Shown: piece after piece, positions 1 through 43,212 of the stretch
Layout: each line of letters opens with the position of its first letter
Position numbering within the stretch: the first letter of the stretch is position 1
IMG/VR virus record: IMGVR_UViG_3300042923_000568
Span: 1-43,212 of that record
From: a virus
DNA length: 43,212 nucleotides
Strand: one strand, 5' to 3'
Translations under genes and position numbers: made by a program
Notes under the pieces: generated by a model
What the model was told of the DNA's origin: nothing
Databases searched by the model: none
The model's input: the letters and a program-made list of their open reading frames with translations, nothing else

Positions 1-914
1 CCGACTGGGGAAATCGCATCCTTAATTGTTGTATTTGTGGTTAAGTATCCGATTGTTTTTCCTGATAAGACAATGACCGGAGGCTTAGTTGCAAATTTAT
101 TAAATGCACTTTTATCTGAAAATTCACTTCCGTAATCACTAAATTCATTCCAGATACTTTTGTTAGAGTATCCACTTCCATAATCGCCAAATTCATTAAA
201 GACAGAATCACTATCAAAAGTATTAGAAGTGAGTTTGCCCAAAAATGTTTTTCCATCGTTAGAATATAGGGATGGAACTTCTTTCGCTACAGGTGCAGTA
301 GGTTGTGGTGTAGTCGGTGATGATTTAAGACCAGTGATTGTTGCGCTACTTAAAAATGCTTCAGAATTAATTTTACCTGACACATGCTCCTTAACTTTTT
401 CCATTGTATTAGATATCGATGCATTGTTTATATCAAAAAATCTAAAATAATTCGCATCAGTTAGAGCGGCTTTTTCCAATGAAGACGAGAACGTACTATT
501 GAATGATGCATCATCTTTCTCCATCATCCCATACGTGTAGTAAAATTGTATTTCTTTAAAATTTTCGCCATCAGAAACGTATGATATAAAATTAATTCCT
601 TTACTTTTAAGTTCCTTGGCCATGCTATTTAATGGTGCTTGTTGGTCAATATTTGAATTTTTGTTTGTCACATCTACACTATATGTATCTTGATTCCACT
701 GCACATTTGCTCCTAAAGATTCCGAAACTGCCCTTAGAGGAAGAAGTGTGCTGCCATTAATATTTTGAGCTGGTATCTCAGAAATGACTTCTTGTCCATT
801 TACTCTCACTTTCACGATCGGATTCCCATTGAAATCCCCATTAATACTCGATGCACTTACTGACCCCATAATTAACCCAAACATAAGTACGAAAGCCGAT
901 ACTCTCTTTAACAC
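1..914 (-). CDS. Copper amine oxidase N-terminal-like domain protein, partial (host flank)
   Basis: This gene runs off the left edge of the window, so only 304 N-terminal codons are visible. The start is GTG at 914-912, 5 bases after TTGGAGAGA. A hydrophobic stretch in the first 20 residues looks like a signal peptide, so the product is probably exported. Next comes the fold typical of copper-amine-oxidase N-terminal domains in Paenibacillaceae: a short beta segment, then LLPLRAVSESLGANV at about residues 60-74. The C-terminal visible part carries an imperfect repeat around FNEFGDYGSGYS and WNEFSDYGSEFS. Such domains are common in Bacillales surface proteins with varied roles, and no catalytic function can be assigned. 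It is AT-rich and unrelated in style to the phage genes, so I read it as host chromosome flanking the prophage. Confidence 0.8.
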   Translation of the reverse strand, partial: MLKRVSAFVLMFGLIMGSVSASSINGDFNGNPIVKVRVNGQEVISEIPAQNINGSTLLPLRAVSESLGANVQWNQDTYSVDVTNKNSNIDQQAPLNSMAKELKSKGINFISYVSDGENFKEIQFYYTYGMMEKDDASFNSTFSSSLEKAALTDANYFRFFDINNASISNTMEKVKEHVSGKINSEAFLSSATITGLKSSPTTPQPTAPVAKEVPSLYSNDGKTFLGKLTSNTFDSDSVFNEFGDYGSGYSNKSIWNEFSDYGSEFSDKSAFNKFATKPPVIVLSGKTIGYLTTNTTIKDAISPV

Positions 915-1249
915 AAATATCTCTCCAATGTTTTCCCCATCGGTTGGGGTATTTGCTCGAATTATGTCTAACCCAATTAATCCATAAAAGGGTCTCATTG
1001 TCTATATGTAATCCAAAAGTCTTGGTAATTTTCATTTGTAAGTTTTTTGTAAGGCCCATGAAAGTATAGTTGATAGTGCAATTGTCTAAAAATTGAGAAT
1101 AATTAGATAGTCACTATTCAAAATCTAACAATACGTGGTAACCTTTAGTAAAGCGATTACAAATGATTTGTAGTACGTTTAAAAGGAGGTGATAGTTTGA
1201 AATGATGTTATTGCAACTGTTATAATTTTATTCCGGCCGGAAGTTAAAC
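915..1249. other. Intergenic region containing the probable left prophage boundary
   Basis: No gene of convincing size lies in these 335 bases. The region is AT-rich. Its left part must hold the promoter of the minus-strand flank gene, but I cannot point to a clear -35/-10 pair. At 1180-1190 there is a near-perfect anti-16S match (AAAGGAGGTGAT) with only a 7-codon frame (1202-1225) behind it. The switch from host-type to phage genes occurs here, so attL is probably in this stretch. Serine integrases leave very short identities, and I could not fix the site. Confidence 0.4.
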
Positions 1250-1483
1250 CTAGTCTTCCGTCCCCTGATCCTCAACATCTTTCCAAAGATAAAGTTCGTC
1301 AATAGTGCAGTCCAAAATAGTTGCCCACTTTTTGGCCTTTGTTATTCCCAGTAACCTTACCATATTGACGTAATTTGAAACTTGTTGTTCGGTTTCTCCG
1401 GCTTTACCAGCAAACCAGCGTTGAGTTTTCTTTATTCTGCGGAGGTGTTGAGGGACCAGGCATTTGACCGGAATTGGATCCAT
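1250..1483 (-). CDS. Small helix-turn-helix protein (Xre/Cro-like)
   Basis: A 77-aa protein read leftward from ATG at 1483-1481. I chose this over the in-frame TTG two codons upstream because GAGGGGAT then sits 6 bases before the ATG. The middle (about residues 17-60) resembles a compact helix-turn-helix: an AGKAGETEQQVSNY segment followed by a second helix pair ending TIDELYLWKD, much like the end of Xre-family HTH domains. It is probably a DNA-binding accessory regulator of the lysogeny region. It lies divergently from the gene at 1589, and the SOS box at 1521-1534 is in the shared upstream region, so both may answer to DNA damage. It could instead be an excisionase-like directionality factor for the serine integrase, which lies close by in the circular phage map. 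The function is inferred from size and position. Confidence 0.6.
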   Translation of the reverse strand: MDPIPVKCLVPQHLRRIKKTQRWFAGKAGETEQQVSNYVNMVRLLGITKAKKWATILDCTIDELYLWKDVEDQGTED

Positions 1484-1511
1484 TGTCAAATCCCCTCAAC
1501 ATATTTTTTTA

Positions 1512-1540
1512 TTCAAAACGCGAACATATGTTCTTATAAT
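1512..1540 (+). promoter_or_regulatory. LexA (SOS) box inside a sigma-A promoter
   Basis: CGAACATATGTTCT at 1521-1534 fits the Bacillus LexA/DinR consensus CGAACRNRYGTTYC at all but the last base, and its core GAACATATGTTC is a perfect palindrome. It lies within the 17-bp spacer between TTCAAA (1512-1517) and TATAAT (1535-1540). LexA binding should therefore block a rightward promoter feeding the small gene at 1589. A minus-strand promoter for the 1250-1483 gene would also be affected. Confidence 0.75.
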
Positions 1541-1588
1541 TTGTAGTTTATGTTACAATCAACCTAGAGACGATGAGGCGGTGCATCT

Positions 1589-1780
1589 ATGGAGAAGAAG
1601 TTAATAATAATCAATCGTGACGTTCTTAATGAAATAGGAATCAGTATTGATGATCTTGTTTCTGTTATTGAAGAGAGTAATAGTAAGTCGAATATGTCTA
1701 GATCATTGCTTTGTGAGCTCCGTTGTCAAGAATCTTCTTCTACTTGTTCTTGGACCGAACAACGCGTACATATGAAATAA
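1589..1780 (+). CDS. SOS-controlled small protein converging on the repressor gene
   Basis: A 63-aa reading frame starting at ATG 1589, about 50 bases downstream of the LexA-boxed promoter. The only ribosome site is the weak GAGGCGGTG just upstream. The first 45 residues look like a genuine folded protein (VLNEIGISIDDLVSVIEESN). The tail overlaps the 3' end of the oppositely oriented repressor gene by 41 bases and looks less natural. I do not recognise the family. The LexA control and the antisense position suggest an induction role, either as an antirepressor peptide or through the transcript itself. This is inference, and a shorter or non-coding transcript remains possible. Confidence 0.5.
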   Translation: MEKKLIIINRDVLNEIGISIDDLVSVIEESNSKSNMSRSLLCELRCQESSSTCSWTEQRVHMK

Positions 1781-2108
1781 ACTCTTTTATTTGTTCCTCA
1801 GAAAGCTTCTGTCCATCGACGAAAATCTCATATTTCTTAGCGATATCGGCGTCAGCTAAATCTAATGCATCAAGCAAATTCTTTGCATCATCTGATATTA
1901 CTTGATTCAGGTTATTTGTTCTTCCTAACAAGTAGTCTACAGATACGTCGAAGAGATCAGCCATTTTTTGAAGCATCTCATGATCAGGTTCCCTCGTACC
2001 ATTCTCGTAGCCAGAATAAGTAGTTCTGGCAATCCCTAATTTTCCAGCAATTTCCTTCTGTGTTAGTTTTCTTGAACTCCTCAAATTTTCCAATCTACTC
2101 ACAAACAT
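1740..2108 (-). CDS. CI-like phage repressor, Xre family
   Basis: A 122-aa protein whose N-terminal 65 residues form a textbook Xre helix-turn-helix: LRSSRKLTQKEIAGKLGI, then TYSGYENGTREPD and a helix ending SVDYLLG. The C-terminal half is a short helical, acidic segment (about residues 70-122) resembling the oligomerisation tails of PBSX Xre-type repressors. There is no serine-lysine autopeptidase (S24) domain, so RecA-stimulated self-cleavage is not expected. The start is ATG 2108-2106, 6 bases after GGAGGTG. Upstream on the minus strand, TATAAT (about 2155-2150) lies one base from operator O1, which sits where the -35/-10 spacer would be. The repressor should therefore control its own promoter as well as the rightward promoter. 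The partner across the divergent region is the Cro-like protein at 2282. Confidence 0.85.
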   Translation of the reverse strand: MFVSRLENLRSSRKLTQKEIAGKLGIARTTYSGYENGTREPDHEMLQKMADLFDVSVDYLLGRTNNLNQVISDDAKNLLDALDLADADIAKKYEIFVDGQKLSEEQIKEFISYVRVVRSKNK

Positions 2109-2156
2109 ATAATCACCTCCATCCCCAAGACAAGAGGACTATGATATTTATTATAT

Positions 2157-2173
2157 CGACGCAAAATGAATCA
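2157..2173 (+). promoter_or_regulatory. Operator O1 (repressor promoter side)
   Basis: CGACGCAAAATGAATCA is the most diverged of four copies of a 17-bp imperfect inverted repeat with consensus TGACGCAAAACGAGTCA. Read on the minus strand it lies immediately upstream of TATAAT and occupies the spacer of the presumed repressor promoter. Its weaker match suggests lower affinity, fitting autoregulation of the repressor. Confidence 0.7.
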
Positions 2174-2207
2174 TAAAATAAAAGACTCAAATCTCGTCAG
2201 ATTGTTA

Positions 2208-2236
2208 TTGACATGACGCAAAACGAGTCATATAAT
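2208..2236 (+). promoter_or_regulatory. Rightward lytic promoter with operator O2 filling the spacer
   Basis: A perfect TTGACA (2208-2213) and perfect TATAAT (2231-2236) are separated by exactly 17 bases. Those 17 bases, TGACGCAAAACGAGTCA (2214-2230), are the consensus operator. Repressor bound here would exclude RNA polymerase directly. The promoter drives the Cro-like gene and the early operon. Confidence 0.88.
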
Positions 2237-2250
2237 ACAGTTATAAACAG

Positions 2251-2267
2251 AGACGCAAAACGCGTCA
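2251..2267 (+). promoter_or_regulatory. Operator O3 (early leader)
   Basis: AGACGCAAAACGCGTCA is the third operator copy. It lies 14 bases downstream of the -10 hexamer, between the rightward promoter and the GGAGGTG ribosome site of the Cro-like gene. It probably adds cooperative repression or Cro autoregulation. Confidence 0.7.
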
Positions 2268-2281
2268 TATGGAGGTGCGAA

Positions 2282-2509
2282 ATGAGACATTGGCTAGTTC
2301 AAATGCGTGATGCTAAAGGATATACGCAAAAGCAAGTTGCTGATCTAGCCGGAATATCGAGGAGTTATTATTCCGGAATCGAATTGGGAACAAGGAATGC
2401 TCCTGCTGCAACTGCTAAGAAAATTGCATCAGCACTAGGATTTGAATGGACAATTTTTTTTGCAAATGAAAGACGCAAAACGAGTCACAAACAACAAAAA
2501 CCAGCTTAA
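2282..2509 (+). CDS. Cro-like helix-turn-helix regulator
   Basis: A 75-aa Xre-type DNA-binding protein, first gene of the rightward early operon. I start it at ATG 2282, two bases after GGAGGTGCGA. Upstream in-frame starts would translate the promoter and operators and are not credible. The helix-turn-helix covers most of the protein: GYTQKQVADLAGISRSYYSGIELGTRNAPAATAKKIASAL in outline, ending in a short basic tail. By position it should compete with the repressor for the 17-bp operators. A fourth operator copy lies inside its own last codons (2471-2487), so its coding sequence doubles as regulatory DNA. The Rha/KilAC gene follows after 14 bases. Confidence 0.85.
   Translation: MRHWLVQMRDAKGYTQKQVADLAGISRSYYSGIELGTRNAPAATAKKIASALGFEWTIFFANERRKTSHKQQKPA
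2471..2487 (+). promoter_or_regulatory. Operator O4 inside the cro-like coding sequence
   Basis: AGACGCAAAACGAGTCA differs from O2 only at its first base. It lies within the last codons of the Cro-like gene, about 240 bases downstream of the rightward promoter. It could act as an auxiliary looping site or roadblock operator. Confidence 0.65.
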
Positions 2510-2523
2510 AAGGAGATGATCAC

Positions 2524-3255
2524 ATGAAACACGTCTTCATCCAACACAATCGCCCAGTTACAGATAGCTTATTGGTAGCTGAAACCTTCGGGAAACGTCA
2601 CGATAACGTGATCCGTGACATTAAAGAGTTGGAGTGTAGCTCTGAATTTTCACTCCTCAATTTTGAGGAGTCGAGCTACACCGCGGGAAATGGACAAAGT
2701 TACACAAAGTACCTAATCACCCAAGACGGATTTGCTTTCCTAGTAATGGGCTACACGGGAAAAGAAGCAGCTCGCTTCAAAGAAATGTACATCACCGAAT
2801 TTAACCGGATGCGCGACGAGCTGAACAAGCCGCAGATTGCTTTACCTCAAACCTACAAAGAAGCACTCGTCGCCCTTCTATCTAAAGTAGAAGAAAACGA
2901 ACACCTGCAGCACAAGATTGAAACGGACCGTCCCAAAGTCCTCTTCGCGGATTCAGTCGAAGTATCCAAGGATTCTATCCTGGTATCCGATATGGCTAAA
3001 ATGCTTCGACAAAATGGAATCATGATCGGCGGCATACGGTTGTTCCAATGGCTCCGTGAAAATGGATACCTGGTCAAATCCGGATCGGACTACAACATGC
3101 CGACACAACGATCGATGGAGCTCCAACTATTTGAAGTTAAAGTCGGGTCACGTAATGGATCGGACGGATCAGTCAAGATTACCAGAACGCCTAAGGTAAC
3201 CGGCAAAGGACAGATTTACTTCATTAATAAGTTCAAAAGCAAGTCGGCTTCATAA
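2524..3255 (+). CDS. Rha family regulator with KilAC antirepressor domain
   Basis: A 243-aa two-domain phage regulator. Residues 1-90 match the Rha family: early VTDSLLVAETFGKRHDNVIRDI, then TQDGFAFLVMGYTG and RFKEMYITEFNRM. Residues about 120-240 match the KilAC DNA-binding domain found at the C-terminus of phage antirepressors: DSILVSDMAKMLRQNG, then RLFQWLRENGYLV and a basic end. Such proteins typically modulate the lysis-lysogeny decision or early transcription. AAAGGAGATG precedes the ATG and the gene is 14 bases behind the Cro-like gene, so both belong to the same early transcript. The exact role here is inferred from the family. Confidence 0.88.
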   Translation: MKHVFIQHNRPVTDSLLVAETFGKRHDNVIRDIKELECSSEFSLLNFEESSYTAGNGQSYTKYLITQDGFAFLVMGYTGKEAARFKEMYITEFNRMRDELNKPQIALPQTYKEALVALLSKVEENEHLQHKIETDRPKVLFADSVEVSKDSILVSDMAKMLRQNGIMIGGIRLFQWLRENGYLVKSGSDYNMPTQRSMELQLFEVKVGSRNGSDGSVKITRTPKVTGKGQIYFINKFKSKSAS

Positions 3256-3304
3256 GAAACCACCCAAGCCCCACAGCATACCATAACCACAGGAGGGGAG
3301 CGAC

Positions 3305-3481
3305 ATGAGACGTGAACGCAAGCCAATGCGAATAGTCGAAGCCTTCATTACAGACGAATCAGGCGAAAAGATCGACATCCTACGCGGTGAACATCACGAA
3401 GGAGTATTCGTTAAGTGCAACATTTTTATGGCTGAGAGGCGAACGGGAAAAGAGTACGCACTCGACGAGGAAGCATCCTAA
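3305..3481 (+). CDS. Small conserved-style hypothetical protein
   Basis: A 58-aa charged protein preceded by GGAGGGGAGCG immediately before the ATG at 3305. No family is recognised. It ends in an acidic stretch (YALDEEAS). A 6-bp stem hairpin (AGCGCC/GGCGCT) follows the stop at once but lacks a T-run, so it may only attenuate transcription. Its place at the end of the switch region suggests a small early accessory gene. Confidence 0.65.
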   Translation: MRRERKPMRIVEAFITDESGEKIDILRGEHHEGVFVKCNIFMAERRTGKEYALDEEAS

Positions 3482-3514
3482 AGCGCCCTCTGGCGCTGAC
3501 CTAAAACCGGACAA

Positions 3515-3590
3515 GTCCACACATATCCACAACTTATCAACAAGATATCCACAATAAGCAATCATACCATATCCTACTAATTTACTAAAT
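3515..3590. other. Cluster of DnaA-box-like sequences, possible initiator or regulatory site
   Basis: Within 32 bases there are two copies of ATATCCACAA (3523-3532 and 3545-3554) and a TTATCAACA (3534-3542). Each is one mismatch from the DnaA box TTATCCACA. An AT-rich stretch (3555-3590) follows. The grouping resembles a DnaA binding cluster next to an unwinding element. It could instead be a host-controlled regulatory site. Confidence 0.4.
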
Positions 3591-3591
3591 A

Positions 3592-3650
3592 CCCGATATC
3601 GGCCCCCACTTCGTTAAGCGGATTCGGTCGAGTCGAAGAAGAGACGAAGG
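3592..3650 (-). repeat. Dispersed hairpin element copy 1 (minus orientation)
   Basis: Read on the minus strand it contains CGACTCGACCGAAT, then a small hairpin (CTT-AACG-AAG) and GGGGGCCGAT. It shares 27 of 33 positions with copy 4 (9688-9720). It lies just upstream of the ribosome site of the 3662 gene. Confidence 0.6.
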
Positions 3651-3661
3651 AGATCATTCGA

Positions 3662-4093
3662 ATGAACAAGTTACTGTATCGCACTACCGGAAGGTACTAC
3701 CTCGGGGATTCCTCGCAGCAAGCGCAATATGTTTTCCAACTTCGTGAAGATGCACCTAAAGAACTGAGTCGGTCTTTTCTGGTCAAGTTAGATGATGACA
3801 GCGATTTCTCAGGTAGCGCTCTAGATGTTGCCAGTGAATTAGAAGGGGTATTTGAAAAATATTGGATCAGCACGGCTTTGCCAAAAGTAAAAGAACTCAT
3901 TGAATATCTCGAAAAATGGTACGACAAGGACGAATACGACGCACTTATTGAAAAACGAGAAAAGCTTACTGAACAACTGAAAGAAGTGGAAAATCATTTA
4001 GCTACTTACGACCATGAGGAAATGGAGAATTGGAGGCCGGAGGGCGACGAGACGACCGAAATCGCCCAAGCATTCGAACCGGAAGGAGTCTGA
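3662..4093 (+). CDS. Hypothetical early protein with coiled-coil segment
   Basis: A 143-aa acidic protein, ATG at 3662 after GAAGGAGAT. Residues about 75-120 are rich in Lys/Glu with heptad-like leucines (LIEYLEKWYDKDEYDAL, LTEQLKEVENHL) and should form a coiled coil. The family is not recognised. It starts a run of closely packed genes (3662-5299) that overlap or nearly touch, so it is translated from the same early transcript. Confidence 0.7.
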   Translation: MNKLLYRTTGRYYLGDSSQQAQYVFQLREDAPKELSRSFLVKLDDDSDFSGSALDVASELEGVFEKYWISTALPKVKELIEYLEKWYDKDEYDALIEKREKLTEQLKEVENHLATYDHEEMENWRPEGDETTEIAQAFEPEGV

Positions 4094-4095
4094 CA

Positions 4096-4257
4096 ATGAA
4101 ACCCAAACCAAACGGAACCTGCCCCCACGATGGCACAAAGCTCGATCCAGAGACGGAATTCACTCCAAACTGGCTACAAATCAAACTCTACTGCACCAAA
4201 TGCGATTACGTAGCATCAGCTTGTATCCCATGGGAAGAGTTCGAGGAGGACGCATGA
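4096..4257 (+). CDS. Small zinc-ribbon protein
   Basis: A 53-aa protein starting at ATG 4096 after GGAAGGAG. It has CPHDGTKL near residue 9 and CTKCDYVA near residue 34, a pattern consistent with a single zinc-binding ribbon. Its stop overlaps the ATG of the next gene, implying translational coupling. Zinc ribbons this small are common in phage early regions and usually bind nucleic acid or protein; the role is unknown. Confidence 0.75.
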   Translation: MKPKPNGTCPHDGTKLDPETEFTPNWLQIKLYCTKCDYVASACIPWEEFEEDA

Positions 4258-4451
4258 GAGAAGAAGTCGAGAACCCGATCGTAAAGGAGCCGGCTCACCA
4301 GTTGAATATACCCTACCTCGATATCGTATCGGAACGCGAGAAGATGCCGCCAGGATTCGAAAAGTACATTGAAAAGTGGAAGGAGATGGAACGGCGTGAC
4401 ACAGCGCGAAAAACTGGCTCAATACCTCGAAACACAGGCGTATCACTGTAA
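4254..4451 (+). CDS. Small hypothetical early protein
   Basis: A 65-aa protein starting at ATG 4254, overlapping the previous stop by 4 bases. GAGGAGGACG lies immediately upstream. The first 45 residues look protein-like (NIPYLDIVSEREKMPPGFEKYIEKW). The last 20 overlap the next gene in another frame and look less constrained. No family is recognised. Confidence 0.6.
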   Translation: MREEVENPIVKEPAHQLNIPYLDIVSEREKMPPGFEKYIEKWKEMERRDTARKTGSIPRNTGVSL

Positions 4452-4620
4452 AGCCATAGCGGACAAGCTCCGCAACTGTGAAGACGTATCGTCTGACTAT
4501 TGGAAGATCGACGTATTCAACACAGTGGAATGGAACGCAGAAATGGCAGCGATTGAAGCGCAGGAACAGTTGCAGTATGAGCACAATCGAGCAATTGAGA
4601 TGGAGGCGAAAACGGCGTGA
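4396..4620 (+). CDS. Small helical hypothetical protein
   Basis: A 74-aa protein with GTG start at 4396, placed by AAGGAGAT eight bases upstream. It overlaps the end of the 4254 gene by 56 bases and its own stop overlaps the next GTG. The composition is acidic and helical (EKLAQYLETQAY, AEMAAIEAQEQL). No family is recognised. Confidence 0.65.
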   Translation: MTQREKLAQYLETQAYHCKAIADKLRNCEDVSSDYWKIDVFNTVEWNAEMAAIEAQEQLQYEHNRAIEMEAKTA

Positions 4621-5018
4621 GGGAAATCAAGTTTCGGCAATATGACGCTCTATACAAGGCGATGATTCAATGGGAACGCGATCCAAACGGGGAGTCAGAA
4701 GCCCATCAAAAAGGGGTCAAATCAGCGGTCGGAAGGTACGGATGGGATGCAATATTCAATAACTCAATCATGATGCAATACACCGGCCTAAAGGATCGTA
4801 ACGGCAAGGAGATTTATGAGGGGGATATCGTCCAAGAGCATCATGGCGGACTGGCATTTGAAGCGGATTTCTTCCAACTTAAAGTTGTTAAATGGGTTGC
4901 ATTTGGATTCATGCCGTTTCAGCGGGTAATTGGTGGAACAGCTCACGATTACGCAAATAATCTGAAAGAATACATCGTCATCGGCAACATCTACGAAAAC
5001 CCGGAGTTGATCGCATGA
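4617..5018 (+). CDS. YopX family protein
   Basis: A 133-aa protein with GTG start at 4617, overlapping the preceding stop. It has the YopX signature: N-terminal REIKFRQYD, central MQYTGLKDRNGKEIYEGDIV, and C-terminal VIGNIYENPELI. YopX proteins are frequent in Firmicutes phages and named after an SPbeta gene; they adopt a small beta-barrel fold and have no settled function. The length fits the family. The next gene overlaps its stop by 4 bases. Confidence 0.88.
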   Translation: MREIKFRQYDALYKAMIQWERDPNGESEAHQKGVKSAVGRYGWDAIFNNSIMMQYTGLKDRNGKEIYEGDIVQEHHGGLAFEADFFQLKVVKWVAFGFMPFQRVIGGTAHDYANNLKEYIVIGNIYENPELIA

Positions 5019-5170
5019 CCAACGCTGCAGCAATCGGATACGCCCTAATGGCTGCTAATGCGAGTTTGAAAATTAGCGGCGACAAGTTGGTACAACTGGA
5101 GTACGCAATCAAAGCCGCAATGGATCAGTACACCGAGGAAGAAGCCGAAGAATTCTATCGGAAGAATTGA
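5015..5170 (+). CDS. Small hypothetical protein
   Basis: A 51-aa protein starting at the ATG that overlaps the YopX stop. Its N-terminus is alanine-rich and weakly hydrophobic (AAAIGYALMAANASL), followed by an acidic helical tail (TEEEAEEFYRKN). It is too short and polar for a clear membrane segment. The family is not recognised; its reality is supported by the coupled start and dense packing. Confidence 0.6.
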   Translation: MTNAAAIGYALMAANASLKISGDKLVQLEYAIKAAMDQYTEEEAEEFYRKN

Positions 5171-5179
5171 GGTATCCCC

Positions 5180-5299
5180 ATGAGATGGGAAGAAGAAGCT
5201 CGTAACGGCGCGTTACTGGAGATCGCGAAGAAGTGGTCGAACAACAAGATTATGGTACGTAGGCTTCTGCTGGCAAGAAAAAAGACTCTACTCGTCTAG
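5180..5299 (+). CDS. Small basic hypothetical protein
   Basis: A 39-aa protein from ATG 5180 with GAGGTATCCCC just before it. It is acidic at the start (MRWEEEARNG) and basic at the end (MVRRLLLARKKTLL), forming one or two helices resembling a small helix-turn-helix half. No family is recognised. It closes the first packed block; an 80-base gap follows. Confidence 0.5.
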   Translation: MRWEEEARNGALLEIAKKWSNNKIMVRRLLLARKKTLLV

Positions 5300-5379
5300 C
5301 ACACGAAAGAGTCGGTTTAAGCCCCTGTTAAAGGCTGTTCTGTGTCCATTATACCACGAATTGAAACGGGTGAGTACCC

Positions 5380-5640
5380 ATGGAAACGAAAGTTAGACTT
5401 GCCCTGCAGCATATTGAATCAGGTTTGTTTCTCAGCTGGTCGCCGGACAATTACCCTCATACACGAAAGATCGATCAAGCCCGGCGATTCTACAGCATGG
5501 ACGAGCTTGCGACATTCCTTGAAGTTAGCCCATATAAACCGGATGAACCGGCAGCATACGAGATTGTATCGATAAAAATTACTTATGAGTTGGAGGTAAG
5601 CGAATATGAGCGAGACAAAGAACCTGTATCAAAAAATTAG
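5380..5640 (+). CDS. Hypothetical early protein
   Basis: An 86-aa protein starting at ATG 5380 after GGGTGAG. It has a mixed alpha/beta composition (LALQHIESGLFLSW, FYSMDELATFLEV) and no recognised motif. Its last 35 bases overlap the start of the ERF gene, so it is probably coupled to the recombination module. Confidence 0.7.
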   Translation: METKVRLALQHIESGLFLSWSPDNYPHTRKIDQARRFYSMDELATFLEVSPYKPDEPAAYEIVSIKITYELEVSEYERDKEPVSKN

Positions 5641-6232
5641 CCAAGTCATGCAAGACGTATCGTATCTGTCCAAAGACGACGATATCGCGTTCGGTAACAC
5701 GAAGTATAAGGCCATTTCGGAGGAAAAGGTAACGTCAACGCTCCGGGCCAGCCTGATTAAAAACGGACTTGTAATCATCCCATTCGAACAGGAAGCCGGA
5801 AAGGTCGGAAATATCAGCACGGTCAACACCAAGTACAAAATTATCGATATCAACACAGGTGATTTTGAGGTTCTTGCATCCAGCGGTGAAGGGGCAGACA
5901 CGCAAGATAAAGGCGTGGGAAAGGCCATGACGTACGCCTACAAATACATGTTACTTCGGACATTCGCAATCCCTACAGGTGAGGATCCAGACAAAATCAG
6001 CAGCGCCGAATTGGACGAGAAACAGCGCAAAGAAGAAGAACGGAAGGCGAAGGAAATCGAAACGGACGCAAAGTTATTTCCACAAGTGAAAGCCAAGTGG
6101 GAAGTTCTGGCCGGAAGCTTGGACGGTTTCGAAGAATGGCATGAAAAACAGAAAAAATCCGGACAAAGTAACGCCAATATGAATGAATTCCTCGCTAAGA
6201 AAGTGATGGAAAAGAAAAAGGAGAGTGCTTAA
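5606..6232 (+). CDS. erf: ERF-family single-strand annealing protein
   Basis: A 208-aa recombinase of the ERF superfamily (P22 Erf type), which anneals complementary single strands for phage recombination and replication. Visible family features are the N-terminal helix VMQDVSYLSKDDD, NTKYKAISEEKV, NTKYKIIDINTG, the key loop GADTQDKGVGKAMTYAYKYMLL at about residues 93-114 and FAIPTGEDPD. After residue 140 there is a charged linker and a small C-terminal domain. The ATG at 5606 follows GGAGGTAAGCGAAT. The SSB gene begins one base after its stop, and RusA lies further downstream, so the three form the phage recombination set. Confidence 0.9.
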   Translation: MSETKNLYQKISQVMQDVSYLSKDDDIAFGNTKYKAISEEKVTSTLRASLIKNGLVIIPFEQEAGKVGNISTVNTKYKIIDINTGDFEVLASSGEGADTQDKGVGKAMTYAYKYMLLRTFAIPTGEDPDKISSAELDEKQRKEEERKAKEIETDAKLFPQVKAKWEVLAGSLDGFEEWHEKQKKSGQSNANMNEFLAKKVMEKKKESA

Positions 6233-6628
6233 ATGAACGTCGCCGCATTGGTTGGAAGATTAACACGTGATCCGGAGCTCAGATATACACCGAATGGAAC
6301 GGCCACTTGCAGTTTTACGCTTGCTGTAGACAATCCCTTTGCTACTAAGGCAGATCAAAAGGCTGATTTCATCCCGATCGTTACATGGAAGCAAACGGCT
6401 GAGGCTTGCGCACAGTATCTCAAAAAGGGACGGTTGTGTTCAGTAGATGGACGGATTTCAACACGAAATTATGAGAAAGACGGACGCAAGGTGTATGTCA
6501 CGGAGATCATGGCAGCAAATGTGCGGTTTCTTGAGAAAACAGAAGGAACGCAGTCAAAGACAGATTCGGACCCATTCAAGGATGACGGCAAGCCTGTAGA
6601 CATATCCGATGATGATTTACCGTTCTAG
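6233..6628 (+). CDS. ssb: Single-stranded DNA-binding protein
   Basis: A 131-aa SSB with one OB-fold domain: [17 protein letters not shown] at residues 7-23, [24 protein letters not shown] and [18 protein letters not shown] short linker leads to the acidic tip DDDLPF, the conserved tail that recruits partner proteins. It starts directly after the ERF stop, with the ribosome site AAGGAGAG inside the ERF end. Its length is slightly below the bacterial norm of 150-180 because the linker is short, which is typical of phage SSBs. Confidence 0.95.
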
Positions 6629-6637
6629 GTGATGATT

Positions 6638-6955
6638 ATGAACCTAGCCAATCAACCGGTACTGTCTTATACGAAAGATCAGCAAACCAAGAGCAAACGT
6701 ATCAAGCGTACACAACGTCAGAGGGGCGCTATAAGCCCCCATGTGCGCCAAGATGTGCGCGAACGATCCAAAGGGCTATGCGAGATCCGGAAGCGCTGTA
6801 ACGGCGCTCAGGCGGTTGAGCAGGCGCATTTACAGGGACGTAGGCTCATCGAATCTACTACGCCGGATATGCTCCGGGATGTATGCAAAGAGTGCCATAT
6901 CTATCTTGATGAAAGTGTGGAAGGGATACGTTTAAAGAAACAGTTACGGGGTTAG
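6638..6955 (+). CDS. Small HNH-like nuclease or zinc-binding protein
   Basis: About 105 aa. I prefer ATG 6638 because AGGTGATG lies just before it; GTG 6629 and ATG 6632 are alternatives. The C-terminal two thirds carry paired cysteines and histidines in HNH order: CEIRKRC at about residue 45, then AEQ-type AVEQAHLQGRR and DVCKECHIYLD. A basic N-terminus (KSKRIKRTQRQRG) suits DNA binding. It resembles small HNH proteins in Bacillales phages, but one canonical HNH histidine is uncertain, so catalysis is not assured. Confidence 0.65.
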   Translation: MNLANQPVLSYTKDQQTKSKRIKRTQRQRGAISPHVRQDVRERSKGLCEIRKRCNGAQAVEQAHLQGRRLIESTTPDMLRDVCKECHIYLDESVEGIRLKKQLRG

Positions 6956-6994
6956 GGGGTAAGGATAAACCCCTTCCCTTACCCAAAAAAATAA

Positions 6995-7060
6995 AGGTCT
7001 TATACGGCTACCGTCCCTTTGGGACTAGGGGATTCGGTCGGAACGATGGCGGCTTTGCCG
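6995..7060 (-). repeat. Dispersed hairpin element copy 2 (minus orientation)
   Basis: On the minus strand the order is GGC-AAA-GCC hairpin, CATCGTTCCGACCGAAT, a strong hairpin GTCCC-AAA-GGGAC, then GGTAGCCG. The apical stem differs in sequence from the other copies but still pairs. It fills the gap between the 6638 and 7107 genes. Confidence 0.65.
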
Positions 7061-7106
7061 CAAATAACATTGTTGATCCATATTGTACATGAAGGGTCGG
7101 ATAAGA

Positions 7107-7346
7107 ATGCCAAAAGGTTTAGTAGTTACTGGGATAGGTAACAGAATTGAGTGGGCAGACCATAATGGGAAAGGCTTGATAACTGGTAAGCGTGAGGATG
7201 TAACAGACGCAGCAATTAAAGCAGTATTCCAACATCTTCAAGAAGAACATAAAAGAAATCATAAGAGTAAAACTCAATCATTTGGTTACGTATTTGAAGG
7301 TCTGGGAGAAATTCATTTTCACCCACCAAAAGAAACTGAGGCTTGA
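7107..7346 (+). CDS. Hypothetical protein
   Basis: About 79 aa from ATG 7107, with GAAGGGTCGG upstream. An in-frame ATG at 7089 is the alternative. It is AT-richer than its neighbours. It has the look of a small alpha/beta protein (TGIGNRIEWADHNGKGLI, AAIKAVFQHLQEEHKRN) with a histidine-bearing end (IHFHPPKE). The family is unknown. It is flanked on both sides by copies of the dispersed hairpin element, so it may have been inserted as a unit. Confidence 0.65.
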   Translation: MPKGLVVTGIGNRIEWADHNGKGLITGKREDVTDAAIKAVFQHLQEEHKRNHKSKTQSFGYVFEGLGEIHFHPPKETEA

Positions 7347-7372
7347 TGCGAAGTACGACGAAACCTTGAACA

Positions 7373-7435
7373 AGGCCGAACGGCCTCCGTCTCGACCGAA
7401 ATACTTAGGCGAAGTCCGGAGGCCGATACAGGCCC
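7373..7435 (+). repeat. Dispersed hairpin element copy 3 (plus orientation)
   Basis: It begins with GGCCGAACGGCC, continues CTCGACCGAA, an inner ACTT/AAGT stem, then CGGAGGCCGAT. Here CGGCCTCCG and CGGAGGCCG form a perfect 9-bp outer stem. Confidence 0.65.
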
Positions 7436-7457
7436 ATAAATAGGAGGATAAGAGGAT

Positions 7458-7544
7458 ATGAGGGATATAAACGCCATGAGGATAGACGATATGAAGCCGG
7501 GACCGATGGCTATTAAGGCTCTACAAGGGGAGGATACGGCATGA
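7458..7544 (+). CDS. Very small early peptide
   Basis: A 28-aa reading frame at ATG 7458 behind AGGAGGATAAGAGG. Its stop overlaps the next ATG by 4 bases. It is methionine- and aspartate-rich with no motif. It may be a genuine peptide or a translation-coupling leader for the 7541 gene. Confidence 0.45.
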   Translation: MRDINAMRIDDMKPGPMAIKALQGEDTA

Positions 7545-7741
7545 AGCCAATCATCATTAACAAGGGCGCTGCAATCTCGGATGGGGTTCTAACCGGACTT
7601 TCTGGAAGGATTGTAGGCGCGGACGCAACGGAGAATGAAGTCACTTTGGAGGTTGAACGTGGGACATTCGTAACGATTTCAAGGGATAAGGTCTATCAAA
7701 ACTCTGCACAAGTCCTGGTAGGGGAGGATACCCAACCATGA
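7541..7741 (+). CDS. Hypothetical small beta-rich protein
   Basis: A 66-aa protein starting at the ATG that overlaps the 7458 stop. The alternating hydrophobic pattern (SGRIVGADATENEVTLEVERGTFVTISRDKV) suggests a small SH3-like beta barrel. The family is not recognised. It begins a chain of genes joined by 4-base ATGA overlaps through 8632. Confidence 0.7.
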   Translation: MKPIIINKGAAISDGVLTGLSGRIVGADATENEVTLEVERGTFVTISRDKVYQNSAQVLVGEDTQP

Positions 7742-8046
7742 GTAATGCTGATAAGTTGGCAGAGATACGTAAAAATCTCGATTATGCCGAAAAGCACAGC
7801 ATTAAATATGCAACAACGAACACAGATGCTCGTTATCTGCTGGATTTGGTCCAATCCATACAGCAGGAAAGGGATAATCTAGTCGGCATTTTACGTAGTA
7901 CGTCATCAGATATTGAATCTGCCGTCGATCTATTACGAGAGGACTACTTTGAAAATTGGGACGAATCGGTTGAAATACTTTCTGTGGCTCGTCGTGTAAT
8001 ACGGTCAAACCTTGAGAGGATCGGAGTAGGGGAGGAAAGGACATGA
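7738..8046 (+). CDS. Hypothetical helical protein
   Basis: A 102-aa protein starting at ATG 7738, coupled to the previous gene. It is largely helical (LAEIRKNLDYAEKH, YLLDLVQSIQQERDNLVGIL, SVARRVIRSNLERI). The first half resembles the 'lambda Ea8.5/nin-like' coiled proteins of phage early regions, but I cannot name a family. Its C-terminal GEERT contains the ribosome site of the next gene. Confidence 0.65.
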   Translation: MSNADKLAEIRKNLDYAEKHSIKYATTNTDARYLLDLVQSIQQERDNLVGILRSTSSDIESAVDLLREDYFENWDESVEILSVARRVIRSNLERIGVGEERT

Positions 8047-8360
8047 CCGGAACCAACGAACCAATTGATCTTGCTGCTATGTCGAGGCACGAACTGGTAA
8101 AACTGATTCGTTCCCTCCAACAACAGGTAAACTTACTCCAACATGAATTGGAAGTACAAACGAAAGCGGCAGAGATCGGAGCAAAGAACCTCATTGTTGC
8201 GGAACAACAGGTAAACACGCTGACGGAAGCGCTAGAAAAGATTCGTGATGGATACGCAGTGGAATGTGGAGGACATCTATCCAAGTCGGAAATGCGCGAA
8301 ATAGCCGATAAAGCCCTACAGTCAATAAAGGAATCCCCGAGGGAGGAGCAAGGGAAATGA
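8043..8360 (+). CDS. Hypothetical coiled-coil protein
   Basis: A 105-aa protein starting at ATG 8043 in a 4-base overlap. Residues about 15-70 have leucine-rich heptads (LVKLIRSLQQQVNLLQHELEV, VEQQVNTLTEALEKI-like), so a dimeric coiled coil is likely. No catalytic motif is visible. It lies within the coupled block, and its function is unknown. Confidence 0.65.
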   Translation: MTGTNEPIDLAAMSRHELVKLIRSLQQQVNLLQHELEVQTKAAEIGAKNLIVAEQQVNTLTEALEKIRDGYAVECGGHLSKSEMREIADKALQSIKESPREEQGK

Positions 8361-8635
8361 TACGGTTTACTATGATAAACGGATTCCCCGTCATCATATC
8401 ACCCGAACATATATCGGGAGTGATCGGAGATAAGGATTACACGACGATACAATCATCAAGGCAAAATTACATGGTGGCAGAATCACCCGAAGAAGTAGTA
8501 CGCAAGATCATGGATTATAAAGTGAAAATGGTACATCTTCAGTCGATTCTATGCCAACCCGAACCTAGCCTTGAATTAGCCGACGAGTTTGAATCAGATT
8601 TGCGAGAGTTGGCCGGATTGGAGCAGACCCCATGA
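8357..8635 (+). CDS. Hypothetical protein with FlbD-like start
   Basis: A 92-aa protein starting at ATG 8357, overlapping the previous stop. The N-terminal half (MIRFTMINGFPVIISPEHISGV, then YMVAESPEEVVRKIMDY) looks like a small two-layer beta/alpha domain of the sort seen in FlbD-like proteins. This is a style resemblance only. The tail is acidic. The context is the coupled early block. Confidence 0.65.
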   Translation: MIRFTMINGFPVIISPEHISGVIGDKDYTTIQSSRQNYMVAESPEEVVRKIMDYKVKMVHLQSILCQPEPSLELADEFESDLRELAGLEQTP

Positions 8636-8763
8636 AGGATAAGCCGAATGATAAGAAGATGTTTGTCTGTTGCACTCTTTGTGGTCGAATGGATTGTGAT
8701 TGCGAAGATGTTTTGACCGAAGAGGAGTACAAAAAGCTAGTCGAAGAGTCCAAAAGGGGATAA
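8632..8763 (+). CDS. Small cysteine-rich zinc-finger protein
   Basis: A 43-aa protein with CCTLC at about residues 13-17 and CDC at 22-24, enough for one zinc site, followed by an acidic helix (EEYKKLVEES). It starts at ATG 8632 in a 4-base overlap. The function is unknown. Confidence 0.65.
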   Translation: MKDKPNDKKMFVCCTLCGRMDCDCEDVLTEEEYKKLVEESKRG

Positions 8764-8778
8764 AGGAGAAGAGGATAT

Positions 8779-8904
8779 ATGAAAAAATCGTATCGGGAAC
8801 TGTTGAAAGAATGCGGATATACGGATGAAATGATGAAAGGTATGAGCGAAGAAGATTGCGAAGCCGAATATATCGAATTGTGCTTTGGCGGACACGGAGA
8901 GTAA
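8779..8904 (+). CDS. Small acidic hypothetical protein
   Basis: A 41-aa protein at ATG 8779 with AAAGGAGAAGAGG upstream. It is acidic with three cysteines (ECGY, EDCEAEY, ELCFG). No family is recognised. It follows the zinc-finger gene by 15 bases and precedes the DUF5662-type gene. Confidence 0.6.
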   Translation: MKKSYRELLKECGYTDEMMKGMSEEDCEAEYIELCFGGHGE

Positions 8905-8922
8905 AGGGAGGAGATGAAACAC

Positions 8923-9468
8923 GTGGAATACACTCAAGAACAATGTAAGAAAGATACGATGGAGCACATCAACCAGGTGCGCGAATTTATGATGATCGTC
9001 GCCAAACATCTGATCGACCGAGCTTTGATACACGACCAATCGAAACTCGAATCACCCGAAATCGAGATTTTTACCGAGTACACGCCAAAACTAAAGAATA
9101 GCACATACGGTTCGGACAAATACAAAGGGTTCCTCAAGGGAATGGGTGAGGCGCTGAAACATCACTACGCACATAATTCACATCATCCCGAACATTACAA
9201 GAAATATGTTTGTAACGGCTGCTTCAAAGAGTTTCAAGCTATGCCGAATCATTGCGATGTTTGTATGTACAGTCAATTTCAAGAAGAATCGGACATGAAG
9301 CAAATGAACCTTCTGGACATTGTAGAAATGTTCTGTGACTGGAAAGCAGCAACCATGCGCCATGCAGATGGGGACATATATAAGAGCATCGATCATAACA
9401 AAGGCAGATTCAAATACAGCGACGACCTTGCAGCAATATTCCGCAATACAGCTAAGTTATTTGAGTAG
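8923..9468 (+). CDS. DUF5662 family protein (HD-like)
   Basis: A 181-aa protein from GTG 8923, chosen because GGAGGAG ends 9 bases upstream. ATG 8914, giving 184 aa, lies too close to that site. Histidine/aspartate motifs typical of DUF5662 are visible: HINQVREFM near the start, IHDQSKLESPE, the HHYAHNSHHPEHY cluster, and LLDIVEMFCDWKAATMRHADGD near residue 145. This pattern resembles metal-dependent HD phosphohydrolases and the family is common in phages, but no substrate is established. A two-cysteine-pair insertion (CNGC, CDVC) adds a likely zinc site. Confidence 0.8.
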   Translation: MEYTQEQCKKDTMEHINQVREFMMIVAKHLIDRALIHDQSKLESPEIEIFTEYTPKLKNSTYGSDKYKGFLKGMGEALKHHYAHNSHHPEHYKKYVCNGCFKEFQAMPNHCDVCMYSQFQEESDMKQMNLLDIVEMFCDWKAATMRHADGDIYKSIDHNKGRFKYSDDLAAIFRNTAKLFE

Positions 9469-9480
9469 AGGAGAATCCCC

Positions 9481-9651
9481 ATGGAACGGATAGATAAAGC
9501 GAAACTGCTGGAATGGTTAAATAATCGGCTGTGGGACGGCAATCTACCGCCTCCTCCGGGAATATACCACGCTTATACAGACTTAAAGAGGCACATTGAA
9601 TGTGGCACTTTCGATCCAGATCCAAAGGTAGAGAAACAGAAACAAGACTAG
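9481..9651 (+). CDS. Small hypothetical protein
   Basis: A 56-aa protein from ATG 9481 after GAGGAGAATCCCC. An N-terminal helix (KLLEWLNNRLWD) precedes a proline-rich turn (LPPPPGIYHAY). The family is not recognised. A copy of the dispersed hairpin element follows directly. Confidence 0.6.
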   Translation: MERIDKAKLLEWLNNRLWDGNLPPPPGIYHAYTDLKRHIECGTFDPDPKVEKQKQD

Positions 9652-9654
9652 AGA

Positions 9655-9720
9655 TACGGCCCTATTCGGCCTCCGTTTCACTGGGTGGTTCGGTCGGGTC
9701 GGAGAAAAGACGAAGGAGGT
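9655..9720 (-). repeat. Dispersed hairpin element copy 4 (minus orientation)
   Basis: On the minus strand it reads CCGACCCGACCGAA, an inner CAC/GTG stem, CGGAGGCCGA and AGGGCC. It is 27/33 identical to copy 1 in the segment abutting the ribosome site. It lies directly ahead of the DndC-like gene. Confidence 0.6.
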
Positions 9721-9725
9721 ACAAC

Positions 9726-10912
9726 GTGGACTACAAACAAAAAGCCATGATCGCCATGGGCGAGACGCTTAAAGCTTATACAGATGGCGATATGTCGAGA
9801 CCATGGGTTATAGCATATAGCGGCGGAAAGGACTCGACGGTAGTGCTGGATATCGTGTTGCGTTCCTTGATGCAGCTAAAGCAGTACAACCCATCAATGT
9901 TGAAACGGGAGTGCATTATCGTGACGGCCCAAACGCACATGGACTTTGTCACCGATCCACTTAAGCAAGAAGAATTATCGAAAATACAAAGGCTTCTCGA
10001 TAAGTCGAAATTGCCGGTCAAGATCAAAGAGGTTAGCGCACCAATAGACCAAAGCTTCATGTTCCTTGTAGTCGGTAAGGGATACCCGTTGCCGAAGAGC
10101 AAGAAAAATAGATGGTGTACGGAACGACTTAAAATTCTCCCTTCTGATCGTGCGGTAAAGGAACTGAATCCAGAATATCGGATTCTTGGTGTGAGGCTGA
10201 GTGAGTCGGCAGAACGTCGCAGCAGCATCGAAGGAAGACAAACGTCAGAATTCTATAGCGACAATTCGTTCATGCCAATAGTTAATTTCACACTTGAAGA
10301 TGTATGGTCGTATCTCCTTAGTAACGGAATGTGTTGGGGGGATGCAGAGAAATTGAGCCAACTTTACAAGGATGCTACCGGAGAATGTGGACTTCGGCAA
10401 AAGAAAGCCGGTCGTGATGAGAAGACTGACGATCCATGTGGCGCACGTACAGGGTGCATCAGTTGCCCAGTCGTAACGATCGACAAAAGCTCGAACGAAT
10501 TCGCCAAGCATCACCCGCAGTTACAGCCGTATGTGGATTGCGAAACACCATTATTGAGATGTACAAAGACCCTCGCAACAAGGCCGGCCGAATGCGCGAT
10601 GGAACGGTGCTGGAATACGGCCAAGGCACATTCACGGTCAAAGCCCGCATGAAGCTGTACACGCTCATTAAACAAGCCGAGGCTGACAATGAGGAATTGT
10701 GCAAACGATATGGGGCCACGCCGCAAAAGCTGATTTACAGCGATGAGTTGGACCAGCTGATCAAGAAGCAATGGCAACAGGACCTGATCGAGCGGCCGTG
10801 GGTTGAGGATGCAATGGAAGTCGGAATGTACTACGAAAAGAAGATTAAGGGACTCGACGCGTATGAACTCATCATCAATTTCCACCATGAGAGCTTTAGT
10901 GCGACACCGTAA
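9726..10912 (+). pseudogene. DndC-like PAPS-reductase/ATP-pyrophosphatase family gene with a frameshift
   Basis: The first frame starts at GTG 9726 (GAAGGAGGT upstream). It has the ATP-pyrophosphatase loop SGGKDST at residues 32-38 and cysteines suited to an iron-sulfur cluster (RWCTERLK, then CGARTGCISC). This matches DndC-type sulfurtransferase proteins, which work in DNA phosphorothioation and occur alone in many phages. After about 10540 this frame degenerates and stops at 10652. The expected C-terminal half (LRNTIIEMYKDPRN, GPFT-like GTFTVKARMKLY, DELDQLIKKQWQQD) continues in another frame to 10912. A single-base indel near 10540-10548 explains both. No slippery heptamer is visible, so a mutation or sequencing error is more likely than programmed frameshifting. 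Repaired, it would encode about 395 aa, a normal length. Confidence 0.8.
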
Positions 10913-10918
10913 CTTGTT

Positions 10919-10980
10919 GGCCGTAGGCCATCGATCGACCGAATAGGCTTAACCCGAAGGGTGGAGGCCGACAGATATTT
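10919..10980 (+). repeat. Dispersed hairpin element copy 5 (plus orientation)
   Basis: GGCC-GTA-GGCC hairpin, CATCGATCGACCGAAT, inner hairpin ACCC-GAA-GGGT, then GGAGGCCGAC. It fills the gap between the DndC-like gene and the 11000 gene. Confidence 0.7.
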
Positions 10981-10999
10981 TGAAAGGTGTGGTAACCCC

Positions 11000-11455
11000 A
11001 TGAAACCCAATATAGCGGAGAGAATAGCGGAGATCAGGAAGATGCTTGCGGCGGCAACGCCGGGACCGTGGGAATGCGTAGAAACAGACGAGGGTCACGA
11101 AATCCGGATGGGAGCAGCAATTGAAAGCCCCGGTCATTACGATTCACATCACGTCATCGAATATGACCATAATTGCTTTTACGAAGATGATGAAGATGAA
11201 ACCGATCCCGGGAATGCACAGGCTCTAGAAGCCGAAGCGAATGCTGTATTAATCGCCAAATCGCACGAAACAACGGAATTTCTACTCGGGGAAGTAGAGA
11301 GACAGGCCGAAGAAATCGAGAGACTACAGGGACTATACAAACGCACCGAAGATCAGCTCGGAGTAGAAATCAAAACGTCAGCCTACCTACGTACAGAAAT
11401 CGAGAATTTAAAGGGCGCCCTAGTGGCTAGGGAGGCACTAAAGGAAGGAGAGTAA
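11000..11455 (+). CDS. Ead/Ea22-like phage protein
   Basis: A 151-aa protein from ATG 11000. AAAGGTGTGG precedes it by about 7 bases. The N-terminal motif AAATPGPWECVE, the middle NAVLIAKSHETTEFLLGEVERQAEEIERL and a coiled-coil C-terminus match the widespread phage accessory style of Ead/Ea22-type proteins. Their function is unknown and they are often variable between related phages. The next gene begins 4 bases after the stop. Confidence 0.7.
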   Translation: MKPNIAERIAEIRKMLAAATPGPWECVETDEGHEIRMGAAIESPGHYDSHHVIEYDHNCFYEDDEDETDPGNAQALEAEANAVLIAKSHETTEFLLGEVERQAEEIERLQGLYKRTEDQLGVEIKTSAYLRTEIENLKGALVAREALKEGE

Positions 11456-11459
11456 CCAA

Positions 11460-11822
11460 ATGAATGTATCGGAATTAGTTGGGAAGGTAATCGTTGATAT
11501 TTCACAGGTCTACAATGACGAGTTGACGTTCAAAACGAGCGATGGAAAAACATATAGAATGTTCCACGATCAAGATTGCTGTGAAACAGTATATATCGAA
11601 GATATCGTAGGAAACCTTGCAGACTTACTTAATTCACCAGTGTTAATGGCCGAGGAAGTATCAGAGGACGACGAAAATGCATCTGAAGTAGGTACTTGGA
11701 CATTTTACAAGTTCGCCACAATAAAAGGGTATGTAACCATACGATGGTACGGGTCATCGAACGGATATTACTCTACGTCAGTTGATTTCGTCGAAGTGAA
11801 GGAGTCAACACCCCATCCATAA
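11460..11822 (+). CDS. DUF7448-type phage protein
   Basis: A 120-aa protein starting at ATG 11460 with AAGGAGAG just upstream. It shows the pattern of a widespread small phage family: an early LVGKVIVDI strand, then TFKTSDGKTYRMFHDQDCCETVYIED and a C-terminal TWTFYKFATIKGYVTIRWYGSSNGYYS. The last segment is highly characteristic. It is predicted to be all-beta with a helix. No function is established. Confidence 0.75.
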   Translation: MNVSELVGKVIVDISQVYNDELTFKTSDGKTYRMFHDQDCCETVYIEDIVGNLADLLNSPVLMAEEVSEDDENASEVGTWTFYKFATIKGYVTIRWYGSSNGYYSTSVDFVEVKESTPHP

Positions 11823-11850
11823 TAGGGGGAACTAAGGAGGGATACCCAAT

Positions 11851-12216
11851 ATGCCAAATAGATGGATAGGTATGCCATCGCCAAAAAGTAAGCGTTTCGG
11901 AACAGGTTGGTTCGGTGAACTTGACCGAGCATGGCAAGATGGGGAATACGCTGTAATGGCTCGCAAGGTACAAACCGAATGGGGCGAAGTCGATCATGTT
12001 TGTATCCGCAATAGGCCGAATACGGATGTTCCATGGGCAGCGAAACAGCGGATCAAAAACGAACTATTCGGACACGACCGGATTGCGATAGAAGTATTCC
12101 CGGAAACGGCCGAACTGGTTGACGAGGCCAACATGTACCACATTTGGGTGCTACCAAAAGGGTTTAAGGTCCCGTTCAGCATAAGGAGTGATACCCATAC
12201 TTCAAAGATGGCTTAA
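11851..12216 (+). CDS. DUF7694-type phage protein
   Basis: A 121-aa protein from ATG 11851 with AAGGAGGG upstream. The family pattern is visible: YAVMARKVQTEWGEVDHVCIRN, AAKQRIKNELFGHDRIAIEVFPE, then LVDEANMYHIWVLP near residue 100. These proteins are recurrent in Firmicutes and Proteobacteria phages with no known activity. Confidence 0.75.
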   Translation: MPNRWIGMPSPKSKRFGTGWFGELDRAWQDGEYAVMARKVQTEWGEVDHVCIRNRPNTDVPWAAKQRIKNELFGHDRIAIEVFPETAELVDEANMYHIWVLPKGFKVPFSIRSDTHTSKMA

Positions 12217-12265
12217 TACTCTACGAGATTATCGATACTTACGTAAATGGCTCAAAGGGAAATAG
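12188..12265 (+). CDS. Possible tiny basic peptide
   Basis: A 25-residue frame from GTG 12188 overlapping the end of the 11851 gene. It reads as an amphipathic, Arg/Lys/Trp-rich helix (LQRWLNTLRDYRYLRKWLKGK). The start overlaps its own candidate ribosome site (AAGGAGTG), so translation is uncertain. Confidence 0.25.
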   Translation: MIPILQRWLNTLRDYRYLRKWLKGK

Positions 12266-12275
12266 GGGAGCTTGA

Positions 12276-12440
12276 TTACTCCCCTTCCTTCTCCGCAGAC
12301 ATATCCTTAACGTATTCTCGCAGAATCTTGTTGATCATCGAACTAACGGACCGGTCATCTTTTTCGGCCAGTGTCGAAATAACCTCGTAAACATCCGGAT
12401 CCAGTGTCAGAGTGGTCCGAACCTTGTTAAATTGCTTCAT
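12276..12440 (-). CDS. Ribbon-helix-helix regulator (minus strand)
   Basis: A 54-aa protein, the only leftward gene inside the early operon. It begins MKQFNKVRTTLTLDPDVYEV, a classic RHH beta strand with alternating residues, followed by two helices (VISTLAEKDDR, SVSSMINKILREYVKDM). Dimers of such proteins bind short DNA repeats. The start is ATG 12440-12438 with TAGGTGAT upstream. It is divergent from a second RHH gene at 12558, with inverted and direct TATGATA repeats between them. It therefore probably represses that divergent promoter, its own, or both. Confidence 0.8.
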   Translation of the reverse strand: MKQFNKVRTTLTLDPDVYEVISTLAEKDDRSVSSMINKILREYVKDMSAEKEGE

Positions 12441-12490
12441 ACTTCATCACCTAGTATAGGATTATATCACACTAATTTTTTTTAGCTAAA

Positions 12491-12531
12491 ACTATCATAT
12501 TGTATATACAAAAGTATGATAGTATATGATA
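12491..12531. promoter_or_regulatory. Operator/promoter region of the divergent RHH pair
   Basis: ACTATCATA (12491-12499) and TATGATAGT (12515-12523) form a perfect 9-bp inverted repeat. A further TATGATA (12525-12531) lies 10 bp, one helical turn, after the first. Short repeats spaced by a turn are typical binding sites for ribbon-helix-helix dimers. The AT-rich sequence could also hold the promoter for the 12558 gene. Confidence 0.65.
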
Positions 12532-12557
12532 CAATGTGATTAAAGGAGGCGGTTAAG

Positions 12558-12707
12558 ATGAAAGAAACGCAAACGGTTCTGATGCGAGTTGACCGCAAGT
12601 TTTTGGAGCGCATCGACCATAAGTGGAAGTCGGAGAACTTCAAGACTCGCACCGAATATATTATGTTCCTGATCCGCAACGATGTAGCCAACAACAAGGC
12701 CGTTTAG
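12558..12707 (+). CDS. Ribbon-helix-helix protein (plus strand)
   Basis: A 49-aa protein with a strong AAAGGAGGCGG site ahead of ATG 12558. The beginning KETQTVLMRVDRKFLERID is a beta strand leading into the first helix, and SENFKTRTEYIMFLIRND matches the second turn and helix of RHH folds. It is distinct from the 54-aa protein opposite. It is the first gene of a transcript that continues into the replisome organizer after 11 bases, so it may set the timing of replication genes. Confidence 0.75.
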   Translation: MKETQTVLMRVDRKFLERIDHKWKSENFKTRTEYIMFLIRNDVANNKAV

Positions 12708-12718
12708 GTGGTGGTACA

Positions 12719-13543
12719 GTGTCAGGATGGATTAAGATTCACCGAAAAATGCTGGACAACCCTATCGTTTGTAAGGACAGTGAATACCTTGCAGTGTGGA
12801 CTTATATTCTTCTAAATGCAACGCATAAAGAGCATCCATCAGTGTTTAAGGGAAACAAGATTATGCTGAAACCTGGGCAGCTCATAACCGGCAGGAAGAC
12901 CATTTCCGAGAAATTCAAGATTTCAGAAAGTAAAGTGCAACGGATACTAAAACTGTTCGAAAGTGAACAACAGATTGAACAACAAAACGGCAATAAAAAC
13001 CGCTTAATAACAATACTTTCGTGGGATGACTACCAAGGAGCTGAACAACAAGATGAACGCGAAATGAACAACAAACGAACAACAACTGAACAACAACTGA
13101 ACACATACAAGAATGTAAAGAAAGAGAAGAATGAAAAGAAAGAAGATAAATATAAAGAACTCATTGTCGAGATAGTGAACTATCTCAACACGGCAACCAA
13201 TAAAAATTATTCCTCTGATACGAAGGAGACTATCAAACTCATTTCTGGAAGACTTACAGAAGGTAGAACCATCGAGCAGTTCAAACACGTGATCGATGTT
13301 AAAACCGAAGAGTGGTTAGGGAACGAAAAGATGGAGCGATGCCTTAAACCCAACACGCTCTTTGCTCAAAGCAATTTCGAATCATACATGAATCAAAAGC
13401 GAGTAATTCGAGGAGGTGGAAACGGTGCAAAGTATCAAGGAGTCCCTCAAGGGGTTCGATATGGAGAAAATAAAACAAAAGGCGGCTTTGATGAGGCAGG
13501 GTGGCAGTCCCTCATCGTCGGATCGCCCCAAGTACGCATGTGA
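12719..13543 (+). CDS. Phage replisome organizer protein
   Basis: A 274-aa replication initiator starting at GTG 12719, with TAGGTGG upstream. The N-terminal 105 residues form a DnaD-like winged-helix domain: WIKIHRKMLDNPIV, VWTYILLNATHKEH, LKPGQLITGRKTI, SESKVQRILKLFE. A Gln/Asn-rich linker follows (residues 83-130). The C-terminal domain (about 150-250) matches the conserved Phg_2220_C family: IVEIVNYLNTATNKNY, KLISGRLTEGRTIEQF, GNEKMERCLKPNTLF. Such proteins bind the phage origin and recruit the helicase loader, encoded next with a 119-base overlap. The linker-coding DNA carries six GAACAACA iterons, a likely origin. Confidence 0.9.
   Translation: MSGWIKIHRKMLDNPIVCKDSEYLAVWTYILLNATHKEHPSVFKGNKIMLKPGQLITGRKTISEKFKISESKVQRILKLFESEQQIEQQNGNKNRLITILSWDDYQGAEQQDEREMNNKRTTTEQQLNTYKNVKKEKNEKKEDKYKELIVEIVNYLNTATNKNYSSDTKETIKLISGRLTEGRTIEQFKHVIDVKTEEWLGNEKMERCLKPNTLFAQSNFESYMNQKRVIRGGGNGAKYQGVPQGVRYGENKTKGGFDEAGWQSLIVGSPQVRM
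12965..13095 (+). repeat. Six GAACAACA iterons, putative phage replication origin
   Basis: Exact copies of GAACAACA start at 12965, 12977, 13043, 13066, 13077 and 13088. The last three are 11 bases apart, about one helical turn. They fall in all three reading frames of the replisome organizer gene (encoding EQQ, NN or TT), which argues for selection on DNA rather than on protein. Location inside the initiator gene mirrors lambda O. Confidence 0.65.
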
Positions 13544-14351
13544 TAAGTGCAAGGATACCGGTACCATAAACGAGTTCGAATGGGTTGATTCTGGAATCCT
13601 GCTCAAGGATGGAACGTACATGAAGATCGAACGTGCAAAAGTTGATCCACATACCGGAAATCCACCTCTATGCGAGTGTCATTATAAAAAAGTGTTCGAA
13701 AAGTATCATGCAGCTCTAGGGATGGCCGAAGAAGAGCGAAAGCATACTTTCAAAAACGCGGTAATCGATGATGAGAACGGATCACATTACGAAATCGCGG
13801 TGGAGTTCGTAAGAAACATAGACAAGCACCGTGAGCGTGGCACATGGATTTACATATTCGGAGACGAGGAACGAGCTAGGGAGTTCTCATGCAGCGCGTA
13901 TGGGACGGGCAAGACATATCTCATGAACTGTATTGCGAATGCTCTCGACCATCGCCGCATACCATCCCTGTACGTGAAAGAGGAACAGATGTTTAGCGAT
14001 ATCAAATCGACGTACAACCGTGGAAGTGAAGAAACAGAGTCCGAAGTGCTTGATCGGTATTACAAGATTCCAATCCTTTTCATTGACGATCTTTTTAGCG
14101 CCCAGTACAACAAGGAATGGGCAGAATCGAAGCTTTTCGGGATACTCGACAACCGGATGCGTGAGAAGAAAATAACGATCATCACAAGCAACTATGCTGC
14201 AAATCGGATTAGCGAACGACTACCAATCAACGGCGCAAAGATCGCAAGCCGAATTATCGGGCAATGTGTGCAAATGGAGATGATCGGAAAAGACAGAAGA
14301 TTCGAGCAAGCGCGACGGAATTATGATCACATGAAGGAGTGGGCCGGATGA
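13425..14351 (+). CDS. DnaC-like AAA+ helicase loader
   Basis: A 308-aa ATPase from GTG 13425, placed by GGAGGTGG (GTG 13416 is the alternative). An N-terminal zinc-binding segment (CDKCKDTGTI near residue 39 and CECH near residue 81) precedes the AAA+ core. Walker A is SAYGTGKT with Ser in place of the usual first Gly. Walker B is LFIDDLF, and sensor 1 is TIITSNYA. This is the DnaC/DnaI-type loader that puts the host replicative helicase on the origin. It overlaps the replisome organizer by 119 bases, which ties their expression. Its stop overlaps the next ATG. Confidence 0.88.
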   Translation: MQSIKESLKGFDMEKIKQKAALMRQGGSPSSSDRPKYACDKCKDTGTINEFEWVDSGILLKDGTYMKIERAKVDPHTGNPPLCECHYKKVFEKYHAALGMAEEERKHTFKNAVIDDENGSHYEIAVEFVRNIDKHRERGTWIYIFGDEERAREFSCSAYGTGKTYLMNCIANALDHRRIPSLYVKEEQMFSDIKSTYNRGSEETESEVLDRYYKIPILFIDDLFSAQYNKEWAESKLFGILDNRMREKKITIITSNYAANRISERLPINGAKIASRIIGQCVQMEMIGKDRRFEQARRNYDHMKEWAG

Positions 14352-14491
14352 ATGGCCAGGAGGACATCGACATAGATCTGCTCATCCAGCTAATGCAAGA
14401 GGAAAACGACTGGATGATTAAGGAATGGCAGCGAGAGGTTATGGAGCAATTTGAAACCAATAGGTACGACAGGAAGGAGAAACCGGCGTGA
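14348..14491 (+). CDS. Small acidic helical protein
   Basis: A 47-aa protein starting at the ATG that overlaps the helicase-loader stop. It is strongly helical and acidic (DIDLLIQLMQEENDWMIKEWQREVMEQF). Its stop overlaps the GTG of the putative homing endonuclease, whose C-terminal tail has similar character. It may be the front part of a gene split by that insertion. Confidence 0.6.
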   Translation: MNGQEDIDIDLLIQLMQEENDWMIKEWQREVMEQFETNRYDRKEKPA

Positions 14492-15315
14492 AGCAAATGC
14501 CGATTAACAGTGAACCATTGAAAAAAAATCCGTACAGATTAGATTTGACAGGTAAAACATTTGCAAAATTAACTGTTGTTGGTCATGTGAAAAAAGTTGG
14601 TACTCACCAATACTGGAAATGTATCTGTGAATGTGGAGAAATTAAAGATATCCAGGGAAATAGTTTGAAATCAGGAAAAACAACAAGTTGTGGATGCTAT
14701 CAAAAAAGTATTGCGAGAGATTTGATCAGCAGAAACAGGCCGAAGAAACGCGATACTGATAAAGGATTTAACAGTCGGTGGAGAGATATGATAAGACGTT
14801 GCTACGACGAAAAAGTAAAATCTTTTCCTGCATATGGAGGAAGGGGTATAAGAGTTTGTGATAGGTGGAAGGATTTTAAGTCATTTGAAAATGATATGTA
14901 TTCTTCTTACGTTACTCATAGGGGAATACACGGAACCTTCAATACAACGATTGAACGTATCAATGTAAACGGAAACTATGAACCAGAGAATTGCAGGTGG
15001 GCAACCAGAAAAGAACAGAATAACAATCAGCAATCTACAATCCGTGTCACAATATCGGGAGTGGTGAAAACATTGAATGAATTGTCTTCGGAAATAGGGA
15101 TCTCAAAAAACGGAATTAAGTACAGATTGAATTGCGGATTGTCTGATGATGAAATATTGAAACCTTCTGCCCGGAAAAAAATCTACCATGAACATGTAGA
15201 CGAATGGCGAGAGGAAGAGAACCGCGTCTGCTATGAACGAGATCGGTACCGCCGACGTAGATGGATCGACCCACGGGATCCGGATTATATCGAACCGGAA
15301 GAGACTGAGGAGTAG
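14488..15315 (+). CDS. Homing-endonuclease-like protein (HNH/AP2-type phage family)
   Basis: A 275-aa protein from GTG 14488. The family outline is clear: LTGKTFAKLTVVGHV, CICECG, SGKTTSCGCYQ, then WRDMIRRCYDEK, YGGRGIRVCDRW, TIERINVNGNYEPENCRWATRKEQNNN. This is a common free-standing phage nuclease group with a zinc-binding front end and an HNH-like core, followed by an AP2/NUMOD-like DNA-binding segment (STIRVTISGVVKTLNELSSEIGISK). The DNA is clearly AT-richer than its neighbours until about 15175. After that the tail (EEENRVCYERDRYRRRRW) returns to the local composition. I infer a mobile endonuclease inserted into, and fused to, the end of a resident gene. Confidence 0.78.
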   Translation: MKQMPINSEPLKKNPYRLDLTGKTFAKLTVVGHVKKVGTHQYWKCICECGEIKDIQGNSLKSGKTTSCGCYQKSIARDLISRNRPKKRDTDKGFNSRWRDMIRRCYDEKVKSFPAYGGRGIRVCDRWKDFKSFENDMYSSYVTHRGIHGTFNTTIERINVNGNYEPENCRWATRKEQNNNQQSTIRVTISGVVKTLNELSSEIGISKNGIKYRLNCGLSDDEILKPSARKKIYHEHVDEWREEENRVCYERDRYRRRRWIDPRDPDYIEPEETEE

Positions 15316-15329
15316 AGAGGGGCTTAACC

Positions 15330-15530
15330 GTGTATGCAAAGACGAAATATCTTCTGCTCAAGCTGATTGATGAGAAAAAGGATCACTATGAACGAGCTAT
15401 ATACTCGCTTAACGTTTCTCGGAATGAATCTTATAAATCCCTTATCAAGAGACATCAAAAGAAAATTGCGGAATTGGAAGATGCAAGAAGAGATCTTATA
15501 GGGCCGAAGGGCATCGAACTTGCTGAATAG
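15330..15530 (+). CDS. Small basic helical protein
   Basis: A 66-aa protein from GTG 15330 with GAGAGGGGC upstream. It is highly charged and helical (KYLLLKLIDEKKDHYERAIY, KRHQKKIAELEDARRDL). The last codons (15502-15516) coincide with a 15-base sequence, GGCCGAAGGGCATCG, that recurs at 15819-15833 in the hairpin element. Its C-terminus may therefore derive from a truncated copy of that element. The function is unknown. Confidence 0.65.
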   Translation: MYAKTKYLLLKLIDEKKDHYERAIYSLNVSRNESYKSLIKRHQKKIAELEDARRDLIGPKGIELAE

Positions 15531-15546
15531 AGAGGAGATTAACCAA

Positions 15547-15819
15547 ATGAAACGGATTGCATTGGAAGTTGAAGAAATTTTGAAGTACCGTCGGACGATT
15601 TATGTAAACGTACCAGACGAAATGGAAGATTCAGAGATCGAGCGCATTTTGACAAAAGCGGAGAAAGCAGAATTCCTTTCCGAATTTATGTATACCCTCA
15701 ATGCAAATTGTATGGAGGCTCCGGATGGATATGACGACGATCTGGACTCACCTTGGTCATCCGAGGTGGAATGCACAGAGTACTACGAAGTTGATGAGAA
15801 TGGCGAAGAAGTTGCCTAG
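15547..15819 (+). CDS. Hypothetical acidic protein
   Basis: A 90-aa protein from ATG 15547, with GAGAGGAGATTAACC upstream; earlier in-frame starts lie inside the preceding gene. The first half is helical (LEVEEILKYRRTIYVNVPDEM) and contains SEIERILTKAEKAEFLSEF. The second half is strongly acidic. The family is not recognised. A hairpin element copy starts at its stop codon. Confidence 0.65.
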   Translation: MKRIALEVEEILKYRRTIYVNVPDEMEDSEIERILTKAEKAEFLSEFMYTLNANCMEAPDGYDDDLDSPWSSEVECTEYYEVDENGEEVA

Positions 15820-15866
15820 GCCGAAGGGCATCGTACCGACCGAATCACACAAGCCGAAGGAGGGGT
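15818..15866 (+). repeat. Dispersed hairpin element copy 6 (plus orientation)
   Basis: GGCCGAAGGGC, CATCGTACCGACCGAAT, then a shortened right side ending AAGGAGGGG, which serves as the next ribosome site. A partial copy of its first 15 bases lies at 15502-15516. Confidence 0.6.
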
Positions 15867-15873
15867 TTAATCC

Positions 15874-15933
15874 ATGAGAGGAAATGAAACTTACCGCGAA
15901 AGCTATCGCACACAGTACCACGTGAGGACTTAA
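15874..15933 (+). CDS. Possible tiny peptide
   Basis: A 19-codon frame after a good AAGGAGGGG site. It is polar and tyrosine-rich with no motif. It may be a leader peptide or a decayed gene start; the next frame (15957) begins 23 bases after its stop. Confidence 0.25.
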   Translation: MRGNETYRESYRTQYHVRT

Positions 15934-15956
15934 GCAAAGGGTCAGGATCGGGACCA

Positions 15957-16073
15957 GTGACCACGTATCAACTTTCACCGGAAGAATGGGATCGGTACAA
16001 AGCGCAGCCGGTACAGAATATGACCAAGGCTTCGAGGCAATATCTACTACCTGGTGTGGGGAAAGGAAGATAG
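15957..16073 (+). CDS. Small hypothetical protein
   Basis: A 38-aa frame from GTG 15957 with GGATCGGGA upstream. The opening YQLSPEEWDRYKAQP reads like a genuine protein fragment, and the end is basic. It could be the remains of a longer gene. The next ATG follows at once. Confidence 0.45.
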   Translation: MTTYQLSPEEWDRYKAQPVQNMTKASRQYLLPGVGKGR

Positions 16074-16074
16074 T

Positions 16075-16260
16075 ATGTGGGCCGTGTTCCAAGGTAAATA
16101 CCGCGTAACGAAGTATCCCATGACCGAGTACGACGCTCGGAATGAAAAGAGCAACTTGGATAAGGTACTATCGAATCTCGAAGTCAGGGAGATTAAACCA
16201 GTCGAGCCGGCGAAACCGCCGAAAAGGAAAATGAAGCGCTGGGGGGTGAAGCTGGGATGA
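16075..16260 (+). CDS. Small basic hypothetical protein
   Basis: A 61-aa protein from ATG 16075 with GAAAGGAAG upstream. It opens with a short beta-like segment (WAVFQGKYRVTKYPMTEYDA) and ends in a proline/lysine-rich tail. Its stop overlaps the ATG of the RusA gene, so translation is coupled. Confidence 0.65.
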   Translation: MWAVFQGKYRVTKYPMTEYDARNEKSNLDKVLSNLEVREIKPVEPAKPPKRKMKRWGVKLG

Positions 16261-16619
16261 AGCTTACGATTCCGGGAACGCTACCGGGTACAAACGAGAT
16301 TCTAGGTGCGAGTAACAATAACCGGCACGTCTACAATGAGTTAAAGCGGAACTATACGAACCTAGTAGCCCTTTGCGCGAAACAAGCGAAGTTACCGGAG
16401 CTACCGCCGGCCGATTATACAATCACATGGTATTGTCCGAACAAGCGCAAGGATAAGGACAATGTGATGGGTGGACAGAAGTTCATATTCGATGGACTGG
16501 TAGAGTCCGGCCGGCTTCGAAATGATGGTTGGAACGACATCGGCGATATTTCACACAGGTTCAGGGTGGACAAGCAGAACCCGCGGGTCGAAGTTGAAAT
16601 ACAAGAGGTGAGCGCATGA
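16257..16619 (+). CDS. rusA: RusA-like Holliday junction resolvase
   Basis: A 120-aa endonuclease of the RusA family that cleaves four-way DNA junctions made during phage recombination and replication. The N-terminal strand IPGTLPGTNEIL and the catalytic region RKDKDNVMGGQKFIFDGL carry the conserved acidic residues D66, D68 and D79. They are followed by the expected NDGWNDIGDISHRF. The length is exactly typical. It overlaps the preceding and following genes by 4 bases each. Together with ERF and SSB it completes the recombination set. Confidence 0.92.
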   Translation: MKLTIPGTLPGTNEILGASNNNRHVYNELKRNYTNLVALCAKQAKLPELPPADYTITWYCPNKRKDKDNVMGGQKFIFDGLVESGRLRNDGWNDIGDISHRFRVDKQNPRVEVEIQEVSA

Positions 16620-16843
16620 AATGGAGACGTGAAGAGTTATACGTCGCTAGGAACGCACAAGGGGTCATTATAGGCGTTTCAGATGCGAAACCGAACGAAT
16701 ACATTCCCGATGATCTGAAAGCCTCTACGAGCCATTTAAGAGCGTCAGAGAGGGTTGGTAGATTACGCCAAGGAGGTGATCGATATTATCGAGAGATTGC
16801 GAAAGTGGCTCCGAATAATCAGGAGAGAATGGAAATACGTTAA
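16616..16843 (+). CDS. Hypothetical protein
   Basis: A 75-aa protein starting at the ATG that overlaps the RusA stop. The first 45 residues (WRREELYVARNAQGVIIGVSDAKPNEYIPDDL) look like a small beta domain. The rest overlaps another frame at 16755 that reads more like protein, so the true end of coding constraint may be earlier. The family is not recognised. Confidence 0.55.
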   Translation: MKWRREELYVARNAQGVIIGVSDAKPNEYIPDDLKASTSHLRASERVGRLRQGGDRYYREIAKVAPNNQERMEIR

Positions 16844-16877
16844 GCAATTGGGGCGCGATTTGGACGGTAGAAGTTGA
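16755..16877 (+). CDS. Possible small basic protein in alternative frame
   Basis: A 40-codon frame from TTG 16755 (GTG 16776 is also possible), overlapping the end of the previous gene. It reads VDYAKEVIDIIERLRKWLRI and then a basic helix. Its helical regularity is better than that of the overlapping frame. No ribosome site decides the start. Confidence 0.35.
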   Translation: MVDYAKEVIDIIERLRKWLRIIRREWKYVKQLGRDLDGRS

Positions 16878-16929
16878 TCGAAAAAAACGCCGGGAACCCT
16901 TGATATTAATAGGTTTTTGAGCCAATCTG

Positions 16930-16938
16930 TGGTATACT
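16930..16938 (+). promoter_or_regulatory. Extended -10 promoter candidate
   Basis: TGGTATACT at 16930-16938 matches an extended -10 (TGnTATAAT) with one mismatch. No good -35 lies 17 bases upstream. It sits 62 bases ahead of the coiled-coil gene at 17000 in a non-coding AT-rich stretch. Confidence 0.45.
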
Positions 16939-16999
16939 ATAAGTTAAGAAGATTGAAGATTCGGGCAAATCAGAATAATCAAAATTTGGGAGGATACAC

Positions 17000-18094
17000 A
17001 TGAACCGCACTCAAGAAATCCAGAATCAAATCGACTATTTGAATAAGCAAATCGAAAGTGGAGTAAGCATGCACGCCGCTGATACATACCGGCAGCAGAT
17101 TTCGGTGCTTGAAACGGAAAAGGCGCAGCTTGTCGAACTGGAGAAGCTTGATCAAAAGCACGAAATCCGGGTACAAGAATCCCAAACGGAAATAGCGAAC
17201 ATCTTGGACAATCTCGAAGTTAGCGGACTAACCATGCGTCAAATGTGCGCTAGCGAGGATGATTACCAAGTCCTTCGGATCCGTTTCCAGAAGGTTTATG
17301 AGCAACAGGCCGATGCATTCAGCAAGCAGTTGAAAGGGTATGAGGAACGCGAGATTCAACTCACCCGGCAGAACGAAAGCCTGCAAGCTCGAAACCTCGA
17401 AGTCGAGGAAGAAAACGCTAAACTATCCGAAGAAAACGGCAAACTGTCCGATATGATCAGCAAGATTGAAAATGAGCGAGAAGATGCTGAATCGAAACGA
17501 GACGCCGCTGTCCGAGAATTGGAATCTGTGCGCGGTGAAGTGAAGCAATTGAAAGAGTGGAACGACGATCTTCGTACGCAAATGGCCCTTGGGGTCGGTG
17601 GAAGCTTGAAGGTTATTGACCCAGAAGAAAAGGCACGCCAGGACGCAGAGGAACAGGAGCGAATCGAGCGTATCAAAGCACAACGAACGGTTTACGACCT
17701 CAAGGGTGTCGAACCGATCAACCCGAAAAACTATACGGCTAAACGCGCACTGGACGGCGAAACAGTAACGATCAACTGGACACAGTTAAGAAGCTACATC
17801 GTGTTGGAAGACCAAGAAGAGGTGAACTCCTTTCGTCTCAAACATGCACCCAAGGAAAATATTGAAGCAACTATTCCACTGGATCCTCCAGCCCTTCCGA
17901 TCATAACGGAGCAGCAGTTTCCGGAAAGCAACAGAAGTGTGGATCAACAGGCAGCGTGTACCTCGGACGGATTCGGAACGAGCGGATATATTAATAGCGT
18001 CACAGACGATGCATCGGTATCTCTCGCAGATCGGGTTGAAGCGCTAGAGGCAAGGGTAGCGCAGTTGGAGCATCAGCGCACAAACGTAGCTTAA
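17000..18094 (+). CDS. Large coiled-coil early protein
   Basis: A 364-aa protein from ATG 17000 with GGGAGGATAC upstream. Residues 1-205 are almost continuous coiled coil, with the most regular heptads at about 110-200 (YEEREIQLTRQNESLQARNLEVEEENAKL and similar). A small folded part follows (TVYDLKGVEPINPKNYTAKRALDGETVTINWTQLRSYIVLED in outline, residues 230-275). The C-terminal linker ends in another short coil (RVEALEARVAQLEHQ). No enzyme motif is seen. It likely acts as a scaffold or DNA-associated early protein, with its own promoter candidate upstream. Function not known. Confidence 0.75.
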   Translation: MNRTQEIQNQIDYLNKQIESGVSMHAADTYRQQISVLETEKAQLVELEKLDQKHEIRVQESQTEIANILDNLEVSGLTMRQMCASEDDYQVLRIRFQKVYEQQADAFSKQLKGYEEREIQLTRQNESLQARNLEVEEENAKLSEENGKLSDMISKIENEREDAESKRDAAVRELESVRGEVKQLKEWNDDLRTQMALGVGGSLKVIDPEEKARQDAEEQERIERIKAQRTVYDLKGVEPINPKNYTAKRALDGETVTINWTQLRSYIVLEDQEEVNSFRLKHAPKENIEATIPLDPPALPIITEQQFPESNRSVDQQAACTSDGFGTSGYINSVTDDASVSLADRVEALEARVAQLEHQRTNVA

Positions 18095-18096
18095 TA

Positions 18097-18160
18097 GGCC
18101 AACAGGCCATCGACCGACAGAATAAGCTCAGGGCAGAGCCCGGAGGCCGATTCAGATATA
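18097..18160 (+). repeat. Dispersed hairpin element copy 7 (plus orientation)
   Basis: GGCC-AACA-GGCC hairpin, CATCGACCGACAGAAT, inner hairpin GGGC-AGA-GCCC, then GGAGGCCGAT. The inner stem is changed on both sides relative to copy 5 and still pairs. Confidence 0.7.
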
Positions 18161-18207
18161 TTTAACCGTCCGGCATGACGGCCAATACAAAACAAGGGGA
18201 TAGCGGC

Positions 18208-19191
18208 ATGCGATCCAGACTTAGATTTCTTGGAGAACCGGATACAATTTACAAATACAACGGAGAGCCGTTGACAAAAGAAGATTTGCACTTTCTTTAT
18301 GTGCAAGGTGAAAAATTGTCGGTGTCCTCAATTGCGTTACTATTTGATGTGGAGCCCTTAGTTGTATGGCAAACACTCGATAAGTTTCACATTGGAATGC
18401 GCAAAGAGGATTTGGGGTATCTACGGATTGCAGAAGAAATTAACGAAGTAAACCGGGAAAAACATGTAGAGAAGTCCCAAAAATCGTGGGAAAGTAAAAA
18501 GAGAGAGGAAGATGATCTTCTTTGGAAAAAGGCTGCCGAGATTTATGGAAAGCCAAAACCAGAGCCACGAGTTGAAATTATCAATGGCAAGAGGTATGTC
18601 GATGATGATCTAGTGAGGTTGTACAATCGCCGTGTGCGAGAAATATATCTCCAATTGAAAAGCAATGGAGTAACCAAAACAAAAGAACTGAATCAAACAA
18701 GAAGCGTGGATCTATCAGCAATGAGACTCCATCGTGGATTGGATATGTTTAAGTTCTCTGAAAAGTCGGGGATTCCATATAAACACGTAGTTTACTATGA
18801 GAAGACAAGAGGCAGCGTAATACCAAAAGAAGTATCAGACCGGTACATCGAGGTTCTAAATATTTCGAAAAGGGAACTGAGAAAAATAAAAGAGTGCCTA
18901 TCAGGCGAAAGAAAGACGATGTTTGAGGAGGAAAGTCGTGATTTGCCTGATGCTGTGAAAGAGTATGTCTTTAAGCGTGATGGTGGACGATGTACAAAGT
19001 GTAAAACTGATAAATTTATTCATTTTCATCATAAAGACAGATTTTCTGATGGAGGAACGCATGAAGCCAAGAACCTGACGCTATTATGTGTTAAATGTCA
19101 TGCATTGGAGCATTACGGAGAAAAAGGATTCGCATTACTTAAAGCACAGGCCGAAAAATTGCTTGGAGGTGAAATCAATTGGGCGAATTGA
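18208..19191 (+). CDS. HNH endonuclease with helix-turn-helix regions
   Basis: A 327-aa protein from ATG 18208 (AAGGGGATAGCGGC upstream); the in-frame ATG 18175 has no ribosome site. The N-terminus looks like a DNA-binding helical region (LSVSSIALLFDVEPLVVWQTL). Near residue 185 there is a second HTH-like stretch (FKFSEKSGIPYKHVVYYEK). Residues about 258-310 are a canonical HNH nuclease: VFKRDGGRCTKCK, FIHFHHKDRFSDGG, EAKNLTLLCVKCHALEH, with both zinc cysteine pairs. The DNA is AT-richer than the flanking phage genes, suggesting recent acquisition. Its end overlaps the late-activator start. It is either a homing endonuclease or a packaging-associated HNH; the position before the terminase leaves both open. 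Confidence 0.85.
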   Translation: MRSRLRFLGEPDTIYKYNGEPLTKEDLHFLYVQGEKLSVSSIALLFDVEPLVVWQTLDKFHIGMRKEDLGYLRIAEEINEVNREKHVEKSQKSWESKKREEDDLLWKKAAEIYGKPKPEPRVEIINGKRYVDDDLVRLYNRRVREIYLQLKSNGVTKTKELNQTRSVDLSAMRLHRGLDMFKFSEKSGIPYKHVVYYEKTRGSVIPKEVSDRYIEVLNISKRELRKIKECLSGERKTMFEEESRDLPDAVKEYVFKRDGGRCTKCKTDKFIHFHHKDRFSDGGTHEAKNLTLLCVKCHALEHYGEKGFALLKAQAEKLLGGEINWAN

Positions 19192-19604
19192 AACTGAGAA
19201 AGCACGCCTTTAAACATGTTGAAGCAGAGTTGTTCTCCTATCACGAAACTCGTAAGGAGATAATTCGGATGAAGAACGAAATCCTATATTGCTCTCAGTC
19301 CAGGGATGAAAATGTAGGAGGCAGTCGAAGTGGGACGACGAGCGATCCAACAGGAAGGACGGCAACGCTATTAGTTAGCCACAAACAATTGGATCACCTT
19401 CAATCAATTACAGATGCAATTGAAAGTGTCTATAATCGGCTACCAGAGGATAAGAAAAGGCTAGTGAATTTGTATTACTGGACGAAACCACAGCCTCTCA
19501 CATGGGAAGGAGTAGCGCAAAAACTTAATTGTAACAGAGCTACAGCTTTCCGTTGGCGTGATGAGATTGTTTGGGCGATAAGCCAAAAGCTAGGGTGGAG
19601 ATAA
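19179..19604 (+). CDS. RinA/ArpU-type late transcription activator
   Basis: A 141-aa protein starting at TTG 19179 with GGAGGTGAAATCAA upstream, overlapping the HNH gene by 13 bases. The N-terminus is LRKHAFKHVEAELFSYHETRKEI. The C-terminal half is a sigma-like HTH: YNRLPEDKKRLVNLYYW, LTWEGVAQKLNCNRATAFRWRDEIV. This matches the ArpU/RinA family, which switches on packaging and morphogenesis genes in phages of Firmicutes. The position directly before the terminase block fits. The length is typical. Two TGCGACTTT repeats follow its stop. Confidence 0.88.
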   Translation: MGELKLRKHAFKHVEAELFSYHETRKEIIRMKNEILYCSQSRDENVGGSRSGTTSDPTGRTATLLVSHKQLDHLQSITDAIESVYNRLPEDKKRLVNLYYWTKPQPLTWEGVAQKLNCNRATAFRWRDEIVWAISQKLGWR

Positions 19605-19791
19605 AGTTGCGACTTTAATGCGACTTTCGGCATGAGCTGCCATGATATTATGATATTGGGAGTAATGCATGCCGCTAAACTTCCTTACAGAGAGCGCTAC
19701 GTAACTACGCTTTAGGGCGTATACCGTACTCGCTCTTTTCCCATTGCAGGAAAAACCTCCCTATGGGACAATGGTCTCGGGAGGTGAGAGG
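19605..19791. promoter_or_regulatory. Late-region leader with direct repeat and large hairpin
   Basis: This gap between the late activator and the first late gene has TGCGACTTT twice, 11 bases apart (19608-19616 and 19619-19627). It also has a nested hairpin with outer arms GAGCG/CGCTC and inner arms TACGC/GCGTA, ending in CTCTTTTC at about 19740. It is a good candidate for the activator target, a late promoter or a packaging site. No clear -35/-10 pair is visible. Confidence 0.4.
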
Positions 19792-20106
19792 ATGCCAAAG
19801 GGTGGTTTTGGTGATTTGGAAAGGCAATTAAAACAACTGGAAAGGAACATCAAGAAGCAAACGGAAGAGGAAGTTAGTGTAAATGTCCTTCTGAATGATT
19901 CGTTCATGAGTGATTACACCGAGTTTCCTACATTCGATGCTTTCTTGGGTGCATTGCCAGATGGTTCGTTTGAAGACATGCTTGAAAATCAGCGAGAAAT
20001 GGTGGATGAATTCGTTCGTAACAATTCGCGTTTTGATTCGTGGGATTCGATGATCGGCAAGGCTGGCGAGAAGTACATGGCGAAAAAACTTAAAAAGTTG
20101 TTTTAA
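19792..20106 (+). CDS. Hypothetical late-region leader gene
   Basis: A 104-aa protein from ATG 19792 after GGGAGGTGAGAGG; the in-frame ATG 48 bases upstream is not supported by a ribosome site. It opens with glycine and a coiled helix (GGFGDLERQLKQLERNIKKQTEEEV) and ends basic (YMAKKLKKLF). It looks like a small structural or DNA-binding protein and is followed by a strong terminator before the terminase small subunit. The family is not recognised. Confidence 0.7.
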   Translation: MPKGGFGDLERQLKQLERNIKKQTEEEVSVNVLLNDSFMSDYTEFPTFDAFLGALPDGSFEDMLENQREMVDEFVRNNSRFDSWDSMIGKAGEKYMAKKLKKLF

Positions 20107-20134
20107 GCACCTTAACGGGTGCTTTTTATTTTTA
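20106..20134 (+). terminator. Rho-independent terminator
   Basis: AGCACC-TTAACG-GGTGCT followed by TTTTATTTTT, directly after the 19792 gene. It may limit or attenuate transcription entering the terminase genes. Confidence 0.8.
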
Positions 20135-20152
20135 GTCAAGGTGGTGAATGAT

Positions 20153-20569
20153 ATGGCTAAAGGGATAGCGTTGGATGATAAAACCAAAGAGCAGATAAAA
20201 GCCCTGTTAGCCACTGGATTGGCAAAGAATCAGGTTGCAATAAAGGTGGGTGTATCATGGGCAACAGTGGACAAAGTAAGTAAAGAATCTCCTGATAGCC
20301 TTGAGTGTTTGCGAGAACAGAAAAGACAGGACTTTATCGACAAGATATGGGACAACATCGAGGACGCGATTGAACTTGGCCACACCATGATCAAGGAGGC
20401 CAAGGAGAATAAACGAGAAATACCGCTGTCCCACATATCGACGTATGTTGGCACATTGTACGATAAGCAAGCACTGATGAACGGCGACCCTACTGCGAAT
20501 GTAGGTGGAGGGCTGGTGATTCAAATTGGCATACCGGATGCAGCGCCAACAGAGCCGCAAGGTGATTAA
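20153..20569 (+). CDS. terS: Terminase small subunit
   Basis: A 138-aa protein from ATG 20153 with AAGGTGGTGAAT upstream. The N-terminal helix-turn-helix (KEQIKALLATGLAKNQVAIKVGVSWATVDKVSK) matches small terminase subunits that recognise the packaging site. The C-terminal half is helical (IDKIWDNIEDAIELGHTMI), suitable for ring assembly. It overlaps the large subunit start by 32 bases, which supports the call. Family membership is judged from the HTH, length and position. Confidence 0.82.
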   Translation: MAKGIALDDKTKEQIKALLATGLAKNQVAIKVGVSWATVDKVSKESPDSLECLREQKRQDFIDKIWDNIEDAIELGHTMIKEAKENKREIPLSHISTYVGTLYDKQALMNGDPTANVGGGLVIQIGIPDAAPTEPQGD

Positions 20570-22022
20570 TTTCCCTTACCTACCACAACCGCGTCAATTG
20601 CTATTTCACTTCACCACTACTGACCCCAATTATTGGGCCGATGAGGTATTATATGGTGGTGCTGCAGGGGGAGGCAAGTCCGCTGCAATAGTTGGGGATG
20701 CATTCAAAAATGCGGTGAAGTACGAGGGGATTAACATCCTCATCCTCCGACGCACATTAGGAGAACTTGAGGGGTCGATCATCCTCAAAATGCTGGAATG
20801 GTATCCGAGAGAGATTTGCAAGTACAACAGCAGCAAACACGTTTGGGAGATCAATATACCAGGACGAGCGACCAGCCGGATATGGTGCGGATACTGCGAG
20901 CAAGAGAATGACGTGTATCGCTATCAGGGGAAGGAATTCGAAATTATCTACATGGACGAAGCGACACACTTCACATACACGCAATTCAAGTATTTAAAGT
21001 CACGTAACCGATCGTCGAATCAGAAGGCGTTGAAAGCCGGCTTACGACCTCAAATGAAACTGACCACTAACCCCGGTGGAGTTGGTCACGTATGGGTCAA
21101 AAAGCGATTCATCGACATCGGAATATGGGAGCAAACACACGATATACAGGAATTGGACGACGACGAGAATCCGGTATCTCTCAATGGGAAGCCGGTCATG
21201 ACTCGTCGTATTTTTATCCCGGCCAAACTGAGCGATAACCAGTATATCGACAATGACTATGAAGCGAAGTTGATGACGATGGAGGAAAAGCTTCGTCGTC
21301 AATTGCTCGATGGTGATTGGGATGCGCTGGAGGGCCAGTTCTTCGGTGAGTTTAGCCGCGCCATACACGTCATAGAACCGTTTGATATACCGCATGACTG
21401 GAAGAGGTTCAGGGCCATGGACGAAGGCTTCAACGATCCGTATGTGTGCTTGTGGGTCGCTACTGACCGCGATGGTAACGCCTACGTTTACCGGGAGTTC
21501 GTAAAATCGAAACTCCTTAGTCATGAGCAAGCCGACCGCACCAATGAGATATCTGGTAACGAGCGATACGAATACAACGTGGGTGATACATCGTTCTGGA
21601 ACAAAGGGAAGACATCGGGTGAAGCGCCTTGCGAGGTGTTCGCACAGAAGGGCATACCGATGATTCAGGCGACAAAAGAGCGCGTAAACGGGTGGAAACG
21701 AATCCGGGAATGGCTGCATGTGTATGAGGATACCGATCCGGTGAGCGGAGAGACGTTCAAGTCCAGCCGGCTTAAGATATTCAACACTTGCCGTAACCTG
21801 ATCGAGGCGTTACCGGCTATGATTTTTGACGACACATATCCCGAAGATATCGAGGATCACCCATTAGACCATGCGCCAGATGCACTTCGATATTGGGCTA
21901 TGAGCAGACCGGCTCCGACGAAGCCTGAACCGAAGTACGAGGACACCAGCATGGAAGCCCGAGTAAGACGCAATATCGCCAACATGGGCAAAAAGAAGAA
22001 CGGGAGGATGGCTGCATTGTGA
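20538..22022 (+). CDS. terL: Terminase large subunit
   Basis: The packaging motor, 494 aa from ATG 20538. TTG 20526 and GTG 20559 are alternatives, and no ribosome site settles the choice. The ATPase domain has Walker A GGAAGGGKS at 40-48 and Walker B IIYMDEA at 136-142, then the coupling region LTTNPGGVGHVWVKKRF. The RNase-H-like nuclease half has FRAMDEGF, VGDTSFW and the final LDHAPDALRYWAMS, with the expected acidic residues. The length is typical. It cuts and translocates phage DNA into the prohead through the portal. The next gene overlaps its stop (GTGA). Confidence 0.95.
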   Translation: MQRQQSRKVINFPYLPQPRQLLFHFTTTDPNYWADEVLYGGAAGGGKSAAIVGDAFKNAVKYEGINILILRRTLGELEGSIILKMLEWYPREICKYNSSKHVWEINIPGRATSRIWCGYCEQENDVYRYQGKEFEIIYMDEATHFTYTQFKYLKSRNRSSNQKALKAGLRPQMKLTTNPGGVGHVWVKKRFIDIGIWEQTHDIQELDDDENPVSLNGKPVMTRRIFIPAKLSDNQYIDNDYEAKLMTMEEKLRRQLLDGDWDALEGQFFGEFSRAIHVIEPFDIPHDWKRFRAMDEGFNDPYVCLWVATDRDGNAYVYREFVKSKLLSHEQADRTNEISGNERYEYNVGDTSFWNKGKTSGEAPCEVFAQKGIPMIQATKERVNGWKRIREWLHVYEDTDPVSGETFKSSRLKIFNTCRNLIEALPAMIFDDTYPEDIEDHPLDHAPDALRYWAMSRPAPTKPEPKYEDTSMEARVRRNIANMGKKKNGRMAAL

Positions 22023-22252
22023 ATGACATCCTATTAGCGATAACGGCCATAGCGATCCTAATCGCGTGGCTCTTTACCATGCGCACGAAAGACGAGGAGA
22101 TAGCAGCAGAGCGTAAACAATGGCAAGAAGAGCGAAAGCAACTCCTTGACCGCATACAAGCCGGCTCCTTCGCTGAATACAAGCATGCCGAAGTGAAAGT
22201 AATCAAAGCGCAGAACGGCGAGAAAGAACCACCAAAACTTGAACCGATGTAG
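22019..22252 (+). CDS. Small membrane-anchored coiled-coil protein
   Basis: A 77-aa protein from GTG 22019. An N-terminal transmembrane helix (ILLAITAIAILIAWLF) is followed by a charged coiled coil (DEEIAAERKQWQEERKQLLDRIQ). This layout resembles spanin-like or holin accessory proteins, but the gene sits between terminase and portal, far from the lysis genes. It may be a phage-encoded membrane effector. Function unassigned. Confidence 0.7.
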   Translation: MNDILLAITAIAILIAWLFTMRTKDEEIAAERKQWQEERKQLLDRIQAGSFAEYKHAEVKVIKAQNGEKEPPKLEPM

Positions 22253-22263
22253 GAGGATGACCC

Positions 22264-22455
22264 ATGAGATTATACCGATATACTATCGGAGTTCACGAAA
22301 AATACGGAGTCGCACACGACGAAAATGACGCTCACGAACGCCGCGCAGAAGTTGACCCGACATTTCACTTTCTTCCGGTTGATATCGAGGAAGTGAAGGT
22401 TGACGGATACGATGTAATCATACGGAAGCCGCGTACAAAGGGCGAACCAGAATAA
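22264..22455 (+). CDS. Hypothetical late protein
   Basis: A 63-aa protein from ATG 22264 with AGGAGGATGACCC upstream. It opens LYRYTIGVHEKYGVAHDENDAHERR, a mixed strand and helix, followed by a beta-rich second half (VDIEEVKVDGYDVII). No family is recognised. It sits just before the portal gene. Confidence 0.7.
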   Translation: MRLYRYTIGVHEKYGVAHDENDAHERRAEVDPTFHFLPVDIEEVKVDGYDVIIRKPRTKGEPE

Positions 22456-22481
22456 TCGTAGTGTCGGGAAGGAGGTGAGCC

Positions 22482-24644
22482 ATGAAACGCAATACCGATG
22501 CTAATGCGAATGCGGTGGTGGAACAGGACTCAAAACGTATAACGCCGAGCAAGGTTGACGAACTGTTTCGAGCCGCTGAGAACTGGACCGATATACGGCA
22601 GATTATGGTTAACGTGAATTATTACGTGGGAAACCAATGGATCGGTTGGAACCGTGCCGAACGACGTATACAGGTACTACCGGTTGATTCGGGACAAGAA
22701 CGTATTACGCTTAACAAGATCCGGCCGAGGGTAACCACTCTCCTAGCCAAACATACCAAGAACAAGATCAAGTTTGACGTGGTGCCGGGATCGAAAGAGC
22801 AACGGGATATCGATACAGCCAAAGCGGCTGACAAGTATCTGAATGTCATGTGGCAGGAACTGGACTTCTCAGGCAAGACGCGTGACATTTTCCTAAACAT
22901 GCTCATCAAGAAACGTTGCTGGGTGAAAACGTGGTTCGATGCAGAGGCAGGAGAGGATATTACGCCGGTCGAAGGTGACCGAGGTTACGAAGCTTGGGTA
23001 GAGGATGGGAAGAAACCTATACATAAAGGCGTCATTCGCGCCCGTGTATGTGACCCTCTCACCATATTTGCGGACCCGGCAGCTACAACCGAAGAGGAAA
23101 TGCGCTGGATCATCGAGCGAAAAGCCCGTGACGTTGATGAAATATTCGAGGAATACGGTATAAAGGTGTCGCCTGACGCGAATATCGATTACCTCAACGC
23201 CTACGATGTAACCCGAATCAATGGGGACGGTATCGGCGCCAACGAAACCGGACGGATCAAAAACATGGCTCTCGTCTACGAATTGTGGCATAGGCCATGC
23301 AAGCGATACCCAAATGGCGTAAAAATCACCGTCTGTAATGGTCAGGAATTGGATTACAACGAAGCGTCGGGCGAATTGCCTTATACTCTATTCGGATACA
23401 TTCCAATCCCGGGAACGCTGTTGTACGACTCCATAGTGACGGATATGATCCCGGTACAGCGCAACATTAACATCAAACGTTCGATGATGGCGACGCACGC
23501 TAAGCGGTTGGGTAATAGCATGTGGCTGAATCCAGTTGGTTCCGGTGTTGACGAAGAAATGATGGTCAATGAACATGGTGGAATCATTGATTATACGCCG
23601 ATCAATGGTGCAAAACCCGAGCGTGTCGAAGCTCCAAACATCCCGAACTTCTACGACCGAGATCTTGCGAATGATGCCGTTGATATGGACGATATGTCCG
23701 GGGCTCGCGAGGTTAGCCAAGGCCGTATGCCGGCTGGTCTGGATACACTTGGCGGTCTCGAAATCATGGTCGAGCAGGAGAATGAGAAGCTGACAACCGG
23801 CGCTCAGAACTACGAGCGAGGCATGAAAAAGGTTATGCAGCGCATCCTTCGTCTCATCAAGGCTCACTATACGGAGGAACGTCAAGGCAAACTGTTGGGC
23901 GAAGATAATGAAATCGAGATTATCAGCTTCAACGGATCGGACTTGACCGGGTTCGAGGATATCAACGTTGTACAGGGGTCAAGCTTGCCGGAAATGAAAG
24001 CAGCACAGCAAGAGCGAATCATGCTCATGTGGAATTCTGGTGCGATCGTTAAGCGCGATGGTACGCCGGATCCGGTTAAGCTGCTTCGGCTTATGGGTAT
24101 GGGTGATTCGACGGAACTGTTTGAACAACACGCCTTGGACGAGAACAACGCCAAGATGGAGAACAAACAGTTTGAGGACATGGGCGAAGATCAGCAGATG
24201 ATTAACGCTGCCAAACAGTACATGGCAGATTATCAGGCGTATATGCAAGTCATGCAAACAGCGCAGCCAGAAATGGCAAGTCAAATACCGGCTCCTCCTA
24301 AGCCGCCAGGGATACCGGAAATATGGGACTCCGATGACGACGAGGTTCACGTATTCATTCACAACACGTTCCGTAAGACATCGCGTTATCGCTCTCTACC
24401 GCCTGAAATAAGGATGATGGTAGATATGCATTATCAGGAACACGTTGATCGCTTAGAAGCACCCATGAGAGCGCAACAAGCCGCGGCAATGGCAGAACAA
24501 GAAGCGCAATCGCAAGAGGCCGACAAAGGTCGCCAGCATCAAACGGAAATGAAGCAAATGGATCAGCAATCCGCTTTACAACGAGATATGCTCAAAGCTG
24601 ATACCGCCATGGCTACGGCAGCCATGAAAGGGGCAGGGGCATGA
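22482..24644 (+). CDS. P22-like portal protein
   Basis: A 720-aa portal with GGAGGTGAGCC ahead of ATG 22482. The N-terminal region (AENWTDIRQIMVNVNYYVGNQWIGWN), the segment NKIRPRVTTLLAKHTKNKIKFDVVPGS and ADKYLNVMWQELDF follow the P22 gp1-type portal family, not the smaller HK97/SPP1 types. The middle has VLDPLTIFADP-like CDPLTIFADPAA and MIPVQRNINIKRSMM. The last 120 residues are Gln/Ala-rich helix (AAAMAEQEAQSQEADKGRQH), as expected for the long helical barrel of P22-type portals. It is the unique vertex for packaging and tail assembly. This family is the main reason to call the virion a podovirus. Confidence 0.88.
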   Translation: MKRNTDANANAVVEQDSKRITPSKVDELFRAAENWTDIRQIMVNVNYYVGNQWIGWNRAERRIQVLPVDSGQERITLNKIRPRVTTLLAKHTKNKIKFDVVPGSKEQRDIDTAKAADKYLNVMWQELDFSGKTRDIFLNMLIKKRCWVKTWFDAEAGEDITPVEGDRGYEAWVEDGKKPIHKGVIRARVCDPLTIFADPAATTEEEMRWIIERKARDVDEIFEEYGIKVSPDANIDYLNAYDVTRINGDGIGANETGRIKNMALVYELWHRPCKRYPNGVKITVCNGQELDYNEASGELPYTLFGYIPIPGTLLYDSIVTDMIPVQRNINIKRSMMATHAKRLGNSMWLNPVGSGVDEEMMVNEHGGIIDYTPINGAKPERVEAPNIPNFYDRDLANDAVDMDDMSGAREVSQGRMPAGLDTLGGLEIMVEQENEKLTTGAQNYERGMKKVMQRILRLIKAHYTEERQGKLLGEDNEIEIISFNGSDLTGFEDINVVQGSSLPEMKAAQQERIMLMWNSGAIVKRDGTPDPVKLLRLMGMGDSTELFEQHALDENNAKMENKQFEDMGEDQQMINAAKQYMADYQAYMQVMQTAQPEMASQIPAPPKPPGIPEIWDSDDDEVHVFIHNTFRKTSRYRSLPPEIRMMVDMHYQEHVDRLEAPMRAQQAAAMAEQEAQSQEADKGRQHQTEMKQMDQQSALQRDMLKADTAMATAAMKGAGA

Positions 24645-25879
24645 GTACGACGTTTATAGATGATGACGGGAAATCAAAAATGCGAGTGCAAATGGACAGC
24701 GATTCGAGCGGAAGTGATAGCCCGAATTTGGTGTTTATCGATGACTCAGGGAAAGCGAAGATGAGGGTTTTTTTAGATGGCGGCGGCATGGAAGAGTATT
24801 TTGAAACAGTGACCAGCAGTAATATTTTGAACACCGCAACGGTCATTGATGGGTACATCATTGGCGGAAATTTAACCGTTGATGCCAACTATTTCACTAC
24901 GGATTATATCCCAGTAAAGAACGGCGACGTCGTTCGATACCACATCGACACGGGGATGGGTGCCAACAATAGGGTGACCCTATACAACTCCGGTAAGACG
25001 TATCTGGCTGCGGTGGACGGAACGGCGACGACATATAGGACGGCGACCATCAATAATGCGAATGTAGCGTTCATGCGGTTAAGTTTTTCAAAGTACAACT
25101 TGAACGTTGCGATGATCACCGTAAACGCCGCCTATCCTGCAACATACGAGCCGTACAAAGTGGATAAACATCTCAACGAGACCTACGGCCTGAACACGAC
25201 ACAACAGGTGCAAGTAACCAAGGTCGCTTCACCTAATCCCTTGAAGGGTAAAATCATATCACTAAACGGTGACAGTATAACCGCTGGTAGCGCCGCTAGT
25301 GTTGTAGGCGGCTATGGAAAAATCATAGCTGACCGCAATGGAATGACTTACCAAAACGTCGCCGTTAATGGTGCGACAATTGCAAGCGGAACAACAGCGA
25401 CTGGTGGGGGTAATCGTCACTGGGTTAGTCAGACTGTAGGGAGTATGCGTGCTGATGCTGATTATGTCCTACTGTCGGGTGGCGTGAATGACAAATCACT
25501 GACGACCCCGGTCACTCTCGGATCTATGACTAACGGTATGGCAGATACATACGACCATACAACTTTTTTAGGAGCAATGGAGTATATGTTCAGCCAAGCG
25601 ATTGAACGGTTCCCGGGGAAGAAAATAGGGTTTGTTTTGACTCATCGACTGTGGAATTTGAACGATGTGTTTGAAACAACATGGTATCCGGCAATTGTTA
25701 ACGTATGTCGTAAGTGGGGTATCCCGTTGTGTGACTTGTACAAGTCCGTCCCATCTCTTAATCTAATTGCATCTTTGAAAACAACTTACACGACCAACGC
25801 TGATGGGTGGCATCCGAATGAAATGGGGTACAGACTGTTTTATTGTGACAAAATCGAAGCGTGGATGAGGACATTGTAA
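24641..25879 (+). CDS. SGNH/GDSL hydrolase, probable tail-associated deacylase
   Basis: A 412-aa protein whose ATG overlaps the portal stop. Two short N-terminal repeats, FIDDDGKSKMRV (5-16) and FIDDSGKAKMRV (32-43), may form a virion anchor. A beta-sandwich-like middle (about 60-195) follows. The hydrolase domain has the four SGNH blocks: NGDSITAG with Ser212, a glycine in the AVNG block (residue 244), SGGVND with Asn283, and DGWHP with Asp388 and His391. Such enzymes remove acyl groups from polysaccharides, and in phages they commonly strip surface glycans. The placement between portal and scaffold genes is unusual for a tail component. The role is inferred. Confidence 0.85.
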   Translation: MSTTFIDDDGKSKMRVQMDSDSSGSDSPNLVFIDDSGKAKMRVFLDGGGMEEYFETVTSSNILNTATVIDGYIIGGNLTVDANYFTTDYIPVKNGDVVRYHIDTGMGANNRVTLYNSGKTYLAAVDGTATTYRTATINNANVAFMRLSFSKYNLNVAMITVNAAYPATYEPYKVDKHLNETYGLNTTQQVQVTKVASPNPLKGKIISLNGDSITAGSAASVVGGYGKIIADRNGMTYQNVAVNGATIASGTTATGGGNRHWVSQTVGSMRADADYVLLSGGVNDKSLTTPVTLGSMTNGMADTYDHTTFLGAMEYMFSQAIERFPGKKIGFVLTHRLWNLNDVFETTWYPAIVNVCRKWGIPLCDLYKSVPSLNLIASLKTTYTTNADGWHPNEMGYRLFYCDKIEAWMRTL

Positions 25880-26004
25880 GAGACTGCCCCGAGCCGATCG
25901 GGGATATCTGGCCCATGGTGAGAATCCATCGGGCCTATTCGCAATTCATATTCGTCGGGCGTTGATTCGTTTGTGGCCGCCGCACAGACAAGGAGGAAAT
26001 AAAT
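25880..26004 (+). promoter_or_regulatory. Hairpin-rich leader ahead of the scaffold and capsid genes
   Basis: Two strong stems lie here: CCCCGA-GCCGA-TCGGGG (about 25885-25901), and GGCCC-ATGG pairing with CCAT-c-GGGCC (about 25911-25936). No T-run follows either. They could stabilise the capsid transcript, mark a processing site or modulate translation. Confidence 0.4.
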
Positions 26005-26799
26005 ATGCGTTATCGTCTTCATCCCCTTTTCGAAATGGAAGGGGCTATTGGTGCTGAATCGGGCGTTGAAACGGCTCCTGTCGCCGAGGAGCAATCGCAA
26101 GTAAATGAAAATACCGCTGACGAATCGGGCGTTGAATCAAAGGCTGCCGCCGAGCCGGAGAAGCAGAATAACTTCGAGAAAGCATTCGCAAAACGCCTTG
26201 CTGCCGAGCGTGAGAAATGGGAGAAGGATCAATCCGAGAAGTTCAAGGGATTCGACGACTACAAAAAAGCTGCTGAATACCTGCAGAAGACTTCCGGAAT
26301 TTCCGACATGTTGACGCTTCGGGAGGAAATCGAGCTTTCGGAATTGCGAGAGCGTGCCGAGGAAGCAAATGTTACTCCCGAAATGCTGAAACGTATCGAC
26401 CAGCTCGAAGCCAAGGCGGCGGAAGCTGACGAAATGAAGGCCAAAGCTCAGCAGGAACGAGAGTGGCAAGAGTTTGAAACGTCGCTGAAAACGTTCTGTG
26501 ATGGCAAAGAAATCGACGGGAAACAAGTCGATCATATTGAACTTTGGAAGTTCATGCACGAAAACGGTGTCGCAAAGCCAGAGGTTGCATTTAAGGCAAT
26601 GAAGGCTGAAATTCTTGAGGCGAAACTCGAAACAGCCAAAACGGACGCGGTAAACGAGTATTTGAAGTCCAAGCAAGCGCCGAAGGTTGAAGGCACAACA
26701 GGTGCTGCAGCTCAAACGGAATTGCCACCACCTTCAACCTGGAAAGAAGCTGAGCAACGCGCTATGGAACGACTTCGGGCGGCGCGCCAACCATCATAA
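26005..26799 (+). CDS. Phage scaffolding protein
   Basis: A 264-aa protein from ATG 26005 with AAGGAGGAAATAAAT upstream. It is highly charged and mostly helical, with long coiled segments (KAFAKRLAAEREKWEKDQSEKFKGF, LREEIELSELRERAEEANV, MLKRIDQLEAKAAEADEMKAK). It ends in a Thr/Ala/Pro linker and a short terminal helix. This pattern and the position immediately before the major capsid gene are typical of scaffolding proteins, which guide prohead assembly and then leave. The call rests on composition and synteny. Confidence 0.85.
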   Translation: MRYRLHPLFEMEGAIGAESGVETAPVAEEQSQVNENTADESGVESKAAAEPEKQNNFEKAFAKRLAAEREKWEKDQSEKFKGFDDYKKAAEYLQKTSGISDMLTLREEIELSELRERAEEANVTPEMLKRIDQLEAKAAEADEMKAKAQQEREWQEFETSLKTFCDGKEIDGKQVDHIELWKFMHENGVAKPEVAFKAMKAEILEAKLETAKTDAVNEYLKSKQAPKVEGTTGAAAQTELPPPSTWKEAEQRAMERLRAARQPS

Positions 26800-26813
26800 G
26801 GAGGAATTAATTC

Positions 26814-27998
26814 ATGTCTACTACGTTAAATACAATCGGGGATGCCCTGAAAATTGATTATTTGCCGAAAATTCGTGATCAGGTCAACAACGGAAGCAAC
26901 TACTTCATCATGAAGTTGAAGCAAAAGGCAGAGAAAATCGACGGTGATGGTAAAAACTTCTACATTGCCCATCACTTCGGACGCAACAGCGGCGTGGGAG
27001 CCGGTACGGAAACGGGCGATTTGCCTACTGCCGGCAACCAAGGGTACAAAGGGTCTACGGGTAACGTGGCGTATGTCCATGGACGTCTGCAAGTCACAAA
27101 TGCCACGATCCAAGCGTCCAAACGTGACGAGACTTCTTACCTTCGAGCCATGACTTCGGAGGTTAAAGGGCTTACAACGGACTTACAAAACTACATGCGC
27201 CGGACTTCCCTGGGTGATGGGACTGGTAAGCTTGCTGGATTCCCAACACAGGCAGCAGCAAACACTTTACAGGTTGATGACGTTCGCCTGTTCTTCATCG
27301 GTCAGATCATCGATATCTATACGCTGCCTTCGACCTCCGTGGCGACCGCAAGGGTGATTACAGACGTCAATTACAACAACAAGACAATTACCATTTCCGG
27401 TGGTACTGTCGCCACTACAGCTGGCGATATCGCGGTAAACACAGGCACACTCGGACTCGATCCGATGGGACTTGCCGGAATTATCTCGGACACCTCGACA
27501 TTACAGGGGTTGGCTCCGGCAACATACGGATGGTGGAAAGCAAACATTCTTGCGAATGGTGGAACAGGACGCGCCATTTCGGAACTGCTGATCCGTTCTA
27601 TGGTGGACCGCATCGATATTGTATCGGGCAAAAAGGTAGAGTGGCTGGCAGGCTCTCACGGGATCCGGGCAGCTTATGAGGCGCTTCTGACTTCGCTCAA
27701 GCGTTTCGTAAACCCAATGCAGTTGGAGGGCGGTTATGAAGCGATCGAGTTTGACGGAAAACCTTTGATCGTAGACCGGTACATGCCTTCCAAACGTATC
27801 TGGGCCGGTAACTGGGACGATATCGGATACTACCATACTGCTGAGCTTCAGTTCATGGAGGAAGACGGCAGCATGTTCAACCGGGTACCAAACAAGCCGG
27901 CTTACGAGGCGACCGCATTTGAATATTCCACAATGGTTTGCCACGCACGTAACGCGTTCGGATCACTCGAAGATCTTAACGAGGCTCAAGGATATTGA
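26814..27998 (+). CDS. Major capsid protein (HK97 fold)
   Basis: A 394-aa protein from ATG 26814 after AAGGAGGAATTAATTC, 14 bases behind the scaffold gene. An N-terminal arm leads into the conserved PVRIGEN-like first region ([36 protein letters not shown]). An inserted beta domain follows (about residues 165-225), then the C-terminal axial part ([47 protein letters not shown]). I recognise the phage capsid style and gene order rather than a specific subfamily. A strong terminator follows, consistent with the need for abundant, separate expression of capsid mRNA. Confidence 0.88.
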
Positions 27999-28004
27999 TC
28001 AGCT

Positions 28005-28035
28005 AGAGGGGGCTTTCCGGCTCCCTCTCTTTTTA
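28005..28035 (+). terminator. Rho-independent terminator after the major capsid gene
   Basis: A 9-bp stem with one G-T pair (AGAGGGGGC/GCTCCCTCT) is followed by CTTTTTATAT. It should separate the capsid transcript from the tail genes or reduce read-through. Confidence 0.85.
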
Positions 28036-28052
28036 TATAAGGGGGAAACGGG

Positions 28053-28427
28053 ATGAACCACCACTACCGAAACGGATTTCAACGGACATTTACTAACGAC
28101 ATTTACAAAGTGGAAGAACAGTTACAGGCCTACGATAAACATCTATACGTGATGTACAACACGCATACAGACGAACACCTGATCATGGATGGTCTGGTTG
28201 GACTTGCCATAATGAAGATACCTCAACCGGGATTCCCGGTTTTAAATAGCAGTGTAGTAGACCATATGAAACGAATACACACGGCCAATGGATTCAGCGC
28301 CGTTAAACATATAACAGCATCAGACGACGCCAGGGAACGCGAATACGATCGTAGAAGCGATGACTTAGCTGTAAACTTCGCTCAAGACACGATCAAGTCA
28401 GCGCGGAAATTAGCCTATTATGGGTAG
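28053..28427 (+). CDS. Hypothetical virion-region protein
   Basis: A 124-aa protein with AAGGGGGAAACGGG before ATG 28053. The outline is YKVEEQLQAYDKHLYVMYN, then LVGLAIMKIPQPGFPVL, and a helical acidic end (DDLAVNFAQDTIKSARKLAYYG). No family is recognised. Between capsid and adaptor genes, a head or head-completion role is plausible; a small internal or decoration protein is also possible. Confidence 0.7.
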   Translation: MNHHYRNGFQRTFTNDIYKVEEQLQAYDKHLYVMYNTHTDEHLIMDGLVGLAIMKIPQPGFPVLNSSVVDHMKRIHTANGFSAVKHITASDDAREREYDRRSDDLAVNFAQDTIKSARKLAYYG

Positions 28428-28435
28428 GTGATACT

Positions 28436-29005
28436 ATGAATGTTGGAGAAATTTTAGACCGAGTACGTTTGGAAATCGATCATGATCAGACTGATGCACA
28501 GGTCATAGGAAGGCTCAATCAAACAGATAAACGACTGTACCGGAAGTTTGAATTTCCAGAAAAAATCTCTAGGTTTGAAACGACATCAATACCTTATTAT
28601 GAATTGCCAGATGATTGCCCAGAAGATCGCATACGTTGTGTTGTGATTGATGGCGTCGAATACACCAAACTCACACCCGAAATTCAATATCCGCCTCCAT
28701 ATTTCTGTACAGCATTGTTAGGGGCGCTTTATATCAATGTAAATCCCGTTGGCAGGTATGCCTATTTGTACTACAGGAGTAGACCGGGCACAATGACCGC
28801 AACAAACTTGTCCTATGTGCCGGGAATGCCAGAAGATTACCACGAGTTGTACGTATATGATGCGGCTCAGTGGATCGCAGGGATCCAACGTGACACCGAT
28901 ATGAAAAATAATTTTATGACAGAATACGATACGATTTACAAAGATGCAATTAAAGATCTTAAAAAAATGGGTTTACGTCGTGTCAAGGAAACAACAAGTT
29001 GGTGA
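28436..29005 (+). CDS. gp4-like head-to-tail adaptor
   Basis: A 189-aa protein from ATG 28436 with GTAGGTGATACT upstream. It fits the P22 gp4-type adaptor group: a short N-terminal helical part (VGEILDRVRLEIDHDQTDAQVIGRLNQTDKRLYRKFEFP), a beta-rich core with YYELPDDCPEDRIRCVVIDG, and a C-terminal helical region (MPEDYHELYVYDAAQWIAGIQRDT). Such proteins extend the portal ring and receive the tail hub. The length and position match. The family call is by eye. Confidence 0.75.
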   Translation: MNVGEILDRVRLEIDHDQTDAQVIGRLNQTDKRLYRKFEFPEKISRFETTSIPYYELPDDCPEDRIRCVVIDGVEYTKLTPEIQYPPPYFCTALLGALYINVNPVGRYAYLYYRSRPGTMTATNLSYVPGMPEDYHELYVYDAAQWIAGIQRDTDMKNNFMTEYDTIYKDAIKDLKKMGLRRVKETTSW

Positions 29006-29016
29006 GGTGATTCACG

Positions 29017-30606
29017 TTGTCCATTAATCAAACAGCTTTTTCAATTGCAATGAAAGATATGGGTTTTATGATAAATGCAGCACAAGCGAATATGAAATAT
29101 CTTTCGGGTCCTGTATATAACGTTTTAGGGTATGGGGCTAAAGGCGATGGCGTAAAAGATGATACAGCATCGATCCAGAAGGCTATAGATGCAGCTTATG
29201 CAGCTGGTGGAGGTCAAGTATTTTTCCCGACAGGAACCTATCTAACCTCGCGCTTGTATTTAAAATCCAATGTCCGAATGAACGGTAATGGTGCAACACT
29301 GAAAGCGTCTGTAGGTTCAAATTATATCATTTCCTTGGTAAACGGCAGCAATATGATCATCGAGGATTTCATTTTCGATTGTACGAATCTAACTGCTATT
29401 GGAGGGGACGATGGGGCTGGTGCATCTGCTGTATACTTGCCCGTAACTCAACAGCCGTTTGACTTCATACACGTGGTAGATAACAAATTTATCAATATCC
29501 CCATGAATGCACAAGAGTATCATGCTTTGCTAGTTAATGGAGCGAATATTTATGTGAGTGGGAATTACGTACCGCAATGCGGTGGAGACTCACTAAATTT
29601 CAATGGAGGATTGAATATTGTAACAAATAATATAGTCAAAAACTCCAATGATGGTGCAATCGCATTTAATAATGGCGCTAAAGGAATAATATCAAACAAT
29701 ATTATCGAAAAATGCAACTTAGGAGTTGGAGCCGGTCCGGAAGGAACAAATACCGATCCCGACTTATACGAGCATCAATTCGTAATTTCTAATAATGAAA
29801 TAACGGGATGCGATTATGGGATGCTTTTTGGTTGGTTTGGTTATGTCGGAAGGAACGGACCGACAAACTTTATTGTACAGGGAAATACGATCAGAAAATG
29901 TCGGAGTGCTGCTTTCCAGTATGACGGAGCGACGAACACATGGGAAGCAAATGGCTCTATCATAGGAAATGTAATCACCGGTACTGGTTCGGACTTATAT
30001 AACGGCACATTTTCAACAAATTGCCATGATATTTTGGTTGTAAATAGTGGTTTGGTAAACATCACTGGAAATACATGTGTTAGATCAGAAGGTACAGGAA
30101 CTAGACAAGGAATATACGTTTCAAATTCTGATAATATAACCGTTGAAGCGAACAACATCAGGGGAAAGGATTCTTCACCATATTCGTACGGGATCTATGT
30201 TGACGATTGCCAATTTAGCAATTTCAATAATAACAATATCAACCTCGCAACCACAGGTATTTTGAGTGAAGATAGCGGAAGATCACGGGGGAAATATAAT
30301 GCATATTGCTCTAACTCGATATTCCAATTTGGTGATAAAGGTATCGTCATCATAGAATCCGCAACTAATTTCGAAATCTCCGAAAACACCATATTTTCGG
30401 GTGCTTCCAATGCTTGGGGAATTCATATTTCGCCAGTAGCACAATTTTTCTCCGTTTCCAACAACACTATATACGTACCGAATTACGCGATAGCTATCAA
30501 CGCAGGACCGGCAGACAATTACCGCGTCGAAGGAAATACCGTGTTTAGTAAATTGATTGATGACGCCGGAACTGGAACAAGTAAACAGGTTACAAATAAC
30601 TGGTGA
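29017..30606 (+). CDS. Beta-helix tailspike (pectate-lyase-like)
   Basis: A 529-aa protein from TTG 29017 with GAGGTGATTCACG upstream. A 35-residue N-terminal virion-binding part precedes the Pectate_lyase_3 signature VLGYGAKGDGVKDDTASIQKAIDAA at about 43-67 and GGGQVFFPTGTYL. The rest is a right-handed parallel beta-helix with repeated asparagine-ladder turns (NNIVKNSNDGAIAFNN, ISNNIIEKCNLG, SNNEITGCDYG). Tailspikes with this fold bind and often cut surface polysaccharides. No catalytic residues can be assigned by eye. AT-rich codons and position suggest host-range variation. Confidence 0.88.
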   Translation: MSINQTAFSIAMKDMGFMINAAQANMKYLSGPVYNVLGYGAKGDGVKDDTASIQKAIDAAYAAGGGQVFFPTGTYLTSRLYLKSNVRMNGNGATLKASVGSNYIISLVNGSNMIIEDFIFDCTNLTAIGGDDGAGASAVYLPVTQQPFDFIHVVDNKFINIPMNAQEYHALLVNGANIYVSGNYVPQCGGDSLNFNGGLNIVTNNIVKNSNDGAIAFNNGAKGIISNNIIEKCNLGVGAGPEGTNTDPDLYEHQFVISNNEITGCDYGMLFGWFGYVGRNGPTNFIVQGNTIRKCRSAAFQYDGATNTWEANGSIIGNVITGTGSDLYNGTFSTNCHDILVVNSGLVNITGNTCVRSEGTGTRQGIYVSNSDNITVEANNIRGKDSSPYSYGIYVDDCQFSNFNNNNINLATTGILSEDSGRSRGKYNAYCSNSIFQFGDKGIVIIESATNFEISENTIFSGASNAWGIHISPVAQFFSVSNNTIYVPNYAIAINAGPADNYRVEGNTVFSKLIDDAGTGTSKQVTNNW

Positions 30607-30619
30607 AAAGGGGATAAGT

Positions 30620-32029
30620 ATGACTTACTGGCAGCCAATACACGGCATATCTGATCCAATCCCTATACGATCCTTTGACGGCGTATATAAACCTGATGAC
30701 GAAGGGTTTAACCTACCAGAGTCATTATTCACGGAACTGATCAACTTCGCCCCTGACGACCATCCAGCGCTTACCACAAGACCGGGATATTCGGTGGTAG
30801 GGACGTTTGGTACCCGGGTGTTGGGATTTGGTGCTTGGAAGGATAATGAGCTTCATGCGGTATTCTCGGATGGCACATGGCGCAAATACGATGGATCAAC
30901 ATGGACCACATTGGCAACGGGTTTAAATACTTCTGCCGAATGGTCTTTTTGTAATTTCAAAGGAAATCTCGCCGGTATTAACCTGATAGGAGCAAATGGA
31001 GTTGATCCGATTAAACGGTATGACGGAGCAACGGTACAGAACCTTGCAAACGCTCCTGCAGGCGGAAAATATATCGATACACAGTCAAACCGTCTTTACT
31101 GCGCGGTAGGCAATATAGTGAAATACTCAGCGCTAAATAAGGCAGACGACTGGACAACAGTTAACGAGGCCGGCGAGGTCGTATACGAAACGAATAGCGG
31201 TGAAGATATAAACGGCTTAAATGCTGGTAACGGAAATGTTACTGCGTTTAAGCCGTCTTCTATTCGCGAATTATACGGAACCGGACCTAGCAGTTATAAG
31301 TTTGAAGCTGTATCTGCCGACATAGGGATAACTGGCGACAAGGCTGTAACAGTAAACAATGATCTGCTTCCGATGATCGGACGGGACGGAATATATATTT
31401 ATTCCGGTGGTCTTCGCCCAAAGAAAGACTTCTCTAGGCCGGTTGATAACTTCGCTTTAGAAATGAATCAATCTCAATTAGCAAAATGCGCTGCAGGCAC
31501 AGACGGTAAGCACATCTACTTTGCAATACCTTACAAATCGGCGACTGAAAACAATCGCATCCTGCAGTTCGACACGATCCATAAGAACTGGTATACCTGG
31601 GATGGGATCGCCGTCACGCACTTCCTACGCATCAAAGATAAGCTTTATATCGGTGACGCTTCGGGCCGAGTATTGCTCGTTGGAGGCACGACAGATGGAG
31701 GGCAACCCATAACGTCTACAGCTATTACAAAGCCGTTCACAGCCGGTTCTATCGCTCGTAGGAACCAATGGTTCAAGCTTTGGGTGGTAGTGAGTATTCC
31801 GACCGGAAGCACGATTTCCATCTACGTTAGTCCATCGGCTCAAGGAGAAGACTGGGTCCTAGCGAACACGATGACCTCAAATTCAAACATCCAGTATAAA
31901 AAGATTCTTGTCCCTACAAATAGCGTTGCAAGGGCGAATGCGGTTCGCTTAAAGATCGTAGCGACGGGCCCCGTAACGATCCACGAAATAACTAGACAGG
32001 TACGGGAATTGCCGATGGGAGGTAAATAA
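30620..32029 (+). CDS. gp10-like tail hub / stabilisation protein
   Basis: A 469-aa protein from ATG 30620 after AAAGGGGATAAGT; an upstream in-frame ATG lies inside the tailspike gene. It is beta-rich with propeller-like repeats: LGFGAWKDNELHAVFSDGTWRKYDGSTW, FCNFKGNLAGINLIGANG, YIDTQSNRLYCAVGNIVKYS. The style matches P22 gp10-type packaged-DNA stabilisation proteins, which plug the portal and form the short tail hub. The C-terminal beta domain (FKLWVVVSIPTGSTISIYVS) may bind the tailspike or needle. The family call is by eye and gene order. Confidence 0.72.
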   Translation: MTYWQPIHGISDPIPIRSFDGVYKPDDEGFNLPESLFTELINFAPDDHPALTTRPGYSVVGTFGTRVLGFGAWKDNELHAVFSDGTWRKYDGSTWTTLATGLNTSAEWSFCNFKGNLAGINLIGANGVDPIKRYDGATVQNLANAPAGGKYIDTQSNRLYCAVGNIVKYSALNKADDWTTVNEAGEVVYETNSGEDINGLNAGNGNVTAFKPSSIRELYGTGPSSYKFEAVSADIGITGDKAVTVNNDLLPMIGRDGIYIYSGGLRPKKDFSRPVDNFALEMNQSQLAKCAAGTDGKHIYFAIPYKSATENNRILQFDTIHKNWYTWDGIAVTHFLRIKDKLYIGDASGRVLLVGGTTDGGQPITSTAITKPFTAGSIARRNQWFKLWVVVSIPTGSTISIYVSPSAQGEDWVLANTMTSNSNIQYKKILVPTNSVARANAVRLKIVATGPVTIHEITRQVRELPMGGK

Positions 32030-32031
32030 TT

Positions 32032-32709
32032 ATGCCGATTATGGCGATTCACGTCATTCAAGACGATATTACGCATGAGGAGCTATTGGAGGAATTCGCG
32101 AAACTGCAAAAGACAGTCAGGTACATCCTCAATGGGCAAATCGATTTCGAAAATATCCGGGCACGCAGCATCCAAGCGGAAAATATCGCAGTTGGGGCGA
32201 TAACAGCCGAGGAAATTGCAACGAATTCAATAACAGCGGACAAGATGGATGTAAATGAATTATCCGCAATAACGGCCAATATGGGCACTATCACGGCCGG
32301 GTCGATAACTACCGATGCCCATATTGATGTAGGAACGGATGCCAGGATCGGAAATATACTGTACTTAAACGAATCTGACGGGACTGGTTCAAAAGGCATT
32401 GTCTTCTCTACAGCGGCAGGTCAAACGGCAAGAATATCGTCGCAGTCAGGGGATATTGGAATCCAGTCCGGGGGATTTATCACCTTTACAATAGGCAGTT
32501 CGCAAGGTGCTGTATTTAATCAGCGCGTTCAAGCCCCAAATTTCAATGCGACATCCTCCATTACAATAAATAATGCAGCAGTAGCCACAGAAGGGTATGT
32601 GAACGCAGGTCTAGCAACAAAAGCAAATGTATTTACTGGATATTCGGGCAGCATCCCAGCGGGCGCAACATTATTCGTCTCAAATGGAGTAATTACTGGG
32701 TATACCTAA
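32032..32709 (+). CDS. Tail fibre or needle-like protein
   Basis: A 225-aa protein from ATG 32032, 2 bases after the preceding stop, with GGGAGGTAAATAATT upstream. The N-terminus is helical (EELLEEFAKLQKTVRYILNG). Residues 50-95 are repeats typical of trimeric phage fibres (NIAVGAITAEEIATNSITADKMDV, ITANMGTITAGSITTD). A small beta-prism-like distal part follows, ending in a glycine-rich tip. Such repeats pack as a triple helix. Given the P22-type layout it could be the cell-wall-penetrating needle or a short fibre. Confidence 0.72.
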   Translation: MPIMAIHVIQDDITHEELLEEFAKLQKTVRYILNGQIDFENIRARSIQAENIAVGAITAEEIATNSITADKMDVNELSAITANMGTITAGSITTDAHIDVGTDARIGNILYLNESDGTGSKGIVFSTAAGQTARISSQSGDIGIQSGGFITFTIGSSQGAVFNQRVQAPNFNATSSITINNAAVATEGYVNAGLATKANVFTGYSGSIPAGATLFVSNGVITGYT

Positions 32710-32732
32710 TCACGAGTAAAGGAGAAATAACA

Positions 32733-32885
32733 ATGTCCGAGATTGCAGTAATTCTTTCCATAATTGCCGTATTAACAGGCGTATCGGTTCAAGCTTGCAA
32801 GGAACCGAAGATTAAGATGGTGCAGATAAAATATGAAATCGGAGAGCCGTTAACGATCACGAAAGAAAAGGTCATAAAAGATTAA
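32733..32885 (+). CDS. Small membrane or lipoprotein-like protein
   Basis: A 50-aa protein from ATG 32733 with AAAGGAGAAATAAC upstream. A hydrophobic N-terminal segment (IAVILSIIAVLTGVSV) is followed by QACKEPK, a weak lipobox candidate, and a basic tail. It lacks the usual basic start of a signal peptide. It may be a single-span phage membrane protein. The function is unknown. Confidence 0.65.
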   Translation: MSEIAVILSIIAVLTGVSVQACKEPKIKMVQIKYEIGEPLTITKEKVIKD

Positions 32886-32888
32886 TTC

Positions 32889-32917
32889 GGTCGCCTAAAG
32901 GCGGCTTATTTTATTTC
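32889..32917 (+). terminator. Rho-independent terminator
   Basis: A 6-bp stem GTCGCC-TAAA-GGCGGC (one G-T pair) followed by TTATTTTATTT, right after the 50-aa gene. It divides the tail genes from the large internal-protein genes. Confidence 0.75.
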
Positions 32918-32933
32918 GCCAAGGGGTGATATT

Positions 32934-34199
32934 ATGGCAACATCCACACAGCCGGTAAAGACCGTACCAGCGCCGAAACAAATGATTTCGCCGAGTAACG
33001 TGAACATTACAAAAAATGTGCCACCTCCACCTACCGAGAGCCAAAAGGCCGCACAGGATTGGATCAACAACCCAAAGAGTGGACAAGGCGGCATGGACCT
33101 TTATACGAAGGTACAAAACGATCGGTGGCAGACAGCGAACAAGAACAAGGACTACGACCTCATGAAGCGTCTACAGTCCGACTCGCAGGGTGTAGGCTAT
33201 ACACTAAACCCGTACAATCCACCGGCGCCAAACACATCAGCTCCGAAAGAGTTTGCAGACTGGCAAGCGAAGCAAGGGGAATTAATGCAAAAATTCGAAA
33301 CCATGCTGAATAATCCAGTCCAGTTCAATCCAGAAACGGACCCAAGGTATCAGGCATTCCGGCAATTGTCACAGAAGCGAGCAGGAGACGCAAGCAGGGC
33401 GGCTATGGAGACGATGAATGACCGGGGCTTGCTGAATAGTTCAATCACGGCATCTCAACTCGGGCAAATCCAACAGGGGGCCGAACAGGAAGCGCTAGCA
33501 GCTATACCGCAATTCTATGCAGAGGCGCGCCAAGACTATCAGGACCGCCTTCGTAATGCGGCTGAGATGCTTCGGTTCGCTGCTGGTCGTGGTGATGTTG
33601 CCGCCGACTTGGATTACCGCAATCAACGTGCGGCACGTTCGGATATGGAATCGGATCGGACGTTTGATCGTAGTGTGCTTGAAAGCAATCGCAACTTTGA
33701 TCGTGGGGCGTTCGAGAATGACAGGGCCTATGAATATCAAGTCGGACGTGATCAAGTAGGCGATCAGCGATATGCACAGGAATTCGAATACCAGCAAGCG
33801 CGCGACCAGATCAAAGACGAGCAGTACAAGCAGCAGTTTGATGAGGACGTTCGTCGATTTGGCCTAGATTACGCATTACGAGCTGCAGCTCAGGCGAACC
33901 AATTCGCGAATGCCGCGGCTGATAATGCGAGGGCGAATGCGTCGTTGGGTCTGCAGAGAGAACGGTTTGAGTTTGATAAGCAGCAAGCAAATTCAAAAGG
34001 ATCTACCGGAACACGTAATTCGTATAAGGAAAATCCGGAGTATTCGCAAGAGTTGCAGTATATTTATTCTAATCCTAAAAATGCAATTAATGAGATTCAG
34101 GATAATGTACAGGCTCTGATAGAGGCGTATGGGAACGATGGGTATAACGATCTCTTAAAGGAAGCACAGCGAGTTCAAAAGGCGTCTAGTGAAGGCTAG
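32934..34199 (+). CDS. Presumed internal virion / DNA ejection protein
   Basis: A 421-aa protein from ATG 32934 with AAGGGGTGATATT upstream. The front is proline-rich and disordered. The middle has SQKRAGDASRAAMETMNDRGLLNSS, a motif I associate with small-virion internal proteins. Residues about 225-320 form a degenerate repeat of Asp/Arg/Phe units (DRTFDRSVLESNRNFDRGAFENDRAYEYQ in outline). The C-terminal third is long helix. Together with the following 1183-aa gene it occupies the place of P22 ejection genes (7, 20, 16). Ejection is an inference from position and composition. Confidence 0.6.
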   Translation: MATSTQPVKTVPAPKQMISPSNVNITKNVPPPPTESQKAAQDWINNPKSGQGGMDLYTKVQNDRWQTANKNKDYDLMKRLQSDSQGVGYTLNPYNPPAPNTSAPKEFADWQAKQGELMQKFETMLNNPVQFNPETDPRYQAFRQLSQKRAGDASRAAMETMNDRGLLNSSITASQLGQIQQGAEQEALAAIPQFYAEARQDYQDRLRNAAEMLRFAAGRGDVAADLDYRNQRAARSDMESDRTFDRSVLESNRNFDRGAFENDRAYEYQVGRDQVGDQRYAQEFEYQQARDQIKDEQYKQQFDEDVRRFGLDYALRAAAQANQFANAAADNARANASLGLQRERFEFDKQQANSKGSTGTRNSYKENPEYSQELQYIYSNPKNAINEIQDNVQALIEAYGNDGYNDLLKEAQRVQKASSEG

Positions 34200-34213
34200 G
34201 GAGGTGTGGGACG

Positions 34214-37200
34214 GTGGCCGTATTAGGTAGTAAGAGAGAAGGTAGCGAGTCCGGCGGTATTCTGTCCAGGAAGAAGAAAGCCCAATCCTTCGAAAACGTT
34301 CTTGGTGTAAAACCCCCGACTCTTGATGTTGGTAATTCTCAACTCGGACGCGATATCGAGCGATTCGAAGTTGAGCAAGCTTCGAAACCACCCGAACCAC
34401 CGGAACCTAGCTTTTTAGATAAATCGCTGTCAATTCTCGGCAGACCAAAAGAAGTTGGAAAAATGGCGCTCGATATTGTCGGGCGTCCTTCTCAGGTTCT
34501 AGCTGAAATGGCGACTCCGACAGCTCCTATGATACGTCCAGCAGAAGGTGGAGGATCGGAGAATATCCCAGGTACGAATGCACGGGAGGAGCTTCTTAAG
34601 CGTACAGGACAGCGACCGGCAGAAGGTTCGGAACGTGTACTAGGCGCGATCGGTGCTTCTTTCCTACCTATGGGTGGAGGTGGACCTCTCGGGCCAAGTT
34701 CTGGGAATCTATACCGCGCTGCAGGTGATGTAGCTGAACAGTTTTTAACACGGGCCGGAACTGGATTAGGTGGAAGAGTGGCAAGAGAGGTCGCAACAGA
34801 AGCAATGGCCGGCGTACCACTTGGTATCGGACAATCACTTGGCACAGGATCCGGGGATATGCGTGAAGCTGTAACGGAGGGATTGATAGGAGGCGCTCTA
34901 GGCGTAGGATTAGGCGCTGCTGGCCCTGCAATTGGTGCGGCAGGTAAAAGGATTCTTGGACGTTCTAAAGCTCCTGATGCGCCTACAGGTACTTCTAAGG
35001 CGCAGGTGGTGGAACCTACGGTATCACCCGAAAAATCGCCAGCAGAAGAAGCGAAACCGATGCAACAAAATTGGTTTACACGCCTATTCGGTGAGCAGAA
35101 TCTAGGCATTACACCATTCGGTTCAAACAAGAGCAACAGGATGGTAGAAACCGCTCAGCAGATCGTCAATAATCCATTGAAAAACAATGTGACCGGCGCT
35201 GTAGAAAAAACCAAACAAGCAGGTCGGGCGGCTTATCAGAATACCGTCGATTACCTATCCCCGTTAAAAACGATAAACCGCGAGACGTATGACGCAGCAT
35301 TGGACGCCTCCAGGGCTAACAATATTGCGAATACGATCGTGCGCGATAAGTTCGTCGATAACGAGGGGAACGTGATAGGGTCAAGCTTGAACGACATCAT
35401 GACTCAGGTTCGTGGCCTGGGTAAGAAATTCGACGATTACATCGTTCTACGTCACGCCATAACGCGTATGAAACGTGGTGAGAAGGTATATGACGACGCG
35501 CTGAATATGACGCCTGAGAAAGCAGCGGAAGCCGTTGCAAAGCTTGAAGCACGGTACCCCGAAATAAAGAAGGCCGGGGAAGATTGGGATGCATTCAACA
35601 CGAACCTGCTTGATTCCGGAGTTCGAGAAGGACTGATTTCCCAAGCAGCAAGGGATGCAATGAGGGAACAGAATCCGAACTACGCATCTATGCGCCGGCA
35701 ATTCGAATTAGGCGAAAAACTTGCTCGACCAAGATTCGGTGGCGGTGGTTCTGCGTTCTCCGGACAATCGGCACCGATAAAATCGGTATCGCCAACCGGT
35801 TCTACACGCAAGATCGTAAGCCCGATACGATCCGCAATCGAACAGGCTTATGCTTGGAAGAACGCCGAACTTCGAAATAGAACGATGCAACAAGTCGTTA
35901 AGTCGATTCAGGCAGATCCCGAAGGAATGAAGGGGATCGTCGAAATCGTTAAAAAGCCATCTACCAGTTACCGCAGTTTGGACGATGCATTGCGCGAAGG
36001 TGGCTCGGAAGAGTTCTTGGAACAGCTTGACAACGATTATAAATCGCTTTTCAAAGCTGCCAAGACTGGAGAAGAGAACATTGTACGAGCTATGATAAAC
36101 GGCCAACCGGTATATGTTAAGGTACATAATCCGGAGGCTGTAAAGGCGCTTCTCGGCATGGGATCCGATCAAACGGGTATCGTCCTCGGAGCGCTGCAAA
36201 TGCTATCCAATGCGACGAAACGCGGCGCTACGGGTCTCCTCGCTCCGATGTTTGCTGTTAAGAACCTTACGGCCGACACGGTTCAGGCAGCGATACAGTC
36301 ACCAAATGCAATCAAGCACATTGCCGTAGATATGCCATACGCTCTAATTAGTTCGGTTGCTGACGTTCTTAGAATCCCGGGCCTGAAAAACCTTGCCGAA
36401 GACTTCCGACGTTCTGGTGGTGAGTATTCGGCCCTATTGCGCGGCGACCGGCCAGTAAATCGAGCAGTATTCAATCTACGGAAAGAAGCGCCGTTGTCTA
36501 CCGCTGGAATCGCTAAAGGTGCCGTGTCAGCCCTCAAAGCTCCGTTTAAAGGACTGGAGAAGATTGCAGACGTTACGGAAAACGTAAACCGCATGGCAGC
36601 GTTTAGACGTGCTATGGTGGGTAAGGAACGCACTCCCGAGAATGTCCGTAATGCCATTAATGCGGCACGTGAATCAACCACAAACTTCTCTCGTAAAGGG
36701 TCGTTCTATCAGCAAACCGAAGCGCTTGTTCCGTACTCCAATGCTGCTGTGCAAGGGATCTACCGGATAGCTAAGTCGTTCTATAAAAATCCGGTGAAGA
36801 CGCTGGCTGGCGTAGGGACATTGGTAATTGCTCCGAAACTCTACGAGTACGCGCAGTTCAACGATGACCCGGATTATCAGAAGCTTCCGGCTCGGGAACG
36901 GTACCGGAACGTTTTTGTAGGAAAGAATAAAGACGGAACCTTTGTTAAGCTTCCCATGCCGCCTGAATATGAAGCGTTTGGGGCGTTTATGACGGATGTG
37001 ATGAACCATATCATTCAAGGTGATCCGCAAGCCTACAAAGGCACGCTGGACGCTGTAGTCAATGCCTTTACGCCTCCGTTGGTATCTGGCGCATTGCAAG
37101 GAGCAACGCAAGGTGGAGGGCCGGAGCAGAGTCTAGCCGGCGCTATCAATTCTACGGTAGCAGCTCCTGGCGTGGCGATGGTGGCTAACAAGAGCTTCAC

Positions 37201-37765
37201 CGGTGCGCCGATTGTTCCGAAGCGCTTGGAAGATGTATCCGCGAGAAACCAATACGACGAGCGTACAAGCAGTATATCCAAGACGATCGGCGAGAAGATC
37301 GGCATGTCACCGATGAAGGTTGATTACCTGCTACGTGCATACGGTGGCGACCCGGCGAGATTGCTGCTTCCTTTGAACTCGCCAGTAGGTGGAGGCACTA
37401 CGCGGAATACGCTGCTTAAAAACTTCATCTCGGATCCGGTGTTTACCAATACGCTGTCCGATGATTTCTATACAGCCAAGGAGAAATACACCAAAGCCAA
37501 GAATGATAATGAGAAATTCGGCGATCCGTTGCCGTCCTGGTACTCTGAATCGATGGAAAAGCTAATTAATTCTCAGGCCAAAAATTCAGTATCGAAAAAT
37601 CTGTCTGCACTTAATGAAAAGAAACGGCAGATTTCCGGCGATCAAAGTCTCGGGGCGAAGGATAAGGCTCAGAGATTGCGGACAGTCCAAGCGCAAATCA
37701 ACGAAATCTACACTGACGTTAACAGCCAACTAGTTTCAACTGGATTCAAGTTTCCTAATCGCTAG
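34214..37765 (+). CDS. Very large internal virion protein with LPD38-like region
   Basis: A 1183-aa protein from GTG 34214 with GGGAGGTGTGGGACG upstream. Residues 1-110 are basic and disordered. Residues about 175-255 are glycine/alanine-rich and could insert in membranes (GGALGVGLGAAGPAIGAAG). A long helical middle follows (about 300-650). Residues about 775-950 resemble the large polyvalent-protein domain LPD38: NVRNAINAARESTTNFSRKG, ALVPYSNAAVQGIYRIAKSFYKNPVKT, LPARERYRNVFVGKN, LPMPPEYEAFGAF. Polyvalent proteins are carried in the virion and delivered with the DNA, often to counter host defences. No protease, lytic transglycosylase or nuclease signature is visible. I infer a combined ejection-channel and delivered protein. 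Confidence 0.65.
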   Translation: MAVLGSKREGSESGGILSRKKKAQSFENVLGVKPPTLDVGNSQLGRDIERFEVEQASKPPEPPEPSFLDKSLSILGRPKEVGKMALDIVGRPSQVLAEMATPTAPMIRPAEGGGSENIPGTNAREELLKRTGQRPAEGSERVLGAIGASFLPMGGGGPLGPSSGNLYRAAGDVAEQFLTRAGTGLGGRVAREVATEAMAGVPLGIGQSLGTGSGDMREAVTEGLIGGALGVGLGAAGPAIGAAGKRILGRSKAPDAPTGTSKAQVVEPTVSPEKSPAEEAKPMQQNWFTRLFGEQNLGITPFGSNKSNRMVETAQQIVNNPLKNNVTGAVEKTKQAGRAAYQNTVDYLSPLKTINRETYDAALDASRANNIANTIVRDKFVDNEGNVIGSSLNDIMTQVRGLGKKFDDYIVLRHAITRMKRGEKVYDDALNMTPEKAAEAVAKLEARYPEIKKAGEDWDAFNTNLLDSGVREGLISQAARDAMREQNPNYASMRRQFELGEKLARPRFGGGGSAFSGQSAPIKSVSPTGSTRKIVSPIRSAIEQAYAWKNAELRNRTMQQVVKSIQADPEGMKGIVEIVKKPSTSYRSLDDALREGGSEEFLEQLDNDYKSLFKAAKTGEENIVRAMINGQPVYVKVHNPEAVKALLGMGSDQTGIVLGALQMLSNATKRGATGLLAPMFAVKNLTADTVQAAIQSPNAIKHIAVDMPYALISSVADVLRIPGLKNLAEDFRRSGGEYSALLRGDRPVNRAVFNLRKEAPLSTAGIAKGAVSALKAPFKGLEKIADVTENVNRMAAFRRAMVGKERTPENVRNAINAARESTTNFSRKGSFYQQTEALVPYSNAAVQGIYRIAKSFYKNPVKTLAGVGTLVIAPKLYEYAQFNDDPDYQKLPARERYRNVFVGKNKDGTFVKLPMPPEYEAFGAFMTDVMNHIIQGDPQAYKGTLDAVVNAFTPPLVSGALQGATQGGGPEQSLAGAINSTVAAPGVAMVANKSFTGAPIVPKRLEDVSARNQYDERTSSISKTIGEKIGMSPMKVDYLLRAYGGDPARLLLPLNSPVGGGTTRNTLLKNFISDPVFTNTLSDDFYTAKEKYTKAKNDNEKFGDPLPSWYSESMEKLINSQAKNSVSKNLSALNEKKRQISGDQSLGAKDKAQRLRTVQAQINEIYTDVNSQLVSTGFKFPNR

Positions 37766-37786
37766 ACGCCTCCGGGCGTCTTTTCT
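37765..37786 (+). terminator. Rho-independent terminator
   Basis: GACGCC-TCC-GGGCGTC followed by TTTTCTATT, overlapping the stop codon of the 1183-aa gene. It separates virion genes from the lysis cassette. Confidence 0.85.
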
Positions 37787-37800
37787 ATTGGAGGTGAGCC

Positions 37801-37980
37801 ATGATCCACATGATTGTTCAAATGTGCACCATTACCCAACAGCCGGCTGATCAAAGCGAGTTTTACCGCGCGGTATGCAAAACACACGGTAAAGCTACCG
37901 CCGACAAATTAACCTATGAAGCGATCATTCCACCTCTGGAGGAACCATGTACGACCTCATCCTCGATACGATCGGGATAA
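37801..37980 (+). CDS. Small hypothetical protein at start of lysis cassette
   Basis: A 59-aa protein from ATG 37801 with GGAGGTGAGCC upstream. It opens with a methionine-rich strand (IHMIVQMCTITQQP), then a helical part (SEFYRAVCKTHGKATADKL). The final 11 residues overlap the next gene's start. The family is not recognised. Confidence 0.6.
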   Translation: MIHMIVQMCTITQQPADQSEFYRAVCKTHGKATADKLTYEAIIPPLEEPCTTSSSIRSG

Positions 37981-38552
37981 TCATTAAAAATGGGTGGTCG
38001 CTTTCTACTGCTGCAGGTTTGACGATTCTGTTTTTCCGGCAACGTAGGATGCGTAATAAGCTGCGGCAGTTCCTCCCGTTTCTCTTCCAGGAGGACAGCG
38101 AGGTTAAGCAATATATCCAGAACCAACACTCCATCATGGAGAATCAGCGCCGGATTATGGAGCATATGGGGGTGATGCCGTGGTCTGCAGACTCGAAAGT
38201 ATCAAAACTCTCAGCGACGAAGCGAACTACGTTATTCGCACGTTTGGTCCACTTTTTTGCCCGTTCTGCACAAGGAAAAACCGAGTATGGACGTACCACA
38301 ATTTCAGGGAGGATGAGAAGAATGAAGCTCGATAAAGTATGGATCGGCGGTTTGATTGGGTATGTTGCATATTTCATAAAGCAATTTACCGGATTCGAAG
38401 TTCCTGACGAGATGATCGACAAGTCGGCGGAACTGGTTCTATTAGTGGTAATGATCATCGCCATGATTCGTAACATGACCAAATCGAAGGAGGCGAAACC
38501 GGTTGAGCATAAGGAATCTTACGGCGATCACGGGCCTACCATTCACGGCTAA
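37947..38552 (+). CDS. Membrane protein, long form containing a holin-like C-terminus
   Basis: A 201-aa frame from ATG 37947 (CTGGAGGAACC upstream). An N-terminal transmembrane helix (GWSLSTAAGLTILFF) is followed by a basic stretch and a helical segment (DSEVKQYIQNQHSIMENQRRIMEHMGV). The middle (about 77-125) overlaps the 38180 gene and looks less natural. The final 76 residues equal the separate holin-like protein that can start at 38322. The frame stays open across all three, so either the product is a natural fusion or a stop between two genes was lost. It is probably involved in lysis timing. Confidence 0.6.
   Translation: MYDLILDTIGIIIKNGWSLSTAAGLTILFFRQRRMRNKLRQFLPFLFQEDSEVKQYIQNQHSIMENQRRIMEHMGVMPWSADSKVSKLSATKRTTLFARLVHFFARSAQGKTEYGRTTISGRMRRMKLDKVWIGGLIGYVAYFIKQFTGFEVPDEMIDKSAELVLLVVMIIAMIRNMTKSKEAKPVEHKESYGDHGPTIHG
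38180..38335 (+). CDS. Small zinc-finger-like protein nested in another frame
   Basis: A 51-aa protein from GTG 38180 with GGGGGTGATGCC upstream. It lies inside the 37947 gene but in a different frame. Its sequence reads as a genuine protein (LESIKTLSDEANYVIRTFG) with CPFC near residue 27 and WTYHNFREDEKNE after it. Its end overlaps the internal start of the holin-like protein, suggesting coupling. The function is unknown. Confidence 0.55.
   Translation: MVCRLESIKTLSDEANYVIRTFGPLFCPFCTRKNRVWTYHNFREDEKNEAR
38322..38552 (+). CDS. Holin-like short form (internal start)
   Basis: A 76-aa product from the internal ATG 38322, in frame with the 37947 gene. The start is supported by AGGGAGGATGAGAAGA immediately upstream. 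Two hydrophobic segments (WIGGLIGYVAYFIKQF and LVLLVVMIIAMIR) flank an acidic turn, and the tail is charged. This two-span layout next to the amidase gene is typical of small phage holins, which open the membrane to release or activate the endolysin. Confidence 0.65.
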   Translation: MKLDKVWIGGLIGYVAYFIKQFTGFEVPDEMIDKSAELVLLVVMIIAMIRNMTKSKEAKPVEHKESYGDHGPTIHG

Positions 38553-39300
38553 TATCGAGGATGTGACTGATCAGATCCCACGTAAAGGCACGTGGGAGAA
38601 TTATGAGAAATGGAAGATTGTACGGGGCATTTACCATTGGAGAGACGGCACAACGACAAGAGGGAATGTACCAGGTAAAAGTCCGGTTATCATTCCCTCC
38701 GGATTCCGACCTTACGACTTCGATGAAATCGATACGATAGTGGTCCACCATTTCGCGTCCGAGGCGTCGTTCGAAAATAATTGCCTTCATTACTTCAACA
38801 ATAAGCCAGATCCATCGTTGCCCTACCATGTCGTTATAGACGGTAACCGGTTGATGCAAGTTAATGACCTTATGTCCATGACGTTCCACTGTGGTGGGTA
38901 CAACACAAACACGATCGGCATATCAATCCGCGGGAATCTGAAAAACCGCCCGATCACGGAACGCGAAAGGGAACTGCTGTACATTGGAATATTAAGCATC
39001 AAAGCCGCGGTTCCTACGATTAAGTACATCAAAGGGCATAATGAAATTAACGATAAAACGGAATGTCCTTGCATTAGTATGGACGTTGTTCGAGAAGACA
39101 TTGCGCGGTTGGAATCGCAATTAATGCTTGCGAATGATCCGGCGAAGGTCTCGGAAGAAATTAGAGCCGCAGCATCGCAGCATGTATGGTTATTCAACCA
39201 ATATCAATCCGATCCAGTCCAACACAAATGGCTAGAGCCGCACCTTTCTCACATTTTCAAAGAGATGAAGGACCGCGGCTTATTTTTCGGAAAGTATTGA
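38503..39300 (+). CDS. N-acetylmuramoyl-L-alanine amidase (endolysin)
   Basis: A 265-aa endolysin from TTG 38503, decided by AAGGAGGCGAAACC upstream. It overlaps the holin-like gene by 50 bases. The amidase-2 (PGRP-like) core spans about residues 72-205. Zinc ligands are His82 or His83 in IVVHHFAS, His179 in KGHNEI and Cys188 in TECPC. YHVVIDGNRLMQ and TIGISIRGNL also match the fold. It cleaves the bond between MurNAc and the peptide stem. The last 60 residues are helical and lack a known wall-binding repeat (SEEIRAAASQHVW, LSHIFKEMKDRGLFFG). There is no signal peptide, so release relies on the holin. Confidence 0.9.
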   Translation: MSIRNLTAITGLPFTANIEDVTDQIPRKGTWENYEKWKIVRGIYHWRDGTTTRGNVPGKSPVIIPSGFRPYDFDEIDTIVVHHFASEASFENNCLHYFNNKPDPSLPYHVVIDGNRLMQVNDLMSMTFHCGGYNTNTIGISIRGNLKNRPITERERELLYIGILSIKAAVPTIKYIKGHNEINDKTECPCISMDVVREDIARLESQLMLANDPAKVSEEIRAAASQHVWLFNQYQSDPVQHKWLEPHLSHIFKEMKDRGLFFGKY

Positions 39301-39306
39301 CTCTGA

Positions 39307-39335
39307 CCCCACTTTAACCGGTGGGGCTTTTTTGT
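39307..39335 (+). terminator. Strong terminator closing the late operon
   Basis: CCCCAC-TTTAACCG-GTGGGG followed by CTTTTTTGTTTT, directly after the amidase gene. Confidence 0.9.
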
Positions 39336-39343
39336 TTTAATAC

Positions 39344-39367
39344 AAAAAGGGCCCTGCCTGGCCCTCT
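39344..39367 (-). terminator. Terminator of the acyltransferase gene
   Basis: On the minus strand AGGGCC-AGGCAG-GGCCCT is followed by TTTTTG. With the plus-strand terminator next to it, the two insulate the late operon from the leftward cargo gene. Confidence 0.75.
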
Positions 39368-39374
39368 AAATCAC

Positions 39375-40475
39375 TTACGAGGTAATGTCTGTTTTCAACT
39401 TTTTCGAAGATTTGAAGGACGTCACTTTCTTCCAAAACACCTTCCATAGCATCGCCCCAAATGTCGGAACGAGAACCGCTGAACCTACGTACAAGAGCCA
39501 GTACTTTTGGTTATCCCGGAAAAACACATTACTCAGAAGACTAATATCCTTGCCGGTCATTTTGATCCATATCAAATTAACGATAAAGAAAATAAATAGA
39601 TGGAACGCGAGAATATGTAGACTGTTTTGCCCGATTTTTACGAGAATATCGTTCTCGGTAATAATCTTTGAAAGAGCCTTGGATATGAACAGGTATAAGT
39701 AAATTCCGTTAACGCTTGCGATAATCGGAATAAACTTGCTACCGAGAAAATCGCTCCAAACCATGTAGAAATGGACATCGCCATACTTGGTTAGCATGAA
39801 TATTTGAATACAGAATATGATAATCAGATATTTCGTTTTGAAAATGTTAATATTCGCTTCACTCAAGTATCGATAATAGTACCCCAAGAAGTAGAAAAAC
39901 GTACCGAACAAGGTTCTACTAATTATCGTTTTGTAGGTTCCTCCCGAGAACCCTTGTAATGCCAGATATGTACCAAGTACACAGAGTAGCGCAAAGACTA
40001 TGAGATGAAAGTAGATGTCGGTCGACAGCTTTTTAAGCAACTTGTATAGAAGGGTGAAGAAAATATGGATGATAAATAATTGTGTGATAAACCAACCTGC
40101 TAAAAAGAAAGAGTTATGATGACTTGAAATGAATGGCATTACGAAAAAGTTGTACGGTGAAAACGGGCTCGGATCAATGAAAAGCTTAACACCGTACTTC
40201 CAATTAATCAGATGCACAATGAGTCCGAGCACAATACTATACGCTAAATATGGTAACAGCAGCGATTTGGAGCGTTTCTTAAGTAGTAAGAGTGGCTCAT
40301 TTTCATACTTTTGATTGTAAAAATACCCTGATGCGAAAAAGAACAATGGCATGTGGAATGAATATGGATGGAACCACGGAAACGGAGTGTAATAATGCCC
40401 CATCACCACGAGGATGATTCCGATTCCTTTTAAAATATCCATCTCAATATTTCTTTGTTTATCAATAGTAGACAT
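39375..40475 (-). CDS. Membrane acyltransferase (acyltransferase family 3)
   Basis: A 366-aa integral membrane protein read leftward from ATG 40475-40473 (AAAGGGGCACTCCTA upstream); the longer frame from 40556 lacks a ribosome site. It starts with ERNIEMDILKGIGIILVVMGHY-like sequence (residues 9-28) with the His-containing motif of family 3 acyltransferases, then HMPLFFFASGYF. About ten hydrophobic helices follow. Such enzymes transfer acetyl or other acyl groups to exported carbohydrates. The gene is much AT-richer than the phage core and lies alone between terminators, the pattern of a lysogenic-conversion gene that modifies the host surface, possibly blocking superinfection. The substrate is not known. 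Confidence 0.88.
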   Translation of the reverse strand: MSTIDKQRNIEMDILKGIGIILVVMGHYYTPFPWFHPYSFHMPLFFFASGYFYNQKYENEPLLLLKKRSKSLLLPYLAYSIVLGLIVHLINWKYGVKLFIDPSPFSPYNFFVMPFISSHHNSFFLAGWFITQLFIIHIFFTLLYKLLKKLSTDIYFHLIVFALLCVLGTYLALQGFSGGTYKTIISRTLFGTFFYFLGYYYRYLSEANINIFKTKYLIIIFCIQIFMLTKYGDVHFYMVWSDFLGSKFIPIIASVNGIYLYLFISKALSKIITENDILVKIGQNSLHILAFHLFIFFIVNLIWIKMTGKDISLLSNVFFRDNQKYWLLYVGSAVLVPTFGAMLWKVFWKKVTSFKSSKKLKTDITS

Positions 40476-40670
40476 TAGGAGTGCCCCTTTCTCATTTCCC
40501 CACCTTTTATAAATGGGGAATTTATGTGGTTGATCGATTTTTTTCCTATCAGTCACACCCTTTCATCTCATAGGTGATTATAAATGCAAATTGTCGAAAC
40601 TTCACTAGTTATTTTAAATACGCTTAACTATTTCCCCCAAAAAAAGTGCGCTATCTTCCTTGAATGTGAG

Positions 40671-40694
40671 TATAATTAGAACACATGTTCTAAT
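40671..40694 (+). promoter_or_regulatory. Second LexA (SOS) box at a promoter
   Basis: TATAAT (40671-40676) is followed at once by AGAACACATGTTCT (40678-40691), which keeps the GAAC-N4-GTTC core of the Bacillus SOS box. The longer palindrome ATTAGAACACATGTTCTAAT (40675-40694) is symmetrical apart from the central base pairs. LexA bound here would cover the start point of the 40709 gene. Confidence 0.8.
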
Positions 40695-40708
40695 TCGGAG
40701 GTCGCGTC

Positions 40709-40996
40709 ATGAAAAGTATGCACGAACTGATCCAAAGGTATGTTCGTGATAAAAAAGGAACGGACGTATCCATAGAAGAAATCCGCAATCGTCCCCATCA
40801 CGAGATGGTCGGTATCTACTGGGATGCTATCGCCCATTATGGAGGAAGAGACTTTTACTTTTCGCTGGATGATGTGGAGCCGGAAAACGATAAGTGGATA
40901 TTCGTTCGACAGCAGCGTGGAGTATGGACTCAGTATGTTTGTCGTCAGGGTGAGTGGGTAGAAGTCGGAGGATTGAACATAAGCATGTATAAATGA
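40709..40996 (+). CDS. SOS-regulated cargo protein of unknown function
   Basis: A 95-aa protein from ATG 40709 with TCGGAGGTCGCGTC upstream. The first half is helical (MHELIQRYVRDKKGTDVSIEEIRN, HHEMVGIYWDAIAHYGG). The second half is beta-rich and aromatic (DFYFSLDDVEPENDKWIFVRQQRGVWTQYV). I do not recognise the family. It has its own LexA-boxed promoter and its own terminator, so it is a self-contained gene expressed on DNA damage, as phage induction begins. It may help exit from lysogeny or benefit the host under stress. Confidence 0.75.
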   Translation: MKSMHELIQRYVRDKKGTDVSIEEIRNRPHHEMVGIYWDAIAHYGGRDFYFSLDDVEPENDKWIFVRQQRGVWTQYVCRQGEWVEVGGLNISMYK

Positions 40997-41000
40997 AAAG

Positions 41001-41028
41001 AGCGCCTTCCGGGGGCGCTTTTATTTTT
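41001..41028 (+). terminator. Rho-independent terminator
   Basis: AGCGCC-TTCCGGG-GGCGCT followed by TTTATTTTT, just behind the SOS-regulated gene. Confidence 0.88.
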
Positions 41029-41162
41029 CCCGACTTGGTTAACTGGAATGTACCATACGCAGAGGTCGGGCGCTTTGGCACCCTTATTATACCATAAACC
41101 GTTGCTTATTTCTATCTCTAGCCGGACGTTATCTTCCCTAAACATCCGCCTGGAGATAAAAA

Positions 41163-42614
41163 TTAGCGCCTGAATTCTATCTCGATCTCGGTTCCGTTCC
41201 TGACCTTGATCTCTTTGATCATACTCGCAAGTCCTTGCTTCGCCTTTAATCGATCTGTGGATAAAATATCCTCAAGCAATCCCTTGGCTTTCTCCTGTAC
41301 AGCTACCTGTTCACTCTGTGCTTCGATCCTCCGCAAGTCGTCAATCGAATCCTGTATCTCCTTCCGTTCTTTCTCGATCCGTTCCCTTGCTCTCCGGAAG
41401 TCATCTTTCGATATTTCATCATCTTCGTATAGTTCAAGCTGCTTTTGCATCCGGGAATCCAACTTAGTGAGCTTCGCTTCTAGCAACTTGATCTCGGATA
41501 GCTTCGGCGTATCCTTCGAGACAAGGAGTTTTAACTTTTTGGGATTCGTTGTAGCGACGTGCTCGATGAATTTGATTACTTCCTGCTCGAGTTCGTCACG
41601 ATAGGCAAAGTGGTGGAAACACACCCCACGTGTCTGATACCCTTTGCATTGATAGTAATAAGCAACATTCGGGGCTTTTGTATTTTGTGGACGTTTTACT
41701 TCCTTGCCGGTCATTTTGTATCCGCAATGAGCACACCATACCAGTCCCGTTAATAAATATCGTTCGTTGTTGTAGTGCTGCTTCATCACGTACCGTCTGG
41801 ACTCCACTAGATCCTTCACTTTGTAAAACGTAGTCTGGTCTATGATCGGCTCGTGGTGGTCCTCGTTGATGATCCATTCATCCTCTGGCCGCGTAACCTC
41901 AACAGTTCCATCACGATACTTCCGGTTGTAGACAAATTGCCCGATATAGGTTTCGTTGGTCAGCATACGGCGTATAACCTTTTCGTCCCATACCTTGCCA
42001 TTCTTCGACATGATGCCCATCTTATTAAGTCGGCCAGCGATCTGCAGAGGACCGATTCCTTCGAGTGTCCACTTAAACACATTCTTCACGATCAGGGATT
42101 CCTCGATGTTTACCTCTAAATCCCCATCTACAACGCTGTAACCGTAGGATGCTTTAGAGATAAGCTTACCTTGCCGAGCTAGTGACATAAGGTTATCCCG
42201 GACCCGTTCCCTGATGCGCTCACGTTCGAATTCCGCGACAGCTCCGAGAACTTGAAGGGACAGCTTTCCGGCAGACGTCGAAGTGTCGAACGACTCCGAA
42301 ATCGAAGCATAGGAGCAGGAACTTTTCTCGAAATACTCGACAAGCTTCAAGATGTCCAGGAGCTTCCGGGAAAGCCGGTCAAGCTTCGTGGTGATGACGA
42401 TATCATGTTCTTTCTTCTTTACAGTCTCTAACATTCTGGTCAACTCAGGCCGGTTCATATCCTTGGCGCTGTATCCGTCATCTACATATATAACAGGTTG
42501 TCGCCATCCCATGGCCTTACAATAGGCTATGCCGCGTTCTTCTTGCTCGTATAGGGAATTACCCTTGGATGCTTGTTCGTCCGTTGATACGCGAACGTAG
42601 AGAGCTGGACGCAT
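41163..42614 (-). CDS. int: Large serine recombinase (integrase)
   Basis: A 483-aa large serine integrase read leftward from ATG 42614, with GGGGGATTAGA upstream. The resolvase domain has the catalytic Ser10 in YVRVSTDEQ, the arginine-bearing TTKLDRLSRKLLDILKL and AEFERERIRERV. The Recombinase domain follows (GIGPLQIAGRLNKMG, RRMLTNETYIGQFVYNR). Then comes a zinc ribbon with cysteine pairs (VWCAHCGYKM, YQCKGY, GVCFHH), and a coiled coil near 375-445. It integrates and, with a directionality factor, excises the phage between short att sites. It is at the opposite end of the window from the repressor but would be its neighbour in the circular phage genome. Confidence 0.95.
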   Translation of the reverse strand: MRPALYVRVSTDEQASKGNSLYEQEERGIAYCKAMGWRQPVIYVDDGYSAKDMNRPELTRMLETVKKKEHDIVITTKLDRLSRKLLDILKLVEYFEKSSCSYASISESFDTSTSAGKLSLQVLGAVAEFERERIRERVRDNLMSLARQGKLISKASYGYSVVDGDLEVNIEESLIVKNVFKWTLEGIGPLQIAGRLNKMGIMSKNGKVWDEKVIRRMLTNETYIGQFVYNRKYRDGTVEVTRPEDEWIINEDHHEPIIDQTTFYKVKDLVESRRYVMKQHYNNERYLLTGLVWCAHCGYKMTGKEVKRPQNTKAPNVAYYYQCKGYQTRGVCFHHFAYRDELEQEVIKFIEHVATTNPKKLKLLVSKDTPKLSEIKLLEAKLTKLDSRMQKQLELYEDDEISKDDFRRARERIEKERKEIQDSIDDLRRIEAQSEQVAVQEKAKGLLEDILSTDRLKAKQGLASMIKEIKVRNGTEIEIEFRR

Positions 42615-42624
42615 TCTAATCCCC

Positions 42625-42828
42625 CTAAAATAGTGCCGGTTGTATGGTGTAAATACGATTGGGTTCGGGTATTACAGGGTATTCGTTTGCCTTCGCAATG
42701 TAACCCCATTCTATCGCGTTACCTCGGCTGCTACAACCGCATTTGGGACATGATCCGTACTTTCCCAGGTCAAACCTCCAGCGATCCCTATGCGTGGCGT
42801 AGCAGCATCGTGAGCACCATAGGTACAT
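42625..42828 (-). CDS. Small zinc-ribbon protein upstream of the integrase
   Basis: A 67-aa protein from ATG 42828-42826 with a strong AAGGAGGTCAT site. WCSRCCYATHRDRW near the start and CPKCGCSSRG near residue 28 give a clear two-pair zinc ribbon. It ends 10 bases before the integrase start, so the two are likely co-transcribed. A DNA-binding or directionality role is possible but unproven. Confidence 0.75.
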   Translation of the reverse strand: MYLWCSRCCYATHRDRWRFDLGKYGSCPKCGCSSRGNAIEWGYIAKANEYPVIPEPNRIYTIQPALF

Positions 42829-42845
42829 ATGACCTCCTTATAAAG

Positions 42846-42866
42846 AAAAGCCCTCTAAGGGGCTTA
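42846..42866 (-). terminator. Minus-strand terminator-like hairpin
   Basis: On the minus strand AAGCCCC-TTAG-AGGGCTT is followed by TTCTTT. It follows the 78-aa gene and overlaps its stop codon. A related hairpin recurs at 43157-43180. Confidence 0.6.
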
Positions 42867-43100
42867 TTGCTTCTGCTGGATTAGGTATACGGCTTCCTCT
42901 GTTTTAGCGAGTCGTCCGAGTTGGAAGTCAAGACGGTCATTGGTAGTTCGAACGGCTTCCAGCAGTTTGTCGTCGGTTGTGATGTTCTCGGCGTGGTAGG
43001 CATGCATTAATTCTTTGATTTCCTGTACGTCTCGCTTAGTCGCCATGTCTGATTTTATTTCCTTCAACTCTTGAAGGACCTGTTTCAACATTTCTTCCAT
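42864..43100 (-). CDS. Small coiled-coil protein
   Basis: A 78-aa protein from ATG 43100-43098 with AAAGGGTGATCCC upstream. Almost the whole chain is amphipathic helix (LKQVLQELKEIKSDMATKRDVQEIKELMHAYH, KLLEAVRTTNDRLDFQLGRL), so a dimer or bundle is expected. Similar short coiled-coil proteins occur in Bacillales phages and chromosomes. The family is not named, and it is uncertain whether it belongs to the phage or the host. Confidence 0.7.
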   Translation of the reverse strand: MEEMLKQVLQELKEIKSDMATKRDVQEIKELMHAYHAENITTDDKLLEAVRTTNDRLDFQLGRLAKTEEAVYLIQQKQ

Positions 43101-43156
43101 GGGATCACCCTTTGATTATGGTATTTGTATTGTAGCATATGGGATGTTGTTGTGGT

Positions 43157-43180
43157 AAGGGAAAGCCTTCTAGGGGCTTA
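43157..43180 (-). terminator. Minus-strand terminator-like hairpin
   Basis: AAGCC-CCTAGA-AGGCTT followed by TCCCTT on the minus strand, just after the stop of the partial gene at the right edge. Confidence 0.5.
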
Positions 43181-43212
43181 ATATCCTTGCTTCTTTGCCC
43201 ATTCCAATAGCC
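43178..43212 (-). CDS. C-terminal end of a gene entering from the right
   Basis: The last ten codons of a minus-strand frame (LLEWAKKQGY then TAA) are visible, directly ahead of a terminator-like hairpin. The terminal hydrophobic/basic helix is plausible protein sequence. Too little is present to name it or to say whether it is phage or host. Confidence 0.35.
   Translation of the reverse strand, partial: LLEWAKKQGY

Follow-up and report, generated by a model that had tools for sequence, protein, structure and literature searches.

Several phages are known or proposed to carry a replication origin inside the gene of their own initiator. Gene 38 of SPP1 contains oriL, whose direct repeats are bound by the gene's own product, gp38, and adjoin an AT-rich unwinding element; theta replication of SPP1 has been reconstituted (PMC6316719). 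Gene 18 of phage L contains six imprecise 11-bp repeats, TGTCCAACGGA, which were proposed to form its origin (PMC8022706). Similarly, the replisome organizers ORF13 of TP901-1 and Rep2009 of Tuc2009 bind direct-repeat regions in their own genes, and these regions were identified as origins (PMC8965321). The ORF20 initiator of Staphylococcus phage 80alpha was proposed to carry its origin (PMC5499656), and in lambda O/ori-lambda the iterons and an AT-rich region lie inside the initiator gene, with the loader gene adjacent (PMC3349717).

We analysed a stretch of viral DNA of 43,212 nucleotides (IMG/VR virus record IMGVR_UViG_3300042923_000568, positions 1 to 43,212; hereafter the window), in which an initial annotation had proposed an origin candidate within the gene at 12719-13543. 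The results below lead us to assign a probability of about 90% to the reading that the segment from 12965 to ~13190 is a phage replication origin inside its own initiator's gene, with a predicted initiator-iteron mechanism. The features of the locus are as follows (L numbers denote homologous loci, of which L004-L056 were gathered by protein searches).

12719 to 13543, + strand: initiator (replisome organizer) gene, 274 aa, GTG start
12758 to 13033, + strand: winged helix-turn-helix domain, aa 14-105 (AlphaFold2, pLDDT ~95)
12926 to 12964, + strand: recognition helix, aa 70-82 (AlphaFold2)
12974 to 13015, + strand: wing strands, aa 86-90 and 95-99 (AlphaFold2)
12965 to 12972, + strand: iteron 1, GAACAACA, coding for E83-Q84-Q85 (same offset in L004, L006-L008, L048, L050 and L051)
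12977 to 12984, + strand: iteron 2, GAACAACA, coding for E87-Q88-Q89 in the first wing strand (exact copy; homologs; AlphaFold2)
13043 to 13050, + strand: iteron 3, GAACAACA (EQQ), where the linker array begins (exact copy; homologs)
13055 to 13062, + strand: degenerate iteron GAACGCGA, where a 12-bp spacing places the next copy (L007, L008 and L009 have the exact octamer)
13066 to 13073, + strand: iteron 4, GAACAACA read as N-N (exact copy)
13077 to 13084, + strand: iteron 5, GAACAACA read as T-T (exact copy)
13088 to 13095, + strand: iteron 6, GAACAACA (EQQ; exact copy)
13099 to 13103, + strand: terminal half-iteron GAACA in 11-bp register (sequence; register test over 64 contexts)
13107 to 13122, + strand: element ACAAGAATGTAAAGAA (viral-stretch count versus control, two frames, codon bias)
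13100 to 13189, + strand: probable DNA unwinding element, AT- and purine-rich and of low computed stability
13416 to 14351, + strand: DnaC-like helicase loader gene (PHROG 50, 9.1e-49; IstB and DnaA-type AAA+ ATPase domains)

The product of gene 12719 matched PHROG 2514 (DnaD-like helicase loader; 2.7e-36) and PHROG 428 (replication initiation protein; 8.9e-34). Its C-terminal part is a PF09524 (Phg_2220_C) domain, with 87.7 bits against a cut-off of 27, and the protein also matched TIGR02220 with 85.2 bits against a cut-off of 66.65; PF09524 is present in SPP1 gp38 too, and by these two C-terminal matches the product is of the SPP1 gp38 type. The N-terminal domain scored 20.5 bits against PF09681 (Phage_rep_org_N), for which the curated cut-off is 23.3. 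No match to the Pfam lambda-O family was found, and with its 11-bp repeat unit the locus falls outside the lambda O type. AlphaFold2 confidence was low outside the winged helix, and a PDB fold search with the product returned generic winged helices only, none at E ≤0.001; therefore, no solved relative is claimed for it.

The gene contains six exact copies of the octamer GAACAACA, all on the + strand, with starts at 12965, 12977, 13043, 13066, 13077, and 13088. The residues initially annotated are correct: four copies are read as E-Q-Q, one as N-N, and one as T-T, their offsets from the GTG start (246, 258, 324, 347, 358, and 369) placing them in frames 0, 0, 0, 2, 1, and 0, and the last three lie 11 bp apart. 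The spacings between the six are 12, 66, 23, 11, and 11, and the 23-bp step between iterons 3 and 4 contains the degenerate copy GAACGCGA, which is intact in L007, L008, and L009. The array is accordingly wider than the six copies first described, with this degenerate seventh copy and a terminal half copy. Its placement between the two domains of the protein holds for four copies, which lie in the interdomain linker, but the first two are inside the winged helix: because the AlphaFold2 model has a helix at residues 70-82 and a strand at 86-90, iterons 1 and 2 fall where the recognition helix ends and in the first wing strand, and the remaining iterons encode the linker. Over both strands of the whole window, GAACAACA was found 12 times compared with 1.93 expected, and 0 of 100 shuffles reached 12; this count was set aside as too weak to stand alone, single octamers being dispersed over other parts of the window. 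Synonymous-codon shuffles of the gene with the protein fixed gave six or more copies in 19 of 20,000 trials (mean, 2.4 copies), and shuffles of its codon order gave six copies in 0 of 20,000 trials. The excess of GAACAACA over what the protein requires is significant but modest in this single gene, and it is the comparative evidence that makes the case strong.

We computed duplex stability as a nearest-neighbour sum over standard-table values. The 60 bases at 13100-13159 are 77% AT and 83% purine, and only a fraction of 0.002 of the 60-mers in the window is equally or more unstable (0.008 for 13130-13189). Low-stability DNA lies directly 3' of the array in the window and in most homologs: in 40 homologs, the 60 bases after the array had a median at the 3rd percentile of stability within the gene. 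On computed stability, the 13100-13159 stretch adjoining the array is likely the unwinding element. The loader gene overlaps the 3' end of the initiator gene, and the locus combines the parts of an intragenic-iteron module, namely a winged-helix initiator, direct repeats in its gene that are conserved as DNA, an adjacent stretch of low computed stability, and a loader gene next to the initiator. Elsewhere in the window, a RusA-type endodeoxyribonuclease (PF05866) is encoded at 16257-16619, downstream of the replication genes, and the gene at 9600-10652 has a phosphoadenosine phosphosulfate reductase domain (PF01507, 1.1e-11) and resembles phage DndC-like proteins. The other extremely unstable stretch near the initiator, at 12480-12540, is very AT-rich, contains TATCATA/TATGATA inverted repeats that are probably operators or a promoter region, and lies between two small divergent genes (12276-12440 on the - strand and 12558-12707 on the + strand) resembling ribbon-helix-helix proteins; the product of the latter has a weak NikR match.

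Downstream of the iterons, the order, kept in register, is half-iteron and then (A)ACAAGAATGTAAAGAA. Compared with the 18-mer AAACAAGAATGTAAAGAA, the window has one mismatch, a T at 13106, upstream of ACAAGAATGTAAAGAA. This 18-mer was found in at least 120 viral stretches (viral_contigs), compared with 5 for the reversed 18-mer as a control. Among the matches listed, 64 of the 68 unique contexts were, by our reading of the listing, initiator genes, and in 63 of those 64 the best upstream period was an 11- or 12-bp repeat. The element is translated in two frames, TNKNVKN and HKQECKE (NKNVKN in 54 and KQECKE in 10 of the 64 listed contexts), and the best words of these contexts comprise 49 distinct ones; therefore, the element is independent of the word and conserved as DNA. 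In the homologs from protein searches, TNKNVKN has the fixed codons ACA AAC AAG AAT GTA AAG AAT, Lys is AAG in 39 of 42 cases within the element versus 126 of 391 elsewhere in the same genes, and the two Asn residues show opposite choices for one amino acid (AAC in 15 of 16 for the first and AAT in 17 of 18 for the second). The last seven bases before the element matched the bases 11 positions upstream at 4.9 of 7 positions in the 64 listed contexts, compared with 1.3-2.9 at other lags, and relatives that use another word close their array with half a copy of that word. Among 398 genomes sampled from the phylum, a single exact 20-mer was found, in the Paenibacillus genome with L048, and none for the control.

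The element often continues as 9-bp AAGAATGNN units; at 13123-13160 and in many homologs, it is followed by 9-bp in-frame units AAGAATGAA/AAGAATGAT (Lys-Asn-Glu/Asp), and SPP1 has AACAATGAT. The complementary strand of the element is pyrimidine-rich, with several 5'-TnnT-3' motifs. Two TnnT motifs characterise the single strands to which B. subtilis DnaD binds (PMC10201434); the element resembles this DnaD recognition element in these motifs only, and they are frequent in any T-rich strand. A DnaA-trio pattern was also considered for the downstream element and dropped, since no consecutive trios were seen by eye. With somewhat less than even confidence, we regard this as a second origin element common to initiator genes, which might be a strand-opening or single-strand loading signal or, alternatively, a junction at which winged helix and iterons are exchanged. 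No description of the (A)ACAAGAATGTAAAGAA element was found in the open-access literature searched.

These neighbours of the array bear on an alternative in which the initiator does bind the iterons, but chiefly to control its own gene or keep copy number down and not at an origin. Plasmid iterons can do both, and the sites here lie within the initiator's own transcription unit. Against this, the low-stability stretch and the common element adjoin the array in most relatives, as in SPP1 oriL (PMC6316719), and no second GAACAACA cluster was found anywhere in the window with up to one mismatch. We consider mainly regulatory iterons unlikely, at under one chance in ten.

The origin reading draws its strength from the homologs. 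Searches were run with single proteins, a family-wide alignment being too diverse for locus search, and used short peptide patterns including EQQIEQQN, which favours EQQ-bearing relatives but not particular codons or out-of-frame copies. In close homologs, the exact octamer was found at identical offsets (+246, +258, +324, (+336), +347, +358, and +369) in three frames, or in some cases in the same pattern shifted by six, the locus start being two codons later; comparison of the octamer in related phages, which the initial annotation had proposed, thus supports reading it as part of a candidate origin. Distant homologs keep the layout (one or two wing copies, a gap of ~66 bp, and an 11-bp array) with different words, most of which occur in several frames, and the spacing 12-66-12-11-11-11 or a close variant recurs with several of them. 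The words and their loci are as follows.

GAACAGCA: L010, L014, L059
GACCAGCA: L054
GAAACGCA: L017-L034
AAACGACA: L046, L055
TGTCCATC: L016
GAACAGCTACC: L025, L026
ACAAACAA: L035
ACAACAAAT: L060

The wing copies are missing or weak in some homologs (L017, L044, and L036), and the number of repeats is higher or lower in some relatives. The linker residues differ along with the word (e.g. NADETEVKRKRNADETQ; SKRQSKRHTERQTNDRQTTCKRHAND); because the layout is kept with other words, the amino acids follow the DNA. Consistent with this, the array matched itself at lag 11 at a mean of 19.3 of 22 positions in 22 dereplicated homologs, compared with 9.1 of 22 in another part of the same genes and 14.8 of 22 after synonymous shuffling, and lag 11 was the best lag in 16 of the 22. 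A period of 11 bp is not a multiple of three, and a repeated peptide therefore cannot be its source.

Silent codon choice points the same way. In the EQQ copies of eight GAACAACA-group genes, 32 of 35 first Gln codons are CAA, whereas in the three GAACAGCA genes L010, L014, and L059 CAG is used in 12 of 12 (p = 9e-9 between the groups). No significant difference was seen at the second Gln codon, whose last base falls beyond the octamer (p = 0.29), and little difference among the remaining Gln codons of the two groups (p = 0.05); Glu within the copies is GAA in 46 of 47. Because the genes are related, these p-values overstate independence. In step with this switch, the out-of-frame copies shift from NN to NS and from TT to TA in the GAACAGCA genes. 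CAA and CAG are mixed in L011, L015, and L053, so the sixth base of the octamer may be free there (A or G). The initial annotation had named homologs that keep the Gln/Asn residues without the octamer as the evidence that would speak against it; this check did not refute the reading, the codons switching silently to GAACAGCA.

The same observations make it highly improbable that the linker is simply a low-complexity Gln/Asn-rich segment under protein-level selection, with the DNA repeat as its by-product. Four of the six copies do share one frame and read EQQ, and synonymous shuffles of the gene still average the 2.4 copies noted above; however, the period does not fit codons, a single word is translated as EQQ, NN, and TT, linker residues differ in homologs whose word differs, and silent switching tracks the out-of-frame copies, so that L010, L014, and L059 contradict a protein-level origin of the repeat. 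The claim that the DNA word goes beyond protein repeats was therefore borne out, by the 11-bp period, the silent codon switching, and the change of words across homologs. Functionless tandem duplication by slippage has equally little probability in our estimate: short tandem repeats arise easily and relatives vary in copy number, but the octamer stays constant and the 3-4 bases separating its copies vary, relatives at 65-80% N-terminal identity retain the offsets, and in many families the wing copies, 66 bp away, have the word of the linker array.

Recognition helix and word were compared by Mantel analysis in 22 homologs, treated as exchangeable, whose domain portions preceding that helix differ by more than 45%. 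Word similarity correlated with helix similarity (r = 0.44), and the correlation persisted once the remainder of the domain was controlled for (partial Mantel r = 0.43, p = 0.0005), whereas word versus the rest of the domain given the helix yielded r = -0.10. L017 and L044, for instance, have the helix SKVRRFL and the word GAAACGCA in common. The link is not absolute, since L047 and L056, whose recognition helix is another one (WSRNTVRKYL/F), also have GAACAACA repeats, at 12-bp spacing and all in one frame. Natural chimeras separate the two halves of the protein: L016, L025, L026, L039, and L043 have C-termini of 77-93% amino acid identity with mostly dissimilar winged helices and different words (the exception being the near-identical pair L025/L026), and conversely the window shares its word and a similar winged helix with L005, L006, and L007, at a C-terminal identity of 22-30%. 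Judging by these chimeras, the word travels with the winged helix and not with the C-terminus. That the word covaries with the recognition helix and moves with the winged helix leaves very little room for another reader, be it a host factor or the ribbon-helix-helix-like products of 12276-12440 and 12558-12707, even though these small putative DNA-binding proteins are encoded directly upstream.

Most likely, then, to go by these comparisons, the 12719 protein binds the iterons to begin genome copying. In the mechanism we propose, monomers would occupy the GAACAACA iterons in head-to-tail order, using the recognition helix of their N-terminal winged helix, at two sites in the wing-coding DNA and at four or five in the array, where the spacing of 11-12 bp is about one helical turn. 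The assembled filament could strain and open the adjoining 13100-13189 stretch, and the C-terminal domain together with the DnaC-like loader (13416-14351) may then recruit the replicative helicase. Binding, opening, and helicase loading are here inferred from the analogy with SPP1 gp38/oriL.

Overall, the origin of an uncultivated phage could be placed to ~200 bp from sequence alone. The rule that emerges (one word present in three frames, phasing at 11 bp, agreement of word and helix, and exchangeable cassettes of winged helix and iterons) would make origins predictable in many phage and prophage genomes where the initiator has no annotation beyond DnaD-like. Because reader and text sit together in every gene, the family is a natural data set for the recognition code between winged helices and their sites, and the chimeric loci L016, L025, L026, L039, and L043 could be used for tests of binding specificity. 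The shared element beside the iterons is a testable candidate for a strand-opening or helicase-loading signal. No description of a systematic covariation of word and helix, or of exchange of winged helix and iteron cassettes, was found in the open-access literature searched.

Origins inside initiator genes are already known, and the arrangement in the window, as compared here, is that of SPP1 gene 38/oriL and phage L gene 18. The initial annotation had drawn a parallel with lambda O and several Gram-positive phages; the likeness to phages with an origin in the initiator gene stands, but lambda O, whose four 18-bp iterons are longer, of another type, and separated by spacers, is not the closest. 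The lactococcal proteins TP901-1 ORF13 and Tuc2009 Rep2009 are likened to the window by description, not by sequence. Staphylococcus phage 80alpha ORF20 and its relatives have another word, and their C-terminal domain is DnaB_2, not Phg_2220_C; in staphylococcal phage HSA84, the DnaD-like gene contains seven 11-bp-phased ACAACAAATCA repeats and the common element. Salmonella phage L gene 18 resembles the window in its 11-bp repeats inside the initiator gene and differs in its word, its C-terminal part, and an adjacent DnaB-type helicase gene, and no wing copies were detected in it; as a positive control, its TGTCCAACGGA repeats were recovered by the same script, at a locus annotated rep_origin. 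SPP1 gene 38/oriL (gp38, G38P) was the other positive control, in which the same analysis recovered 11-bp repeats and a low-stability 3' flank. SPP1 uses a different word, initiates also at a second origin, oriR, and has a helicase and G39P loader of its own, whereas in the window the loader is DnaC-like and the octamers form no second cluster; like the window, SPP1 gene 38 joins an N-terminal DNA-binding part, a C-terminal PF09524 domain, and direct repeats within the gene.

Follow-up and report, generated by a model that had tools for sequence, protein, structure and literature searches.

The window, by which we mean the whole stretch of 43,212 bases analysed here (IMG/VR virus record IMGVR_UViG_3300042923_000568), is very probably a Paenibacillaceae prophage that makes a short, non-contractile tail, built with a portal of the P22/SU10 family, an adaptor of the SU10/T7/KHP30 type and a hub with the gp10 fold, and that carries lysogeny genes. 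Its product is almost certainly a temperate podovirus; the lineage is known here from its genes alone, and particles have been imaged only for homologues. Three lines of evidence agree on the short tail: homologues with known particles, the predicted folds of the adaptor and the hub, and the absence of tube, sheath and tape-measure families. The tail combines components familiar from SU10, T7 and P22 and does not copy that of P22. Short-tailed phages with an SU10-type adaptor and a gp10-type hub are already a known kind; here the kind is temperate and is found in Paenibacillaceae.

Gene content of the window

The module under study spans positions 22482-37765. A preliminary description had read it as the P22-type morphogenesis module of a temperate podovirus from a Bacillales host, and every ORF that it named in this range was found where it had been placed. 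Two genes were missing from its list, those for the SGNH/GDSL hydrolase and for the 124-aa protein. The genes of the window that concern us are the following:

1740..2108, minus strand: CI-type HTH repressor (PF01381 2.4e-16; phrog_8 7e-28)
2213..2509, plus strand: Cro-like HTH protein (PF01381 1.4e-15)
2524..3255, plus strand: Rha/KilAC antirepressor (PF03374 1.6e-33, PF09669 2e-30)
12623..13543, plus strand: DnaD-like replisome organiser (PF09524 6.7e-25; phrog_2514 5.8e-36)
13416..14351, plus strand: DnaC-like helicase loader (phrog_50 9e-49)
20141..20569, plus strand: probable terminase small subunit, an HTH protein (position; HTH_7 1e-3; weak phrog_2538 0.03)
20526..22022, plus strand: terminase large subunit, TerL (PF04466 1.8e-7; phrog_979 1e-40)
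22482..24644, plus strand: portal protein, P22/SU10 family (P22_portal, PF16510, 8.2e-21; SU10_portal 5.8e-16; phrog_156 5e-62; tblastn to the Jasmine and Adat portals, best 7e-38)
24641..25879, plus strand: SGNH/GDSL hydrolase, probable virion-borne deacetylase/esterase (PF13472 3.1e-14; phrog_5240 tail fibre 1e-67 over residues 120-412)
26005..26799, plus strand: probable scaffold (position; a charged sequence of coiled-coil-like character; relatives have a homologue at this place)
26814..27998, plus strand: major capsid protein (phrog_14242 major head protein 5.8e-150; 28-34% identity to the Jasmine, Shocker and DS1 capsids)
28053..28427, plus strand: conserved 124-aa protein between capsid and adaptor, kept in that position in relatives
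28436..29005, plus strand: head-to-tail adaptor, SU10/T7 type (SU10_adaptor 8.4e-15; AlphaFold model pLDDT 72; Foldseek KHP30 4.5e-9, SU10 6e-8)
29017..30606, plus strand: beta-helix tailspike with conserved N-terminal anchor (PF12708 1.1e-16; phrog_2234 tail spike 1.9e-21; N-terminal motif across relatives)
30620..32029, plus strand: hub/nozzle, P22 gp10-like beta-propeller protein (AlphaFold model pLDDT 75.6, pTM 0.76; Foldseek matches)
32032..32709, plus strand: central fibre or needle (conserved 94-aa N-terminus and variable C-terminus by blastp across relatives; putative needle by position only)
32934..34199, plus strand: probable internal/ejection protein (conserved in place in relatives)
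34214..37765, plus strand: putative large internal/ejection protein with an LPD38 domain (PF18857 1.8e-35; homologues in relatives)
37947..38552, plus strand: probable holin/membrane protein (beside the amidase gene; homologues in relatives L020 and L048)
38503..39300, plus strand: endolysin, N-acetylmuramoyl-L-alanine amidase (PF01510 1.7e-11)
39375..40556, minus strand: acyltransferase-3 family membrane protein (PF01757 6.3e-27)
41163..42614, minus strand: large serine recombinase integrase (PF00239 2e-37, PF07508 1e-25; phrog_95 integrase 7e-120)

The P22-like portal of the preliminary description was supported by its family match. The scaffold candidate matched phrog_20249, a family of unknown function. 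When the portal and capsid were used in tblastn, Jasmine, Adat and relatives, Shocker and DS1 were found over 82-99% of the length (portal about 24% identity over 82-91%, capsid 98-99% covered). The hosts of these phages are Arthrobacter (Jasmine, Adat), Microbacterium (Shocker) and Cellulosimicrobium (DS1). Jasmine is a podovirus by electron microscopy, with a head of 59.8 nm and a tail of 10.3 nm (PMC5513430), and Adat, GurgleFerb and Nellie are likewise podoviruses (PMC5794937). Among the proteins of the module, none matched the tape-measure, tail-tube, sheath or baseplate PHROG families; an adaptor and a hub/nozzle are thus present with no tube, sheath or tape measure, the absence that had been claimed for this range.

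The window encodes an integrase and a repressor, and it has integrated relatives, as expected of a temperate phage. Operator-like repeats of the GACGCAAAACGAGTCA type (repeats D2/D3) lie at 2158-2496, around the divergent CI/Cro region. Family searches also placed Erf, SSB and RusA proteins in the early region, together with a phrog_36 protein that we take to be an ArpU-like regulator. The same region holds a PAPS reductase-like protein (9600-10652; phrog_424 3e-18). Note that the family matches of the small terminase candidate were judged too weak for a firm name. The acyltransferase-3 protein, encoded beside the lysis genes, is a candidate for lysogenic conversion of the surface glycan.

The adaptor and the hub

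The 28436 product had been described as a gp4-like adaptor, and here the preliminary description did not hold. P22_Tail-4 (PF11650, the gp4 family) gave no match in the window, with its positive control in E. coli detected, and the protein between capsid and nozzle matched SU10_adaptor instead. The same family was found in Jasmine and Shocker, in which a hub-size protein follows, and in divergent Paenibacillaceae members. Structure prediction led to the same result: the adaptors of KHP30, SU10, B2, Pa223, crAss001, N4, DEV, VP1 and GP4 were closest to the model in Foldseek, and no P22 or Sf6 chain appeared among its 50 best structural matches. Short-tailed phages accounted for 16 of the 19 PDB matches at E<=1e-3, and neck proteins of long-tailed phages stood lower in the list (P1 connector 3.9e-5, T5 8.6e-5, DT57C 1e-4). 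A fibre-dock domain is present in the SU10, T7 and KP32 adaptors and absent from those of P22 and Sf6 (PMC9509320). In our model, a strand-rich segment (residues 42-114), flanked by helices 20-37 and 133-150, appears to resemble this domain.

In contrast to the gp4 claim, the gp10-like hub was borne out, in fold. With the start taken as the ATG at 30620 (the ORF caller offers an upstream TTG at 30557), the Foldseek matches of the hub model were led by Pa223 (1.5e-22), followed by VP1, Pan3, P22 gp10 (5e-17, TM about 0.6), Sf6 gp8, Pam1 and SU10. Propeller folds are common. In this list, unrelated beta-propellers came only from rank 28 down, whereas the 27 best PDB matches were all phage tail proteins (Pa223, VP1, Pan3, P22, Sf6, Pam1, SU10, GP4, T7 and others), aligned over the full length. 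The likeness to gp10 is at the level of the fold only (8eap, 8u10, 9jg6): Phage_stabilise (PF11134, the gp10 family) gave no sequence match for the hub, with a positive control used. Model confidence was moderate, with mean pLDDT of 72 for the adaptor and 76 for the hub. Aligned sequences of adaptor, hub, portal and capsid, searched against the PDB, gave nothing significant, the best lead being the Pa223 tail protein (0.026, for the hub). By hhalign, the hub matched the Jasmine gene 25 product with 53% probability (E 1e-4) and P22 gp10 weakly (4.8%, E 0.008); the other comparisons with single P22 and Jasmine proteins were mostly null, as a profile built from one sequence is poor.

Known short-tailed phages each share part of this arrangement. 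Jasmine-type phages have, in the same order as the window, an SU10_adaptor protein, a hub-size protein, a mid-size protein, a very large protein and lysis genes. However, Jasmine and the other cluster AV phages were reported without lysogeny genes, with direct terminal repeats and with a replication gene set based on DNA polymerase I, the large proteins of the Jasmine-type phages have no detectable similarity to those of the window, and their hosts are Actinobacteria. Escherichia phage SU10 (Kuravirus) shares the SU10_portal and SU10_adaptor families, the order adaptor, long fibre, nozzle and needle (putative in the window), and the nozzle fold, but its head is prolate and its nozzle protein larger, its hub likeness is structural only, and the temperate lifestyle sets the window phage apart. 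Salmonella phage P22 shares the P22_portal family, the hub fold, the gene order, the temperate lifestyle and a beta-helix spike; the window differs from it in an adaptor that is not gp4-like, a spike gene beside the adaptor gene, DnaD/DnaC replication and a serine integrase, and its putative needle and ejection proteins have no detectable homology to those of P22. Finally, the hub model matched the tails of Pa223 (first), VP1, GP4 and Pam1, and the adaptor model matched the adaptors of the first three, but these phages have Gram-negative or cyanobacterial hosts and the likeness is structural, at 10-16% identity.

These comparisons bear on three other readings of the module. A strict P22-type podovirus in a Bacillales host, with homologues of gp4, gp10, gp26 and gp7/16/20, would account for the P22_portal match, the structural match of the hub to P22 gp10 and the order common to P22 (portal, scaffold, coat, adaptor, hub, needle position, internal proteins). 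We consider it unlikely: the gp4 and gp10 Pfam families were silent with positive controls used, the adaptor is of the SU10 family and carries a dock-like insertion, a feature absent from the adaptors of P22 and Sf6 (PMC9509320), the P22 ejection-protein families were unmatched, and profile comparison with P22 gp4 and gp5 was null, though single-sequence profiles are weak. The P22-type label therefore stood for the portal family and the hub fold and failed for the adaptor. Even less probable is a long-tailed siphovirus with a borrowed podovirus head. Head modules do move between relatives, and the 32032 product weakly matches the middle parts of long tail proteins through a repeat-like region (phrog_1101 8e-9), but the hub and the adaptor both match short-tail machines, the tape-measure, tube and baseplate families were unmatched, and the tail module is kept as a block.

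The podoviruses known from Bacillota belong mostly to the small phi29 group, and a short tail and a Bacillota host would fit a member of it. That group is effectively refuted because terminase and replication genes are present: the window has TerL and DnaD/DnaC replication, as the preliminary description had proposed in place of the phi29 plan, in a genome of 43 kb. Moreover, pRNA was not matched in the window (Rfam), and no ORF of the size of a PF03175 polymerase is left unassigned (the PF03175 search was silent in its own control). A podovirus with an SU10-type adaptor and a gp10-fold hub thus remains the preferred reading.

Spike, fibre and internal proteins

The spike carries an N-terminal motif near A(M/Y/F)xIAx(K/R)(D/E)(M/L)GxLIxxA, found in the window, L002, L004, L005, L006 and L018 and, in a looser form, in L020. 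Beyond this short anchor the protein is replaced between relatives, so that the anchor is kept and the receptor domain swapped. The spike gene lies directly 3' of the adaptor gene, and in SU10 the long-fibre gene (gp12) directly follows the adaptor gene (gp11) (PMC9509320). The motif may dock the spike on the adaptor. Like the spike, the 32032 product keeps its N-terminus, the first 94 residues, and varies beyond it.

For the 32032 product, which had been likened to the gp26 needle, the position was right and homology gave no support, as it matched no needle family in Pfam or PHROG. P22-type ejection proteins were likewise not recovered at the sequence level: the 32934 and 34214 products matched none of the gp7, gp16 and gp20 families and only other families. 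Relatives of the 1183-aa protein escaped an exact peptide-pattern scan, but many were recovered by blastp and profile searches. Two divergent members have a wall hydrolase gene beside the internal-protein genes, an SLT transglycosylase (L046) and a glucosaminidase (L045), which suggests that such phages may cross the thick wall by means of an ejected wall-opening enzyme. No such enzyme was recognised in the window.

We propose that the adaptor would form a ring under the portal, with its fibre-dock domain holding the beta-helix spike by the short N-terminal motif, and that the hub ring would close the channel, with the 32032 product as its plug or tip. Surface glycan might be trimmed by the spike and by the SGNH hydrolase, whose gene lies between those of portal and scaffold, and the 32934 and 34214 proteins would be packaged in the head and then ejected to extend the channel.

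Two further observations concern accessory genes. Between the spike and hub genes, L005:11942-13303 encodes a protein with many membrane spans that by eye resembles an O-antigen ligase/polymerase. Secreted proteins with PF07833 (copper-amine-oxidase-N 'stalk domain') occur in or beside several of the phages (window 3-998, minus strand; L004:16168-16695; L020:12213-12860; L046:13298-14068, the last by eye only). Several of these genes lie between the fibre and internal-protein genes and are possible morons; that of the window may be host flank.

Relatives and integration sites

The genome scan identified loci in Paenibacillus gorillae, P. algorifonticola, Cohnella panacarvi and Cohnella sp. GbtcB17. 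The capsid gene was present in 5 of 201 genomes from a drawn set of Paenibacillaceae, 2 of the 5 being known beforehand. Regions L037/L038 of P. algorifonticola had no phage genes and were left out of the relatives. With local variation, the recurring order is TerL, portal, scaffold, capsid, 124-aa protein, adaptor, spike, hub, fibre, internal proteins, holin-like gene and amidase. Chance does not explain the arrangement: prophages and viral contigs that are independent of one another have this order, and most of their proteins are 40-89% identical. Since relatives with the same order are prophages in Paenibacillaceae chromosomes, the proposed Bacillales-type host was supported; the proposed short tail and temperate lifestyle were too, by the imaged homologues, the adaptor and hub folds, the integrase and repressor and the integrated relatives. 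The "enterobacterial-type tail plan" of the preliminary description was the wrong frame, because the closest relatives with a name infect Gram-positive Actinobacteria.

Identities differ block by block among relatives, so head and tail recombine separately. L020 and L021 have capsids of 45% and hubs of 63% identity, and one has the 1183-aa protein at 31%, the other at 52%. In L022 and L023 the tail cassette (hub 42%, adaptor present) is kept, with an almost unrelated portal and no capsid homologue detected, a head swap; G060, G184 and G151 keep the head and have diverged tails. Given this exchange, a head homologous to those of imaged podoviruses would not by itself establish the tail type, and the structural evidence on the tail matters.

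Two integrated relatives were placed in their chromosomes. The P. gorillae prophage is embedded in a contig of 179 kb, flanked on each side by host-type genes. That of C. panacarvi lies on a 4.77 Mb scaffold (genome 1361697-1404649; L032:11334-11858 and L033/L034), between chromosomal genes and the initial portion of a manganese-catalase gene (PF05067 7e-50), which we take to be the spore-coat gene cotJC (CotJC type) and which the prophage interrupts. By eye, one flank holds a Fur-type regulator, transporters, an undecaprenyl-diphosphatase-like gene and others. An 11-bp core, GGCGATCCGAT, occurs once at each end of the prophage within the stretch examined, the two copies being 42,952 bp apart, and next to it lies the gene of a large serine recombinase that shares about 41% identity with the window's. 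When the flanks were joined, the frame was restored to an unbroken protein of 189 residues; therefore, the C. panacarvi prophage may be a sporulation element like skin or SPbeta. No convincing direct repeats were found at the two ends of the window, and its own attachment site was not found. Prophages that split sporulation genes are known, as SPbeta in spsM (PMC4191935), and other cases exist; a narrow literature search returned no report of cotJC as a prophage site.

A broader picture is tentative, and we hold it as possible rather than probable: a widespread temperate short-tailed lineage of Gram-positives would join Actinobacteria and Bacillota, with head and tail cassettes recombining freely and at least one member (C. 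panacarvi) in cotJC, whose excision in the mother cell would restore the gene in the manner of skin and SPbeta. If this is true, some of these phages would be sporulation switches.

In the open-access literature, where a failed search is weak evidence of absence, we found no paper on a temperate, terminase-packaging podovirus of Bacillota. This is an ordinary-looking and little described prophage lineage of Paenibacillus/Cohnella-type bacteria, and it links isolated actinobacterial podoviruses to Paenibacillaceae prophages. Since named strains carry relatives in their chromosomes, particles could be induced and imaged directly, and the lineage offers a tractable system for studying how a thick Gram-positive wall is crossed by a short tail and its ejected proteins.
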